DNA of 64,000 nt from Puffinus mauretanicus (Eukaryota > Chordata > Aves > Procellariiformes > Procellariidae). The position numbers were made by a program, and so were the translations under genes. The stretch lies in NCBI GenBank assembly GCA_023333565.1, contig JAJKFH010000756.1, forward strand, positions 1 through 64,000, in the 5' to 3' direction. Numbering within the stretch: the first letter of the stretch is position 1; every line of letters begins with the position of its first letter. This document shows positions 1 to 64,000 of the stretch, in pieces. The notes beneath the pieces were generated by a model. That model worked only from the letters and a program-made list of their open reading frames with translations. It was not told the DNA's origin and did no database searches.

Positions 1-267
1 TGGAAGGGGCAGCACCAGGCCTGGAGAGGTGGGGGCAGCCCCACTCCTGACTCCCATCACACACGGCAGCAGGGGGTGCAGAGCCCCAGGGCTGAGGGAT
101 GGGGAAGCTTCCACCCTGCTGAGCAAACTAAAACCCTCCCCAACCCCCACCACCACCCCAGTGCCTCCTCCTGGGAGTTTCACACCCCAGCAAGGCGCCC
201 CTTCCATCCAGCTGTGGGGCACAGCCTGGCCGCGGGGATACCCAGCCCCAGCGGGAGGACAAATTAC

Positions 268-303
268 CTGCTCGGGGTGGGGATGCTGTTGTCCTGGGTG
301 TAG
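268..303 (-). CDS. Possible second linker exon after SRCR 9
   Basis: A 36-nt open segment lies between the acceptor CCTCCTCTGCAG at 304 and the donor AGCAG|GTAATT at 268/267. It is phase 1 on both sides and would encode about 12 residues, TPRTTASPPRA plus a split Ala/Gly. The polypyrimidine tract is good and the composition suits an O-glycosylated stalk before a membrane segment, but the exon is very short. Treat it as a weak candidate. Nothing else in 1-723 looks coding on the minus strand. Confidence 0.35.
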
Positions 304-637
304 CTGCAGAGGAGGAAAAGGAGAGCTGGGCTGAGAGGGTGGGGGTGTAGGTACCGGGGAGCCTCCTCCCCAACACACTGTGTATGTGTCTGTAGATGTC
401 CCTGGCACATCCCACCCAAATTGCCCCTCGGGTAGTGCTAGAAAGGGAGGCCGGGACAGGGTCCAGCGCCTCTGCTCTGGGCAGCAGGCAGGATGGCACA
501 GGCAGCCCAGGGTATAGCCCTGGGGCTGCAGGGCCCCATGGGCAGTGCCCGGAGGACACCCAGTCTCACCACGGCTGCTCCCCACCTGGCACCAGGCTCC
601 TGCACTCTGCAGGAACCTTCGTGCTCTTGGCAGGTCA

Positions 638-1285
<648 letters not shown>

Positions 1286-1637
1286 TCACGGCAGCAACTG
1301 AACCCCGGTCATTCAGCGGGCATGCGCAGGACTGGGGGGACCCTGATTGCTCAGCCCCTAAAGGTCCCTGGTTCACAGAGCAGCAGTAGTGTGTCTGTGG
1401 AGGGGAGGCTCTTCTGAGCCCTGCCTGGTCTCTTCTGAGACCTCACCTGGGGATGCCTCTGCCTCCGCCAGGCGCTGCTGGCAACCTGGGTGGCAACTGC
1501 TGCTGGATGTGTGTGGCTGTGGCCACATTTGTGCCACCGGAGTGACATGGAAAGGAAAAGCCCTTCTCTGCCTTTGGCTGTGCCCAGCGGGGAGCAGGAG
1601 CTGGGGTGACACTGGTGCCCGAGTGGCTCAGAGTTAC

Positions 1638-2572
<935 letters not shown>

Positions 2573-2630
2573 TCAGGGGCTGGCTGCCCACCCACCCCAT
2601 CATCTGGGGGGCCCGGGCAGTGCCGCTCAC

Positions 2631-2957
2631 CCCGGCAAACGACTCCCACGTCCTCCGCAACCCCTGCTGCCAGCGCACTCTCAGGCAGGGAGGTGTTGCA
2701 GAGGCTCAGGTTGGTCTCATGCCCTGCGCACCGGACCCCTCGCAGCCCTACGGGGCCCGTCCCTCGCGCAGGCTTTGGGGGGTTGTAGGCTGTCTCTGCC
2801 TGTCCGCACTGCAGCTGCCGGCACACCACGTTGGCCTCCTGCACATCCCACTGGTCATCCAGGACTCTGCCCCAAGTCCCGCGCTGCAAGATCTCCACTC
2901 GCCCGTCGCACCGGCTCCCTCCCCCCACCAGCTGCAGGGATGCAAAGCCGGCTGACC
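2631..2957 (-). CDS. SRCR domain 6, lacking one disulfide pair
   Basis: This 327-nt exon, the longest of the set, encodes a domain starting GSAGFASLQLVGGGSRCDG and ending DVGVVCRG. The acceptor is CTCCGCAG and the donor CCGGG|GTGAGC. Only six cysteines are present. The second, normally TVCDD, reads WGRVLDDQWDV, and the seventh is absent from the SLPESALAAGVAEDV segment. In group B domains C2 pairs with C7, so both partners of one disulfide are missing while the frame and splice sites are intact. An NLS and an NTS sequon lie near the sixth conserved position. Confidence 0.8.
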
Positions 2958-3518
2958 CTGCGGAGAGCAGAGATGCCACGGCCATTGCGGCACTGGAGAG
3001 CACGGCACCCTTCAGGAGCAGGCTGAGGGGGAATTCTCCGACCAAACAGGACAAGGTTGAGCCTTGGGCCGACGAGAAGTGAGGGCAAAGCATGGGCCCA
3101 CTCTGCAGCTCCCACCCAGCTCTGCTGCTGCTGGGGGCACCCAGGAGCTCCTGCCTGGGTGGTGGGATGAAGCTCTGCAGGGCGCTCTGTGGAGGTGGGA
3201 TGTGGTTGTCTGCAGCCAGGGGGTGGAGCAGAGCCCCGCAGCCCCGTCCTGGATTCATCCCACCGTAGGAAAAGCCAGGAGGCCAGGCCTGGCAGTGGCG
3301 CTGCCCTGGGGGCAGATGCCTGCTTCCGTTCAGCCCTCAGCTCTCCCCCAGTAGAGCAGTCAGTCTGAGCAGGCAAAGCCCTCCAGAAGGCTCCTGGGGA
3401 AGCAAGGGTTTCTCCAGGGAGAAATTCAGCCTGGGACTGCTCTGGGAGCCCTACTTTGGGTGGCCATGTCGCACACAAAGGGCAAAGGGAGTGAATGCAG
3501 CCTTTTCCCGGCACTCAC

Positions 3519-3833
3519 CTGAGCAAATGACAGCGGCGTTGTTCCCATGGGAGCAGGGTGAGGCCCCCAGGGTGATCACTGGGCACTGTCCCAGGTGGGC
3601 TTCAGTCCCGTCACAGTGGAATGAGTCTCTCCAGACAGGCCCGGTTCCTCTCCCAAAATGCCCTCCTCCAGGAATGGACTCAGCAAACCCGCAGGTGAGT
3701 TGACGACAGAGAACGTGGGCGTCCGAGAGATGCCAGCGGGAGGCACAGAGGGTGCCCCAGGTCCCCAACACCTGGACCTCCACTCTCCCCGCACACGCCG
3801 TGCTGCCGTTCACCAGCCTGAACCCTGTGTACT
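3519..3833 (-). CDS. SRCR domain 5
   Basis: This 315-nt exon encodes a domain starting [20 protein letters not shown] and ending NNAAVICSG. All eight group B cysteines are present (TAC, TLC, VLC, LTC, FHC, QC, PC, IC). It has an NGS sequon just before the first Cys. The acceptor is TGTCCCCAG and the donor CTCAG|GTGAGT. The loop between cysteines 4 and 5, [19 protein letters not shown], is typical of the family. It has no close duplicate in the window, unlike domains 1-4. Confidence 0.85.
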
Positions 3834-4047
3834 CTGGGGACAGAGGAGGAGAACTGAGGGTGGACCGGTGCTCTTGTACCCTCGGTAGCTGGCGGAGTGG
3901 CCAGCAGGACAGCATGCCTTTCTGCTCCTTCTGCCCTATTTTCATGCTGCAGACAACCCATCAGCCCTTCTGTCCTCGTGCCCGGCCCAGCACGGTCCTT
4001 GCTCTGTTTCCCACCCTGGGGTTCAGCACCCCACCCTGAGTCCTTAC

Positions 4048-4356
4048 GTGTGCAGGTGACAACAGCGCTGTTCATGGGGGTGCAGGGCTGGTCCCTGGGG
4101 GACCCCCTGGGGCAGGAGGCGAGGAGGGATTCATTCCCCACGCACTGCAGCTCTCCGGCCCAGATGGGACCCACCCCTTCTTCAAAGGGAGCTGGCCCAG
4201 CCACAGGCAGGGCCACACCGCACTGCAGCTCCCTGCAGACCACACCGGCAGCTTTGGCACCAAAGTGGGAATCACAGACAGTTTTCCACTGGTCCCCGTC
4301 ATGGACCTCCACACGTCCTGAGCAGCGGATCTTCCCTTCCACCAGCCGGAAAAATC
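4048..4356 (-). CDS. SRCR domain 4 (B-type)
   Basis: This 309-nt exon encodes a domain starting GFFRLVEGKIRCSGRVEV and ending SAVVTCT. It has eight cysteines and the same NES sequon as its near twin at 7012-7320. The acceptor is TTTCTCCAG and the donor CACAC|GTAAGG; both sites are intact, so the exon should be spliced normally. The unusual TVCDSHFGAKAAG segment replaces the more common TVCDDxWDLxDA found in the other domains of this gene. Confidence 0.85.
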
Positions 4357-4585
4357 CTGGAGAAACCAAAACAACTGAGAGCTCTCTGGAAGTTAAATGC
4401 CCACTTTCCCACATCACCTCCAAGCAAGCTGTGACCAAATTACCCATTGCGCATCCCAGAGGAAGCTGTTGGGGGACTGTTGGTGACACAGACACGTCCA
4501 GGCCCCCCAGCACCCCTTCTCTACACCATCACAGCACTCAAGGGCATGTGTCTATTGCAGACACACACAGCAGACGCTGCACACC

Positions 4586-4765
4586 ATGGTGGCACCTTTG
4601 GGACCAAGGTGTGAGTCACAGTTAGTTTTCCAAGGGTCCCCATCATGGATCACTGTATGTCCTTAGCAGGGGCTATTCCCTCTGACCAATCAGCCAGATT
4701 CTGGAGCAACCAAAGACCCCTGGGAGGTCCCACAGCCCTCTGGCAGTCCCCTGACCACATCCCAC
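4586..4765 (-). pseudogene. Truncated third copy of the B-type SRCR exon
   Basis: This stretch aligns with the 5' half of the B-type exons: the region around the GDQWKTVCDSHFGAK codons, the acceptor region and the adjoining intron. It has many substitutions and small gaps, and no intact frame. The rest of the exon is missing; the sequence at 4521-4585 is intron-like and matches the region near 7501-7540. It lies between the two A-B modules, so it marks an older unequal crossover that left an exon relic. Confidence 0.75.
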
Positions 4766-6017
4766 GTCCAAGGTGGCCAAAGGCAAAAAGCCCCACGACC
4801 ACCCCAGCGGCTCTCAGAGGGTGCTGATGGCACAAACACAGCAGGGCCCGCCTGCCGCTCCTCAGAAATCAGCCCAGCACTTGTGGGCTTGCTTCTCTCC
4901 CAAACCCACTGCCACAGGCACTGCTCAGACAAACTGCTGCTGCCCCACAGGCCTTGGGCTGCCCGGCACTGGTCCCTGGGCACTGCAGCTCCCAGAGCAC
5001 TTGGGCTCCAGGGAAATGAGCCCAGGCGCTGTTGCCTGCTGCACCTTGCTCTGCCGCATGGAGCTCAGGGCCAGGCATGAGGAACCTCTTGGTGCCACCA
5101 GAAACGTGCCCTGTTCCCAGGGGGGTCTTGGGCTGTGGGGCACTGCTGGTAGATGGGACATGTCACAGGGCAAAAGTAGAGTGAGGCTGTACCTGCGGGC
5201 GGTGTCTGTGCCAGCCCCTGCTCCGGCACCTGCCCAGCAAAAAGGTCCTCAGCCATGGCCAGAGTGCGCTGCTGGATGCTCATGTCCCTGGACAACAGCC
5301 AGGCGGAGGGCAGGAGAGTGGACAGAGAGCAACCCTGGGCTTACACGAGCTCCCAGTGCAAGGGCAGGCACAGGGGAGTGCCAGTAAATGCTGGCAAACC
5401 CAAAAGTGCAAGGCAGCCAGGGGCTGGGACAGACATGAGAGGCTGGGCAGCAGGTCAGCCCTCCTGGATGGGGCCATGTCCCCACGGGCAGGCTTTCATG
5501 GGGTGACCCTGGGAAAGGTGACACATGCCACCCTGCTCCTCAGACCAGGCCAAGCGCTCCTCCTCTCCAAGCAACCCCTTTGATTCAGCCAAGGGACTTG
5601 TGTCTGCCAGGGAGCACAACCCCAAAGTAGCTAGCCATCTGACGCCCTTCCCCGGTACTGTGGGTGGCCACATGAGTCACTCTTGGTGCCTCTGCATGGG
5701 GGGACCTGGCCCTTGGCACTGCCAGACCGGTCCTGGGTGAACAGGAGGAGAAAGATGGGAATCAACAGACAATGCAGGGCAGGGTGGGGGATTAATCTGA
5801 GCCACCTCAGGGGCCAGGCAGGATATGGGCACCCTTGGGCAGGTTCCCACTGGGCTTTCCCACGGGACCAGGGACACCAGCAATGACAGTCCCAGCTTGG
5901 CAGTGCAACCAGCCACATTGAACAATGCTCCGGTGCCCATTTTTTACTCCCTGAGGGCACAGCCAGGTCTCTTCCCCTGTCCCAGCCCCACAGAAGGGGA
6001 ATCGGCTCTCCCCTTAC

Positions 6018-6341
6018 CTGAACACATCACTCCTGCGTCATAAGCATGAACGCAGTTATTTTCACCCCATCCGCTGTGTGGGCAGTCAGACAGGGCAGAT
6101 TCGGTGCCATTACAGCCAACATCATCCATCCAAATGGGGCCAGATCCTGGCCCAAAGTGTCCGTACTGAGGAGCTCCAACAGCAGACCCACAGTCCAGCT
6201 GCTTACAAACCACTGCCGCATCGCGCATGTCCCAGAAGTGACCACACACGGTTCCCCACTGGCCCTGTTGTTTCACCTCCACTCTCCCAGCACAGCGCCT
6301 GCCGCCATCCACCAGCCTCACCTCCACAGCACCTTCAAACA
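6018..6341 (-). CDS. SRCR domain 3 (A-type)
   Basis: This 324-nt exon encodes a domain starting [19 protein letters not shown] and ending GVMCSG, with eight cysteines. It uses acceptor CTGTGTCAG and donor TTCAG|GTAAGG. It is the paralogue of domain 1. Its C-terminal half, from [13 protein letters not shown] onward, is nearly identical to domain 1, while the first half differs at several positions (KQQGQ versus KHRGE, FWDMRD versus YWSMND). It carries an NGT sequon after VGC. The module A-B at 7012-9076 and the module A-B at 4048-6341 are tandem copies. Confidence 0.85.
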
Positions 6342-7011
6342 CTGACACAGGAGCAGTCAGGACAGCGCTGAGCCCCCCAGCACTGTGGGTCTGGGGGAAC
6401 CCCTGCCCGGGTGGAGTCAGAGGTGCCAGGGTGGGAGCCCACGCCCCTCCAGGCTGTCCCCGGGGTAGTGCAGCATCCTTTCTATCTCCATGGGCTGTGC
6501 AAGGCTGGGGATGCCCAGCTCCAGCCCTGCTGGCTCATTCGTGGCCCCACAGACTTTGGCACCCCAGCCTCCTTCCACCCCAACGGCCCCCTGCAACCTG
6601 CCCCTGGCCCATGCCCACCCAGGGCACCCGCTCCTCCCCAGCCAGCACCCCGAGAACAGACCTGCCCCCACCAGGACTCCCCCAAGCACACACTGCTGCT
6701 TCTGCCCAGGGCCCCGAGCTCCCCTGGACCACAGCCTGCCCTGGGCATCTGCCAGGACATCCTCCACCCTCAGGCCTTTCTGTGTCCCCTGGGGTGCAAC
6801 ATGATGATCCCAGTGAGCCCTCCCAACCCATGGCCCCTCCTTGTCCTTGGGCATCAGCCCAGCCCTGCCCTTGTCTGGGATCCCCCAGAAGGTCACCTCT
6901 CTGCCAGCCTGTGGGAACACACCCCCCAGTTCCTTGTCTCCACAGGCACAGCCTGCCCCCCCTCAAGCTGGAGCTCACCCCAGTGCTCAGCACCCCACCC
7001 TGAGTCCTTAC

Positions 7012-7320
7012 GTGTGCAGGTGACAGCAGCGCTGTTCATGGGGGTGCAGGGCTGGTCCCTGGGGGACCCCCTGGGGCAGGAGGCGAGGAGGGATTCATTC
7101 CCCACACACTGCAGCTCTCCGGCCCAGATGGGACCCACCCCTTCTTCAAAGGGAGCTGGCCCAGCCACAGGCAGGGCCACACCGCACTGCAACTCCCTGC
7201 AGACCACACCAGCAGCTTTGGCACCAAAGTGGGAATCACAGACAGTTTTCCACTGGTCCCCGTCATGGACCTCCACACGTCCTGAGCAGCGGTTCTTCCC
7301 TTCCACCAGCCGGACAAATC
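7012..7320 (-). CDS. SRCR domain 2 (B-type)
   Basis: This 309-nt exon encodes a complete SRCR domain starting GFVRLVEGKNRCSGRVEV and ending SAAVTCT. It has the eight group B cysteines, and an NES sequon in CVGNESLLASC. The acceptor is TTTTTTCCAG at 7321 and the donor CACAC|GTAAGG at 7012/7011. It differs from the exon at 4048-4356 at only about three residues (V/F, N/I, A/V), and the flanking introns also match, so the two are a recent duplicate pair or have been homogenised by gene conversion. Confidence 0.85.
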
Positions 7321-8770
7321 CTGGAAAAAACCAAAACAACTGGGAGTTCCCGGAGCCCTCTGACAGATACATGACCACATCCTGCATCACCTCCAAGCAA
7401 GCCGTGACCCAGTCGCCCCCATTGCGCATCCCAGAGGAAGCTGCTGGGGGAGTGCTGGTGACACAGACACGTCCAGGCCCCCCAGCACCCCTTCTCTACA
7501 CCATCACAGCACTGGAGGGTCTGTGTCTGTCTCAGCACCAGGCACCGCTCAGACAATCTGCTGCGGCACAAGGTGCCCTGTGCTGCCCGGCGTGGTCCCC
7601 CCAGCACTGCAGTGGGGTGCGCAGTTCAGGTCTGGGAGAACTGGCCCAGATGGTAATGACTGCTGCAGCCTGCTCAGCCTCTGCAGAGCTTGGGACCAGG
7701 CAGGACCATCACCTTGATGCAGCCAGAAATGCACCCTGCTCCCAGGGCTGTTCCGGGTGTTGGGAGGTTCCTGTTAGGGGCAGATGTCACAGAGCACAGA
7801 AATGGTGCAGCTGTTGCCGTGGCTGGTGCCTGTCCAGACCTCTCCGATGCCTGCTCGGAGGGCACGTCCTCAGCCAGGCACACAGTGCTCTGCCTGGAGG
7901 TGCACAGGTCCCAAGCCAACGGCCAGGCAGAGGGGCAGGAGACCTGCATGCCCCCTCGGCTCGCACTGGCTCAGAGGGTAACAGCAGGCACAGATGAGAG
8001 TCAGTAAGTGCTGCCAAAGCCTCTCTTTCGTGGGGCCGTGTGGGGAGCCATGGGAAGGCAGGAGAGGTTGGGCAGCAGGTCAGCGCTGCCTGCATGGGGC
8101 CGTGTCCCCGTGGGGCTGTCCCAGCCCCAGCGATGTCCCAGGACCAGCCTGTGCACGTGGTGATGCAGAAGGGAGCAGCCAGAGTCAAGCAGCTGCCAAG
8201 CTCCTAAGCCTCGCAGTGCTGGACCACACAGCCGAGCCCTGGGGACAGGCAGCCAAGGGCTCTGTGCCACCCTGTTCCTCTCCCAGGGCCCAGCGCTCAC
8301 GCCCTCTGAAAAGCCCTTTGGATTCAGCTGAGGTACTCATGCCTGTGAAGGGGAGTGACCCAGGGGGACCAGCATCTCATGCCATTCCTCCAAGGGGTGG
8401 AGTGCCACGCAAGTCCCCCCTGGTTTCTCCAGCACGGGGACCGTCAGCATTGTTGGCTGGGAACTGGCAGAATGGGTAGAGATCAGTGGAGATCAGTGGA
8501 CACCCCGGGGCAGCGATGGAGGATCCATCTGCAGCCCAAGACACTGACTGAAGAGGGGCTGAGACCTGTGGCAGGGTTAGTTCACCCTGGGGTGGGCTCC
8601 CTCTGGGCTTTCCCAGGGACTGGGAACACCAGCAATGACAGCCCCAGCTTGGCCGTGTGCCCGGCCACATTGGGCAATGTTCCGGTGCTCATTTGTTGCT
8701 CCCTGAGGGCACAGCCAAGGTCCCTTCCCCCGTCACATCCCTAAAGGTGAGGAACAGGTTGTTCTCTTAC

Positions 8771-9076
8771 CTGAACACATCACTCCAGCGTCATAAGCAT
8801 GAACGCAGTCATTTTCACCCCATCCTCTGTGTGGGCAGTCAGACAGGGCAGATTCGGTGCCATTACAGCCAACATCATCCATCCAAATGGGGCCAGATCC
8901 TGGCCCAAAGTGTCCGTACTGAGGAGCTCCAACAGCAGACCCACAGCCCAGCTGCTTACAAACCACTGCCGCATCGTTCATGCTCCAGTAGTGACCACAC
9001 ACGGTCCCCCACTCGCCCCTGTGTTTCACCTCCACTCTCCCAGCACAGCGCCTGCCGCCATCTCTCAGCCTCACCT
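8771..9076 (-). CDS. SRCR domain 1 (A-type)
   Basis: This encodes one group B SRCR domain that begins [17 protein letters not shown] and ends [10 protein letters not shown], with eight cysteines (RC, TVC, VVC, LGC, VGC, DC, NDC, MC). The donor CAG|GTAAGA lies at 8771/8770. Its paralogue at 6018-6341 is spliced five codons further upstream at TGTCAG. Here those bases read TGTTGG, so that acceptor is gone. The next usable acceptor, GCTGCAG ending at 9077, keeps phase 1 and joins the domain almost directly to the signal peptide. An open reading frame continues upstream to 9161, so use of a start inside the intron cannot be excluded. Confidence 0.75.
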
Positions 9077-10062
9077 CTGCAGCACCTTCAAACACCAACA
9101 TGGGACCAGTCAGGAGAGTGCCAAGCCCAGCTCTGCAGGTCTGGGGGAACGCCCTGCCCATCTCTGAGATACCAGGGTGGGAGCTCTCTCCCCTCCAGGC
9201 TGTCCCCAGTGCAGTGCGGGGGTCCCTTCTATCCCCACGCGCTGCGCAAGGCTGGGGGTGGGCAGTTCTGGCCCTGCTGGGTCATTCGCCATCCCACCAC
9301 ACAAGGCACCTTTGCCCACCCCAACGGCCACCTACCCCCTGCCCATGCACACCTCCACACTGTGCCCAGCCCTGCACAGGGCACCCGCTCTTCCCCAGCC
9401 CACCCCTCTTCCCCTGAACAGCCCCGTGTACCCAGGACGGCTTCCCATGCAAACCACCTGCCCCCGCACCATCCAAACCCACCCCCACCCCCAGGGCTTT
9501 CCAGTTCCCACCGAGACGATTCCAATGATCTCCCCACCCACAGCCCCTCCTTGCCCCTGCTCTCAGCCCAGCCCCTGCGCTGGGCCAGGCCCCCCAGGAA
9601 GGATGTCTCTCTACACAGATGTCCCCGTCCCCTTCTCTCTTCGCGGCACAAACTGCCCTCATGGGGTCAGGGCTCCCCTGGAACTGGGAGGCAGGGAGCA
9701 GCACACAAACCCTCCGGGGCACCCCAGAGGTTGACAGTGCCCTGGGCATCTCTGGGTGCTGCCATCGCCAGCTGGGCCACCACCGGCTCCAGAGGCCACC
9801 ACCGGCTGGGGAAGAGAGGGTCCCAAAAGGGTGTCTACGAGTGTCCATGAATGCAGCCAGGCACAGGCTGCCCTAAACGCTGGAGCCCTGGAAAAGGAGA
9901 TTCTCTCTCCCACCCAGACAGGCAGGCACAGGGTCCATGGACTTGAGCACCTTCTGACCCTCAGCTCAGTAGCACCTCAAAGAAACCCATTCCCAGACAG
10001 ATCCTCTGACCATGCTGGCGCCCGCTGGCCCTGGGCTGTGGGACAAGGGAACTGGCACTTAC

Positions 10063-10129
10063 CGCTGCACAGCTGTACCCAGATCAGCAACCACAGCATC
10101 TGAGGGGACAGGAGTCCCTCTGGGCCCAT
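10063..10129 (-). CDS. SRCR gene exon 1: signal peptide
   Basis: The ATG at 10129-10127 opens a 22-residue leader, MGPEGLLSPQ followed by MLWLLIWVQLCS, with a hydrophobic Leu/Trp/Ile core and a small-residue end (CS-G/E) suitable for signal peptidase. The exon ends TGC AGC G at 10063 and is followed by a strong donor, GTAAGT. The phase is 1, matching every SRCR exon downstream. A second in-frame Met at codon 11 could also start the leader. There are no competing ATGs in good context just upstream. This exon fixes the 5' end of the coding region and the minus-strand orientation of the gene. Confidence 0.75.
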
Positions 10130-10216
10130 CCTGAGCCTCCTGCCCTGCCAGCACATCCCTGCTGCGCCACGCTCCCTGCCTCAGCTCCTGGGGCCTCCTG
10201 GGGACAATGATGACAA

Positions 10217-10370
10217 GAGGGCAATATAGCTCTGCAGATCCCAGCCCAGCTGCAGGAGGAGCCAATCAAAGCAGCAGGACCTTTTGAGACATTATCGGGA
10301 GCTATCTCCCCTCCGACACAGCCCAGCCCTCCAATGAACTTCTCCAGTGCCGTTCGTGACCATATATGAG
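10217..10370 (-). promoter_or_regulatory. Possible core promoter region of the SRCR gene
   Basis: Reading the minus strand, a TATA-like CTATATTG lies at about 10222-10228, roughly 95 bp upstream of the ATG. An inverted CCAAT box (GCCAATCAAA on plus) lies at 10261-10270, and a second AT-rich CATATATG lies at 10361-10368. Spacing of a TATA box to a short 5' UTR is plausible. No transcription start can be proven from sequence. Confidence 0.3.
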
Positions 10371-11340
10371 AGACGGCTCTGCTGCAGGTGTCACGTCACT
10401 GTGGTGGGGGGCCGTCACAGGACAGGGCAGGTTGTTGGGGGGGAAATGGGGTTTTCACCCCTTGAACCCTCTTGTGTTGACCAGGAGCACTGAGCATCTC
10501 CTACGCCAGGCACATCCAAGAGCCCAAGGTGAGAGAGTCCAGCCGTCCCCGTGCCATGGGGACCCGAGGGCTGGGATTGCAGCAGGGTCTGTGTCAGGAA
10601 GGGGAGGAAACAGCCCCTGCCCCTGCTACAGACCCCCCTCTGCTGGGAGCAGCAGCTGCGAATGGGCCTTAGCCCAGGCCAGAACCTCATCCCAGCAGTG
10701 CTGGCTCCCCCTCCCTTCCCTGGAGAGCCCATGGAAGACCCCTCCCAGGAGCCAGCGCTGGGACACGTCCCTGCCCTGGCAGCAGACGTACAGCCCAGAG
10801 GCTCAGGCACATCCCTGGCTCTCAGCGTCTCACCAAGGGGCCGTTATTCCCCGCCGGCGCATCGGGAGCCGCAGCCTGCAGGTGCACAAACCACAGCCCA
10901 CGTGGCCTCACGGCGCTCGCCGCGCTCCCCCCGCAGCGCCCAGGCAGGAAGTCTGTGGTTTCCTCCTGGCACCGTGCCCGGGCACAGCCCTGGGGTGCCC
11001 CCGAGCCACCCCCACCCCGACTGCTCCAGCCAGGGCTGCAGGGGCTGCTCCTTCGGCCTCGCAGACACAGGGCCGGGCACCTCCCATCCCCCGTGATGCC
11101 CTTGTGACAGCACACGGCCGCTCTGCACCCAGCCCCACAGCCACGGGGTGCCAGCGGTGCCACGGCTGCTGCCACCTCCTCCTGCCACTGCTGCGTGCCC
11201 ATGAGTTATACTGATGGGGACCTCACACCCCCCTGCTGCCGACACTGTGTGTACGAGTTACGCTGTCACACGTGTGCGCGGCGTACGGACTTCTGCTGAC
11301 CTTGGTTCTTCCAAAAAGCCGCATTTGGGCATGGCCTAAA
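10371..11340. other. No gene seen
   Basis: This is GC-rich unique-looking sequence upstream of the SRCR gene. Open frames on both strands are proline-, serine- and glycine-rich products of composition, without domains, signal peptides or splice patterns. Confidence 0.5.
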
Positions 11341-12415
11341 TATTATTGTGGTGACATCAGAAGCACCTACACAAGCTATGTGCCAGCCCCTGGCCTATCT
11401 GCTACTCAGCCACAGATGATGTCATAGCATCTACCTCTCATATTGGTCTGCTCCTGGCCTATCGGCTATTCAGGCACCAATGACCTCATACCACCTACAG
11501 AAACTATGGGCCTGCTCCTGCCCTATCAGCTTCTCAGGCAGCAATGACATTATAAGCACCTACACATGCCATGGCCTATCTGCTACTCAGCCACAGATGA
11601 TGTCATAGCATCTACCTCTCATATTGGCCTGCTCCTGGCCTATGGGCTATTCAGGCACCAATGACCTCATACCACTACAGAAACTACGGGCCTGCTCCTG
11701 CCCTATCAGCTCCTCAGGCAGCAATGACATTATAAGCACCTACACATGCCATGGGCCTACTCCCGGCCTGTGAGCTACTCAGGCATGAGTGACCTCATGA
11801 GCACAGACACAAGCCATGGGCCTGCTCCTGCCCTATCAGCTACTCAGGCAGCAGTGACCTCAAAACAACCTACACGTACCTGTCGTGGTTTAACCCCGGC
11901 CAGCAGCTAAGTCCCATACGGTCGCGCGCTCACTGTTTCACTAAATAGAAAGTTAATTCTGTCCCAGCCAAAACCAGTGCAATGCCAGATGCCTGCTCCT
12001 GCCCTCTCAGCTACTTAGGCACCAGGGACCTCACAAGAACATGTGCACCCATTTGCCATGTACTTGCTGTTGAGGTCCACAGCCTCCCGTGACCTCACAA
12101 GCACCTAGAAAGGCCATGCACCTGGCCCTGGCCTATCAGCTCTTCAGCCAAGAGTGACATCACAAGTACATACCCAAGCCATGTACCTCCCTCTTGCCTA
12201 TCATCTACTCAGGCATCAGTGACCTGACCACCACAAAGCCACCTACTTGCTACCTACTCGCCTACGAGATATGAAGGTACAAGTGACCTCACAAGCTACG
12301 TGCCTACTCTTGGCCTATCAGCTACTCAGGTATCAGTAATGTCACAACCACTTACGCAAGCCATGTGCCAGCTCTCGGCCTATGATCTACTTAGGCACCA
12401 GGGACCTCACAAGCA
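11341..12415. repeat. Satellite, unit about 63 bp, with 181-bp higher-order repeat
   Basis: The motif GGGCCTGCTCCTGCCCTATC, then AGCTACTCAGGCACCAATGA, then CCTCATAAGCACCTACACA, recurs about every 60-65 bp. A block of about 181 bp at 11392-11572 is repeated almost exactly at 11573-11752, a three-unit higher-order repeat. Units after 12000 are more diverged. The array is interrupted at 11881-11982 by a miniature LTR remnant. Confidence 0.85.
11881..11982 (-). mobile_element. Miniature ERVL-like LTR remnant (102 bp)
   Basis: The plus strand begins TGTCGTGGTTTAACCCCGGC and ends CCAAAACCAGTGCA. These are the inverted two ends of the LTR family seen at 22228-22729 and 50925-51496. About 400 bp of the LTR interior is missing. 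It sits inside the satellite. No clear target duplication is visible. Confidence 0.75.
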
Positions 12416-12434
12416 CATACTAACCTATTTGCTA

Positions 12435-12949
12435 TGTGCTCACGTGGTGGAGTGGCCCCATGTGGCAGCCCCCACCCAGTCACTTGCTCACTCCCCACCA
12501 GTGGGATGGAGGAGGGAACAGGAAGAAAAAAAGCCAGAAAAAAAAAATCTCCTGGGTTGAGATGAAGACAGTTTAGTAAGTGCAGAATCAGTCGCTCACA
12601 GCAGGAGATCAATGCCCAGCCAGTCTCTGAGTAAAGGACACTTCAAAGAACACACCCTCCTCCCCAGTTTTATTGCTGACCATGACATCACGTGGTGTGG
12701 AATACCCCTTTGGTCACTTGGGGGTCAGCTGTGCTGGCTTTGTCCCCTCCCAGCCTCTTGCCACCCCCAGCCCCCTCACTGTTGGGGCAGAGGGAGAAAC
12801 AGAGCAGGCCTTGATGCTGGGCAAGCGCTGCTCAGCAACGGCTACGATGTCAGTGTGTTATCAGAGCTGTTTGGGCCACCAAGGCAAAGCACGGCACCAG
12901 AGGGGCTGCTAACAAGAAAATTCACTTCATGCCAGCCAGACCCAGTACA
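12435..12949 (-). mobile_element. ERVL-like 3' LTR, minus orientation
   Basis: Reversed, the sequence starts TGTACTGGGTCTGGCTGG and runs through the family's CAGCGCTTGCCCAGCATCAAG block and a TTTACTAAACTGTC segment to a degraded end near 12435. It matches the layout of the LTR at 50925-51496. It is not a solo LTR, because 3' internal sequence adjoins it at 12950. Confidence 0.75.
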
Positions 12950-13075
12950 ATCTCCACCCCTTATTCCATACCGTGTGCATCCTGCTCAGGTCCTACATTA
13001 TTCAGTACATTTACATCCACCACCACCACTCCCTTCCCCATCCTTTGGCACGACATGCACACAGCATACTGGGTT
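12950..13075 (-). mobile_element. 3' internal fragment of an ERVL-like provirus
   Basis: Reversed, this reads as a purine-rich tract GGAATAAGGGGTGGAGAT abutting the LTR, preceded by sequence matching 50800-50924 of the provirus at 42128-51496 (the GGACCTGAGCA and GATGTACTG blocks). It shows that a whole provirus once lay here and has been truncated. Confidence 0.7.
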
Positions 13076-13784
13076 TGGCTGGTGTGGCTCAGGTGGACAT
13101 GGGCAAGTGCCAGCACCCTCCTGACTTCTCCCCTCACTCAGTCAGCCAGAGCTTTTTGAAACATGCAATCAGGTCATCAACCTAAGGACAAAGAGACCTA
13201 TATAGCCCCCACCTGCACCCCACAGGGGTCTTACAGGTAGCTGTCAGATCCCCCACAACCACGGGGAAAGGGAGTTCCCCACCAGCACCCTTCCTCTCTG
13301 TTTGGCACCTCGACATCCAGTTTGGAGTTCATAGGCTCATTGGCTGGTTTGTCTGGCTCACGTAATTTTTTGGGGGATTCCCTTTGGCTCTTTTCCATGT
13401 TGTCCCCATGCACATATTCTTCTGAAGTTAGCATTTTGTCCTGGTTCTCCACGTTCGCAGACAGGGCTTACAGGAAAGTTTTTGCAATAGTGATAAATTC
13501 TCCATCTCTCTCCACAAACGACTCCCAGGATATTCCACCCAAAACTGGTGCTTTGGTGTATTATCGTTATTGGCATCATTATCATTAACTTTATCATTCT
13601 TGTTTCTTGTGGTTATTATGTTCCCAGAGAAATGTTGGAATTTGTTTCACTTCTCCAGAGGCATGAACCTGCTCTGTCTCACCTGGAGCCTGTGTAAGAG
13701 TGTGTCTAACCCTGGGGCGGAGCTCCCCCATAATCTCTCTCTAATAAAACGGGATCTCCCCACTGCACTGGTGTATCAGCCATT
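13076..13784. other. No recognisable feature
   Basis: This is short-frame sequence between the ERVL fragment and the CR1. It may be further decayed provirus, but no retroviral motif is visible. The short open frames on both strands show no domain. Confidence 0.35.
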
Positions 13785-14440
13785 CCTCCCAATTTTGTAT
13801 CATCCACAAACTTGCTCAGGATGCCCTCGGTCCCATCATCCAGAACTGAAATAAAGGTTGAATGGAATGGGAGCCAGTATCAGCCCTTGGGCTACACCAC
13901 TGGTGACTCTCCTCCAGCTGGACTTTGTGCCACTGGACACAATCCTCTGGGCTTCAGTCAGGTTTCCATCCATCTCATTTTCCACTTAACTAGTCCATAC
14001 TTGCTAGCCTTGTCTATAGGGATATAACGGGAGACATGCTGACTGCTCCCTGCATCCTCCTCCTTGCTCTGCTTCAAGATAGGATTTACATTTGCTTTCT
14101 TCCAGTCCTCAGGAACCTCACCCAATCCCCATGACCTCTCAGACTTGATTTCAAGTGGCCTTACAATGACATCAGCCAACTTCCTCAGCACTCAGGAGTG
14201 CATGCCCTCAGGTCCCAAGGACTTACGCATGTGCAGTGTGGTTAAATGTTCCCTAACCTGAGACTCCTGCCCCAAGGGTAAGTCTTCTTCGCTCCTTGTC
14301 TCTGGTCTTGGGGGCCTGGGATTCCTCAAGGTTGGTCTTACCAGTAAACTTCCTCCTCCAGAGAGGAAGAAGGCATGGAGTACCTTGGCTCTTTCTGTGT
14401 TCTCTGTCACCAGGGTCCCACCCCATCTAGCAGCAGGCCC
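13785..14440 (-). mobile_element. CR1 LINE fragment, RT and upstream region
   Basis: The plus strand contains the antisense of CR1 landmarks: TGTATCATCCACAAACTTGC near 13795, a CTACACCACTGGTGACTCTCC block, and on the minus strand the peptide VPEDWKKANVNPILKQSKEE and a KSLGPEG motif. The reading frame is broken by stops and shifts. It is 5' and 3' truncated. Confidence 0.8.
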
Positions 14441-15690
14441 ACTTTTTCCTGAGCCTTCCTATTGCTGCTGGAGTCATTGGTAAATCCTTTCATGATGCCC
14501 TTCGCCTCCAGATTGAATTACCAGATTGAGATCGAGATGGGCTTTGGCTTTCCTAACACCCTCTCTGAATGCTCGGGAGGTTCTTGGTGCCCTCTAGAGA
14601 CCTCCTGGGTGTCTTGTGCCCTGCTGTGCTGTCCCTCAGGCAGTTGTCCACCTGGGTAATGTCCCCCATGAGGACCAGGGCCTGCAAACGAGAAGCTGCT
14701 TCTACTTGTCTGAAGAAGGCCTCATCTGCTGCTTCTTCCTAATATGCAGACACCATAGCAGACACCAACTACAGCATCACCCACATTGGTCTGCCCACTA
14801 ACCCTGATCCATCAGCTCTCATCTGGCTCATCACCTGTCACCAGGCAGAGCTCCACGCTTTCCTTCTGCTCGCCCACATACCGGGCAACTTTCCTTCCTC
14901 ACTGACCTGCCCCATCTTTCCTAAAGAGGCACCTTCCATCCATGGCCATACTCCAGTGGTGGTGTGTGCTATCTGACCGTGTCTCTGCTATCTAAGTGAG
15001 ATCATAGCTCGGGAATTGCCCACGGACTCCTAATTCCTCCTCTTTGCTGTGTGCATTCCTGTGCGGGCACATCAGAGGTGTGCCCAGCCATGCTGATTTC
15101 CCTGCCGAGATTGAGGGCTACTTGATAGGTGCCCACAAACAGCCCTGCTTGTACTCTTTGCTTCACCTCCGACTCTCTTCCTCCCTGTTTCCCCCCTCCC
15201 AGGTTCTTCCCTTTGGTCATCCTCAACCCGCTCATACAAGAAGCCTGCCTCTGTTTTCCCTTTCCTCACTGGCCCTGGTTTTGCTTGCCTGGTGCCCTCT
15301 GTTGGTGTTTCTGGGAATTCTGCTTTGGGAATTCTTACTTTGGTCAGCAAGTCCACTGGTACCTCCTTTTATTGTCTGTCATGTCCCGCAATTCCTCATG
15401 CTGTCATCTTGTTAGAGGCACCACAGGACAGGGTGGCCAACAGAAACCTCACCAAGTTTTGCATGGAGAAGTGGCCAGTCCTGCCTCAGGGGCAGAGTAG
15501 CTCCATGTATCAGGGCAAGCTTGGAGCTGACCGGCTAAGGAGTGAGCCTGAGGAGAAGGCCATGGTTGCTACAAGGGATGCTTATAAGAGCCAGTGGAGC
15601 ATGCTGACCACTACTAAGGGCAGCTGCCTATGGGGCTGAATTAGGAGGAACATGGCCACCCAGACAAGGGCAGTTACCTCCTCCCTTGAC
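14441..15690. other. Possible CR1 extension, otherwise no gene
   Basis: From 14441 to about 14620 the antisense resembles the CR1 region just upstream of RT (GGCTTTGGCTTTCCTAACAC, also seen near 60990). From 14620 to 15690 no family is recognised. Open frames of 60-120 codons on both strands lack domains. Confidence 0.35.
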
Positions 15691-15694
15691 TCAG

Positions 15695-15985
15695 CACTGG
15701 TGTGGCCACATCTGAAACAAATCTGTTGTGGTGTGGGGCTCCATGTTCTGCAGAAGTGGGGAGGATCTGGAGAAGGTCCAGAGGACATCTGCCAAGATGG
15801 GGTGAAGGGGCTGAATCACGTGACTTGTGTGGAGAGGCTGAGGGAGCTGGGCTGCTTTGGCCTCATGATGTTGTAATAGCCAAGGGCAATGCTGTAACAG
15901 CCTGCAGCTGCTTGAAGGGTGCTTTCAGAGAGGATGAAGCTTTTCTTTGTAGAGGAAACAGCATGAGAAAGGAAAAATTTTGAAG
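15695..15985 (+). mobile_element. CR1 LINE 3' fragment, plus strand
   Basis: The sequence GTGGCCACATCTGAAACAAA followed by GAGAAGGTCCAGAGGACATC and GAGAGGCTGAGGGAGCTGGG follows the order of the CR1 3' coding end (HLE...KVQRRA...ERLREL). It is old, with no open frame, and opposite in orientation to the CR1 at 13785-14440. Confidence 0.65.
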
Positions 15986-17428
15986 TCTGAGCCTGGGCAT
16001 GAGGAAAAATGAAATGTCACGTGAAGGGTAGTGCCATGGTGCAACCGGTCACTGGGGTGGTGGGGTTTGTCTGTGATCAGTCCATGGCTTTCTGTTTCAG
16101 AGAGAGACATTGGTACAGGCAGGGCCATGTGAGGATGAGAGCAAGGTGGGGAAGTGGATAGTGTGTCCACAGCCTGCGTGGAAACAGGCACAGGAGTGGG
16201 ACAGTGTAGGACACCCTGTGGTGGAGATGGCCAATGACGATCCCCACACAAGAACAGTTTTACACAGAGAGATAGGAAGGGATGGATAGAAATGCAGTTA
16301 AGGAGCTGATTAAAGAGTTAGTTTGACTTCTGAAAGATGGGGCAAGTTTCTAACTCCCTGAAGCTCAAAGCAGCAACCAGATAATTGGGAGGTATCTCAA
16401 TGAACAAAAAGCAAGGCAAGGGGGAAATCTGGGCAGCAATGGGAAGGGCAAATGTCCCAATATTTCTGCTGAAAAGATGCCCTTAGACATGGTCGTTTAA
16501 TCAGGAGAGGTAGGAACACATGAAAGATGAGGGAGATTAAATACACAGCGTAATATGATAGAGTAGCCATAATGCAAATACAGGAGATCAATATTTTTTC
16601 TCCTATGATGAATGCACTTCCTGCAAATTCCCATTCTGGCATGGTGTGAAAACACTGCCATTATATTAAAAGTACTCAATTGTTCCAGCTGATGAAAATG
16701 TGCTTAGATATTTTTTTAAATGTTGCAAATTTGTTCCCCTTTCTAGGCAGACCTTGTTTGTCTGACCATAAAACCTCCAGGGCCACTTTTAGAGGCCTCA
16801 ATGTACCTGAGGTGTTTGCCTGGGGCTGGCAGCTATCAGACAGGACGTGTGGGAGAGCAGAGCCCCTCGGGATCTGCAGGTAGAGGCTGGGCAGGGGGTT
16901 CCCAGGGCATCCATACTGGCAGGACACATACTATGTGTCCCTCTAGCTGAAGACATTTGTGTCCTACATCCAACCTCAGTTCTAGAAAAAACCTTCAATT
17001 TTCAACAAAAAGAAAGAACAAGGACACAAATTCCCCCAAAGACTAGTGTATTAAACCAAAAGAAAATAAAACAATGAAGAATTTTAAAAGCTGAAAAGTG
17101 TTTTTAAACATTTTCCTTGCTTTGCATCTTTGTCTTTAGTTCTTTGTTTTATTTTGATTGTCACTTCCTACACATGTCTGTTACTAAGAGGCTAGCAGCA
17201 TTAAAAAAAAGGTCATTTTGTGTCTTGCACAGCGCCCAGTGCCCCCAAGACAGTTCCTGCCCAGGACTGGATCTGAGGATACCCCTCAGACTTTGCACAG
17301 AGAGAGATACACGGCGGTATGGACCTCTCTTCACTCATTTAGATGGTTTTTTAAGTGGTCACATACAGCACAGGAAGATTCGTGCCCCATAAATATGTGC
17401 TCTGTTGTTATCAGAAAAAGGGCCTGAG
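15986..17428. other. No recognisable feature
   Basis: This is AT-richer intergenic sequence with short open frames only. No repeat family, splice pattern or protein motif is recognised. Confidence 0.4.
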
Positions 17429-17870
17429 GTCCTATGACCAACTCAAGTTGGAAGGGACCTCGGGAAGTGTGCAGTCCAACCTGCCATAAAAAAGGGTCAG
17501 TCCAGGTTGTTCAAGGCTTGATCCAGTCAGAGTTTGAAAACATTCAAGGACAGTGTCTACACAGCATCTGTGGGTCACCTGCTCCAATGCTTCACTCAGC
17601 TCATGGGGAAACAGGCTTTCCTTATTTCCACACTGAACTTCTCCTCTTTCATCTTCCACCCACTGTCTTTTGTCCTCCTGCCATGCACCATGGTGAAGAG
17701 CTTGTCTCTCTATTCTCCATGAAGCCCTTGTAGGTACTGGCAGGCTGCAATGAGGTCCCTCTCAGCCTTCCTTTCTCCAGGCTGGACTAGCTCAGCTTGC
17801 TCAGCCTCTCCTCATGGGAAAGGTGCTCCAGTCCCTGACCATCTTGGAGGTCCTTTGCTTCGAGCAAAGT
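17429..17870 (-). mobile_element. CR1 LINE 3' end, minus strand
   Basis: The plus strand starts with the antisense of the CR1 3' UTR (CAACTCAAGTTGGAAGGGAC), then TCCAATGCTTCACTCAGCTC, GCAATGAGGTCCCTCTCAGC and CTTTCTCCAGGCTGGACTAG. This is the standard order of an avian CR1 3' end. It is 5' truncated, as is usual for CR1. Confidence 0.9.
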
Positions 17871-19273
17871 GATTCAAGCACTAAGCCCAGCAGGAGGATG
17901 GAAATGGCCAAACAGGAAAATTCACCCATAAACTTGGGGTGTGCTGCCAGTGCTGGAAACGGCAAGTGAGAATGGCTGGGGGGTTACAAATGCCCTGGGC
18001 CACCTTCCTCAACTGTCCATGCCACCAAAGGCACAGACCAGCCTCCTCTCTCCTGTGTCTGCAAGTCTCAGCTCCCTTCCATGAGCCCTGGCTCTGCACC
18101 ACCAATCCCCTGGTGTGAGTCCTCACCCTGTGTGGTCAGACAGCTCAGCTAACTTCAGTGTGTTCCTCTCCCGAGCACTTTCCAGCCCAGCCCAGTCCCC
18201 CTCTGGCTCTCCCCATCACTTCCCACCCCCTACCCATGTCCCCCTGTCCAGCCCAGAAAAACAGCCCATTCTGGGCTGACCCCATGGCAGTGCCCATCGA
18301 CGGGTACTGCAAAGCTCTGCACGCTCAAGCCCACAGCCCCAGCCCCTCTGAAGGTCACACGAGCTCCTGGGGGGCAGAGAGGTGCCTCAGCCTCCCCATT
18401 AGCCCCAGGGCTGAGGGCCAGCCATGGCACGAGGAGACAGAGGCCAGTGTCTGCTCCTGTCTCCAAGACATCCTTATTGTCCATTGCCAGCAAGCCCCTC
18501 TGTGCCAGCCCCTCTCCCAGGAAAAGACTCCTGGCCCAGGGGATCCTCAGGCTGCTCCAGCTGCCCGAGCAATAGAAAAGCAAGCCCAAGCTGGTGCATT
18601 CAGAAAGAGCTTTCTCTTTGTCATTTATTCCCCCCTGGAAGCACAGAGTTGCTCCTTTGCTCTTCTCCAGGGATGTCCCTGCTCCCAGAGAGCCTTTCAA
18701 CAGGGAAGTTTGTCCATGCTAGCCTGACCTGCCACTCCTCCCTCCTCCCCGTGCCCTCCACAGGGCCCTGAGCCTGTTGGCACTGCTCCGCAGAACGGGC
18801 GGGCTGTGGTGCCTGAAAGCCATGGGGTGACAGTCCCAGGCAGATCCCTGCCGATCATTCACCATCTCCAGGGGACCCGGGCACCCACAGGTGAAGGCTC
18901 AGCCCAGGCCCATTCTCTAACGCATTGTCCCATGCCCTCGTCCCCTCATCCTGTGGAGAACCCGAGCAAAGCAGCACAGCACTGTGGGGGCAATTTCGTC
19001 AGCCTGACTTCAGCTTTGGAAGAAGAGCCCAACCTCCAGACACCAGCATGAAGGAAATCCCCTTTTATTCCAGAGATGCGACATGGGAGGCAGCTGTACC
19101 ATTGTGCCAGACAGACATGAACAGGCCTCTGGGTCAGACAGGCTGGGTTCATGCCTCTGCTGAAGTGGGGTACATGCAGACATGGACAAGCATGGTTATC
19201 ACAGACAAAATGCCCAAAGCACAGGAGGTTCCCCAGATGCATTTGAAATCACTTCTGAAGAGACATGAGCAGG
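17871..19273. other. No gene seen downstream of the olfactory receptor relic
   Basis: This is GC-rich sequence without recognisable repeats. Long open frames on both strands, such as one at 18158-18727, have no domain, and several overlap each other in antisense, which indicates chance. Confidence 0.4.
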
Positions 19274-20207
19274 TTAATGATGCTGAGAAACAGCTGATTG
19301 AATCAGCTGCTTCAATGTGTCTTTAAGCTCCTTGTTCCTCATGCTGTAGATAAGGGGGTTCATTGCTGGAGGCACCACTGAGTCCAGAACTGCCACCACC
19401 AGATCCAGGGATAGGGAGGAAATGGAGGGAGGCTTCAGGTAGGCAAACGTGCCAGTGCTGATAAACAGGGAGACCACAGCCAGGTGAAGGAGGCACGTGG
19501 AGAAGGCTTTGTGCCAGCCCTGCTCAGAGGGGATCCTCAGCACGGCCCTGAAGATCTGCACATAGGACAGCACGATGAAAACAAAACACCCAAATTCTAC
19601 ACAGATACTAACCACAATGACCCAAACTTCCCTGAGGTAGGCATCTGAGCAGGAGAGCTTGAGGATGTGGGGGATTTCAGAGAAGAACTGGTCCCCAGCA
19701 TTGCCTTGGCAGAGTGGTATGGAAAAGGTATTGGCAGTGTGTCCCACAGAAGTGAGTAAACCACCACCCCAGGCAGCTGCTGCCATGTGGACACAAGCTC
19801 TGCTGCCCAGGAGGGTCCCGTAGTGCAGGGGTTTGCAGATGGTAACGTAGCAGTCATAGGCCATGATGGTGACAAGATAAAACTGCTGTAGCACCGAAAA
19901 AGAAGAAAAAGACCTGTGCAGCACATCCCTAGTAGGAGATGGCCCTGGTGTCCCACAGGGAATTGGCCATGGATTTGGGAACAGTGGTAGAGATGGAGCC
20001 CAGGTCGAGGAGGGAGAGGTTGAGGAAGAAGAAGTACATGGGGGTGTGCAGGCGGTGATCACAGGCTACGGCGGTGATGATGAGGCCATTGCCCAGGAGG
20101 GCAGCCAGGTAGATGCCCAGGAATATCCAGAAGTGCAAGAGCTGCAGCTCCCGGGTGTCCGTGAATGCCAGGAGGAGGAACTGGGTGATAGAGCTGCCAT
20201 TGGACAT
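19274..20207 (-). pseudogene. Olfactory receptor pseudogene, OR14-like
   Basis: A single-exon seven-helix odorant receptor frame starts at the ATG at 20207 (MSNGSSITQFLLLAFTDTRE, with an N-terminal NGS sequon) and ends at the stop near 19274 after NPLIYSMRNKELKDTLKQL. Family hallmarks are present: GNGLIITA in helix 1, LHTPMYFF, MAYDCYVTICKPLHY in place of MAYDRY, KAFSTCLLHL, and NPLIYS in helix 7. It is dead. A TAG at 19929-19931 replaces a codon after RAISY, and a one-base shift in the T-rich run around 19890-19920 moves the rest to another frame. The DRY arginine is Cys, and the extracellular-loop-2 Cys of QFFCEIP is Ser. The OR14-like expansion is typical of birds, and the exact subfamily is inferred. 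Confidence 0.9.
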
Positions 20208-20294
20208 TTGCTGCCTCTGGGCATGGGTACCCGTGCAAGAAGGAGAAGTCATTGACAAGTTAGGGGAGACTTTTCTGAGCAAAACCAAAGCCAT

Positions 20295-22227
20295 TTCCTA
20301 CAGACCCTCCCCTTGCTATACACCCCACCCCCTCGTTTTCCTTTTCTAGAAGACCTTCCTTCAACTCCATGGCGGAAACTCTGGTTGCATGTGCCGTGAG
20401 GAGCAGGGCCTCTGCCCGCTGGCTGCCGAGGTGTCAGCCCTGCTCAGCAGCAGTGAGTTCATGGGAACGGTGGAAGCAGAGGCCAGTCCTGGTGTTCAGC
20501 TTTGTCAGATGAAACCACCCCTAACGCAGAAGGGCTTGTCAGCATCTGCACTCCCAGTGCTAAGGAACGAGGATTGCAGAAGGCAGACTGGAAGTTTTTC
20601 TAAAGAAAATTTCCCCCATCTTATTTGAGGATTGTTTTGCTGACCCTCAGCATTTCTGTTGCACTCAGAGAGAACAGAGTGTGTCCTGCAAGGCAAGAGG
20701 ATTGCCTCTGGATTAGCGCAGAGGGAGGGGAGCTGGTTTGTCCCTCACTCCGAGATGCCCTGGGCTTGCACCTTTCTGAGATTGAGGGCGATCACACTGC
20801 TATGTTTCCGAGAAAGCCAGCAGACACTGCTGAGAGCCGAGATCCACTGCAGACCACTAAACGTCTCACCCTTTCTCAACGTCTCAGCAACGCTCTTCTA
20901 GCCAAGGACACCCGTGGCTCATTTCACCAACCCAACAGCAGTTCCTTGGTCATAGCATCTCTGTGCTTGTACATGGGGCTTTCAGATAACACAAAGATGC
21001 TATGGGACAGATTTGCATTCTGGAGGACAGCTCACAGCTTGGAAGGATACCTCAAGGAGATACATAAGTTTTTTCATGATGGCATCTCACCAAGGGAAAA
21101 CCAGCTCATTCCCCAGCTGCACAGGCTGCATTGTCCACAGCCTCCCAGATGGGAGGAAAGCTGAGACACTTGTTCCCATGGACACACCTGCAGGAAAGGA
21201 CCCACAAGGTCCGGGTGTGCCTCTGCAGCTGAAACTCCCATCCCCAGAGAGCTTGGCAGCAAGAACGGGATGACGACAGCAAGAACGGGATGACAACAGC
21301 AAGAACGCAGATAAGCGGAGAAACAAGGAAACATGCAGCGAGGGTCTGGCTGAGAGAGGCCAGGGCAGAGGCAGCCGGGCACTCCGGGCAGCGCTACCCT
21401 TACCCAGCTGTGCAGCCACCTCCCAGACATCAACATTGCCGGGCAGCTCCTTGTGCTCTGCAGAGGGAACCGGGCACGTGGCTGGAGAGCTGCACCACAG
21501 CTCTGCTGGAGCTCTGGCTGCAGAGGAGGGGGTTCACTGAGGGCCTTGGACCCCACGGCCCTGAGGGCAGAGGCTTTGCTGGGTAGGAGAGGAGGCAAGG
21601 GGGCTTGCTCAGAGGAAGGGGTCTGCACTGTGGGGATGAGATGGAGTTTTCTGAATTCTCCCTCCCACAGCATTTCTGCTTTAGGTCTCCTCTCATTCCC
21701 TGATCGTAACACTGCTGCCTGGAGATTTTCCTCCTGGGAAGTGGTTCCCTGTGCCATGTCTCTTCCCTCTCAGCACTCACAGACCCCATCCCCAGCTCTG
21801 TGCACTCACCCTGGCCCTACAGAAACCTGCCTGTGTTCAGGGCACTGGCTGGGCACATGTTCCTCTTTGGAGGTGGAAAAGGGCAGGTCAGAACCACCCT
21901 GATGGGTGCAGCGAAGTTGATGCTGGTGCTGTCCATAGGCAGAGGAGTGGCTGAAGGCACTTTAGGAGGCTATCAACTGACCTACTGACCACTCAACGTT
22001 ACAGCTCAGGAGTCTCAAGGACTTGTCCAAACTTGAGAGGTCCTTTTCTATTTCTCTTTCCCTCCCCACCCCCACCCCTGCTCCTGTTCCCTGCCCTCAG
22101 AGTAGGAAACTGAAAACACAGACTCGGGAAATCTCTTTATACTAAACTCTGCCTTGACCTTCCTCTTGAAACATCCCCTTGGAAGTTTCCTAGTGATGTT
22201 CTGGAGCTGTGAGCAGCCCTGACCCAC
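20295..22227. other. No gene seen
   Basis: No family is recognised. A 179-codon plus-strand frame at 20625-21164 and a 227-codon minus-strand frame at 21074-21757 overlap and lack motifs. A small tandem repeat of an ACAGCAAGAACGGGATGAC unit, about three copies, lies at 21258-21310. Confidence 0.4.
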
Positions 22228-22729
22228 TGTCCTGGTTCTGGCTGGGACAAAGTTAACTTTCTTCCCAGTAGCTTGGGGGGTGGGCTGTGCTTTGGGTTTA
22301 GTGTGAAAGGAGTGTTGATGGCCCATTGATGCTTTGGCTGTTGCTGGGTGGTGCTTGCTCCAGGAGGGGGGAGCACAGGTGGGGTGGTGGACCCAGCTGG
22401 CCAACAGGGTATTCTACACCATGTGACATCATGCTCAGTATAAAAACCAGGTGTGGGGGGGGGCTCGCCCCCGTTCATGACACGCGGTCGGCGGTCGGTG
22501 AGCAGTTGCATTGTGCATCGCCTGCTTTGTGTATTCTGTTATTGTTGTTGTTCTCATTGTTATTATTACTGTTCTACTTCATTTTATTTCATTTATTAAA
22601 CTGTTTTTATCTCAACCCGGCAGCTTTCCTACTTGTGCCCTCCCAATTCTCTCCCCCATCCCACCGGGGGGGAGGTGATCGAGCGGCTGCGTGGCGTTTA
22701 TTTTTGCTGGCTGGGGTTAAACCACGACA
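22228..22729 (+). mobile_element. 5' LTR of ERVL-like provirus 1
   Basis: The 502-bp LTR begins TGTCCTGGTTCTGGCTGGG and ends GGTTAAACCACGACA. It contains a TATA-like CAGTATAAAAACC at about 22438 and a T-rich segment TTTATTAAACTGTTTTTATC. A candidate target duplication, CCCAC at 22223-22227, cannot be matched because the 3' side is disrupted. Confidence 0.9.
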
Positions 22730-22737
22730 GTCCTTTT

Positions 22738-22755
22738 TGGCGCCCAACGTGGGGC
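22738..22755 (+). other. Primer binding site, lysine-tRNA type
   Basis: TGGCGCCCAACGTGGGGC lies 8 nt after the LTR end. It matches the 18-nt PBS that betaretroviruses use for tRNA-Lys1,2 priming. Its presence directly confirms the LTR boundary. Confidence 0.8.
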
Positions 22756-22837
22756 AGCGAAGGGTTGAGATAACAACAGATTATTTAGAGCATATTAAGG
22801 AATTTATATCTGGTAACATATTAATTTGTTCTGCACC

Positions 22838-23779
22838 ATGCTGTTGTTTTTACTGTACCTGTTAAAAATTGGAGTTGGGTTTTGTAGTCTGTTGTGCTCT
22901 GCCGTGATTAATGATGTTTTGCCGGGGAGATTTGTTACTAAAACACTGGCATTGGGGGTTATTTGGTATTTGGGATTCGTAACGAAGCCGTTTCTGTATT
23001 TCAGATACCACCTCATGGAGACCATTAGCAATTATACCTTTTCCTCCGAGAGATTTTTTATGGAGGAAATAGAGAATGGCACCCTCGCTACCTTCCTCTA
23101 TGATGTCATCTCCTTTGTTAAAATAACGTGCCAGTACCTTGAACATCCCTGGGTAGTTAAGATACATCTATTGGTACTCCTTGGGAATATTGTTGTGGTT
23201 TCATCCAAGGTTAGTAAGCAATTCAAGAATGTCATCCAGAGATCTGCCCCAAGGCTGGATAGTTATGAGTGGCAGGGCAAGTGGGATAGCATGGGCAAAT
23301 GCCTAGGATGGTGGGCACCGCCAGTGTTCTGGAACTTTACCCCTGAACAAGTGCAGAACCCCGAAAAATTAGTAGAATATTTGGAAGAAGTATGCTGTCA
23401 CCCTGGCCATTCTAGGGAGACGCACATCACTACAATGTGCTGGGGCCTGGCCCACGCCTACCGAGCCCTGTTTAACACCACTCAGAACCCCCAAGGGGAA
23501 GGAAACGTCTCTGCAGCTGATGACAAAGCAACAGGCCCTGTGGCTACTCCACCCCCCACGGCAAGCACAGCGGCTCCCTCACCCCCCAGGGCAGGCACGG
23601 CAGCTACTCCGCCCCCTGCGACAGAGACCCAACCCACACCGGTATCAGTCATCCCTATACAAAAAAGAAAATGCACAAGAAAATCAGCTCGTTTAGTAAG
23701 GGATGAAAATGAACCAGGGCCATCACGAGAAAAGGAGGAGGAGGAGGCAGAACCCGTAAATGAGATGGTGACCACCTGA
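22838..23779 (+). pseudogene. Pre-gag membrane ORF of ERVL-like provirus 1 (possible Gag N-terminal extension)
   Basis: From the ATG at 22838 an open frame of about 313 codons runs to a TGA at 23777. Residues 1-60 are very hydrophobic with two or three likely membrane segments (MLLFLLYLLKIGVGFCSLL; LALGVIWYLGFVTKPFLYF). A segment with sequons NYT and NGT follows, then another hydrophobic stretch near residues 85-125, then a helical part with WNFTPEQVQNPEKLVEYLEE and AHAYRALFNTTQNP. It ends with a Pro/Thr/Ala-rich, then basic and acidic tail. It lies in the same reading frame as the gag segment that follows. A homologue in provirus 2 at 42216-42722 keeps the hydrophobic pattern and both sequons. 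The function is unknown; glyco-Gag of gammaretroviruses is an architectural analogy only. Confidence 0.6.
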
Positions 23780-24748
23780 TCCCTATCCCTGGGTGAGCTG
23801 TGAGATAGGCAAAAAGACTTCAGCCGTCGTCCAGGCGAGCACATTGTCACTTGGCTGCTCTGATGCTGGGATAACGGGGCCAGTAGCCTGGAATTAGAGG
23901 GTAGGGAAGCCAAGCAGCTGGGATCCCTTGCTAGGGAAGGGGGCATTGACAAAGCGATTGGACAAGGGGCACAAGTCCTCAGCCTCTGGAGGCGACTCCT
24001 GTCAGGTGTGAAGGAAAGGTATCCCTTCAAGGAAGATGTTATATGCCACCCAGGCAAGTGGACCACCATGGAGAGAGGTATCCAGTACCTGAGGGAATTA
24101 GCCGTGCTGGAGGTGATTTATGATGACCTGAACAACGAGCAGTTATCCAAAGACCCAGATGAAGTCAAATGCACCCAACCCATGTGGCGGAAGTTTGTAC
24201 GGAGCGCACCAGCGTCACATGCAAACTCATTGGCAATAATGACCTGGAGAGATGGAGAGGAACAAACAGTGGATGAACTGGCTGGCCAACTCCGGCAATA
24301 TGAAGAAAGTCTCTCTTCCTCCCTACGGGCCTGTGTCTCTGCTGTGGAGAAACTGTCTCAGGAGGTCCAGCAACTCAAAGAGGATATGTCCTGCTCCCCA
24401 CCTGCACGGGCCAGTGTCTCAGCCATTAGGAGCAAGCGTCCCTCTGCTCAAGAGGGGAGATATCGTGGGTACACACCCCGGGGCACCCTGTGCTTTTACC
24501 TGCGTGACCACGGAGAGGACATGAGGAAGTGGGATGGAAAAGCTACCTCATCCCTAGAGGCACGGGTACGTGAGTTGCAAGGAAAAACAACCACAAAAGG
24601 AGGTTCTTCCAGGAAAACTGCTGCTCCAGTCTCCAGTGAGCCGCTCCCCAGACAGAGTAGAAGGGCTAATTCCACTTCCGATCTTAACAAAGGGACTTCT
24701 GACTCATACTTACAAGAAGTGGATAGCGAATATGATGACCAGGACTAG
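23780..24748 (+). pseudogene. gag (capsid region) of ERVL-like provirus 1
   Basis: In frame with the pre-gag ORF, this region reads through TGA codons at 23777-23779, after GGTGAGCTG, and after TGGCTGCTC. It is then open from about 23876 to the TAG at 24746-24748. The capsid-like part includes YLRELAVLEVIYDDLN and FYLRDHGEDMRKWDGKA, the hallmark shared by ERVL Gag and the mouse Fv1 protein, followed by a basic Gly/Ser/Lys tail. No zinc knuckle is present, as in ERVL Gag. The stop codons look like CGA to TGA or similar point lesions, so the copy is inactive but only lightly decayed. Confidence 0.8.
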
Positions 24749-25765
24749 AGGGGCCCTGCCTCCAGCCAGGTGGAGGAAAGGGACAACCGGGTTTACTGGA
24801 CTGTGTGGATTCGATGGCCTGGCACACCAGAGCCACAGGAATATAAGGCTCTTGTAGACACCGGTGCACGGTGTACCCTGATGCCATCAAACTATAAAGG
24901 GGCAGAACCCACCTGTATTTCTGGAGTGGCAGGGGGATCCCAAGAGTTAACTGTGTTGGAGGCCAAAGTGAGCCTAACCGGGAATGAGTGGCAGAAGCAC
25001 CCCATTGTGACTGGCCCAGAGGCTCCGTGCATCCTTGGCATAGACTACCTCAGGAGAGGGTCTTTCGAGGACCCAAAAGGGTACTGGTGGGCTTTTGGCA
25101 TAGATGCCCTGGAGATGGAGGAAATTAAACAGCTGTCCACCTTGCCCGATCTCTCAGAGGATCCTTCTGTTGTGGGGTTGTTGAAGGTCCAAGAACAGCA
25201 GGTACCAATCGCTACCACAACAGTGCACCGGCGGCAATACCGCACCAACCGAGACTCTCTGATTCCCATCCATGAGCTGATTCGTCGACTGAAGAGCCAA
25301 GGAGTGATCAGCAAGACTCGCTCACCCTTCAACAGTCCCATATGGCCAGTGCGAAAGTCCAATGGAGAGTGGAGACTTACAGTAGACTATCGTGGTCTGA
25401 ACGAAGTCACGCCGCCACTGAGTGCTGCCGTGCCGGACATGCTAGAACTCCCATAGGAACTGGAGTCAAAGGCAGCCAAGTGGTACGCCACAACTGACAT
25501 TGCTAATGCCTTCTTCTCAATCCCTTTGGCGGCAGAGTGCAGGCCACAGTTTGCTTTCACTTGGAGGGGCGTCCAGTACACCTGGAACCGACTGCCCCAG
25601 GGGTGGAAACACAGCCCTACCATTTGCCATGGACTGATCCACACCGCACTGGAACAGGGTGAGGCTCCAGAACACCTGCAATACATTGATGACATCATTG
25701 TATGGGGCAGCACATTAGAAGAAGTTTTTGAGAAAGGGGAGAGAATAGTCCAAATCCTTCTATTC
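24749..25765 (+). pseudogene. pro-pol (protease and partial RT) of ERVL-like provirus 1
   Basis: This continues in the gag frame after the stop. The aspartic protease is marked by ALVDTGARCTLMPSN. RT follows with SPIWPVRKSNGEWRLTVDYR, then a TAG within the ELP-ELESKAAKW junction near 25456, then WNRLPQGWKHSPTICHG and the active site QYIDDIIVWG. Homology stops in the thumb at about 25765, where the sequence turns into a 20-bp tandem repeat. RNase H, integrase and any env are absent. The set places the element in class III, ERVL-like, by motif. Confidence 0.85.
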
Positions 25766-25769
25766 CTTG

Positions 25770-25969
25770 GGCTCTGGTTTTGTTCCCCAGGCTCTTATTT
25801 TGTTCCCCGGGCTCTGATTTTGTTCCCCGGGCTCTGGTTTTGTTCCCCGAGCTCTGGTTTTCTCCCGCGGGCTGTGGTTTTCTCCCGAGGGCCCTGGTTT
25901 TGTTCCGCGGGCTCTGGTTTTGTTCCACGGGCTCTGGTTTTCTCCCGCGGGCTCTGGTTTTCTCCCACA
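25770..25969. repeat. Tandem repeat, 20 bp x 10
   Basis: The unit GGCTCTGGTTTTGTTCCCCG is repeated ten times head to tail with one to four changes per copy. It starts exactly where provirus 1 RT homology ends and runs into the C-rich minisatellite. Because 20 is not a multiple of 3, three units make a 60-bp, 20-residue period. Both strands stay open across it, which fuses spurious peptide to the RT frame. Confidence 0.95.
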
Positions 25970-27169
25970 CCCAGACATGCCCAGCGCCCAACACACCAGA
26001 ACGCAGCAAACCAGCCCCCAAGAACCCCAGTGATCAGCACATAGCACCTGGACATGCCCAGCACCCGGAGCGCTCAGCACCCCTAACGCCCACCATCCAG
26101 CACCCCCACAGGTCTCACACCCAGCACGCCCAGTGCCCGGAAACCAGCATACCCAACACTCAGCATCCAGCACCCCCAGCCCCCAGCACCCAGTGCCCAG
26201 CACGCTGCACTTAGACATGGCCAGCACCCGGACATGCTCAGCACCCAGCAACACAGGGGCACAGAACCCAGCACCCCCAGCGCCCAGAAACCAACCATCC
26301 CAGCGTCCAGCACTCAGTACACCCAGGGCCCAGCAACCAACACCCACACATGCCCAGCACCCCCACCACCCAGCACAGGGACATGCCCAGCACCCAGCAC
26401 ACACAAAGACCATCACCCCCAGCACCAAGCACCCAGCACCACCTGGACATGCCCAGCACCCAGCACCACCACCACCAGCGCACAGTACCCAGCACCCGGA
26501 CATGCCCAGCACTCAGACATTCCTAGAAGGCAGCTTCCCTGCTCCCCATTGCCCAGGACCTCCAGTGCCCATCACCCACCACCCAGACATGCCCAGGGCC
26601 CAGCACCCACACTGCCCAACAACCAGCACCCACACATACCCAGCACAACCAGGGCCCAGCACACAGCACACGCACGTGCCAGGAATCCAGCATCCCCAGA
26701 GCACAGCACCCAGCCACCCCAGAGCACGCACCCAGCACCAGATATGGCCAGCACCAAGACATACCCTGCACTCAGTTATGCATAGTACCGAGCAATGCCA
26801 GGGCCCAGCATCCACAGTACCTAGCACCCAGCACTCCCACCACTCAACACCCACCATCTGGACATGCCCAGTACCCGCACTGCCCGTGCCCAGCACCCAG
26901 ACGTGCCCAGCACCAAACATGCCCAGCGCCCGACACACCAGATAGCAGCAAACCAGCCCCCAACACCCCCAGTGATCAGCACATAGCACCCGCACATGCC
27001 TAACACCCAGCACCGGCAGTGCCAGGAAACCAGTATACCCAACACCCAGCATCCAGTACCACCACCACCCAGCACCCCAACTGCCCAGTACCAGCATGCG
27101 GACATGCCCAGCACCCGAACATACACAGTACCCCTAGGACCCAGCACTCAGAACTCCAGCGCACTGCAC
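25970..27169. repeat. C-rich minisatellite with higher-order structure
   Basis: About 1.2 kb built from variants of CCCAGCACC, ACATGCCCAGCACC and similar 9-26 bp motifs. The plus strand is almost free of G runs and the minus strand is rich in GGGTGCTGGG. A larger unit recurs: 25970-26175 and 26910-27070 share an ordered block (AGCAAACCAGCCCCCAA, CAGTGATCAGCACATAGCAC, GGAAACCAGCATACCCAACA). Long open frames on both strands come from the stop-poor unit and are not genes. Confidence 0.9.
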
Positions 27170-27615
27170 TGTCCTGCTTCCGGCTGGGACAGAGTTAACT
27201 TTCTTCCCAGTAGCTTGGGGGGTGGGCTGGCTTTTGGGTTTGGTGTGAGAGGAGCCTTGATGGCCTCTTAATGCTTTGGGTGTTGCTGGGCGGTGCTTGC
27301 ACCGGGGAGACTTTTGTTCTCTCTTTTCGGCCTCCCACAGGAAGCTCAGAGTGGGAGCACAGCCGGGGTGTTTGACCCAGCTGGCCAATGGGGTATTCTA
27401 TAGCATGTGACATCGTGCTCAGTATAAAAAATGGGGGGGGTGGAGGGGGCCTCCTGCCCCCGTTCATGACACGCGGTCGGCAGCAGTGAGCAGTTGCATT
27501 GTGCATTGCCTGCTTTGTATTGTCTGTTGTTGTTGTTGTTCTCATTGTTATTATTACTGTTCTACTTCGTTTTATTTCAATCATTAAACTGTTTTTATCT
27601 CAACCCGGGAGTTCT
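27170..27615 (+). mobile_element. ERVL-like LTR, 3' truncated, within the minisatellite
   Basis: It starts TGTCCTGCTTCCGGCTGGG and follows the LTR at 22228 closely through TTTATCTCAACCCGGGAG, then breaks off and minisatellite resumes at about 27620. No polypurine tract precedes it. It is either the 3' LTR of provirus 1 separated from pol by repeat expansion, or an independent insertion. Confidence 0.85.
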
Positions 27616-27619
27616 CCTG

Positions 27620-27790
27620 GACAGCAGGAACATGCCATGGACATGCCCACCACCCAGCAGCCCCAGAGCCCAGCACGCAGCACCCAGCACCAGGACATAA
27701 CCAGAAGCCAGTCCCCGCAGTGTCCACCACCCAGTACCCCCACCACTCAGCAACGGAACATGCCCAGCACCAAGCACCACCAGTGTGTAG
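27620..27790. repeat. Minisatellite continuation after the LTR
   Basis: The CCCAGCACCCAGCACCAGGA-type units resume immediately inside the LTR's U5-equivalent and fade near 27790. Confidence 0.85.
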
Positions 27791-28251
27791 CAAGGGGTGC
27801 TAGGTGTGGTGGATATGGCACATTTGGGGTGCTGGAGGTGGCTGGGTGCTGGGCAGCTGAGAAGGGTCTATCAAGGCAAGGTGAGAGCCGCCAACATCTT
27901 TCAGTCCTGCCTATTTGTGTATGGCAGCCCGAAGTGGTGCTCGACTGCTTTGCAGTTGGGCTCTGGTAAGGTTGCTGGTTGGATGGTAGAGCAAGAGCAG
28001 CTCCCTCTGAAAGGGCTGCCACGAAAGGCAAGAGCCAGAAACAGCTTTCAGTGCTGGTTCTTTCTGTGTTGGAGTGCCACCTGGTGGGAAGCCGTTTAGG
28101 AAATGGGCTCGAGAGATGGTAAGGCAAAGGTTGATATTTAGGTTTGAGAATAGGGGAGGGGGCCGGTGTTATCGGGACTGGGAAGGGGCTACTCCTCTTT
28201 TAGAGCCCAATGTGGTGCGTGGCGTTATGTAACGCAGAAGGGTCTCATTAT
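27791..28251. other. No gene seen
   Basis: This is mixed sequence with a short G-rich reverse-type stretch (GGTGCTGGAGGTGGCTGGGT at 27818-27850) and no open frame of interest. Confidence 0.4.
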
Positions 28252-28612
28252 CTACGCAGAACCTCAACCTATCCCTTACCCTCATCAGAGCCAAGCTCCA
28301 AAGCGGGCACCCACCTCATGGGGCTCAGGCACAGAAAAAGCCAGGACTCAAGGTTGATGCTGGCCCTCAAATTGCCTTGGCAGCCCCATTAACTCGCGGC
28401 CTCGGTGTCTCTTCTCCCACCTAACCTCGACCTATCACTTATCCGCCTCAGAGCCAAGCTCCGAAGTGGCCACCGACCTCATGGGGCTTAGGGACTGAGG
28501 TAGCCGGGAATCAAGGTTGATGCTGGCACTCACCTTCCCTTGGCAGCCCCTTCTCAGCCCCACCAACACCGGGGCTCTGTGTCTCTTCTCCCACCTAACC
28601 TTGGCATGACTG
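28252..28612. repeat. Tandem duplication of about 175 bp
   Basis: Two head-to-tail copies share CCAAGCTCC(A/G)AAG, CACCTCATGGGGCTCAGG-type sequence, CAAGGTTGATGCTGGC, CTTGGCAGCCCC and GTGTCTCTTCTCCCACCTAA. The first runs about 28252-28430 and the second about 28431-28612. No coding signature is visible. Confidence 0.8.
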
Positions 28613-28614
28613 TT

Positions 28615-29097
28615 GGCATGCAGGTCCTGGGTGGTGGGGGTGCTGGAAGCTGGGTGTTGGGTATGCTGGTTCCTGCCACTGCGGGTGCTGGGTGTGAGAC
28701 TTGTGGGTGTGCTGGATGGTGGGTGTTTGGTGTGCACCCTCAGTCTGGAGGACACTCAGAACCCCAAGTGCCGAGCACACAGCATCCAGACGTGCCCAGC
28801 ACCTGCACACACCCAGCACCCACAAGACCCAACAACCAGCACCTGGTCATGACCAGCAACTGGAAATGCCCACAGCCAGCACCCCTAGCCAGCCCGCACC
28901 CAGCACTCCCAGGGCCCAGCACTAATTCCCGGACATGCGCACAACCCAGCACACCCACCGCCAACACACAGCATCGAGACATGCCCAGCACCCAGCAGCC
29001 CCAGTGCCCAGCATCCACCAGCAAGACATACCCTGCACCCAATTATGCATGGTACCCAGCACTCCCAGGGCCCAGCAACCAGTAGCCCCAGTACCTC
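28615..29097. repeat. Minisatellite with an inverted block
   Basis: 28615-28740 is G-rich (GGTGGGGGTGCTGGAAGCTG and following). It is the reverse complement of the ordered block at 26085-26175, including the antisense of CAGGTCTCACACCCAGCA and CATACCCAACA. From about 28745 to 29097 the array flips back to the C-rich orientation. Confidence 0.85.
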
Positions 29098-29624
29098 GGC
29101 TCGCTTCTGTAATCCTACACAATGAAGACTTGTGGCTTAGAAGTTAGGTAACTAGCAGGTGTGGTGTTTGCAGGTGTGTAGAATTGTAGTCGAAATCGGG
29201 TCTCCTGGAAGCAGTGTTAGACTCTAGTGAAGAGTAACCTTGGAAACGAGAACCGTAAACAAACGTGGTCCAGACGCGGCTCAGAGACAAACCTCGACCT
29301 TACAAGGAAAGAAAGGAACAGGTTCACAAAGAGTTCACTACCCCGCCGACCACCCGAGACCACCCGAGACCCTAAAGGTTTTAGTGCGCATGTGTCTAGG
29401 ATGATGTAATATTATAATCGGCTCTCGGAAATTTAAGGAATATGTAAAAGAGAAACTGAAAATATGTATGAGAAGCATGGATACAAACAGAAAGGTGATT
29501 AGGACCTGGTGTGTGTTTCTATTGTGGTGTTCACCCTAATCCAGGCCTGAATAAAACAATCTCTCTCCTGAGAGTGTGGAATTGCTTAACTGCACGCCGG
29601 GCACGAATCTGCTTTTCGGACGAC
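29098..29624 (+). mobile_element. 5' LTR of gammaretrovirus-like provirus (5' truncated)
   Basis: This matches the LTR at 34188 onward from GCTCGCTTCTGTAAT. It carries AATAAA at 29550-29555 and ends CGGACGACA at 29624. About 30 bp at its start, present in the 3' LTR (TGATGCAATAGG...), has been replaced by minisatellite. Confidence 0.85.
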
Positions 29625-29630
29625 AGTTTT

Positions 29631-29648
29631 TGGTGACCCAGGTGGGAC
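29631..29648 (+). other. Putative primer binding site, TGGTGACCC type
   Basis: TGGTGACCCAGGTGGGAC lies 6 nt after the LTR end. Its first nine bases equal the start of the tRNA-Trp-type PBS of avian retroviruses, and the rest does not match well. Position and TGG start support a PBS; the tRNA identity is uncertain. Confidence 0.5.
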
Positions 29649-29949
29649 AGCTGTGAAGCCTTGCCCGGATCGACTCGCCGGCTCTCGGTGGGGAGACCCT
29701 GCTCTCCGGACTCCAGCGCACACCGACCTTTTGATCGGGGACTCTGTGAGGATTCTCCCCGACCAGAGCAGGTGAGCGACTCAACAGTGCAACGCTAAGG
29801 TAAAAGAGATATTGTGCTGGGGTATAAAATTGTGCATGCATTTGGTAAGGAATTGTGGCCAAAGGTAAAAAGGTTTATTCATATGTGTTTGACAGTGACG
29901 ACTGGAGTATATGAAATCATGGTTAAGAACATTCTTTTTGGACAAAAAT

Positions 29950-31030
29950 ATGGGAACTCAATAGTCTAAAGTAACACCTTGCTCTCCCCTTGGATGCATC
30001 ATAAAATATTGGGGACAATTTGGGGGAGATCCTTTGAGAAAGGAGAAAGTAATTGAGTCTTGTACTAAATGGTGGCCAATGTATAAATTAGAAGATGAGG
30101 AAAAATGGCCAGAATTGGCAACTCTGCAATATAATACTACCTTGCAAGTGATGTTATTTTGTAGACGATAGGGCAAATGGGATGAGGACTTGTTCTTTAC
30201 CTTGAGAAATGATCATGAGATTCGGAAGAAATGTAAACTTTTAGACTCAGATTCTAATGTGATGATGATGATGATGGAGGACAAGGAACCAAAACCGCAT
30301 TGTTCTTCTGCTTGTAGTCTAGGAAAACGGTGTTTAAAACTAGGAGAAGAGGAAGATGGTACACAGATGTTGGTGGCACTGAGGAAAAATGAAAGTTTTG
30401 AACCTGAAGCAAGGGGAAGTAACACATTTAGTCCAATAGCTGGCAGAACTGGGACCCAAGAGGGGTCTGTTTTATTAGCACCCCTTCCTCAGGCTGTGGG
30501 CCTAAGGGGGGGACCAGTGTTTGTGAAAATACCTTTTACTACCTCTGATTTGATGAATTGGAAAGAATTGGCAGGATCATATAGGGAAAATCCTGAAAAG
30601 GTGTATAGATCTTTAAAGACAATTACTAAAAATCATAATCCAGATTGGCAAGATATTCAAATCGTTTTAAATAATTTGTTAACTCCTGAAGAAAAGAGGG
30701 TCGTATTGGAAAAAAACTAATATGGAAAATGAAAGAAAAAAAGGGAAAACAGAAAGCTGCAATTCTTGCAGCTGCTTTTGTGAATGCCCAAGGATCTGCT
30801 GGAGGTAGGGGCAGAGGATTTTGGAGAGGTAAAAGCAAAGGGTACTTAAGAGGCAGAGGTCGAGGATGTGGAAATATATTTGAACAGTCTACTCCGTTAG
30901 GGATCAATCAATGCGCTGTATGTTAGAAGCAAGGACCCTGGAAAAATGAGCGTGCAGAGAAGAAGAAAGTTGCTGTGATTCGGCCACAACAAATTCCACC
31001 TGAAGCTGATCTCCTTATGATGGGAGAGGA
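29950..31030 (+). pseudogene. gag of gammaretrovirus-like provirus
   Basis: The gag start ATGGGAACTCAA at 29950 keeps the Met-Gly myristoylation context but has TAG at codon 5. The same frame continues with matrix-like LGCIIKYWGQFGGDP and WPMYKLEDEEKWPE, another TAG near 30168, then a capsid start VFVKIPFTTSDLMNWKELAG. A stop at 30718 and a frame change lead into a basic Gly/Arg nucleocapsid part (GGRGRGFWRGKSKGYLRGRG) and a broken zinc knuckle, QCAVC followed by a stop. Much of the capsid C-terminal domain is deleted. Confidence 0.8.
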
Positions 31031-33590
31031 TTCTGAAGGATGGGGACTGGGGCAGAAAATGATATTCTCCCAGCCGAGCCCCTGGTTCCAGTAAAGCTGG
31101 GAAATAAAAGAGTCGAGTTTTTAGTGGACACTGGTGCAAAATATTCTGTTATAAATACATGTAAAGGACCAATGAGTAAATTTAATGTATCTGTTATTGG
31201 GGTCACGGGAAAGAAAGAGGTAAGGTCTTTTTTGTGAAAACTGTAAACTGTCAAATCGGAGGAAGAACATTGATGCATGAATTTTCATATATACCGGAAT
31301 GCACCATGCCTCTCTTAAGACGGGATTTATTGAATAAATTGGGAGCACAAATTAACTTTGAAAAAGGAAAAATCCATTTTTCTTGGATCCAAACAAAAGG
31401 AAAAGTTCATTTTCCTGAAGCTAATGCCTGGCAAGCCCAAGTTTATTTCTTACAGACAAACACAGAAGAATCTGAAGAAATCAGTTTACCCTTCTGTTTG
31501 GGCAACAGCCAAACCAGGAAGAGCAAACAATGTGGAACCGGTAAAAGTTGAATTGAAAACAGGAGTTCGACCACTCTGGAAGAAAACAGTCAACAGATTT
31601 TTGCCTTTGAATGGGAAGATCTGTCGACTGGGAGGAGAACTCAGCTCTGCTGGACTGTGCTGCCACGAGGGTTTAAAAATAGCCCAACCATCTTTGGAGC
31701 AGCCTTGACCAAGGAACTGGAACACTGGTCCGGTAAGGAAGATCAAATCACCCTCCTTCAGTGTGTTGATGACATCCTATTGGGAGCAGATGCTCTTGAG
31801 ATCTGCAAAGAAAAGACTGTCAGCCTCCTAAACTTTTTGGGAATGGCTGGGTACAGGCTGTCAGAAAAGAAAGCACCAATTGCAAAACAAACTGTAATTT
31901 ATTTGGGATTTGAGATTTCCCAAGGACAACCAAGACTGGGAAATGATAGAAAAAAAAGGCCATCTGCAAGGTGGCACCCCCTCAATCTACAATATCAAGC
32001 TCTGTTAGTGGAACAAGATGACATCATTTTGAAGTAAGTGCCATTTTAAATCCTGCTTCTTCAATGCCAAGTGAAAAAGAGAGTGATCCTAATCATGATT
32101 GTTTACAAGTTATCAAACAGGTATATGCCAGCAGGCCAGACCTGAGAGATGTCCCTCTCCAGACTCCGGATGAAGAATTATTTACCGATGGAAGCAGCTT
32201 TGTTGTGAAAGGAGAAAGGAGGGCTGGCTATGCCGCGGTAACTTTAACCGAAGATCAAGAAGTAAAAGCATTACCTCCAAATACATCCGCCCAGAAGGCA
32301 AAGATAACAACTTGGACAAGAGCTTTAGATCTGGCTAAAGGTAAAAGAGTTACTATTTAGACGGACTCTAAATATGCTTTTGGAGTTGTTCGTGCCCATG
32401 GAGCGATATGGAAAGAGCGAGAACTTTTGTCTGTCAGTGGCTCACCTATAAGGTATGGAACAGAGATTTTAAATTTACTGGAAGCAGTAGGAAAAAAAAC
32501 CAAAAACAAAAAAAAAAAAACCCAAAGAAGTTGCTGTGCATCAAAAGAAATTCAAATAGAATCCCCAAATGATAACAAAAAAGAAAATAAGTTGGCTAAG
32601 CTATTACAATGCAAAAAGAATGATCAAGGATGATGGGTTATTTCACATGGACAATGTATAGTAACTCCCAAAATCATGAAGAAATTGATGGTCACAACCC
32701 ATGCTGAGACACATAAGGGAGCAGAAGCAATGGTCGAGTCGGTAAAACAATATGCAAAATAGGGACTAAAATGTTATTGATTGCTAAAAGTGTGAGTAAT
32801 AAATGTGAGATTTGTCTTAGGAACAATTCGAAAATACAAATCTGACCCCCCCCTGGAGAGGTCAGGAAAGGCGTAACTCCCGGGGAGTATTGGCAAAGAG
32901 ATTTTTCAGAGTTACCAAGGTGCAACCAATCCCGATATTTATTGGTATTGGGAAATACCTTCTCTGGATGGCCAAAAGCTTTCCCGTGGCAAACCAACAA
33001 GGCAAAAGAGGTAACAAAACACTTATGGAAAGAAATTATTTCAAGATTTGGAGTCCCTTTAGAGATGTCCTCTGATAGAGGCCCACATTTTGTAGCAGAG
33101 GTTATTAAGAATGTGAGTAAGACACTAAAAATCAAGTGGGATTTACATACCTCTTGGAGACCACAGTCTAGTGGGAGAGGTAGAAAAAATGAACCAAACA
33201 TTAAGGAGACAAATTTCTAAAATATGTCAAGAAGCTCAGTTGAAATGGATTGAAGCTTTACCACTTGCCTCGTTAAGAATTAGGATGACCCCTAGAGCTA
33301 GAGAAAAAAAAAGTCCATTTGAAATTCTGTATGGTAAACCTTACAATGTCAATATAACAGGAACGTCTGAACAAATGCACATAATAGGAGAAAAAGTGAT
33401 AACTGAGTATCTCATGTCCTTGAGTGAAATGTTGAGCTCTTTACACAGACATGTTCTTTTGAGAACACCTTTATCCCTTGAATTTCTGGTACATTCATTC
33501 AGCCCAGGAGACCAAGTCTACCTGCTAATGTGGATGGACGACCCCTTGGGGAATGGGGGAAAGGACCCTTCCAAGTGTTATTAACAACAA
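31031..33590 (+). pseudogene. pro-pol of gammaretrovirus-like provirus
   Basis: The protease has the FLVDTGAKYSVI active site at about 31118-31150. Most RT finger and palm sequence is missing; what remains includes LPRGFKNSPTIFGAALTKEL and the active-site motif LQCVDDILLG, with Cys in place of Tyr. RNase H keeps ELFTDGSSFV near 32170. Integrase survives as fragments with FGVPLEMSSDRGPHFVAEV near 33040 and a C-terminal part ending near 33590. Frames shift repeatedly and many stops intervene, so the copy cannot be active. Confidence 0.85.
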
Positions 33591-34187
33591 ACACTGCTGT
33601 AAAATTAGAAGGAGTAGACTCTTGGATTCATTACACCAGTATAAAGAAAATACATCCTAGACCGTGGACATCTATACCTCAGGAACCTTGATGAGTCACC
33701 AGAGATGTTGCTGAACTATTTGTGATATTTAAAATATTTATTGTTAGAAGGGAAACCAAATTAATTAGGAAATTGTGGGTTTAATACTAGTTATGACAAT
33801 CAGTAAAACTGAATCCCAATTTCTGTTGCCAAAATGGGAGAGAAATCAAAATATCTGGGAACTTTTAGCCCGAAAAGTAACCATGTCTTCTTTTTGTATT
33901 GCAGAACCTAGGTGATAATTCACAGTTAATTGAGAAGATAATTCAACAATTAAAGACTTAGCATCTGGATTTAAGGAACAAGAAGTGTAAGATCTTTCTT
34001 GGTTATTTTCGAGGCTTCCAAATTTAAATTGGCTCAGACAGTTGTTCTTATTTGCAATACTGATCGTCATTTTAGTTGTAATTACTTGTTGTACGATTCA
34101 ATGTGTGTCTTTTTGTAGACCAAATGCTTATAACTAAATGATGGGAGACTCATGATGCTCAACATTGTAAGTCTCAAAGCGGGGGAC
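33591..34187 (+). pseudogene. env transmembrane remnant and polypurine tract
   Basis: The surface subunit is absent. A stretch at about 33988-34134 encodes WLFSRLPNLNWLRQLFLFA and continues with hydrophobic ILIVILVVITCC, a membrane span followed by a CC motif and a short tail, typical of gammaretroviral TM proteins. The polypurine tract AAAGCGGGGGA at 34176-34186 directly precedes the 3' LTR. Confidence 0.7.
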
Positions 34188-34640
34188 TGATGCAATAGGT
34201 ACAGTATCTACTGTTCCATACTGCTCGCTTCTGTAATTCTACACAATGAAGACTTGTGGCTTAGAAGTTAGGTAACTAGCAGGTGTGGTGTTTGCAGGTG
34301 TGTAGAATTGTACTCTAAATCGTGTCTCCTGGAAGCATTGTTAGACTCTAGTGAAGAGTAACCGTGGAAACGAGAACCGTAAACAAACGTGGTCCAGACG
34401 TGGCTCGGAGACAAACCTCGACCTTACAAGCAAAGAAAGGAACAGGTTCATGAAGAGTTCACTACCCTGCCGACCACCAGAGACCCCCCGAGACCCTCAA
34501 GGAGACCCTAAAGGCTTTAGTGCACATGTGTCTAGGATGATGTAATGTTACAATTAGTTCTCGGAAATTTAATGAATATGTAAAAGGGAAACTTAAAATA
34601 TGTATGAGAAGCATGGATACAAACAGAAAGATTAGACCCG
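34188..34640 (+). mobile_element. 3' LTR of gammaretrovirus-like provirus (3' truncated)
   Basis: It begins TGATGCAATAGGTACAG after the polypurine tract and aligns with the 5' LTR through ACAAACAGAAAG, breaking off near 34640 before the poly(A) signal region. It has a 12-bp insertion, GACCCTCAAGGA-like, relative to the 5' LTR near 34490-34505. Several point differences show the provirus is not recent. Confidence 0.85.
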
Positions 34641-35414
34641 CGGTGCTTGATTTGGGTTATGCCCATGATAAGAGGAGGGCCCCTTGTATACAGCAGTGAG
34701 CACACACCAGCACCCACCGCCACATCCCTTCCTCCTCTTTGGCTGGCAGAGACAGGAGATCACTGGTGCATGCGTCGAGAGACGAAACCACAGCCAAGAG
34801 ATAATGAACACAAAGTCCCGCAAAGCAGGGCCACACATGTTGGGGGATAGGGGGAGGTCCGTTCAGCATATGGTGCCCATGACCGGCCTCCTGGCCTGTG
34901 ATGGGGGGTGCCCAAGAGAAGGGTGTGGACTGGGGGTCCAGGAAGGCATATGGGCCAGGCATGGGGCTCTGAAATTGCCTGTGAACCCAGGAGTGCTGAG
35001 TCCATGGGGCAGGGAACCACCACCCCTCCCGGAGCGAGGCAGAGGACCCAGGGGTCTGGGCTGTCTGTCCACACTCCTCTCCTGCCCGACAACAAATTGT
35101 GCTACTTGGAGCCCCGGTAAGAACCTGTTTCCCGCTGTGCCTCCAAAACACCAGGTACCCCAAGGGCTGGCACCATCTGCCCTTCGCCTCTCCCAGCCTC
35201 ATGGGGGGACACTCCAGTTTGCCCTCATCTGGCCTTATCTGGAGGCACCTGGTGGGTGGGAAGGGGATCTCCTTTACAGAGACATCCCAGGCATCCAGGG
35301 TCCCTCAGCCACTCTGCTCATTGCGGTGGTGCAGCCAGAGAGGACCCAAGCATATGGCTGCTGGCAGAGGAGAGGGGACAGGGACATGGACACACACACA
35401 CATGCAGAGCGTAG
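34641..35414. other. No gene seen; holds a short dispersed-repeat match
   Basis: This region lies downstream of the small secreted gene (read on minus). A segment of about 46 bp at 34768-34814 is the reverse complement of a segment at 54071-54117 (about 80 percent identical by eye). Open frames here lack motifs. Confidence 0.4.
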
Positions 35415-35428
35415 CTTTGCTGAAGGGG

Positions 35429-35434
35429 TTTATT
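35429..35434 (-). terminator. Poly(A) signal of the small secreted gene
   Basis: TTTATT on plus is AATAAA on minus, about 590 bp downstream of the predicted stop codon at 36023-36025. The transcript end would be near 35410-35415. Confidence 0.45.
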
Positions 35435-36022
35435 GATCATGAGAGGGAAATGGCCCAGGGCTCCCAGGGAATCAGGTGGGGTCATCCAGGGATGATCATC
35501 TCCTCATGCCGCTGGAGGGGGACAGGACAAGGGTGTCACCACCAGTTCCAGTCCTGAAAGACAGAGCCCAAAATGTGACCCCCAACGTCCGCTGGGACAT
35601 GAGAGGGGTCTTGTCCCCATCGTCTCTCTCTGCAGAGGCCTGGGGAAGGAGAAGAGAATTGGAGCCCCCAATATACCCAGGACAGGACGTGGCTCCCCTG
35701 AGATCCATATGGACCCAGAGCCCCTTGCCCAGTGTGTCATTACCCCAGGATGCCCCTAAATCTCCCAGAGCCCTGCCCAGCCCTCACGGTGATCCTGGGG
35801 GTCTGCATGGCACCTGTATGCCTGGCCTGCACAGTGACCCTCTGGGTGCCTGGAGCCCCACTGAGTGCAAGGAAAGGCATGGGGGCAGCTCTGTCCAGCT
35901 CACCCTGGGGCATGCATCATGGACAGCCCCCTACCATACCCAGGGTCTGCCCACCCCTGAGGGCTCAGGGATCCCCGGGGCCTAGGATCCTTTGAGGCTG
36001 GAGACCCCATGATGCTGCTCAC

Positions 36023-36091
36023 CTAGACATCAGCGGCTGCAGCCTCACGTCTCTGGCGCGCAAGCTCCACCCGCTTGTCAGCCACAAGGGG
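36023..36091 (-). CDS. Small secreted protein gene, exon 4 (C-terminus)
   Basis: After the acceptor CCCCAG at 36092 the open frame encodes PLVADKRVELARQRREAAAA, then DV and a TAG stop (36025-36023). It is 22 residues, strongly basic, and likely one amphipathic helix. It joins exon 3 in phase 0. An internal DKR could be a second processing site. The evidence is the clean acceptor, the stop in frame and the run of coding-like codons in a region otherwise made of low-complexity repeats. Confidence 0.45.
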   Translation of the reverse strand, partial: PLVADKRVELARQRREAAAADV

Positions 36092-36505
36092 CTGGGGAGA
36101 AAGGGAGGGTTAGGGACACGCTTGGGTGAGCTGGGGTGTACTGGGAGGCAGGGGAAAGCAATGGGGTCTTTGGGGAAGGTGCCTCCGGGGAAAAATGGGG
36201 TGCATGAGGTTGTATGGTGGTGCACAGAAAGCAGCGGGGGTTCTGGGGAAGGGGCCCCCTGGGTGTGTGGCTGTGTCCTGGGGCATCCAGGGGTGCACTG
36301 GGGTGTACTGGGTTGTAATGGGGTGGATGGGAAGGCAACGGGGGCCCTGGGGACGGGGGCCTCCTGGGAAAACACTGGGGTGCAGGGGTGTTCTGTGGGG
36401 TTGCAGTGGGGTGCACCGGGGTGTCCTGGGGCACGCTGGGATGCCCTGGAGTGTTGTGGCCATGGGAAGGGAGGGCCTGGGGCCAGCGGAACTCGTGGTA
36501 CCTAC

Positions 36506-36541
36506 CTCAGCCCTCTTCACTCGCCCGATATTGATTCCCCT
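36506..36541 (-). CDS. Small secreted protein gene, exon 3
   Basis: A 36-nt exon lies between acceptor CTCTCTCCAG and donor GCTGAG|GTAGGT, phase 0 on both sides, encoding RGINIGRVKRAE. The RVKR motif matches the furin consensus R-X-K/R-R, so a secreted precursor could be cut after Arg. Small phase-0 exons of this size occur in secreted peptide precursor genes. Confidence 0.45.
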
Positions 36542-36627
36542 CTGGAGAGAGACCATGAGACCTCACTGGTCACTGGGATGTCCAGTTCCCCAGACTGGAT
36601 GCCCTACAAGTCCACCCCATTACTTAC

Positions 36628-36663
36628 ATCCACGCAATACCTTCTACTTGTATCGAAGAGTGC
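36628..36663 (-). CDS. Small secreted protein gene, exon 2
   Basis: A 36-nt exon lies between acceptor TTTTTCCCTAG and donor GGAT|GTAAGT, phase 0 on both sides, encoding ALFDTSRRYCVD. It contains the only cysteine of the predicted mature protein. The donor matches the consensus strongly. The intron to exon 1 is about 1 kb, and a further tiny exon inside it cannot be ruled out. Confidence 0.45.
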
Positions 36664-37687
36664 CTAGGGAAAAAGAGCAAAGGGGTGATCTGGATTGGAC
36701 CTTGGTGGGACTGTGGGTGGGGCACAGGTGTCCCCAGTCCTCCCAGGCCCATGGCTTCCCCCTGGTCTGAGCGGGAAAATCCCTTCTGCTCCCCCCAGCC
36801 CCATTCCTCCAAGTTTCACCTGGGATACCTGTTCATGCAAGGACCAGGGGTGGGGATGGAGACAAGGATAGTGTGGGGAATTTGGGGCCTCCAAAGAGGA
36901 CGGGGGTGGGAGTGGTGGGGGCCAGAGACAGGACACTGGGGCAAGTTAGCAGATCCCAAGGCACGGGGCTGGGGGCGTTGAAGGGACAGGACTGCATGGG
37001 ATTCAAGTGGGGGGTAAAGGAATTCAAGTGGAGGGGATACGGGGACTTCAAGCCAGTGGCTGGTGGGGGCAGAAGGAAGAGGACTGCAGAGGACCAAAAC
37101 GAGGGGCTAGGGGCTTGGAAGAGTATTTGGGAGGGGGGTTCAAGGAAGGGGATTTGGGGACACTGCTGCTGTGGACGAAAGGCAGAGAACTGAGGAGAAA
37201 GACGGAAAGAAAGGCGGTGGGAACGATCAAAGGGAGGGCATTTGGGGACCCTAGATAGGACACGGAGGAGATCCCGGGGTGGAGATGTCCGAGGGGACCA
37301 AAAGGATGGGATGGGGAGGCCAAAAAGGGAGGGATGTGGGGGCACCAACACAAGAAACCGGTGGGGGCCCTCAGAGGAGTTTCCAGTCGACCCTCCCAGA
37401 GAGGGGACAGGTCCAACCGCTCAGTGAGGAACCCGGTCTCTGGGCATCAGAAGCTTAATTGCAGGGGAAGCGGAGGGAACAGATGGAATTGTGGGAGGGA
37501 GAAAGCTGCATTGCCCAGGGCTGGTGGTGCAGGGGAGCCTGGAGGAGCCCCTTGCTGGGGAAAGGGAGAGGCCAAGTCAAGGGGTTTCGTGTTCACGGCT
37601 GCAAATTTAATCCTGCAGAAGAGCTGATGTCCTGCAGCCAAGACCCATCTCCAGCCTTGAGCCCCTCCTGTGGCATTGGGGACTCAC

Positions 37688-37756
37688 CTGAGCATCTTCC
37701 GGGGTGCACAGCAGGATGGTGAAGAGCAGGGCCACACTGAGCACCGCGACCTTCAT
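37688..37756 (-). CDS. Small secreted protein gene, exon 1: signal peptide
   Basis: The ATG at 37756 sits in a good context (A at -3) and encodes MKVAVLSVALLFTILLCTPE then DAQ, a clear signal peptide with a Lys n-region, a Leu/Val/Phe core and a polar end. The donor CTCAG|GTGAGT is near consensus, phase 0. Joined to exons 2-4 it gives a precursor of about 69 residues. The protein family is not recognised. Leaders of this kind occur in chemokines, mineral-binding Gla proteins and peptide hormones, but no Gla, CC or other signature is visible. Confidence 0.55.
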
Positions 37757-37810
37757 CTTCCTCTGCGGTGTAGCAAGTCCTGGGTGAAGCTGGAGAAGGT
37801 GAGGGGCAGA

Positions 37811-37818
37811 TTTATCCC
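37811..37818 (-). promoter_or_regulatory. TATA-like box upstream of the small secreted gene
   Basis: On the minus strand GGATAAATC lies about 55-62 bp upstream of the ATG at 37756, leaving room for a start site and a short leader. It supports exon 1 as a true first exon. There is no experimental basis. Confidence 0.35.
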
Positions 37819-39831
37819 TCCCAGGACTCCTCCTTGCCCTCCCTCCACCTCCCAAGATTCCCCAGGGCAAAGCCAGGCATGGCAGAGACATCAGCCCTGG
37901 CAACAAGCCCAGCCTCGGCACAGAGTCAACTCCGCCTCTGGCCCCGAGCCAGCCACCTTTCCTGGCATCAGCCCAGCTTCCTGCATGGGGCAGCTGCACA
38001 GGTAAGGGCCCAGGCATCTGGGGGTGATGGGGGGGGCAGGCAGATTGCCCCTGACAGCCGGACACCCTATGGTGACAACCCACTGCTCTAAGATGAAACC
38101 ATCCTCCAACAGCCCGCCAAAGCCAGATCCCCCCCATCTCCCAGTGCCCTTCACCTCGCAGCACTGCCGTCTCCCAGTGCTGCTCGCCTCCCAGAGCAGT
38201 CTTTCCCTCCAGGACTCCCTCAGAAATGATGCCAGCCTCAAACCACGGTCTCTAAGTAGAATTGTCTTGGATCCCTCTCCAACCCCTTGGGTAAACGGGG
38301 AGCTGGGACTGACCCCTCTTCTTGGGGCACCAGGGACCCCAGGATTAGGGAACACTGGGAGGTAGGAGGACAACGGGAGGCACGGGCAATGGGGACAGCT
38401 GGGTGGCTGGGATCTTCAGTCACTGGAGGCAATGGGGAGCACTGGTGAATGTTGAGCACCGGGAGATGAGGGCTGGGCTTGGGGGAAGTGCTGGGGTGGT
38501 TGCAGTGCGCAGCTCCAGCCCACACCATTTGCCTTGCACTGCACGCCCCAAACTGCTCCGGTGCCCAGCCATGGCATCCCAGGAGCAGAGAACAGAGGGG
38601 AATATCCCCTGCCCTGACCCTTACCCGGCCACTGCCTGGGGCCACCATGCCCTCCCACACAACCTGGGTCCCACTCTGCAGAGCTGCCCCCAGACGTGGC
38701 TCCCAGTGACTCTGTCCCAAGAAGGCTCTGGCTCCAGCCCCATCCCCGGCTGGGACTTGGCCACAGATCACCAAAGGCCCTCGTCCCCAGGCAGTGTCCC
38801 TTCAATGCCCTCATCCTTGGCCCAGGCCAGTGCTGTCCCTGAGCAGGATGTGGCCATTCAGAGGGACACGATGAAGCAGGCACTTGTCCCCAGGCAGCCA
38901 CTCAGAGCTAATTGCGGGGATGGAGCTCCCCTGGCAAGAGGAGGGATGTTTGTCCCCGCAGCATCTCTGATAAGCCGTGTTTGCCCAGGGCCCGTTCAGC
39001 AAGGTTGGTGCTTCATGAGAGTGCCCGACTGGGGGGAGTCTGGGGGGCGTTAAAGCAGCCTGGACGCCTGGGCTCCCTCCAGCATCAGCAGTGGACAGAG
39101 CCCACAGAGGAGCGCAGTGCTGGGGGCGTGGGCGAGGAGCAGGTCCTGGGGCACCCCCCACACCCGGGGCTCCCTCGCTCCTCTGCGGACAGGCTGAGCC
39201 CAGAGGCGGGGGCAGTCCCGGGGCAGCAGCCTGACAGGCGGGATGTCACTTTCCTTCAGGAAAGCCTGGTGGCAGGGCAGTCCTGCAGGAGCGGGGCTTA
39301 GAGCAGCCTGGGTGATGGAGCTGCCTCCCCAAGGGCACTGCGTCCCTTCCCCTCTCCTCCCCTGCCTGCCCTGCAGCCATCCCTGACTTTCCAGGGTGGT
39401 TTCCTTCACAGTACCCCTGGCCCAAACATCACCATCCTGGGGGCCCTGGGCAGCATCCTCTGGCCACTGTGGGGCAGGGGTAGCGTGGGATTGTATACAA
39501 CTGGTTCAGCTCTCCACTCTGAGTGGGGAGAGCCACTGGGTGAAGCTGCTGGCCGGGCTCGCACAAGCTAAGCAAGACCCTTTCCAGCAATCTGGCATCG
39601 TTGCACCCATTCTTTCCAGTCATGACACGTCAGGCGATCTGCCATCACTGCTCTCTGCAAGGATGCAAGTGCCCCAAGCAGCAGAGGGAATAGCTGGTAC
39701 CTCTGTTAGCAGGGACATATTCATAATGAAGATAGGTGTATTTTGGATCAACAAGCTCAGGCACCCCTCTTTTGCCTCCCTGCAGATGCACACAACTATC
39801 AGAAGAGATAGATAACAGGACAGATATTTAT
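37819..39831. other. No gene seen
   Basis: This is GC-rich sequence upstream of the small secreted gene. Open frames on both strands overlap in antisense and lack motifs. Confidence 0.4.
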
Positions 39832-40245
39832 TTCATAGAATCATGGAACAGTTTGGGTCGGAAGGGACCTTTAAAGGGTCATGTAGTCCAAGCCCCCTGC
39901 CATGGGCAGGGACAACTTCAACTAGATCAGGTTGCTCAGAGCCCCATCCAACCGGACCTTGAATGTTCCCAGGGATGGGGCATCTACCACCTCTCTGGGC
40001 AATCTGTTCCAGTGTTTCACCATCCTCATGGTAAAAAAGTTCTTCCTTATATCTAGCCTAAATCTACCCTCTTTTAGTTTAAAACCATTACCCTTTGTCC
40101 TGTCACAACAGGCCCTGCTAAAAAGTCTATTCCCATCTTACTTGTAAGCCCTCTTCAAGTACTGAAAGGTTGCAATAATGTCTCCCCGAAGCCTTCTCTT
40201 CTCCAGGCTGAACAACCCCAACTCTCTCTCAGCCTTTCTATTTAT
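39832..40245 (-). mobile_element. CR1 LINE 3' end, minus strand
   Basis: It begins CATAGAATCATGGAACAG, the antisense of the CR1 tail, then GGGTCGGAAGGGACCTTTAA, CTCTGGGCAATCTGTTCCAG and CTTCTCCAGGCTGAACAACC. All landmarks of a 5'-truncated CR1 are in order. Confidence 0.95.
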
Positions 40246-42122
40246 TTCTGCCTAATGAGAAGACCAGCATTTTGGTGGTGTGAGCTAGCGCTGGGAGAAG
40301 ATAGGGCCAGTAAGGTCTCAACCAGGAGATGCAGCATGTATTTACTTGTCTCTTTCGGCAGCTGATAGTCAGAAGTAACCACTTCTAACGACCGGCAAAG
40401 CCACTAGCCGCACAGAGCAGCAGCAGCATTGAATGCATTGGACTCATTGCCTGTACTGAGTTCACGGGACATCAACATTATGGTGGCAGATCCCTGAATA
40501 CTTCATAAGGCCGGCACGTTCTTCTGTAAACTCCTCCTCTCTTTATTATGTGCCACAGTAATTCAAGCTACCATGCTGTGCTTCCCAATCGCCGTTCCCT
40601 CCCAAAAACATCCAGCAGTCCATGTCACATGTCTGAAAGTAAAATAGGGCTCTATTTCAGTCCTCTGTGGGTGTGAGGATAATTTACTTTTATGAGGCAC
40701 AAGCTGGGAATCAAAGGCTGGTGGTAAAAATCTGGTTTAGGTTTTGAAGTCAGTGGGAGGTCTGCCTGAGTTTCCGTGAAACCAAGGTGTCACTGTTTTG
40801 TTCCCATGGTGATACAGACTCCTGTCAGGGCATCAAAAAAAAGCCTGTCTGGTTTTATCTACATGAAAATAGATGAATAAAAATACACTGATAAGCGGTT
40901 CACGAGAACTGTAAATGGCTCAGATTCTTCACTGACATTATATGTCCTTTTTAAGGGTTATGGATAAGGTTATATCTTTACGTGACACTAACCATAAATA
41001 AGAGATCTGTTGTGGATCAGTTGTGAAAAGATTTAAGGCAACTGACTTGAATATTTGCTTTGAAATTGCCCAAAGAGCAGGCAGTCACCTGGAAGATTTT
41101 CATTTTGACTGCTTCTGCTTTGTGCGCTATTGAGTAGATAGCTAAGTTACACAGTGTTGAATTATTTATTGTATTTAAATGTGCTGTGATGTTATTTGTA
41201 TGCTGAAGTTGTTTTGAAAAGAATTGTACGCACTGTCATTATTGAGGAATATTGACTTAGGAGAGGTCAAGGCTGCCTTTGAGATAAATGCAAATCCGGT
41301 GGATGGCATTTGATAGTCACTTAACATTGAAGGTGCTATTCAGGACCATCCCATGGGCTGGTTTAATGGTATCTAAAAAGACGTGCTCCTGTTTTTGTAA
41401 CAGTAGCATATTGAAAACATAAAATGTCACAAGTTTGCTGGTTTGACAAAGAGATGGACAAGAGACTTTGCAAGGTTAGTCTAAAGTGTAGCTAATCCTA
41501 CCCATCCTGTCTCCCTCCACCTTCTCCGAGCGGGGCTGAGAACACTTCTGGAAGTTTCTCTGTTTTTCCTGCAGTCACTTCTGTGAGGCAGTGGAATTTT
41601 TACCACATTTGTTTTCCAAATAAAGTTTGGGAACCCATGGTTGCTCTCCTCAGGCTTCGACCTGCAGCGAGGTATCCCGTTGTTTTACAGCGGGAAAGGA
41701 GAGAAAAAGAAAAGTGCATGTACTACTTCTTCTTTGGTGAAAACACTTGGTTCATCTGTTCATCTTGCATACTTATCTAGGGTTGGAGCCTAAGCAATCA
41801 CCCCAGCTCTACCCTCTGCCATTTGGAGGTGTATCTTCCCCTGTCTCATTGTAGGAAACCAAGGGATGAAGGCAGGGAGGGAGAGAGAGGCCAACAGAGG
41901 CAGGCATGAAAGGGGAGAAGAAGGGATGCGGGGGTAGAAGGAGGGGGAGAGGCAGCTCTACAGCACTGGCAGGCATGTCGATGGGGACAGACGGAGAGTG
42001 GGGGCCCTCTTGTCCCCACATTTACCTTTTGCTTCCCATCTCCCAGTAGCCTCCAGTTCCCAGTGTCCCTTAGTACCTGCGGAGGGTGGGGGGAAGGACA
42101 GGACTCAGCAGGGAGTCTCTGT
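40246..42122. other. No recognisable gene; AT-rich then GC-rich intergenic
   Basis: From 40246 to about 41520 the sequence is AT-rich with stops in all frames and no repeat family recognised. From 41800 to 42100 it is purine-rich (GGGAGGGAGAGAGAGGCC). No splice or coding pattern is visible. Confidence 0.45.
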
Positions 42123-42127
42123 CCTGC

Positions 42128-42157
42128 TGTACTGCTTTTGGCCGGGACAGAGTTAAC
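42128..42157 (+). mobile_element. Stub of the 5' LTR of provirus 2
   Basis: Only about 30 bp of LTR (TGTACTGCTTTTGGCCGGG, then ACAGAGTTAAC) remain. They are joined directly to the leader sequence AACAACAGAT that in provirus 1 lies at 22769 onward. The rest of the LTR and the primer site are deleted, with AAC shared at the junction. Confidence 0.85.
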
Positions 42158-42215
42158 AACAGATTTGCCCAGAGCGTATTAGAGGGAACTTACAATTGTT
42201 ATATCTGTTTAACAG

Positions 42216-42722
42216 TTGCTCGTCGTGATATTGACTTACCTGTTCTTGACGTTAGTTTATCTGATCTGTGCTGTGCTCCCTTTTTTGTGGTACATGTTAA
42301 AGGCTGGTCTTGCCTTTTGCAGTTTGCTGTGCTCTGTAGCGCTTGGTGGTGTTTTGTCTGGGAGATGTATTGTAAAAGCACTGGCCTTGAGTTTCATCTG
42401 GTATTTGAGCTCCGCACTGATGCCATTAGTCTGCTTTGGGAATCATCTCATGGAGACAATTAGCAATCACACTTTTTCCTTTTTCTCCTCCAAGAGATTT
42501 TCCGTGGAGGACACACAGAACGGCACCTTCACCACCTTCTTCTGTGTGGCAGATGTTTTCTCCCTTGTTACAATAACTCTTCAGTATCATGAACATCCTT
42601 GGGTAACCAAAATACTCCTATTGGTTCTTCTCAAGAATATTTTTTCAGCTTTTTCTAAGGTTAACCAACTACGTAGGAATATCACCCACGGATATGTCCC
42701 AAGGCAGTGTGGTTATGGGTGA
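42216..42722 (+). pseudogene. Pre-gag membrane ORF of provirus 2
   Basis: The 169-codon open frame is homologous to 22838-23270 of provirus 1. It keeps the hydrophobic blocks (FCSLLCSVALGGVLSGR; LALSFIWYLSSALMPLVCF), HLMETISNHTFSF with its sequon, and an NGT sequon before TTFF. The provirus 1 ATG corresponds to GTG here; the nearest ATG in frame is at the MLKAGLAFCS position. A TGA at 42720 ends the frame, after which homology to the WNFTPEQV and AHAYRAL region continues, broken, to about 42915. Confidence 0.6.
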
Positions 42723-43059
42723 CAAGGCATGTGGGACAATAGGGGCAGGTACCTGAATGGTTGTCACCTCCGATGGTCTGGGACTTCAACCCAAACAAGT
42801 GCGGGATCCTGACGAAGTGACAGAATGTGTGAAAAAAGGGTGCCTTGGCCCTGGCTACGCCAAAGAGACACAGCTTGTCGCACTGTGCTGGGCTCTGTCC
42901 TACGCCTACTGAGCACTATTCAGCACTATTCAGCACCCTCAAGGGAAGAGAGGGTCTCTGGATCTAAAGACATAAACCCAGACATTGTGGCTAAACCAGA
43001 GACCCAGCCCTCAACTGTATCAGTCGCCCCTATAGTCAAGAAGGAATAATGGAAGCAGA

Positions 43060-44002
43060 GGTCAACTTGTGAGATATGCAAAACGATTTCAGGCGTCATC
43101 CAGGAGAGCAAATTATCAGCTGGTTGCTCTGATGCTGGGATATTGGGGCCAATAGTCAGGAATTAGAGGGTAAGGAAGGCCAGCAGCTGGGATCCCTTGC
43201 TAGGGATAAGGCCATTGACAAAGGGATTGGAAAAGGGGCAGCAGTCCTCAGTCTCTGGAGGTGACTCCTGTCAAGGGTGAAGGAAAGGTATCCCTTCAAG
43301 GGAGATCTTGCAAATTCCCAAACAAGTGGCCCACCTTTGAGGGAGGTATCCAGTATCTGAGGGAATTAGCTGTGGTGGAGGTGATTGACAGCAACCTCGA
43401 GAACAACCAGGCATCCAAAGACCCAGATGAAATCCAGCGTACACAGTCCATGTGGCCAAAGTTTGTACGAAGTGCACCAACATCATATGCCAACACCCTG
43501 GTGATAATGAGCTGGACAGGCGCGGAGGCACCAGCTGTGGATGGATTGGCCAGCCAACTCCAGGAATTGAAAGAGAATCTCACTTCCTCCCTACAGGCCT
43601 GCCTCTCAGCTGCGGAGAAACTGTCCCAACAATTGTGCCAGCATTTAAAAAAGGATGTATTCCTCTCTCATACCGACCAACATCTCAGCTATTAAGAGTC
43701 AGCCTTTTTCTGCTCAAGGGAAAGGGTACCGGTGGCACACACCACGTGCCACCCTGTGGTTCTGTCTGCATGACCAGGGGGAGGACATGAGGAAGTGGGA
43801 TGGTGAACCCACCTGCAGACTAGAAGCTCAGGTACAGGAACTGCAAGAAAAAACAACTGCTCAAAGGCATCCATCCAGGAAAACTACTGCTCCAGTTTCT
43901 GTTGGGCAGAGTAGAAGGGCTGATCTTACTCTTGACCCTGATGAAGGGACTTCTGGTTTGCAGTTACAAAAACCAAGTGATGAATGTGCTGACCAGGAAT
44001 AA
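43060..44002 (+). pseudogene. gag of provirus 2
   Basis: This is homologous to 23800-24748. It reads FRRHPGEQIISWLL, then YLRELAVVEVIDSNLEN, then a frame change near 43690, then LWFCLHDQGEDMRKWDGEP and a basic tail ending at a TAA at 44000. The stop occupies the same position as the TAG that ends gag in provirus 1, and is followed by the same AGGGGCCCTG. Confidence 0.8.
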
Positions 44003-44905
44003 AGGGGCCCTGGCCCCATCTTCAGCCAGGCAGAAGAAAGGGACATCCAAGTTTACTGGACTGTGTGGGTTCAATGGCCTGGCACATCAGAGCCAAGGAG
44101 TCATCAGCAAGCCTCGCTCACCCATTAACAGTCCCATATGGCCAGTGTGAAAGTCTAATGGAGAGTGGAGACTAACAGTAGACTGTCGTGGCCTGAAGGA
44201 AGTCATGCTGCTGCTGACTGCTGCCATGCCAGACATGCTAGAACTCCAGTATGAACTGGAGTCAAAGGCAGCCAAACGGTATGCAACAATTGTTATTGCT
44301 AATGTGTTTTTCTCGATCTCTTTAGCAGCAGAGTGCAGGCCACAGTTTGCTTTCCCCTGGAGGGGCGTCCAGTACACCTGGAAATCGACTGCCCCAGGGG
44401 TGGAAACACAGCCCTACCATTTGCCATGGACTGATCCACACCGCTCCAGAACACCTGCAGTGTATTGATGACATCATTGTGTGAGGCAACACAGCAGAGG
44501 AAGTGTTTGAGAAAGGGAGAAGAATAATCCAGATTCTTCTGAAAGCTGGTTTTGCCATAAAATAAAGTAAGGTCAAAGGACCTGCACGGCATGGGAGGTC
44601 CAGTTTTAGGAATAAAATAGCAAGATGGGCATTGTCATAGCCCAATGGATGTGATCAATAAAATAACAGATTTGTCGCCACCCATTAGCAAAAAAGAAAC
44701 ACAAGCTTTCTGAGGTGTTGTGGCTTTTTTGGAGAGTGCATCTTCCAGGTTATAGTCTGATCGTAAGCCCTCTCTATCGAGTGACCCAGAAGAAGAATGG
44801 TTTTGAGTGGGGCCCTGAGCAGCAACAAGCCTTTGAACAAATTAAATGGGAGATAGTTCGTGCGGTAGCCCTTGGGCCAGTCTAAACAGGACAAGATGTA
44901 AAAAA
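44003..44905 (+). pseudogene. pol part 1 of provirus 2 (RT, protease deleted)
   Basis: After the gag stop the frame starts like provirus 1 but jumps at about 44093 from the pre-protease segment (WPGTSE) straight to QGVISKPRSPINSPIWPV of RT. The protease and about 450 bp are deleted between two AGAGCCA-type microhomologies. RT follows with EWRLTVDCRGL, a shift near 44390, a YIDD-equivalent broken by TGA near 44483, and decayed thumb and connection to about 44905, where a solo LTR is inserted. Confidence 0.85.
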
Positions 44906-45801
44906 TGTGCGTGGTGGTGCATTCCCTCCCCCGCTTCTCCTGGGCCGCTTGTTGATCTGGGCCACTTGTTGATCTCAGAAATTCCCTTGAAACCTCGGCC
45001 TTGGTGCACCGAGTCTGGCGGTTGAGCGCTCCTTGACCGTATCAGAAACTCTGCATGGCTGAGGCTGGGAACGTACTCGCACTGCCTGGCCCAGGTGTCA
45101 TCTTATCTGAGTCATAGCTCAAGTGGAACAACACCGAAACCTTCAGAATTTTTTAGTAATTACCACCTGGGACTGTGGCCAGAATAGAAATTGACGGATG
45201 ACTAAAGCCAATTATCTTGCCAACCTATAAACGGTGGTCCTAAGTGAGGCCCTTTGAGCTCTCCAGCACCACAGCGGGCTGCACCCACCATCTCCCTCTG
45301 AGTGGGACGCCTCTCAGATCTTGCGACCTTTCCAGTCTGTGATATTCGGAGGATCGTTTTCCGACGGGACCTGGATGGGCTGGAACTCTTCACTGCTTGA
45401 GGCTCAACCCTCGCCTGTTGAGAAATGCTGACGCTTTTTACGTGAATATTTCTTCACCGAACTCAAGGGGAATTTTTAACAGGTATACCTTTTGTACATG
45501 AATATATATATTTCTGCCTGTGTGTGTGTGTGTGAACTGATAATAAGCATAATCTGTAATTAAGTCACTGTTGTGATTGTAGTAGACTCTACTAGCTTAC
45601 TCTGTAAATGTTAAATTAGTTAATGATTAAGTGCTCCTAAAATCTTATGATGTATACTTCATCCATGTAGTAAGTAATAGAGTGAACCTTGCCATTGAAC
45701 TCTGTTAAGTCACGCTTTTATAATTTTCTATTAAAATCACTTTCTGCTAATACCTTTGATGGTGACTCTTTAAGCAGCCTCTAAACCGCTCATTTGCAAC
45801 A
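44906..45801 (+). mobile_element. Solo LTR, family X, nested in provirus 2
   Basis: An insertion of about 895 bp begins TGCGTGGTGGTGCATTCCC and ends CTCATTTGCAACA. It interrupts pol between GATGTAAAAAATG and AACGTGCTTTACACC. A short duplication AATG/AACG flanks it. Inside are a TATA-like CTATAAACGG near 45225 and a (GT)n run near 45516-45533. Copies of the same LTR occur reversed at 58807-59938 and, truncated, at 51733-52275. Confidence 0.8.
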
Positions 45802-47205
45802 ACGTGCTTTACACCACAGCCAAGGACCACGGCCCCACCTGGAAAGAAAGAAGCGCCTGGAGAGACTCGAGGACGACCTCCAGGGTTTGGAGATGGGGTT
45901 ATAGAGGATCTGAGGCCCACTACACTCCAACAGAAAAAGAAATATTAGCAGCCAATGAAGGGCTTCGAGCCACTTCAGAAGTAGTTGGTACTGAAGCACA
46001 GCTCCTCTTGGCACCTCAATTGCCTGTGCTGGGATGGATGTTCAAATTGAGGGTACCCTCCATACATCATGTAACTGATGAGTGGAGTAAACGGGTTATG
46101 CTGATAACGCAACGGGCTTGAACGGGAAACCCTGACCGCCCGGGAATCCTGGAAGTGATCATGGACTGGCCAGAAGGCCAAAACTTTGGAGTGTTGCCAG
46201 AGGAGGTGACTCGTGCTGAAGAGGCCCCACTAGGTAATAAATTACCAGAAAGAGAGAAGCAATATGCCCTGTTCACTCATGGGTCCTGTCATATTGTGGG
46301 AAAACATGGGAGGTGGAAAGCTCCTGCGTGGAGTCCTATACAACAAGTTGCAGAAACTGTTGAAGGAGAAGGTGAATCGAGTCAGTGTGCAGAGGTGAAA
46401 ACCATCCGGCTGGTTTTAGAGAAAAATGGCCAGTCCTTTATCTCTATACTGACTCACGGATGGTGGCAAATGCTCTGTGGGGGTGGCCACAGCAATGGAA
46501 GCAGACCAACTGGCAGCGCAGAGGCAAACCCATCTGGGCTGCTGAACTGTGGCAAGATATTGCTGCCTGCGTGGAGAACCTGGTTGTAAAAGTATGTCAC
46601 ATAAATCCTCACGTACCCAAGAGTCGTGCCACTGAAGAACATCGAAACAACGAGCAAGTGGACCAGGCTGCTAGAATTGAAGCGGCTCAGGTGGATCTGG
46701 ACTGGGAGCATAAGGGTGAGCAATTTATAGCTCGGTGGGTCCATGACACATCAGGACATCCAGGAAGGGATGCACCATACAAATGGGCTTGTGATCGAGG
46801 GGTGGACATGACCATTGATGCCATTGCACAGGTTATCCATGAATGTAAAACGTGTGTCGTAATCAAACACGCCAAGCAGCTAAAGCCTTTTTGGTATAGA
46901 GGACGATGGCTGAAATATCAGTATGGGGAAGCCTGGCAGACTGATTACATCACGCTACCACAAACCCGCCACAGCAAGCACCATGTGCTTACAAAGGTGG
47001 AAGTGACTACCGGATGGTTGGAAACATACCCTGTGACCCACACCACTGCCTGGAATACTATCATCTTGGGCCTTGAAAAGCAAGTTCTATGGTGGCGCAG
47101 CACCCCTGAAAGAATTGAATCAGACAACAGGACTCATTTCCAAAACAACCTCATAAACACCTGGGCCAAGGAGCATGGCATTGAGTGGTTGTGTCGCATC
47201 AAGCC
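45802..47205 (+). pseudogene. pol part 2 of provirus 2 (RNase H, integrase N-terminal and core)
   Basis: This resumes with GCTTTACACCACAGCC. RNase H is recognisable (YLYTDSRMVANALWGWPQQW). Integrase has the HH-CC region (ARWVHDTSGHPGRDAPYKWA, then HECKTCVVIKHAK), the first catalytic Asp in WQTDYITLPQ and the second in ERIESDNRTHFQNN (the usual Gly is Arg). The 846-nt open frame from about 46385 is long, but pol breaks off at GIEWLCRI where a CR1 is inserted. Confidence 0.85.
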
Positions 47206-48531
47206 ATTGTGCAGCGGGGTAGCTATGACTTAGTCGCCATCATGGAAACATGGTGGGATGAGTCTCATGACTGGAGTGCTGCAATGGATGGCTATAAGCT
47301 CTTCAGAAGGGACAGGCGAGGAAGGAGAGGTGGTGGGGTAGCCCTGTATGTCAGGGAGTGCTTCGACTGTCTAGAGCTCAATGGTAGTGATGACGAGGTC
47401 GAGTGCTTGTGGGTAAGGATGAGGGGGAAGGCCAACAAGGCAGATATCCTGCTGGGAGTCTGTTATAGACCACCTAGCCAGGACGAGGAGGCAGACGAAA
47501 TATTCTACAAGAGGCTGGCAGAAGTCTCCCAGTCGCTAGCCCTTGTTCTCGTGGGGGACTTCAACTTTCCGGGCGTCTGCTGGCAATACCACACGGCAGA
47601 GAGGAACCAGTTGAGGAGGTTCCTGGAGTTTGTGGAAGATAACTTCCTGACGCAGCTGGTAAGTGAGCCCACCAGGGGAGGTGCCTCGCTTGACCTGCTC
47701 TTCACAAACAGAGAAGGACTGGTGGGAGATGTGGTGGTTGGAGGCCGGCTTGGGCTTAGCGACCATGAAATGGTAGAATTCTCGATACTTGGTGAAGTAA
47801 AGAGAGGGGCCAGCAAAACGGCTACCATGGACTTCCGGAGGGCGGACTTTGGCCTGCTCGAGAGGGTCCCTTGGGAGACAGTCCTGAAGGGCAAAGGGGT
47901 CCAGGAAGGCTGGACGTTCTTCAAGAAGGAAGTCTTAAAGGCGCAGGAGCGGGCTGTCCCCATGTGCCGTAAGAAGAACGGGCGGGGAAGACGACCGGCC
48001 TGGCTGAACGCGGAGCTCTGGCTGGGACTCAGGAAAAAAAGGAGAGTTTATCACTTGTGGAAGAAGGGGCAGTCAACTCAAGAAGAGTACAGGGATCTCG
48101 TTGGGTCATACAGAGAGGAAATTAGAAAGGCAAAAGCCCGGCTAGGACTCAACCTGGCCACTGTCATGAGAGACAACAAAAATGCTTTTACAAGGAGAGC
48201 CAAGGAGAATCTCCATCCTCTATTGGATGCGGTGGGGAACGTTGCCACCAAGGACGAGGATAAGGCTGAGGTACTCAACGCCTTCTTTGCCTCAGACTTT
48301 AATAGTCAGAGCAGTTATCCTCAGGGTACTCAGCCCCCTGAGCGGGAAGACAAGGACGACGAGCAGGATAAACCCCCCATAATCCAAAAGGAAGAAGTTA
48401 ATGACCTGCTACGCCACCTGGATGTTCACAAGTCTATGGGGCCGGATGGGATCCACCCGAGGGTACTGAGGGAGCTGGCGGAGGACCTTGCCGAGCCGCT
48501 CTCTCCATCATTTACCAGCAGTCCTGCTTAA
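47206..48531 (+). pseudogene. CR1 ORF2, endonuclease and RT N-terminal part
   Basis: An open frame of more than 430 codons encodes the apurinic-type endonuclease: VALYVRECFDC, LLGVCYRPPSQDEEADE, VLVGDFNFPGVCWQYH and a SDHEMVEFSI catalytic His region, then a linker, then KSMGPDGIHPRVLRELAEDL at the RT entrance. The frame ends early at TAA 48529-48531 because one base is missing in CTCTCCATCATTTACC near 48505. The domain is otherwise uninterrupted, but the 5' part of the endonuclease is absent, so the copy cannot be mobile. Confidence 0.9.
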
Positions 48532-49886
48532 CTGGGGAGGTCCCGGACAACTGGAGGCTTGCCAATGTGACGCCCATCTACAAGAAGGGCCGGAAGGAGG
48601 ATCCGGGGAACTAAAGCCCGGTCAGCCTGACCTCGGTGCCGGGGAAGATCATGGAGCGGTTCATTTTGAGGGCGCTCACGAGCCATATCCGGGACAACCA
48701 GGGGATCAGACCCAGCCAGCACGGGTTCATGGAAGGCAGATCCTGCTTGACCAACCTGATCTCCTTCTATGACCAGGTGACCCGCCTCGTGGATGAGGGA
48801 AAGGCTGTGGATGTGGTCTACCTGGACTTCAGTAAAGCCTTTGACACTGTCTCCCACGGCATTCTCCTAGAGAAGCTGGCGGCTCATGGCTTAGACAGGT
48901 GCACTCTTCGCTGGGTAAAAAACTGGCTGGACGGCCGGGCCCAGAGAGTTGTGGTGAACGGAGTTAAATCCAGCTGGCGGCCGGTCACGAGCGGTGTTCC
49001 CCAGGGCTCAGTTTTGGGGCCGGTCTTGTTCAATATCTTTATCAATGATCTGGACGAGGGGATCGAGTGCTCCCTCAGTAAGTTTGCAGATGACACCAAG
49101 CTGGGCGGGAGTGTTGATCTGCTGGAGGGCAGGAAGGCTCTGCAGAGGGACCTGGACAGGCTGGATCGATGGGCCGAGGCCAATTGTATGAGGTTCAACA
49201 AGGCCAAGTGCCGGGTCCTGCACTTCGGCCACAACAACCCCAGGCAACGCCACAGGCTTGGGGAAGAGTGGCTGGAAAGCTGCCCAGAGGAAAAGGACCT
49301 GGGGGTGCTGGTTGACAGCCGGCTGAACATGAGCCGGCAGTGTGCCCAGGTGGCCAAGAAGGCCAATGGCATCCTGGCCTGTATCAGAAATAGTGTGGCC
49401 AGCAGGAGCAGGGAAGTGATCATGCCCCTGTACTCGGCACTGGTGAGGCCGCACCTCGAATCCTGTGTTCAGTTTTGGGCCCCTCACTACAAGAAGGACA
49501 TTGAGGTGCTGGAGCGTGTCCAGAGAAGGGCAACAAAGCTGGTGAAGGGCCTGGAGCACAAGTCTGATGAGGAGCGGCTGAGGGAACTGGGGTTGTTTAG
49601 CCTGGAGAAGAGGAGGCTGAGGGGAGACCTCATCGTGCTCTACAACTACCTGAAAGGAGGTTGTAGCGAGGTGGGGGTTGGTCTCTTCTCCCAAGTAACT
49701 AGCGATAGGACGAGAGGAAATGGCCTGAAGTTGCGCCAAGGGAGGTTTAGATTGGCCATTAGGAGAAATTTCTTTACTGAAAGAGTGGTCAGGCCTTGGA
49801 ACAGGCTGCCCAGGGAAGTGGTAGAGTCACCATCCCTGGAAGTATTTAAAAGACGTGTAGATGAGGCGCTTAGGGACATGGTGTAG
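48532..49886 (+). pseudogene. CR1 ORF2, reverse transcriptase and C-terminal part
   Basis: Continuing in the shifted frame from GEVPDNWRLANVTPIYKKG, a TAA near 48612 replaces the Tyr codon of the usual NYRPVSLTS motif. From 48636 the frame is open for 416 codons to the natural stop at 49884: [20 protein letters not shown] (RT motif A), [20 protein letters not shown] (motif B), [12 protein letters not shown] (motif C, FADD) and the C-terminal [20 protein letters not shown]. Only two lesions, one frameshift and one nonsense, separate this from an intact RT. Confidence 0.92.
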
Positions 49887-49967
49887 TGGGCATGGTGGTG
49901 TTGGGTTGACGGTTGGACTCGATGATCTTAGAGGTCTTTTCCAACCTTAATGATTCTATGATTCTAT

Positions 49968-50924
49968 CTCCTATCATGCAGCAGCCTCTGGGAAAGATGA
50001 ACGATACAATGGACTGTTAAAAACTACACTGAGAGCAACGGGTGCCAGGACATTCAAGCATTGGGATACAACTTTAGCAGAAGCCACTTGGCTAGCTAAC
50101 ACTAGAGGATCTGCCAGTCAGCCTGGCCCTGCTCAATCGAAACCTCTGCACGCTGTGGAAGGAGATAAGGTCCCATAGTACATATATGGAACTGGATGGG
50201 AAAGACAGCCGGGTTATTCCTTCCTTGGGAAAAGGCAAACCCACTCATGGGACTGCTTTTGCTCAAGGACCTGGGTGGCTAATGGGGAAGGATGAGGAAG
50301 TCCAATGTGTGCCGCAAGATGAAAAGAACCCACAATTTGAGTTGTATGATGGCAGTGTGCTGCTGTGACTGCCGTATGTCAAAGGTATTATAGCAGGAAT
50401 CTCTTGCTGATAGCCAGGCTAGAGGCCAGGGGAGGCATTCATTGCAATGTTAAACCCTACGGCCTGGTCCAAAGGGACCTGGGGTGGAGATTGTAATGGA
50501 TATACCTTTAAATTGCTGTAACCCATTATTTCAGTTGCATGTTATAGGAAGTGCTACAGCAGAAATCGCACGAACCAATGAAGGACGAACCTCACAAGAA
50601 GCAGCGCAAGTGCAGCAGTGACCCAACCTGAGCTGGCTTTGGTGCCCTGTAACTCCCCGCAACACACCACCTCTCCTGTCCTGAGTGACCACCGTAACAG
50701 ACGGAGCCCAAAATCATGGACCAAATGAACTCAGTGGACATTTTCTGGTCATTTATGGACATTTTACATTTTACAGGGGTGGCCCCTAGACTAGGGGAGT
50801 GATAGCTGTCTATATATATCAGAGGATGGGAAGTGGGGTGGTGGTTAATGGGGATGTACTGGATAGTGTGATAGTGTGGGACCTGAGCATGACATAAACG
50901 GTATGGAATAAGGGGTGGAGAATG
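49968..50924 (+). pseudogene. Integrase C-terminus and env-less 3' region of provirus 2
   Basis: Integrase resumes with YHAAASGKDERYNGLLKTTL, which holds the catalytic Glu region, and runs with a TAG near 50177 to GSVLL-stop at 50368. From 50369 to 50924 no env is visible; the region carries only short frames and the purine tract GGAATAAGGGGTGGAGAA that abuts the LTR. Lack of env is normal for ERVL. Confidence 0.8.
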
Positions 50925-51496
50925 TACTGGTTTGGGCTGGGATAGAGTTAAATTTCTTCATAGTAGCTTGGAGGGGGCTATGTTTTGGACTTGTGATGAA
51001 AACAGTGTTGATAACACAGGGATGTTTTACTTCTTGCTGAGCAGTGCTTACACAGCATCAAGGCCTTTTCTGCTTCTCACACAACCCCACCAGCAAGTAG
51101 GCTGCGGGTGCACAAAACTTCTTGTTTTGGACAGCTGACCCCAACTGAGCAAAGGGATATTCCATACCACACGGCGTCGTGCTCAGCAATAAAACCGGGA
51201 GGGTCGAGGTTTGTGAGGGCTATCGTCGCTCAGGGACTGATTGGGCGTCAATCGGTTGGTGGTGAGCAATTGTTTTCTTTTGTATCACTTGTTTTTCTTG
51301 GGGTTTATTTTCCTTTCTCTCTTTGTTGTAGTATTTTCCTGTGGGTTGTTTTTTTTTTTTAAACTATTCAACTGTCTTTATCTCAACCCACGAGTTTTCT
51401 CTTTTTTCCTTCCAATTCTGCTCCCATCCCACTGCGGGGGGAGTTAGTGAACAGCTATGTGGTACTTAGGTTGTGAGCCAGGGTTAAACAATGACA
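50925..51496 (+). mobile_element. 3' LTR of provirus 2
   Basis: The 572-bp LTR runs from TGTACTGGTTTGGGCTGGG to GGGTTAAACAATGACA, followed by target duplication CCTGC. It contains AGCAATAAAACCGG near 51186, which can serve as TATA or poly(A) signal, and a T-rich run at 51350-51360. Confidence 0.9.
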
Positions 51497-51732
51497 CCTG
51501 CCAGGCTGTGGGGGGGCTGTGCATCTTGATACCCACAGGAGGAAGATCTCACCTGTGACCAGGCTGAGCACAGCCCATGCCAGTGGGACCATCTCCCGCT
51601 CACAGGTTATTGTGAGGAGAGAGGAATGTGACTGACTCAACCCCCAGCTGTGTGACCCCTGGTCCCCCAGCCCCACTGCTCCCCATTCCTGCTCAGTCCC
51701 AGCTCTTCCCACCATGCTGTAAGCTACCCCAT

Positions 51733-52275
51733 TGTCGCAAATGTGTGGCTTAGAGGCCGCTTAAAGTATCACTGTCGAAGGTATTGGCAAAAAGTGATTT
51801 TAATAGAGATTTATAAAAGTGTGACTTAACAGAGTTCGATGGCAAGGTTCACTCTACCACTTACTACACGGATGAAGCATACAAAGAAAAAGAGCATGGG
51901 AAGCCGGGAAGTCCTTGACTACTGTAAACACTACTTAGCAACAGCTAAAACATCAGTGTGTTATCAACCTTATTCTCATACTACATCCAAAACACAGCAC
52001 TATACCAGCTACTGTGAAGAAAACTAACTCTATTCCAGCTGAAACCAGGATATTGTGTTAAAATTGAGTTGGAATGGTTTATACAGAGGCCGAGGACAAG
52101 AAGCTTAAGGGAGACTCTCCTGTTGAGTCATGAGGTTCAGAGAAGACCCGGCTGGATCCAATCTTGGTCTCAGACTTGGACAGCAGTTTATATCTAATAA
52201 AAAAGGGTAAGGAGACCCTCCCGTTGAGTCATGAGATTCAGAGTAGACCCCCTTGCTTTCTAAACTCCTTCTCAG
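51733..52275 (-). mobile_element. LTR family X, truncated copy, minus
   Basis: Reversed, it ends CACACATTTGCGACA like the copy at 44906-45801. It shares TTAGAGGCCGCTTAAAG and GAGTTCGATGGCAAGGTT with 58807-59938. It is interrupted by a foreign piece at 51895-52057, and has an internal duplication of about 115 bp (GAGACTCTCCTGTTGAGTCA and GAGACCCTCCCGTTGAGTCA). Homology stops near 52275. Confidence 0.8.
51895..52057 (-). mobile_element. ERVL-like LTR fragment inside LTR X
   Basis: The segment GCTAAAACATCAGTGTGTTATC ... GAAGAAAACTAACTCTATTCC is the antisense of the first part of the ERVL-like LTRs (compare 50925-51090). LTR X sequence resumes at AATTGAGTTGGAATGGTTTA. Confidence 0.7.
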
Positions 52276-52802
52276 AGGTGGCCAGGAAAACCCTGCTTCC
52301 CGGCTGCTGGTGGGAGCAGGAGGATAGGCAATGCTGGGGAGGCGAGCCACCCTCCCGCCTGGCCGTCGTCCGCTGCAGAAACAGCTTCTTTTGTCTCTTC
52401 CTCCTCCTTCCCAGACGGACCCTTTTCCACACTGTCAGTCTGACCCTTCCTTCTTCTCCGTCTCACCAAGCATCGTGCCCTGCATCTGCAGCCATGCTCC
52501 CCCTCCGGCTGAGCCCCTCCCGCCTCCCACCTGCCCCTGCTCCAGCACACATAGCCCCAGCTGCGCCCACCGTGCCTCCAGCTCAGGACACGTTTCAGTC
52601 TTTTGCCGAGGGATGCAGAGAGGGGCTTGGTGTCAGGATGGAGCATCGGCACCAGTCCTCAGCCTGTCTCCTGCTCCTCTTGCACAAGAGCTGCTCTCTT
52701 GCAGCGAGCTGGTGCCCTGTCATCAGCAGCGACATACAGCCAGTGCCAAGGGAAAGTGTTTAAGAAACAAGGGAGGTGGAGAAGGATTTTTTCCCACCCT
52801 CT
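52276..52802. other. No recognisable feature
   Basis: Overlapping open frames on both strands without motifs; no repeat family recognised. Confidence 0.4.
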
Positions 52803-53820
52803 GTCAGTGTGGTGGGTTGACCTTGGCTGGCTGCCAGATGCCCACCCAGCTGCTCTCTCACTCTCCCTCCTCAACAAGACAGGGGGAGAAAATCAGATTA
52901 AAAAGCTCGTGGGTCGAGATAGAGACAGGGAGATGCTCACCAACTACCATCGTGGGCAAAACAGACTCAGCTTGCGGACGATTAATTTAATTGCCAGTTA
53001 AAAACAGAGTAAGATCGTGAAAAACAAAAGCAAAACAAAAAATACCTTCGCCCACCACCCCTTCTTCCTGGGCTCAGCTCCACTCCTGACTCTTCTACCT
53101 TCTCCCCCCGAGCAGCGCAGGGGCACGGGGAATGGGGGTTGTGGTCAGTCCATAACACTTTGCCTCTGCCGCTCCTTCCCCCTCACACTCCTCTCCTGCT
53201 CCAGTGCGGGGTCCCACCCACGGGACACAGCCCTTCACAAACTGCTCCAGCGTGAGTCCTTTCCACAGGGTACAGTCCTTCTCAAACTGCTTTTGTGTGG
53301 GTCCCCCATGGGCCACAGCTCCTGCTGCAGCATGGGCTCTCCACCGGCTGCAGCTTCCTTCAGGGCACATCCACCTGCTGAGGCATGGGGTCCTCCATGG
53401 GCTGCAGGGTGGGTATCTGCTCCACCGAGGACCTCCATGGGCTGCAGGGGGACAACCTGCATCACCGTGGTCTTCACCACGGGCAGCGGGGGAATCTCTG
53501 CTCCAGTGCCTGGAGCACCTCCTCCCCCTCCTTCTTCACCGCCCTTGGTGCTTGCAGGGCTGTTTCTCTCACATTTTCTCACTCCTCTCTCCCAGCTCTT
53601 GTTGTGCAGCACTTTTTTTTACCCTTTCTTAAATATGTTATCACAAAGGCACCACCAGAGTCACCGATGGGCCCAGCTTAGGCCAGGAATAGTTGTGTCT
53701 TGGAGCCAGCTGGAACTGGCTCTGTTCAACACAGGGGCAGCCCTGGTCTCCTCTCACAGAAGCCATGCCTGCAGCCCCTTCCCCACTCCAAACCTTGCCA
53801 TGTAAACCCAATGCAGTCAC
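52803..53820 (-). mobile_element. Solo LTR, family Y, with target duplication
   Basis: The plus strand starts TGTGGTGGGTTGACCTTGG at 52808 and ends CATGTAAACCCAATGCA at 53815, a 1008-bp LTR in minus orientation. GTCAG at 52803-52807 and GTCAC at 53816-53820 are a five-base target duplication with one change. The middle holds degenerate repeats of GGGTCC...CTGCTCC. Open frames across it are artefacts. Confidence 0.85.
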
Positions 53821-54842
53821 CCGTTCCTGGTTTTGCAACAGCTGGAGGTTACTGGCCTTGTGGCCTCTAAGTGTCTGTACCATTGCACTAAGGAGCTGGT
53901 GAACCTTTTGCTGTCAAGTTGTTTAACTTTCTTTGGACCCATTTGCACGTTTGTCACCACCAAACACTCAGAGGAGTGGCAGGGTTGTGTGAAGGAGGAC
54001 TTAAGGACATGTGCCAGCATCGAGCCTTGTGGGACTTTGCTGATAATTTCCCCCAGGATGAACAGCGTTCATTAGCCCTTGGCTGTGGTTTCATCTCTCC
54101 AGGCATGCACTGAATTACCACTAACTTTTATGTTGGCAATTTTTCCCTCACTGCACGGCATTTCATGTCTTCAGTGGAGTCGACTGCAGGAGAATATTTC
54201 CCAGGGGGCCGGCGTGGACCTGAGAGTCCCCAGGAGCAGTAGGATGTGAGCGGGGCTGATGAGCACCATCCTGCAGCTTGTCCCTGGGCTGTGGGCTCGG
54301 GGCAGGAGCTGTCCCCAAGTTCTGCCCTGGGGACTCACCCAGCAGCACCTGGGAGGGTTGCTTGTGAGGTGCACCTGGCTGTCACCTCCTGGGGCTGCCT
54401 GGCAAGGGGCACCTGGTCACCTCTGCCTCAGCCCAGACTTTGTTCCGTTTCCTCCTATGGTTCTTGGTCACATTCTAACAAAAAATAAAAAAAAAAAAAA
54501 GAAAGAAAACAAACCAAAACCCCCCTCCCAACTCAGCCTTTGTGCAAGTGTTTCTCAGTGCAGAGTGATTTCAGGGCAGAGGGGGTTGAATTTAAATCTC
54601 TAAAGCCCTTCACAGGCTTTGGCAGCGTTCAGACATAGTCATGATGGTTTTACATTAAATAGTTTTATGATATCAATGGTGAAAGACAGAAAACGTTTCC
54701 CAGGGGAGAGAGGAAACCTCTCCAGTTCCCCCATGGGCTCTGCTGTCTCCACACTTTTGGCCCAATGAAACCCTAACGATGCCCAGGCCTCCCTCCCCAG
54801 AGGCTGAAGGAGTGCAATCAGAGCCTCCATCCATCCACCCAC
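53821..54842. other. No gene seen; short repeat match and A-rich tract
   Basis: 54071-54117 matches 34768-34814 in inverse orientation. An A-rich tract (AAAAATAAAAAAAAAAAAAA) lies at 54479-54515. No coding pattern is visible. Confidence 0.45.
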
Positions 54843-55904
54843 CCAGGAAACTACAGACCTGTTAGTCTACCCTCAGCATCTGGAAAAATTATGGAGAAGA
54901 TCATATTGGGTGCTATGGAAAGGCATTTAAAGGACAATGCAATCGTCAGGCACAGTCAACATGGGTTTGCAAAGGGAAAGTAAGTCCTGTTTAACTAATC
55001 GGATATCCTTCTCTGGTAAGGTCACCAGCCTCATGGATCAGGGGAAGGCGATGGATGTGGCTTTTCTGGATTTTAGTAAGGCTTTTGAGACTGTCCCTCA
55101 CAGCATCCTTCTGCACAAGTTGTCCAACTGCGAGACGAGCAGGTTCACAGGGCGCTGGGTGAAGAACTGGCTGTACGGCAGGGCTCAAAGGGCTGCAGTG
55201 AATGGGGCTACATCTGGCTGGTGACTGGTCACCAGTGGTGTTCCTCATGGCTCAATCCTAAGGCTGGTTCTGTTCAATATTTTCGTCAATGATCTGGATG
55301 GAGGACTTGAATGAACCATTAGCAAGTTTGCCGATGATACTAAACAGGGAGATGCTGTTGACTCTCTCGAGGGACAAGAGGACATAGTATAACCAGCCAG
55401 TCAAAAGAGGTGATTATCCTACTGTATTCAGCGTTGGTGCGGCCTCACCTGGAGTACTCTGTGCAGTTCTGGGCCCTCCATTTGAGAAGGATGTGAAGGT
55501 CCTTGAATGCGTCCAGAGGAGGGCATGTGCTCTGAGGAGCAGCTGAGGACTCTGGGTTTGTCTAGTTTGGAGAAGTGAAAGCTGAGGGGCGACCTCATTG
55601 CTCTCTGCAGCTTCCTGAGGAGCGAACGTGGAGAGGGAGGTGCTGAGCTCTTCTCCCTGGGGACCAGGAACAGGATGCATGGGAATGGTTCAAAGCTGCA
55701 TCAGGGGAGGTTTAGACTTGACATTAGGAAGCATTTCTTTACCGTGAGGGTGGTCAAACCCTGGAACAGGCTTCTTAGAGAGGTGGTCAGACACTGTTGA
55801 TAAGGTCAACAATGCCCTTATCAACATGCTTTAACTTTTGGTCAGCTCTGCAGTGGTCAGGCAGTTGGACTAGATGATGGTTGTAGGTCCCTTCCAATCG
55901 AAAT
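54843..55904 (+). mobile_element. CR1 LINE fragment, plus strand
   Basis: RT motifs are recognisable in a partly open frame at 54937-55224: SCLTNRISFSGKVTSLMDQG, VAFLDFSKAFETVPHSILLH and WVKNWLYGRAQRAAVNG. FADD-region and 3' sequence follow (AGTTTGCCGATGATACTAAA), then GGACTAGATGATGGTTGTAG and CCCTTCCAATCGAAATC. Internal deletions and stops are frequent; it is old. Confidence 0.9.
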
Positions 55905-55973
55905 CTATTCTATTCTATTCTATTCTATTCTATTCTATTCTATTCTATTCTATTCTTTTCTATTCTATTCTAT
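55905..55973. repeat. (TATTC)n microsatellite at a CR1 tail
   Basis: About 13 copies of TATTC, with one TTTTC variant, directly continue the 3' end of the CR1 at 54843-55904. The pentamer evidently grew from the ATTCTATG-type CR1 tail. Confidence 0.95.
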
Positions 55974-56057
55974 ATATAGTCTCCATAAACCTGTTTTCCA
56001 GACTCTCCATGGCTCCAGCCGTTTGCAGAAGGGCAGTTAACCAGCAGGGTCTTGCCC

Positions 56058-56355
56058 AGATCCAGAATCATAAAGTAGTTTAGGTAGGAGGGCACCTCCA
56101 GACGTCCTTTAGCACTTCTTGGTGTTCAAAGCTGGGCTGCCGTAGATTCAGCTGTTCAGGGTCTTGTCCAAGTGGGTTAGGAATGTTTCCAAGGATGAGG
56201 ATCTCGCAGTCTCCCTGGGGTTCTGTTCCATTGTTTGACCACAGTCATGGTGGGGGACAGGGGACAGAGAGATCGAAAATCTAATTAATTATTTCCTCTG
56301 TTGCAACTTGTGCCTGTTCCTCTCATCCTTCTGTTGCACACCACTGAGAAGAAAT
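56058..56355 (-). mobile_element. CR1 LINE 3' end, minus strand
   Basis: Antisense CR1 landmarks occur in order: CCAGAATCATAAAGTAGTTT, CACCTCCAGACGTCC, then TGTTGCACACCACTGAGAAG. It lies tail to tail with the CR1 at 54843-55973. Confidence 0.7.
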
Positions 56356-56455
56356 GGGATCAGAGGAGGCTAAGGCTGGGCCTGGAGTAAGCGGTGGCTC
56401 CAGCACCAAGTCCTCGTTGGCCAAGCACTGGGTGCCAAGCACTGAGCGTAGGCCG

Positions 56456-56626
56456 GGTTTCTGGCCATGGTGTGGGACCTGGCCACGTGTGGGACCTGGC
56501 CACGCTGCTTAGCACCAACCAGAGCCTGCGGGAGCAGGGACTCGGAGGAAATTATTTTGGAGACCCTGGACTTGAGCTGCTGTGTGAGGGGCTGAAGCAA
56601 CCCACCTACTGGCTGGAGGTCGTGGG
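56456..56626 (+). pseudogene. NLRP-type leucine-rich-repeat exon, copy 1
   Basis: The segment encodes DLATLLSTNQSLREQGLGGN followed by YFGDPGLELLCEGLKQPTYW and LEVVG, one ribonuclease-inhibitor-type LRR pair as found in NLR inflammasome receptors. It ends at a good donor, GTGGG|GTGAGG (phase 2). A 17-bp tandem duplication (GTGTGGGACCTGGCCAC twice at about 56471-56504) shifts the frame in the first third, so the exon is broken. LRR exons of this family are 171 nt, which would put the start near 56456, but no clear acceptor is seen there. Confidence 0.7.
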
Positions 56627-57371
56627 GTGAGGGACCCAGGGCCCCTTGGGGCTTTTCCCTGGCTGCCTCGTGGGCAGCCCTTGATGGGGGCTGAGGCTGG
56701 TCAGCTGCTGCCTGCAGGGATGGGAAGAGGCTGCCATTGAGGTGAGCTTGCAGCACTGGGTCCCTGCTCATCCTGTGCTCCCTGCCTGCCTGCCCGGAGA
56801 GCCAGAGGAGGGTGTGAAAGGGGTGCCCCTGCAGGCACCTCTTTTCCCAGCCCTGGTGTCTGCTGAGTGCGGGGTGTTCAGTCCCCGGGGCACCAGGGGA
56901 GGACAGAGGACACATCCTCGTGAGGAGTCCCTCTTCTGCCAGGGCCAGCTCACCTGGGCTGGACCACTCGTCCTTGCCTTTACTCACATCGCCTGGCTGC
57001 CGTGCCGAACGTCGGGGCTCTTGTGAAGGGCCCGTGTTGTCTCTGCTAGCTCTGCCTGGATGTTTGAGCCATGTGGGGCATCTCCTGGGGCTCTAGAGGG
57101 CTCTGCCGAGCCATGGGAACGCAGCCGCACAATTACCGCTACGGTGGTGGGATGACTGGCGTGCATGCTGAGATGACTTTGTGGAGAAAACAAAGTGCCC
57201 AGAAATTCCCATTTCCCGTGTCTGTAGCCTTGGGAGGTGCCCAGTGACTGGGGAAGCTCAGGGTCAGGGACTAGTGGGACTGAACTGGGAAGGCTGGTGC
57301 GTGGGTGGGTGCGTCTGTCTCTCGGTGGCTGTGACAATCCCACAGCTCGTCCTTGTGCGCCTCCCCCGCAG

Positions 57372-57542
57372 GCTGCAGCGCTGCCAGGTCACCAGCACCG
57401 GCTGCGGGGACCTGGCCACCGTGCTCAGTGCCAGCCTGAGTCTGCGGGAGCGGGGCCTGGCCGATAATGGCGTTGGAGACGCTGGGGCGTGGTGGCTGTG
57501 CGAGGGGCTGAAGCATGCCTCCTGTTGGCTGGAGCGGCTGTG
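57372..57542 (+). pseudogene. NLRP-type leucine-rich-repeat exon, copy 2
   Basis: After acceptor CTCCCCCGCAG this 171-nt exon, the canonical NLRP LRR length, encodes LQRCQVTSTGCGDLATVLSA, then SLSLRERGLADNGVGDAGAW and WLCEGLKHASCWLERLW. It joins copy 1 in phase 2 without a break. The donor is dead: the bases after TG read GGGAGG where copy 1 has GTGAGG, a change at +2. The flanking sequence near 57170-57220 resembles 57800-57860, so exon plus intron was duplicated. No NACHT or PYD exon is in the window. Confidence 0.8.
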
Positions 57543-58299
57543 GGGAGGGACCCGGGGCTCCCTGGCCATTTTCGCGTGCTGTTAACGCTCCCTCTCCCAT
57601 CAGTCCTTTTTCCCACAGCCTTCCTGGCCCCCAGCTGCCATCCCAAATTTCAGGGCCCAAGAACAGGCCTTGTGTCACCTCTGAAAGATGCACGTGGATA
57701 TCAGAGGCATGTGGGGCATACCCCATGGCACTTGAGTTGTTTAGTCAGCAGCATCCAGCCCTACTCACCCCCTCGCAGCAGCGTGACCTCTAGCAGACAC
57801 ACTGAGATGACTGGACAAAACAAAATGGCCAGAAATTCCCATTCCTTGTCTCCACCATGATGGGCCTAAAGCAGCGGGGAGGATGCTTGGGGATAGGAAC
57901 CAGCAGGAATTATTGAGGAGATGGGTCTGCTGAAAGGCCGTGTCCAAATTTGCCAGCAGTGAAGAGCCAGGACGTTGGATACACGGAACAAAACTGCTGA
58001 TGTAGAGGGCCTGATGTTCACACTTGGGACGTTTGGGGTTGCTTTCCTTTTGGCTTACCTTTGGTCTTGTGCTATGGACTGGAAGCCTACAAACAGCCGG
58101 AGCGCATTAGTTGTGCTCCTGGGGCACAAGTGCTGGGTCCCGCTCATCGCAGAGGAACCCGGTTCCCACCCTCTGAGGCTGCTCTGCAGGGTGAAACGGA
58201 GCACAACAACTGGGCCAGCCCAGAGGTGTATCTCAGACACACGCCACTGATGGGAGTGAAAAGACTCATGGAAATGCTCAAAGAGAATGTGCCTATTGC
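57543..58299. other. Intron-like sequence downstream of the LRR exons
   Basis: This contains the duplicated block (GAGATGACT...CAGAAATTCCCATT) shared with 57168-57215. No further LRR exon is visible. Confidence 0.45.
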
Positions 58300-58806
58300 C
58301 TCTTCTCTGTTCACTGGTTACCACTGAGAGGAGCCTGGCTCCATCCTCTTTGCACTCTCCCTTCAGCTATTTATACACGCTGATGAGCCTGAGCCTTCTC
58401 TTCTCCAGGCTAAACAGTCCCAGCCTTCTCAGACTTTCTTCGTACGTGAGGCGCTCCAGTCCCTTAATCATCCTTGTGACCCTTTGTCGGACTCTCTCCA
58501 GTACGGCCATGTATCCCGTGTACTGAGGAGCCCATCGCTGGACACAGCACTCCAGGTGTGGCCTGACTCCAGTGCTGAGTAGAGGGGAAGGATCACCTCC
58601 CCCACCTGCTGGCAACGCTCTTCTTAAAGCCGCCCAGGATATCCTCAGCCTTTGTTGTGGCAAGGACACGCTGCTGGCTCATAGTCAACTCGGTGTCCAC
58701 CAGGACCCCCAGGTCCTTTTCTGCCAAGCTGCTTTCCAGCCGGTCAGCCCTCAGCCTCTACTGGTGTGTGGAGTTACTCATCCCAATATGAAAGATGTTG
58801 CACTTC
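58300..58806 (-). mobile_element. CR1 LINE, minus strand, left part
   Basis: Antisense CR1 3' coding and tail sequence: GAGGAGCCTGGCTCCATCCTC, CTTCTCTTCTCCAGGCTAAA and ACCAGGACCCCCAGGTCCTTTT. The minus-strand frame shows GLERLTYEESLRRLGLFSLE. It breaks at ATGTTGCACTTC where solo LTR X is inserted, and continues at 59939. Confidence 0.92.
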
Positions 58807-59938
58807 TGTCACGAATGAGTGGTTTAGAGGCCGCTTAAAGAGTCACCATCAAAGGTATTAGCAGAAAGTGATTTAATAGAAATTTATAAAAGTGCCACTT
58901 AACGGAGTTCGATGGCAAGGTTTCCCTCTATCGCTTACTACAAAGATGAAGCATACAAAGGAAAATCGAGTTAGAATTCAGCTAGAATGCTTTATACAGA
59001 GACCGAGGATGAAAAAGGGTAAGGGACACCCTCCCGCTGAGTCACGAGGTTCAGAGAAGACCCCCTTGCTTTCTAAACTCCTCACGGAGCTTAGGTGTGT
59101 CTGCATCCACTCCGAGTCCCAGACTTGGTCAACGGTTTATATCTAAGGGATTATATGTGTTTAGCAGCAGCCTAAGGCTCATTCACATTTTCAGGCTGGA
59201 TCACAAGATTTTAGTAGCAATTAATCATTTACTAATTTAACATTTACAAAGTAAGTTAGTGGAGTCTACTACAATCACTACAGTGACTTAGTTACAGAAT
59301 ACGCTTACTATCAGTTCACACACACACACACAGACACGAAGATAGATAAATACACATAGGTATACCTGTTAAAAATTCCCCTCGAGTCCAGTGAGACATT
59401 CACGTCAAATGTCTGAGCATTTCTCAACAGGCGAGGGGTTGAGCCTCGAGGACTGTTTCAGCCCAGGTACTGCCGTCAGTCGGCGACGGTCCTCCTAATA
59501 TTGCAAACGCGAGAGTTCGCGAGCTCTGAGAGGCTCCCACTCAGAGGGAGATGCTGGGAGCAGCCCACTGCGGTCCAGGAGGGCTCAAAGGGTCTCACTT
59601 GGGATCCCTGTTTATAGGTTCGCAAGATGACTGGCTTTAGTCATCCATAAAGCTTCTCAAGGTTTCAGTAACAGTGGTATCGTTCCACTCGAGCTACGAC
59701 TCAGACAAGGGTATCGGGGATAACGAATGATCCCCGCTCTCGTCTCCCACCTGGGCCAGGCAGCAGGAGTTCCTGGTATGGCCAGTACATTCCCCAACCT
59801 CAGCTATGCAGAGTTCCTGATACGGTCAAGGGACGCTTCACCGCCTCACTCATTACACCAAGGCCAAGTTTTAACGGGAGTTTCTGAGATCATGGAGCGG
59901 CCCAGGAGAGCGGGGAGAGGTGGGAATGCACCACCACA
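58807..59938 (-). mobile_element. Solo LTR family X nested in CR1, with target duplication
   Basis: The 1132-bp LTR runs, on plus, from TGTCACGAATGAGTGG to TGCACCACCACA. ACTTC at 58802-58806 and at 59939-59943 is a perfect 5-bp target duplication within the CR1. A (CA)n run near 59318-59332 corresponds to the (GT)n of the 44906 copy. Confidence 0.9.
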
Positions 59939-61150
59939 ACTTCCCCTTGTTGAACTTCAGGAGGTTCCTGTCAGTCCGTTTCTCCAGCCCGTCCAGGTCC
60001 CTCTGAATGGCTGCACACTCATCTGGTCTGTCAACCACGTCTCTGCGTTTGTATCATCTGCAAACTTGCTGAGGGTGCACTCGGTCCCGGTGTCTGATGA
60101 CCATGTTCAACAGTATTAGCCACAGCGTTGACCCCTGGGGTACGCCACTGGTGACTGGCCTCCAGGTGGACTCAGGGCCACAATCCTTGAGTCGAGCCAT
60201 TCAGCCAGTTTTAAATCCATCTCACTGCTTTTCTAGCCAATAGTCATCAGTTTGTCTAAGCGGGTGTTGCAGAAGACAGTCTCAAAATCCCTTCTGAAGT
60301 TGAGCTGAATGACATCCTATGCTTTCTCCTCATCCACTCATTTTACCAAAGACGGCTATAAGGTTGGTCAGATGCGATTTGCCCTTTGTAAATCCATGCC
60401 GAGTACTCCCAGTCTTCTCCCTTCCTGCCCTTCCCGTGTTCAGAAGTGGTTCCCGGAGTTATTTGCTCCATCACCTTTCCTGGGATGGAGGTGACTGGCC
60501 AGCCTGTAGTTCCCTAAATCCTCTTTCTTGTCTTTCTTGAAGATAGGGGCAACAGTTCTTCCAGACCTCAGGAACCTGCCCTGATCATCATGACTTTGCA
60601 GAGATTATCAAGAGTGCCCTTGCAGTGACACCAGTCAGCTCCCCCAGCCCTTGTGGGTGCATCCCATCAGGTCCATGGACTTACCTATGTCCCGGGTGTT
60701 TAAACATTCCCCAACCTGATTCTCTGCACCAAGGATAAGTCCGCCTTGCCCTGGACTCTCCCATTGGTCTCAGGGAACTGCAATTGCTGAAGGCCAGTCT
60801 TACCAGTGAAGACCGAGGTGAAGGCGGCATTCAGTACTTCGGTCTTCTGCATGTCCTTTGTGACCCGGTCCCTACTCCCATTCAGCAGCAGGCCCAATCT
60901 TCTGCATTGTTCGTTCTGCTCAGATGTACCTATAGAAGCCTTTCTTGTTGCCCCTCACTCACATCCCTCGCCAGATTCAACTCCAATAGGGCTTTGGCTT
61001 TCGATCCCTGCACACTCGGACAGCATCTCTGTATTCTTCCCAAGCCGCTGTCCTGTGCTTCCATCTCCTGCATGCTTCCTTTTCAAGTTTGAATTTTGTC
61101 AGGGCTCTTTGTTCATCCATGCAAGCCTCCTGCCACCTTCACCTTCCTAC
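59939..61150 (-). mobile_element. CR1 LINE, minus strand, right part
   Basis: This resumes with ACTTCCCCTTGTTGAACTTC, then GTATCATCTGCAAACTTGCT, GTACGCCACTGGTGACTGGC and TTGCCCTTTGTAAATCCATG, running back through RT to the upstream linker near 61130 (GCTTTGGCTTTCGATCCCTG). All frames carry stops; this is an old copy about 1.7 kb long without the LTR. Confidence 0.92.
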
Positions 61151-61214
61151 CTGCTCATTAGCATGGACAGTTTTTGAGCTTGGAGGAGGTAAAAAAAAAG
61201 TTTTTTCTTCTGTT

Positions 61215-61312
61215 TGCAAAGTCCCGAAGTGCCAAGTCCAGCACCTGGGGAGGCATAACCCCGTGCGCCAGTACATGCTGGAGGCAGGCCATCTGGAGAG
61301 CAACGTTTGAAG
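61215..61312 (+). mobile_element. Short CR1 fragment, plus strand
   Basis: The frame KCQVQHLGRHNPVRQYMLEA continuing GHLESNV matches the CR1 RT region after FADD (compare [20 protein letters not shown] at 49218-49275). Only about 100 bp are present, in opposite orientation to the adjacent CR1. Confidence 0.7.
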
Positions 61313-64000
61313 CCTCCTGCGAGGCTGCAGGCTGGAACGGGAGTAGTCGGGATTGCGTCTCAGCTGGAGACTGGTCCTGGCACAGGGCTGCACTGCAGAG
61401 CACTGCCCTTTCAGTGTCTCTGCGTCCACAGGTGGGTCAATGGAGAGGAGCAAATTCCTCCTCCTGCGCCGCCTCTGCCACCCTGTGCAACGCTCCTGTG
61501 TGTGTCACATCTGTCCCCGACTGCAGCAGCGGGAGCAGGGAAGGGGCCAGGCAAGAGCCTCCCTTGGGTGAGGTGTCCCAGGCTCTGATGGCAGGGTGGG
61601 TGGTGATGGGGACACAGGACGGGAAAGAGGGGCTCCTGGGCTTGGAGTGCCCGCAAACCCTCACCCAGGCACGGGGACTCCCCCTGCACCCCTCTGCCCG
61701 CCACCATCCCTGGGGTGGGGTGAAGGATGGCTTCCCCTCTCCCGGGGGGTGGGGGTGGGGGCTGGCTGAGGGACCCTCCCCTTCCCGCAGCACCAGGGAC
61801 TGTCCCCACCCTGCACTGTGCCCCAGGACTCCTCTCCCCAAGGGCTCTGCAGCGCAGCAGGCGAGCGCGCTCGGCCGACAACCAAAAGCTCGGTGGTTCA
61901 GCCCCCCGGGAAGGGGCTGGGCTCCAGGCAGTGTGGCCAGGAGGGCTGTGCTGGCTGATGGTCTGGATCTGTCCCAGCTGAGCACCTGCCTGGCAGAGGG
62001 GCTGGGGGGAGCCACAGCTGGACCACATTGACCGTGATCTCCTGGAGTGCGACGATGGTTGAGAGGATGGACTGCTCATCTCTTCTGCTCTGCGCACGCG
62101 GGCGCCAACGCCATCCTCCCGGTGATTCTTCTCTTTCTGCCTCAAAAACAACTGAGAAGGAGTCTTTTGGAGCAGTGGCAGTCTTGCATTCACTTTCCCT
62201 GCAGACAAGCATCTTCAAGCCCATTCTTAAAGCTGGCAAGACAATGACCAAGCTTGGACGGACATGCCCGTCCTCTCCTCCCTCCTCGCACTTGCGCTCG
62301 GGCACAGCAAAACCCAAACTTCTCCAGCAGTGCCTCCCTGGGGGGTCAGCTACGGGACAGCAGGTCTGCCGGAGGCTGGGACGTGCGTGTGGCTGTGGGA
62401 TTCTGGCCAGTCTGAGCGTATGCTTTGGCCTCATGGCTTCACTGAGGAGGGAGAGAGGGATGTCCTGGGTCACTGTCCTGGTCGAGCTCACGCTGGAGAG
62501 CCACGTTCACCTGCAACAGGAGCTGCGGGAGGACCCAAGGAGCTGCTCGTGTCTGCGTGAGCAGGATGTTCTCCTGCTGTGCAGGGACAGGGGCTGCAAG
62601 GGCTGCGGCTGGGATGGACAGTGCAGGCTGGTGGGTGGCTAGGTTACGGGTTTGGGAATGGTTGGGGTGCTTGTGCTGTGAGCTCTTGGTCCAATGTGGA
62701 GGGGACAGAGAACACAGAAGTCTGGGTGCAATGTGCAGGAATGACAAAGGAATGTGAATTTGGAGAGGAAAAATGACTGCCAGTCTCTGAGCTGGGGCTG
62801 TTCTGAAGTCACAAGGTCATGGCCCGTAGCTGTCCCTGCTACGCCCTGAGGAGTCACTGCTGCCACCTCTATGCCACCTTGGCCCTTTCAGTGGGAAGGA
62901 GCTGATGCAGAGGGCTCTTCGCTGCGGGTCTGTCCATGCCGTTGTGCTCCCTGCTGATGCCCAGAGAAAAGCACGTATTTCATCCAACATTGCAGCGGGG
63001 AGCAAAGGGGCCAAGAAACTCTGCTCAGGAGAGCAGGTGACTAAGCAAGGCTGGTGCTGTGGAGGAGCTGGGAGCTGGGTCTGGGCACCCAGGCAGAGGT
63101 GAGGGAGTTGTGCAAGTGGGGCAGCAGAGTGGAATGTCAAGGGACGTCAGGAGCTGCCTCCACCTCCAGCAAATCCGGCCCAGGATCCCCCCGGGGACCT
63201 GGGCTCTCTGCCCAGTATGAGGGACACAGCTGCTGCTTTCCCCTCTGTGGGTTCAACCAGCAGCAAAGCTCAGCTCGTGGTCCAGAGACACAGGACACAA
63301 ACGGACACACAGCCTGCCACAGCCACGACACTGCTGCCAGCAGCCCCCACGCACAGGACCCCCACCACACGCCAGCACCACAGATAGACGGTCACTCATG
63401 CAGGAACACACACGGTCCCCTGAGCACCAGCATGGCCCCTCTGCCACCCGGGACCCCTGCCCGGACGCTCTCCCTCTGACCCACCCCATGGGTTCCCAAC
63501 TTGCCGGCTGGTCCAGCTCGGCGCTCACTGCAAACACGCGGCACTCGCACACCCGTCCCATGGGCACCCCACATTTGCGGGTCCCCCCGGGTACCACCAC
63601 AGACCCCTGCCCACCTGATACCCCAGCCCAGACCCAAGGCCCACCTGCTCCCGGCTGGTCCAGCCTGGTTTGCTGGTGAACACCCACGCACACCCCACGC
63701 ACAGCCGGTTTGGGGGGATACGTACCCTCACCCCCCCGGCAGCTGGCACCAGGCACATACGCTGTGACCCACGGAACTGCTCCAGCCGCTGGTGCGGAGC
63801 CCCTCACTCACCCCCATGAAGGGGAAACTCAAATTGCCACTGCCCAGCAATGACACCTGGTGACCAAGGAGCGATCTGGCAGGGAGGGCAGGAAGGCGTT
63901 AAGCTGGCAGAGAGCAGGAGCCAGGGAGAGGACAACGCCAGGTCCCAGAGATTCCCTGGCTGGTGAGATGGGACATGCTGCAGGATAGACTTGTGAGGGT
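61313..64000. other. No recognisable gene
   Basis: This is GC-rich sequence with many overlapping open frames on both strands, the longest 285 codons at 61174-62031 on plus and 265 at 61411-62208 on minus, antisense to each other and without motifs. A weak tandem repeat of about 150 bp (CCGGCTGGTCCAGC blocks near 63500 and 63650) lies near the end. Confidence 0.4.

What the first reader, a model, noticed from the sequence alone, without database searches (positions are those of the whole stretch)
22838..23779. Conserved membrane ORF in front of gag in two diverged ERVL-like proviruses
Provirus 1 (22838-23779) and provirus 2 (42216-42722) both begin their internal region with a long hydrophobic ORF that keeps the same transmembrane pattern and the same two sequons. 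In the HLMETISNxTF stretch (23009 onward) most codon differences are synonymous (CAC/CAT, ACC/ACA, ACC/ACT), as expected under purifying selection while the element was active. In provirus 1 it is in frame with gag. Classical ERVL has no such product. It may be a glyco-Gag-like extension or an independent accessory protein.
Basis: partly seen in the sequence, partly recalled or inferred. Interest (0 to 1): 0.75.

Follow-up and report, generated by a model that had tools for sequence, protein, structure and literature searches.

The report
Membrane-anchored Gag in bird endogenous retroviruses
The odd hydrophobic reading frame is the front end of the capsid (Gag) protein of a widespread, envelope-lacking family of bird endogenous retroviruses, and it probably inserts that protein into cell membranes as it is made, much as mouse IAP elements send their Gag to the endoplasmic reticulum.

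Summary
In detail: a hydrophobic ORF opens the internal region of both proviruses, at 52% protein identity, with two shared sequons and dN/dS 0.35 (bootstrap 0.22-0.61). It is not a separate accessory gene but the N-terminal domain of one Gag polyprotein. In the window's own genome, 58 of 150 copies scored with the membrane region and 82 of 150 scored with the capsid region have an open frame of 630 codons or more, most of 641-642. Six long bird-type proteins (628-688 residues) listed from short metagenome or ENA contigs have the same layout. In 40 copies chosen by capsid, so without bias for this domain, changes shared by copies are mostly synonymous (4N:8S) and single-copy changes look near-neutral (72N:27S; p = 0.009). 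One sequon is kept in 30 of 32 divergent bird rows. Loop charges favour that loop in the lumen and Gag in the cytosol. No env fits between integrase and LTR in 4 of 4 loci read. Best reading: an obligatory polytopic membrane anchor that sends an Env-less, ERVL-like Gag to the secretory pathway for assembly. Insertion, glycosylation and particles are inferred, not shown. Searches of a partial paper library found no description.

The parts
22225..22630 (+). 5' LTR (part that aligns to 27167-27618)
   Evidence: 88.6% identity to the downstream LTR, 46 mismatches in 405 aligned sites; repeat families D14, D15, D19
22738..22755 (+). primer-binding site
   Evidence: exact 18-nt match, the only one in the window with up to 2 mismatches, 0.01 expected; its naming as the tRNA-Lys-1,2 type is recalled
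22838..23239 (+). membrane domain of Gag, residues 1-134, with several hydrophobic segments
   Evidence: hydropathy peaks at residues 2-20, 37-55 and 105-123 plus a weak one at 83-101; helices in the AF2 model, mean pLDDT 63; dN/dS 0.35
23030..23038 (+). deeply conserved sequon NYT, Asn-65, in the loop before the last hydrophobic helix
   Evidence: 30 of 32 bird rows; 48 of 48 own-genome copies and 36 of 38
23075..23083 (+). second sequon NGT, Asn-80, subfamily only
   Evidence: 4 of 22 rows; 48 of 48 own-genome copies; not measurable (0 of 0)
23240..23485 (+). matrix-like helical domain of Gag, residues 135-216
23486..23776 (+). proline/alanine/threonine-rich linker of Gag; in-frame stop follows at 23777-23779
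   Evidence: variable in length among relatives
23780..24748 (+). capsid and C-terminal part of Gag, same frame, broken in this copy by in-frame stops; ends at TAG 24746-24748
   Evidence: translation; stop context; capsid identity 0.68 among 8 relatives
24749..25755 (+). protease and first part of reverse transcriptase, same frame after the gag stop; rest of pol missing here
   Evidence: RVP match E 0.0023, just under the curated cut-off; translation
27167..27618 (+). downstream LTR, possibly of another copy
   Evidence: K2P 0.124 to the 5' LTR
42216..42719 (+). membrane domain of the second, more diverged element (no ATG at this start)
   Evidence: 52% identity to the first; the other 149 rows of its own-genome search are 52-70% identical
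43261..43695 (+). capsid fragment of the second element
   Evidence: 43317-43616 is 77% identical to 24049-24348
46385..47230 (+). RNase H and integrase of the second element
   Evidence: Pfam rve E 3.7e-10, RNase_H E 1.6e-9

Best explanation
The ORF is the N-terminal domain of the single Gag polyprotein of an Env-less, ERVL-like family of bird endogenous retroviruses. SHOWN: one continuous frame of about 635 codons carries the membrane domain, a matrix-like helical domain, a proline-rich linker, capsid and tail; the membrane domain was under purifying selection while copies multiplied; one sequon sits at a fixed place in nearly all relatives examined; the four downstream regions read have no room for env. 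INFERRED: the first hydrophobic segment acts as a signal-anchor, so Gag is made on the ER; the chain crosses the membrane so that the sequon-bearing loop is lumenal (and N-glycosylated) and the rest of Gag is cytosolic, as the loop charges suggest (positive, negative, positive); this replaces the N-terminal myristate of other retroviruses and makes capsids assemble on secretory membranes, giving an intracellular cycle like that of mouse IAP elements.
For: One frame: 16 of 48 copies open for 600 codons or more from the same ATG, modal lengths 634 and 635; 17 of the 35 copies that have the ATG in a separately chosen set of 40; 58 of 150 and 82 of 150 listed copies with open frames of 630 or more (tallied); 30 of 209 sequences with both domains, including six long proteins listed from jgi or ena contigs (P0122-P0125, P0130, P0138). 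Selection: pairwise dN/dS 0.35; shared 4N:8S versus single-copy 72N:27S, p = 0.009; capsid in the reverse design 10N:14S versus 96N:40S, p = 0.009. Topology: mean net charge over 32 rows +1.7 (residues 35-45), -3.0 (73-126) and +2.5 (148-170) in P0123 numbering; sequon 30 of 32. In 8 of 8 full-length relatives no glycine at position 2, no CCHC finger, no PTAP/PSAP and no YPxnL; PPxY in 1 of 8. Env-less: in 4 of 4 downstream loci integrase ends at 3209-3237 and the LTR starts at 3657-3690, with no forward open frame of 60 codons or more lying wholly between. Precedents: IAP Env loss plus an ER-targeting signal (PMC4643047 passage); MuERV-L particles in the ER (PMC5930517 passage).
Against: The number of membrane crossings is not settled. 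At a hydropathy cut-off of 1.2, 22 of 22 rows have 2 to 5 segments; at 1.4, ten long relatives have only 1 to 3 within the membrane domain, the last helix of P0138 falls below it, and in 4 of 10 a stretch in the matrix-like part passes it, so the measure is not specific. Per-row net charge after the last segment, counted to residue 200, runs from 0 (the window ORF among them) to +6. The AF2 models are of low confidence (mean pLDDT 63 and 53). Two of 32 rows lack the sequon (P0137, P0141) and so does P0073, so glycosylation cannot be essential in every lineage. The membrane domain diverges faster than capsid (0.36 against 0.68 identity). An internal Met at the start of the matrix-like domain is common (27 of 31 rows, counted), so a shorter Gag is possible. 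No expression, localisation or particle data exist here.
Confidence: 0.7

Rival explanations
1. Dual-start, true glyco-Gag arrangement: the long membrane form is a minor, glycosylated accessory, and a shorter cytosolic Gag starting at the internal Met (MGKCLG, residue 152 of the window ORF) builds the capsids.
For: Met at that column in 27 of 31 rows, Met-Gly in 25 of 31 (counted); many annotated relatives begin there.
Against: The Met is missing in P0120, P0130, P0131 and P0138, which are otherwise long Gags; the residue after Met is Ser in two rows; the Met lies inside a predicted helix. In the window copy no other ATG lies between the primer-binding site and the start of the membrane domain.
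Confidence: 0.14
2. The membrane domain is a fusion or entry device (FAST-like, as in insect MDG1-group sORF2) that lets an Env-less element pass between cells, perhaps after cleavage from capsid.
For: Hydrophobic segment followed by a basic patch, upstream of capsid, in an Env-less element: features described for sORF2 (PMC11952523 sections 7, 8, 11). Mean net charge +2.5 after the last helix.
Against: sORF2 is a separate ORF of about 70 aa with one central transmembrane segment; here the domain is about 134 aa, has several hydrophobic segments and is fused to Gag. No sequence or fold link was found, though those tests are weak.
Confidence: 0.1
3. An independent accessory membrane protein that is only by chance in frame with gag in provirus 1.
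For: In provirus 1 itself a stop separates it from the rest of Gag.
Against: Open frames through both parts in many copies and in 30 of 209 sequences.
Confidence: 0.02
4. A chance hydrophobic ORF or annotation artefact without selection.
For: Hydrophobic frames arise easily in T-rich DNA; 1 of 5000 shuffles kept the second frame open.
Against: 0 of 5000 shuffles for the first; purifying selection on shared changes; 142 homologues, with a position-specific sequon.
Confidence: 0.01

Closest known systems
TguERVL2_I / TguERVL2_I_Ucy, songbird ERVL families (PMC6523648, section 13 read)
   Same: Bird ERVL, recently active; [quoted passage not shown] 6.4 kb, with no claim of an intact env. The authors already saw something odd in the gag ORF, a 137-aa weak similarity to a herpesvirus glycoprotein C.
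   Different: The paper has no occurrence of 'transmembrane', and the section read describes no membrane domain or sequon. I had no sequence of TguERVL2 to compare, so identity of lineage is untested; the glycoprotein C similarity may rest on the proline/alanine/threonine-rich linker (my guess).
Mouse IAP elements with ER-targeted Gag
   Same: Env loss plus an ER-targeting signal, active retrotransposon; Env-less elements generally reach higher copy numbers (PMC4643047 passages). That the signal sits at the N-terminus of Gag is recalled.
   Different: IAP descends from a betaretrovirus (recalled); here the element is ERVL-like, and the domain has several hydrophobic segments with a conserved sequon.
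MuERV-L (mouse ERVL)
   Same: Env-deficient ERVL; its particles accumulate in the ER (PMC5930517 passage).
   Different: The words transmembrane, signal peptide and myristoyl do not occur in that paper; no sequence comparison was made here.
Gammaretroviral glyco-Gag (gPr80gag of MLV)
   Same: Membrane-inserted, glycosylated form of Gag with an N-terminal addition (PMC3423011 passages).
   Different: There an upstream CUG adds 88 residues to a form made beside the AUG-initiated Gag, with type II topology; here the domain is built into the main frame and is polytopic by prediction.
XtERV-S, frog ERVL-like provirus (PMC8278194 passages)
   Same: ERVL-type gag and pol in one frame separated by a stop; Gag without a myristoylation signal.
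   Different: Gag has polybasic regions instead, and the element has an env.
Foamy virus Env leader peptide (PMC7828637 passages)
   Same: A membrane-inserted leader of about 120-130 aa in a virus whose Gag has no myristoylation signal.
   Different: It is part of Env and has type II topology.
Insect MDG1-group sORF2 (PMC11952523, abstract and sections 7, 8 and 11 read)
   Same: Small membrane product encoded before gag in an Env-less LTR retrotransposon, with a basic patch after the membrane segment.
   Different: Separate ORF, one membrane segment, FAST-like.

Membership tests
ERVL / class III endogenous retroviruses | Reverse transcriptase groups with ERVL | not tested
   No reference RT set or tree was made; one relative carries the automatic name 'Friend virus susceptibility protein 1-like' (P0204), which only points that way.
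ERVL / class III endogenous retroviruses | No env gene | tested here: met
   4 of 4 downstream loci of the family: about 450 nt between the end of integrase and the LTR, no open frame of 60 codons or more wholly within it. Not tested in the window's own two elements, which are truncated or interrupted.
ERVL / class III endogenous retroviruses | dUTPase at the end of pol (recalled for mammalian ERVL) | tested here: inconclusive
   No dUTPase match at E 0.01 in 3 pol ORFs from 2 loci.
Gammaretroviral glyco-Gag | N-terminal extension from a non-AUG codon upstream of the normal gag AUG | tested here: not met
   The membrane domain starts at an ATG in 48 of 48 copies picked by it and 35 of 40 picked by capsid (the other 5 lack or have a diverged 5' part); it is the first ATG after the primer-binding site in the window copy.
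Gammaretroviral glyco-Gag | Second, shorter Gag product made in parallel | tested here: inconclusive
   Internal Met in 27 of 31 rows, absent in four (counted).
Gammaretroviral glyco-Gag | Membrane insertion and N-glycosylation | not testable with these tools
   Only hydropathy, loop charge and sequon conservation are available.
IAP-type ER-targeted Gag | Env-less element whose Gag carries an ER-targeting hydrophobic signal | tested here: inconclusive
   Sequence features fit; targeting itself is not shown.
FAST / sORF2 fusogens | Small separate ORF with one transmembrane segment | tested here: not met
   Fused to Gag; 2 to 5 hydrophobic segments in 22 of 22 rows.
Myristoylated orthoretroviral Gag | Glycine at position 2 | tested here: not met
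   0 of 8 full-length relatives have it.

The most novel reading that the evidence does not exclude
A retroviral Gag that carries its own polytopic, glycosylated surface domain, so that Env-less capsids wrapped in membrane display that domain and use it to pass between germ and somatic cells: a capsid protein and a minimal envelope in one polypeptide, kept across ducks, storks, ibises and hawks.
Probability: 0.08. Interest if true: 0.9.

Novelty: new variant of a known kind. Interest (0 to 1): 0.6.

Why it matters
How Env-less retroviruses become successful genome parasites is an open question; the mouse IAP case suggests that losing Env and gaining an ER-targeting signal is enough. A large bird family with a membrane domain built into Gag would be an independent solution, and can be tested with a fragment of about 134 residues. 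It also offers an identity for many bird proteins now called 'hypothetical' or 'uncharacterized', and raises the question whether matching Gag-like proteins listed under host names such as 'ubiquitin carboxyl-terminal hydrolase 4' are misnamed or fused to host genes.

Tried and rejected

Pooled pN/pS over copies is biased by how copies were picked: 0.28 for membrane when picked by membrane, 0.09 for capsid when picked by capsid; so I relied on the region not used for picking. There the single-copy ratio was 0.76 (membrane) and 0.73 (capsid), and the shared ratio 0.14 and 0.22. In the membrane-picked set the membrane domain itself gave shared 9N:9S and single-copy 13N:28S, the opposite trend, which I put down to picking by that protein. 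The bootstrap range printed for capsid used a subset of copies and does not contain the point value, so I do not use it. In the capsid-picked set the matrix-like and proline-rich parts alone gave no significant contrast (p = 0.35 and 0.22), nor did the tail in the other set (p = 0.13). Between the two window copies the proline-rich part gave dN/dS 1.68 on 34 codons, uninformative. In the 40-copy set, 5 copies lacked or had a diverged 5' part, and in 7 of the other 35 the frame ended within the membrane domain.

Paper searches for a prior description; the library holds only part of the literature. Papers seen as abstract and three sections: PMC11952523; one section and passages: PMC6523648; passages only: PMC8278194, PMC5930517, PMC3423011, PMC4643047, PMC7828637, PMC2329609; the rest only as search listings.

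Full report
WHAT IS THERE. The ORF at 22838-23779 is real: ATG start, 313 codons, with LTR, primer-binding site and leader before it. Its counterpart at 42216-42722 is open but starts with TTG. The proteins are 52% identical over 145 residues. Dinucleotide shuffles leave such frames open in 0 and 1 of 5000 cases. Between the two copies, dN/dS is 0.35 for the membrane part (0.22-0.61), 0.51 for the next part (0.27-0.95), 0.47 for capsid plus tail (0.33-0.64) and 0.22 for RT (0.12-0.40); the other two frames of the membrane part give 0.63 and 0.87.

IT IS THE FRONT OF GAG. The first protein search returned 142 relatives; those with a species name among the 120 listed are birds. A second, profile search scored the 7994 best candidates and returned 437, of which 120 were listed, again birds where named. 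Of the 209 sequences then in hand (207 proteins plus the two window ORFs), 30 contain both the membrane domain and the capsid start by local BLAST. Six long ones (P0122-P0125, P0130, P0138; 628-688 residues) are listed from jgi or ena contigs of 2 to 84 kb, so an intron in a gene model is an unlikely cause; P0121 (620) is an NCBI gene model. The order is membrane domain, a helical domain of about 80 residues, a proline/alanine/threonine-rich linker, capsid, tail.

THE OWN GENOME SETTLES IT. The window lies in a 1.21-Gb assembly. A search with residues 1-161 gave 1862 first-look candidates, of which 150 were scored; those are 93% or more identical to the window copy, and 58 of the 150 have an open frame of 630 codons or more. 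A search with part of the capsid gave 1917 candidates, of which 150 were scored; 82 of the 150 have such a frame. Of 48 loci read in the first set (the window copy, seven that the search brought in, and 40 that I picked at about every third row of the list), 48 have the ATG, 45 are open to at least 160 codons and 16 are open for 600 codons or more, mostly 634 or 635. Of 40 picked from the capsid list, 35 have the ATG, 28 of those have the membrane domain open to 134 codons or more and 17 are open for 600 or more. I name no copy as intact.

SELECTION. In a family that copies itself, changes seen in several copies mostly arose in active parents, and changes seen once mostly arose after insertion. 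In the capsid-picked set, the membrane domain shows 4 nonsynonymous and 8 synonymous shared changes (three copies or more) against 72 and 27 single-copy changes (Fisher p = 0.009; ratios 0.14 and 0.76). The reverse design gives the same for capsid: 10:14 against 96:40, p = 0.009. So the membrane domain was constrained much as the capsid was, and decays after insertion. The counts are small, shared changes are not independent of relatedness, and the membrane-picked set cannot be used for this domain (shared 9:9, single-copy 13:28).

SHAPE AND TOPOLOGY. At a hydropathy cut-off of 1.2, 22 of 22 N-terminal rows have 2 to 5 hydrophobic segments; at 1.4, ten long relatives have 1 to 3 within this domain, and the measure also picks a stretch in the matrix-like part of 4 of the 10. 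Averaged over 32 rows, the net charge is +1.0 in the first 34 residues, +1.7 in residues 35-45, -3.0 in the long loop with the sequon and +2.5 after the last helix, which by the positive-inside rule (recalled) puts the sequon loop in the lumen and the rest of Gag in the cytosol; single rows scatter, from 0 to +6 after the last segment when counted to residue 200. The sequon column is N-x-S/T in 30 of 32 rows (P0137 and P0141 have Asp) and in 21 of 22 in an earlier overlapping set (P0073 is the exception and was not in the larger set). I chose the rows for having the N-terminal part. At residue frequencies of 0.035 for Asn and 0.15 for Ser plus Thr, a sequon at one fixed column is rare in unrelated sequences; the rows are related, so this shows retention, not independent origin. 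AF2 models are of low confidence and support no fold claim.

THE REST OF THE ELEMENT. The primer-binding site matches an 18-nt pattern exactly once in the window; it is the tRNA-Lys-1,2 type by recall. Gag ends with TAG and pol continues in the same frame. Of the pol ORFs scanned, the long one of one downstream locus matches RT, RNase H and integrase, a short one of the same locus matches nothing, and that of a second locus matches integrase. In 4 of 4 downstream loci integrase ends at 3209-3237 and the LTR begins at 3657-3690, with no forward open frame of 60 codons or more wholly between, so there is no room for env. No glycine-2, CCHC finger, PTAP/PSAP or YPxnL motif is present in 8 of 8 full-length relatives; PPxY is present in one.

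HOW IT MOST LIKELY WORKS. Gag begins with a signal-anchor, is made on the ER, threads a glycosylated loop into the lumen and keeps matrix-like, capsid and tail parts in the cytosol. Capsids then form on secretory membranes, and the element completes an intracellular cycle without Env. Shown: the frame, its conservation, the fixed sequon, the charges, the missing env. Inferred: insertion, glycosylation, place of assembly. The precedent is the mouse IAP element (PMC4643047 passages), and MuERV-L, an ERVL, also accumulates particles in the ER (PMC5930517 passage).

WHAT IS KNOWN. The nearest description found is of songbird TguERVL2_I_Ucy: two long ORFs in one frame and an unexplained weak similarity of the gag ORF to herpesvirus glycoprotein C (PMC6523648, section 13); the word 'transmembrane' does not occur in that paper. 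None of the paper searches listed a title or abstract about a membrane domain in bird ERVL Gag, but I read only eight papers, in part, and the library is partial. I rate this a new variant of a known kind: a membrane-targeted Gag of an Env-less ERV, with an unusual built-in polytopic domain.

Noticed in passing
22225-27618: The two LTRs assigned to provirus 1 differ by 11% (K2P 0.124) while its gag is only about 4% different from sister copies in the genome; the downstream LTR may belong to another insertion.
   Followed up: partly
25738-29100: Long stretch of short G+C-rich repeats (CACCCAGCACC-like, plus 20-nt units at 25738-25997) replaces the rest of pol and surrounds the downstream LTR.
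   Followed up: no
42130-42160: In the second element the start of an LTR-like sequence seems, by eye, to join the internal leader directly, as if most of the 5' LTR had been deleted.
   Followed up: no
47185-49886: Two long ORFs with endonuclease- and reverse-transcriptase-like text (CR1/LINE-like by eye) interrupt the second element.
   Followed up: no
29099-34630: Another pair of direct repeats (95% and 92% identical blocks about 5.1 kb apart) with retroviral-looking ORFs between: a third, different provirus.
   Followed up: no
19274-20294 (minus strand): Olfactory-receptor-like reading frame (by eye) split into two overlapping ORFs.
   Followed up: no
own genome G000: Certain shortened Gag frames recur among copies (292, 184, 405/406 codons), as if copies with a split Gag had multiplied with help from others.
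   Followed up: no
listing: Many bird proteins named 'ubiquitin carboxyl-terminal hydrolase 4' match this Gag; some also carry that enzyme's Pfam domains: misnaming, or fusions of gene models or genes.
   Followed up: no
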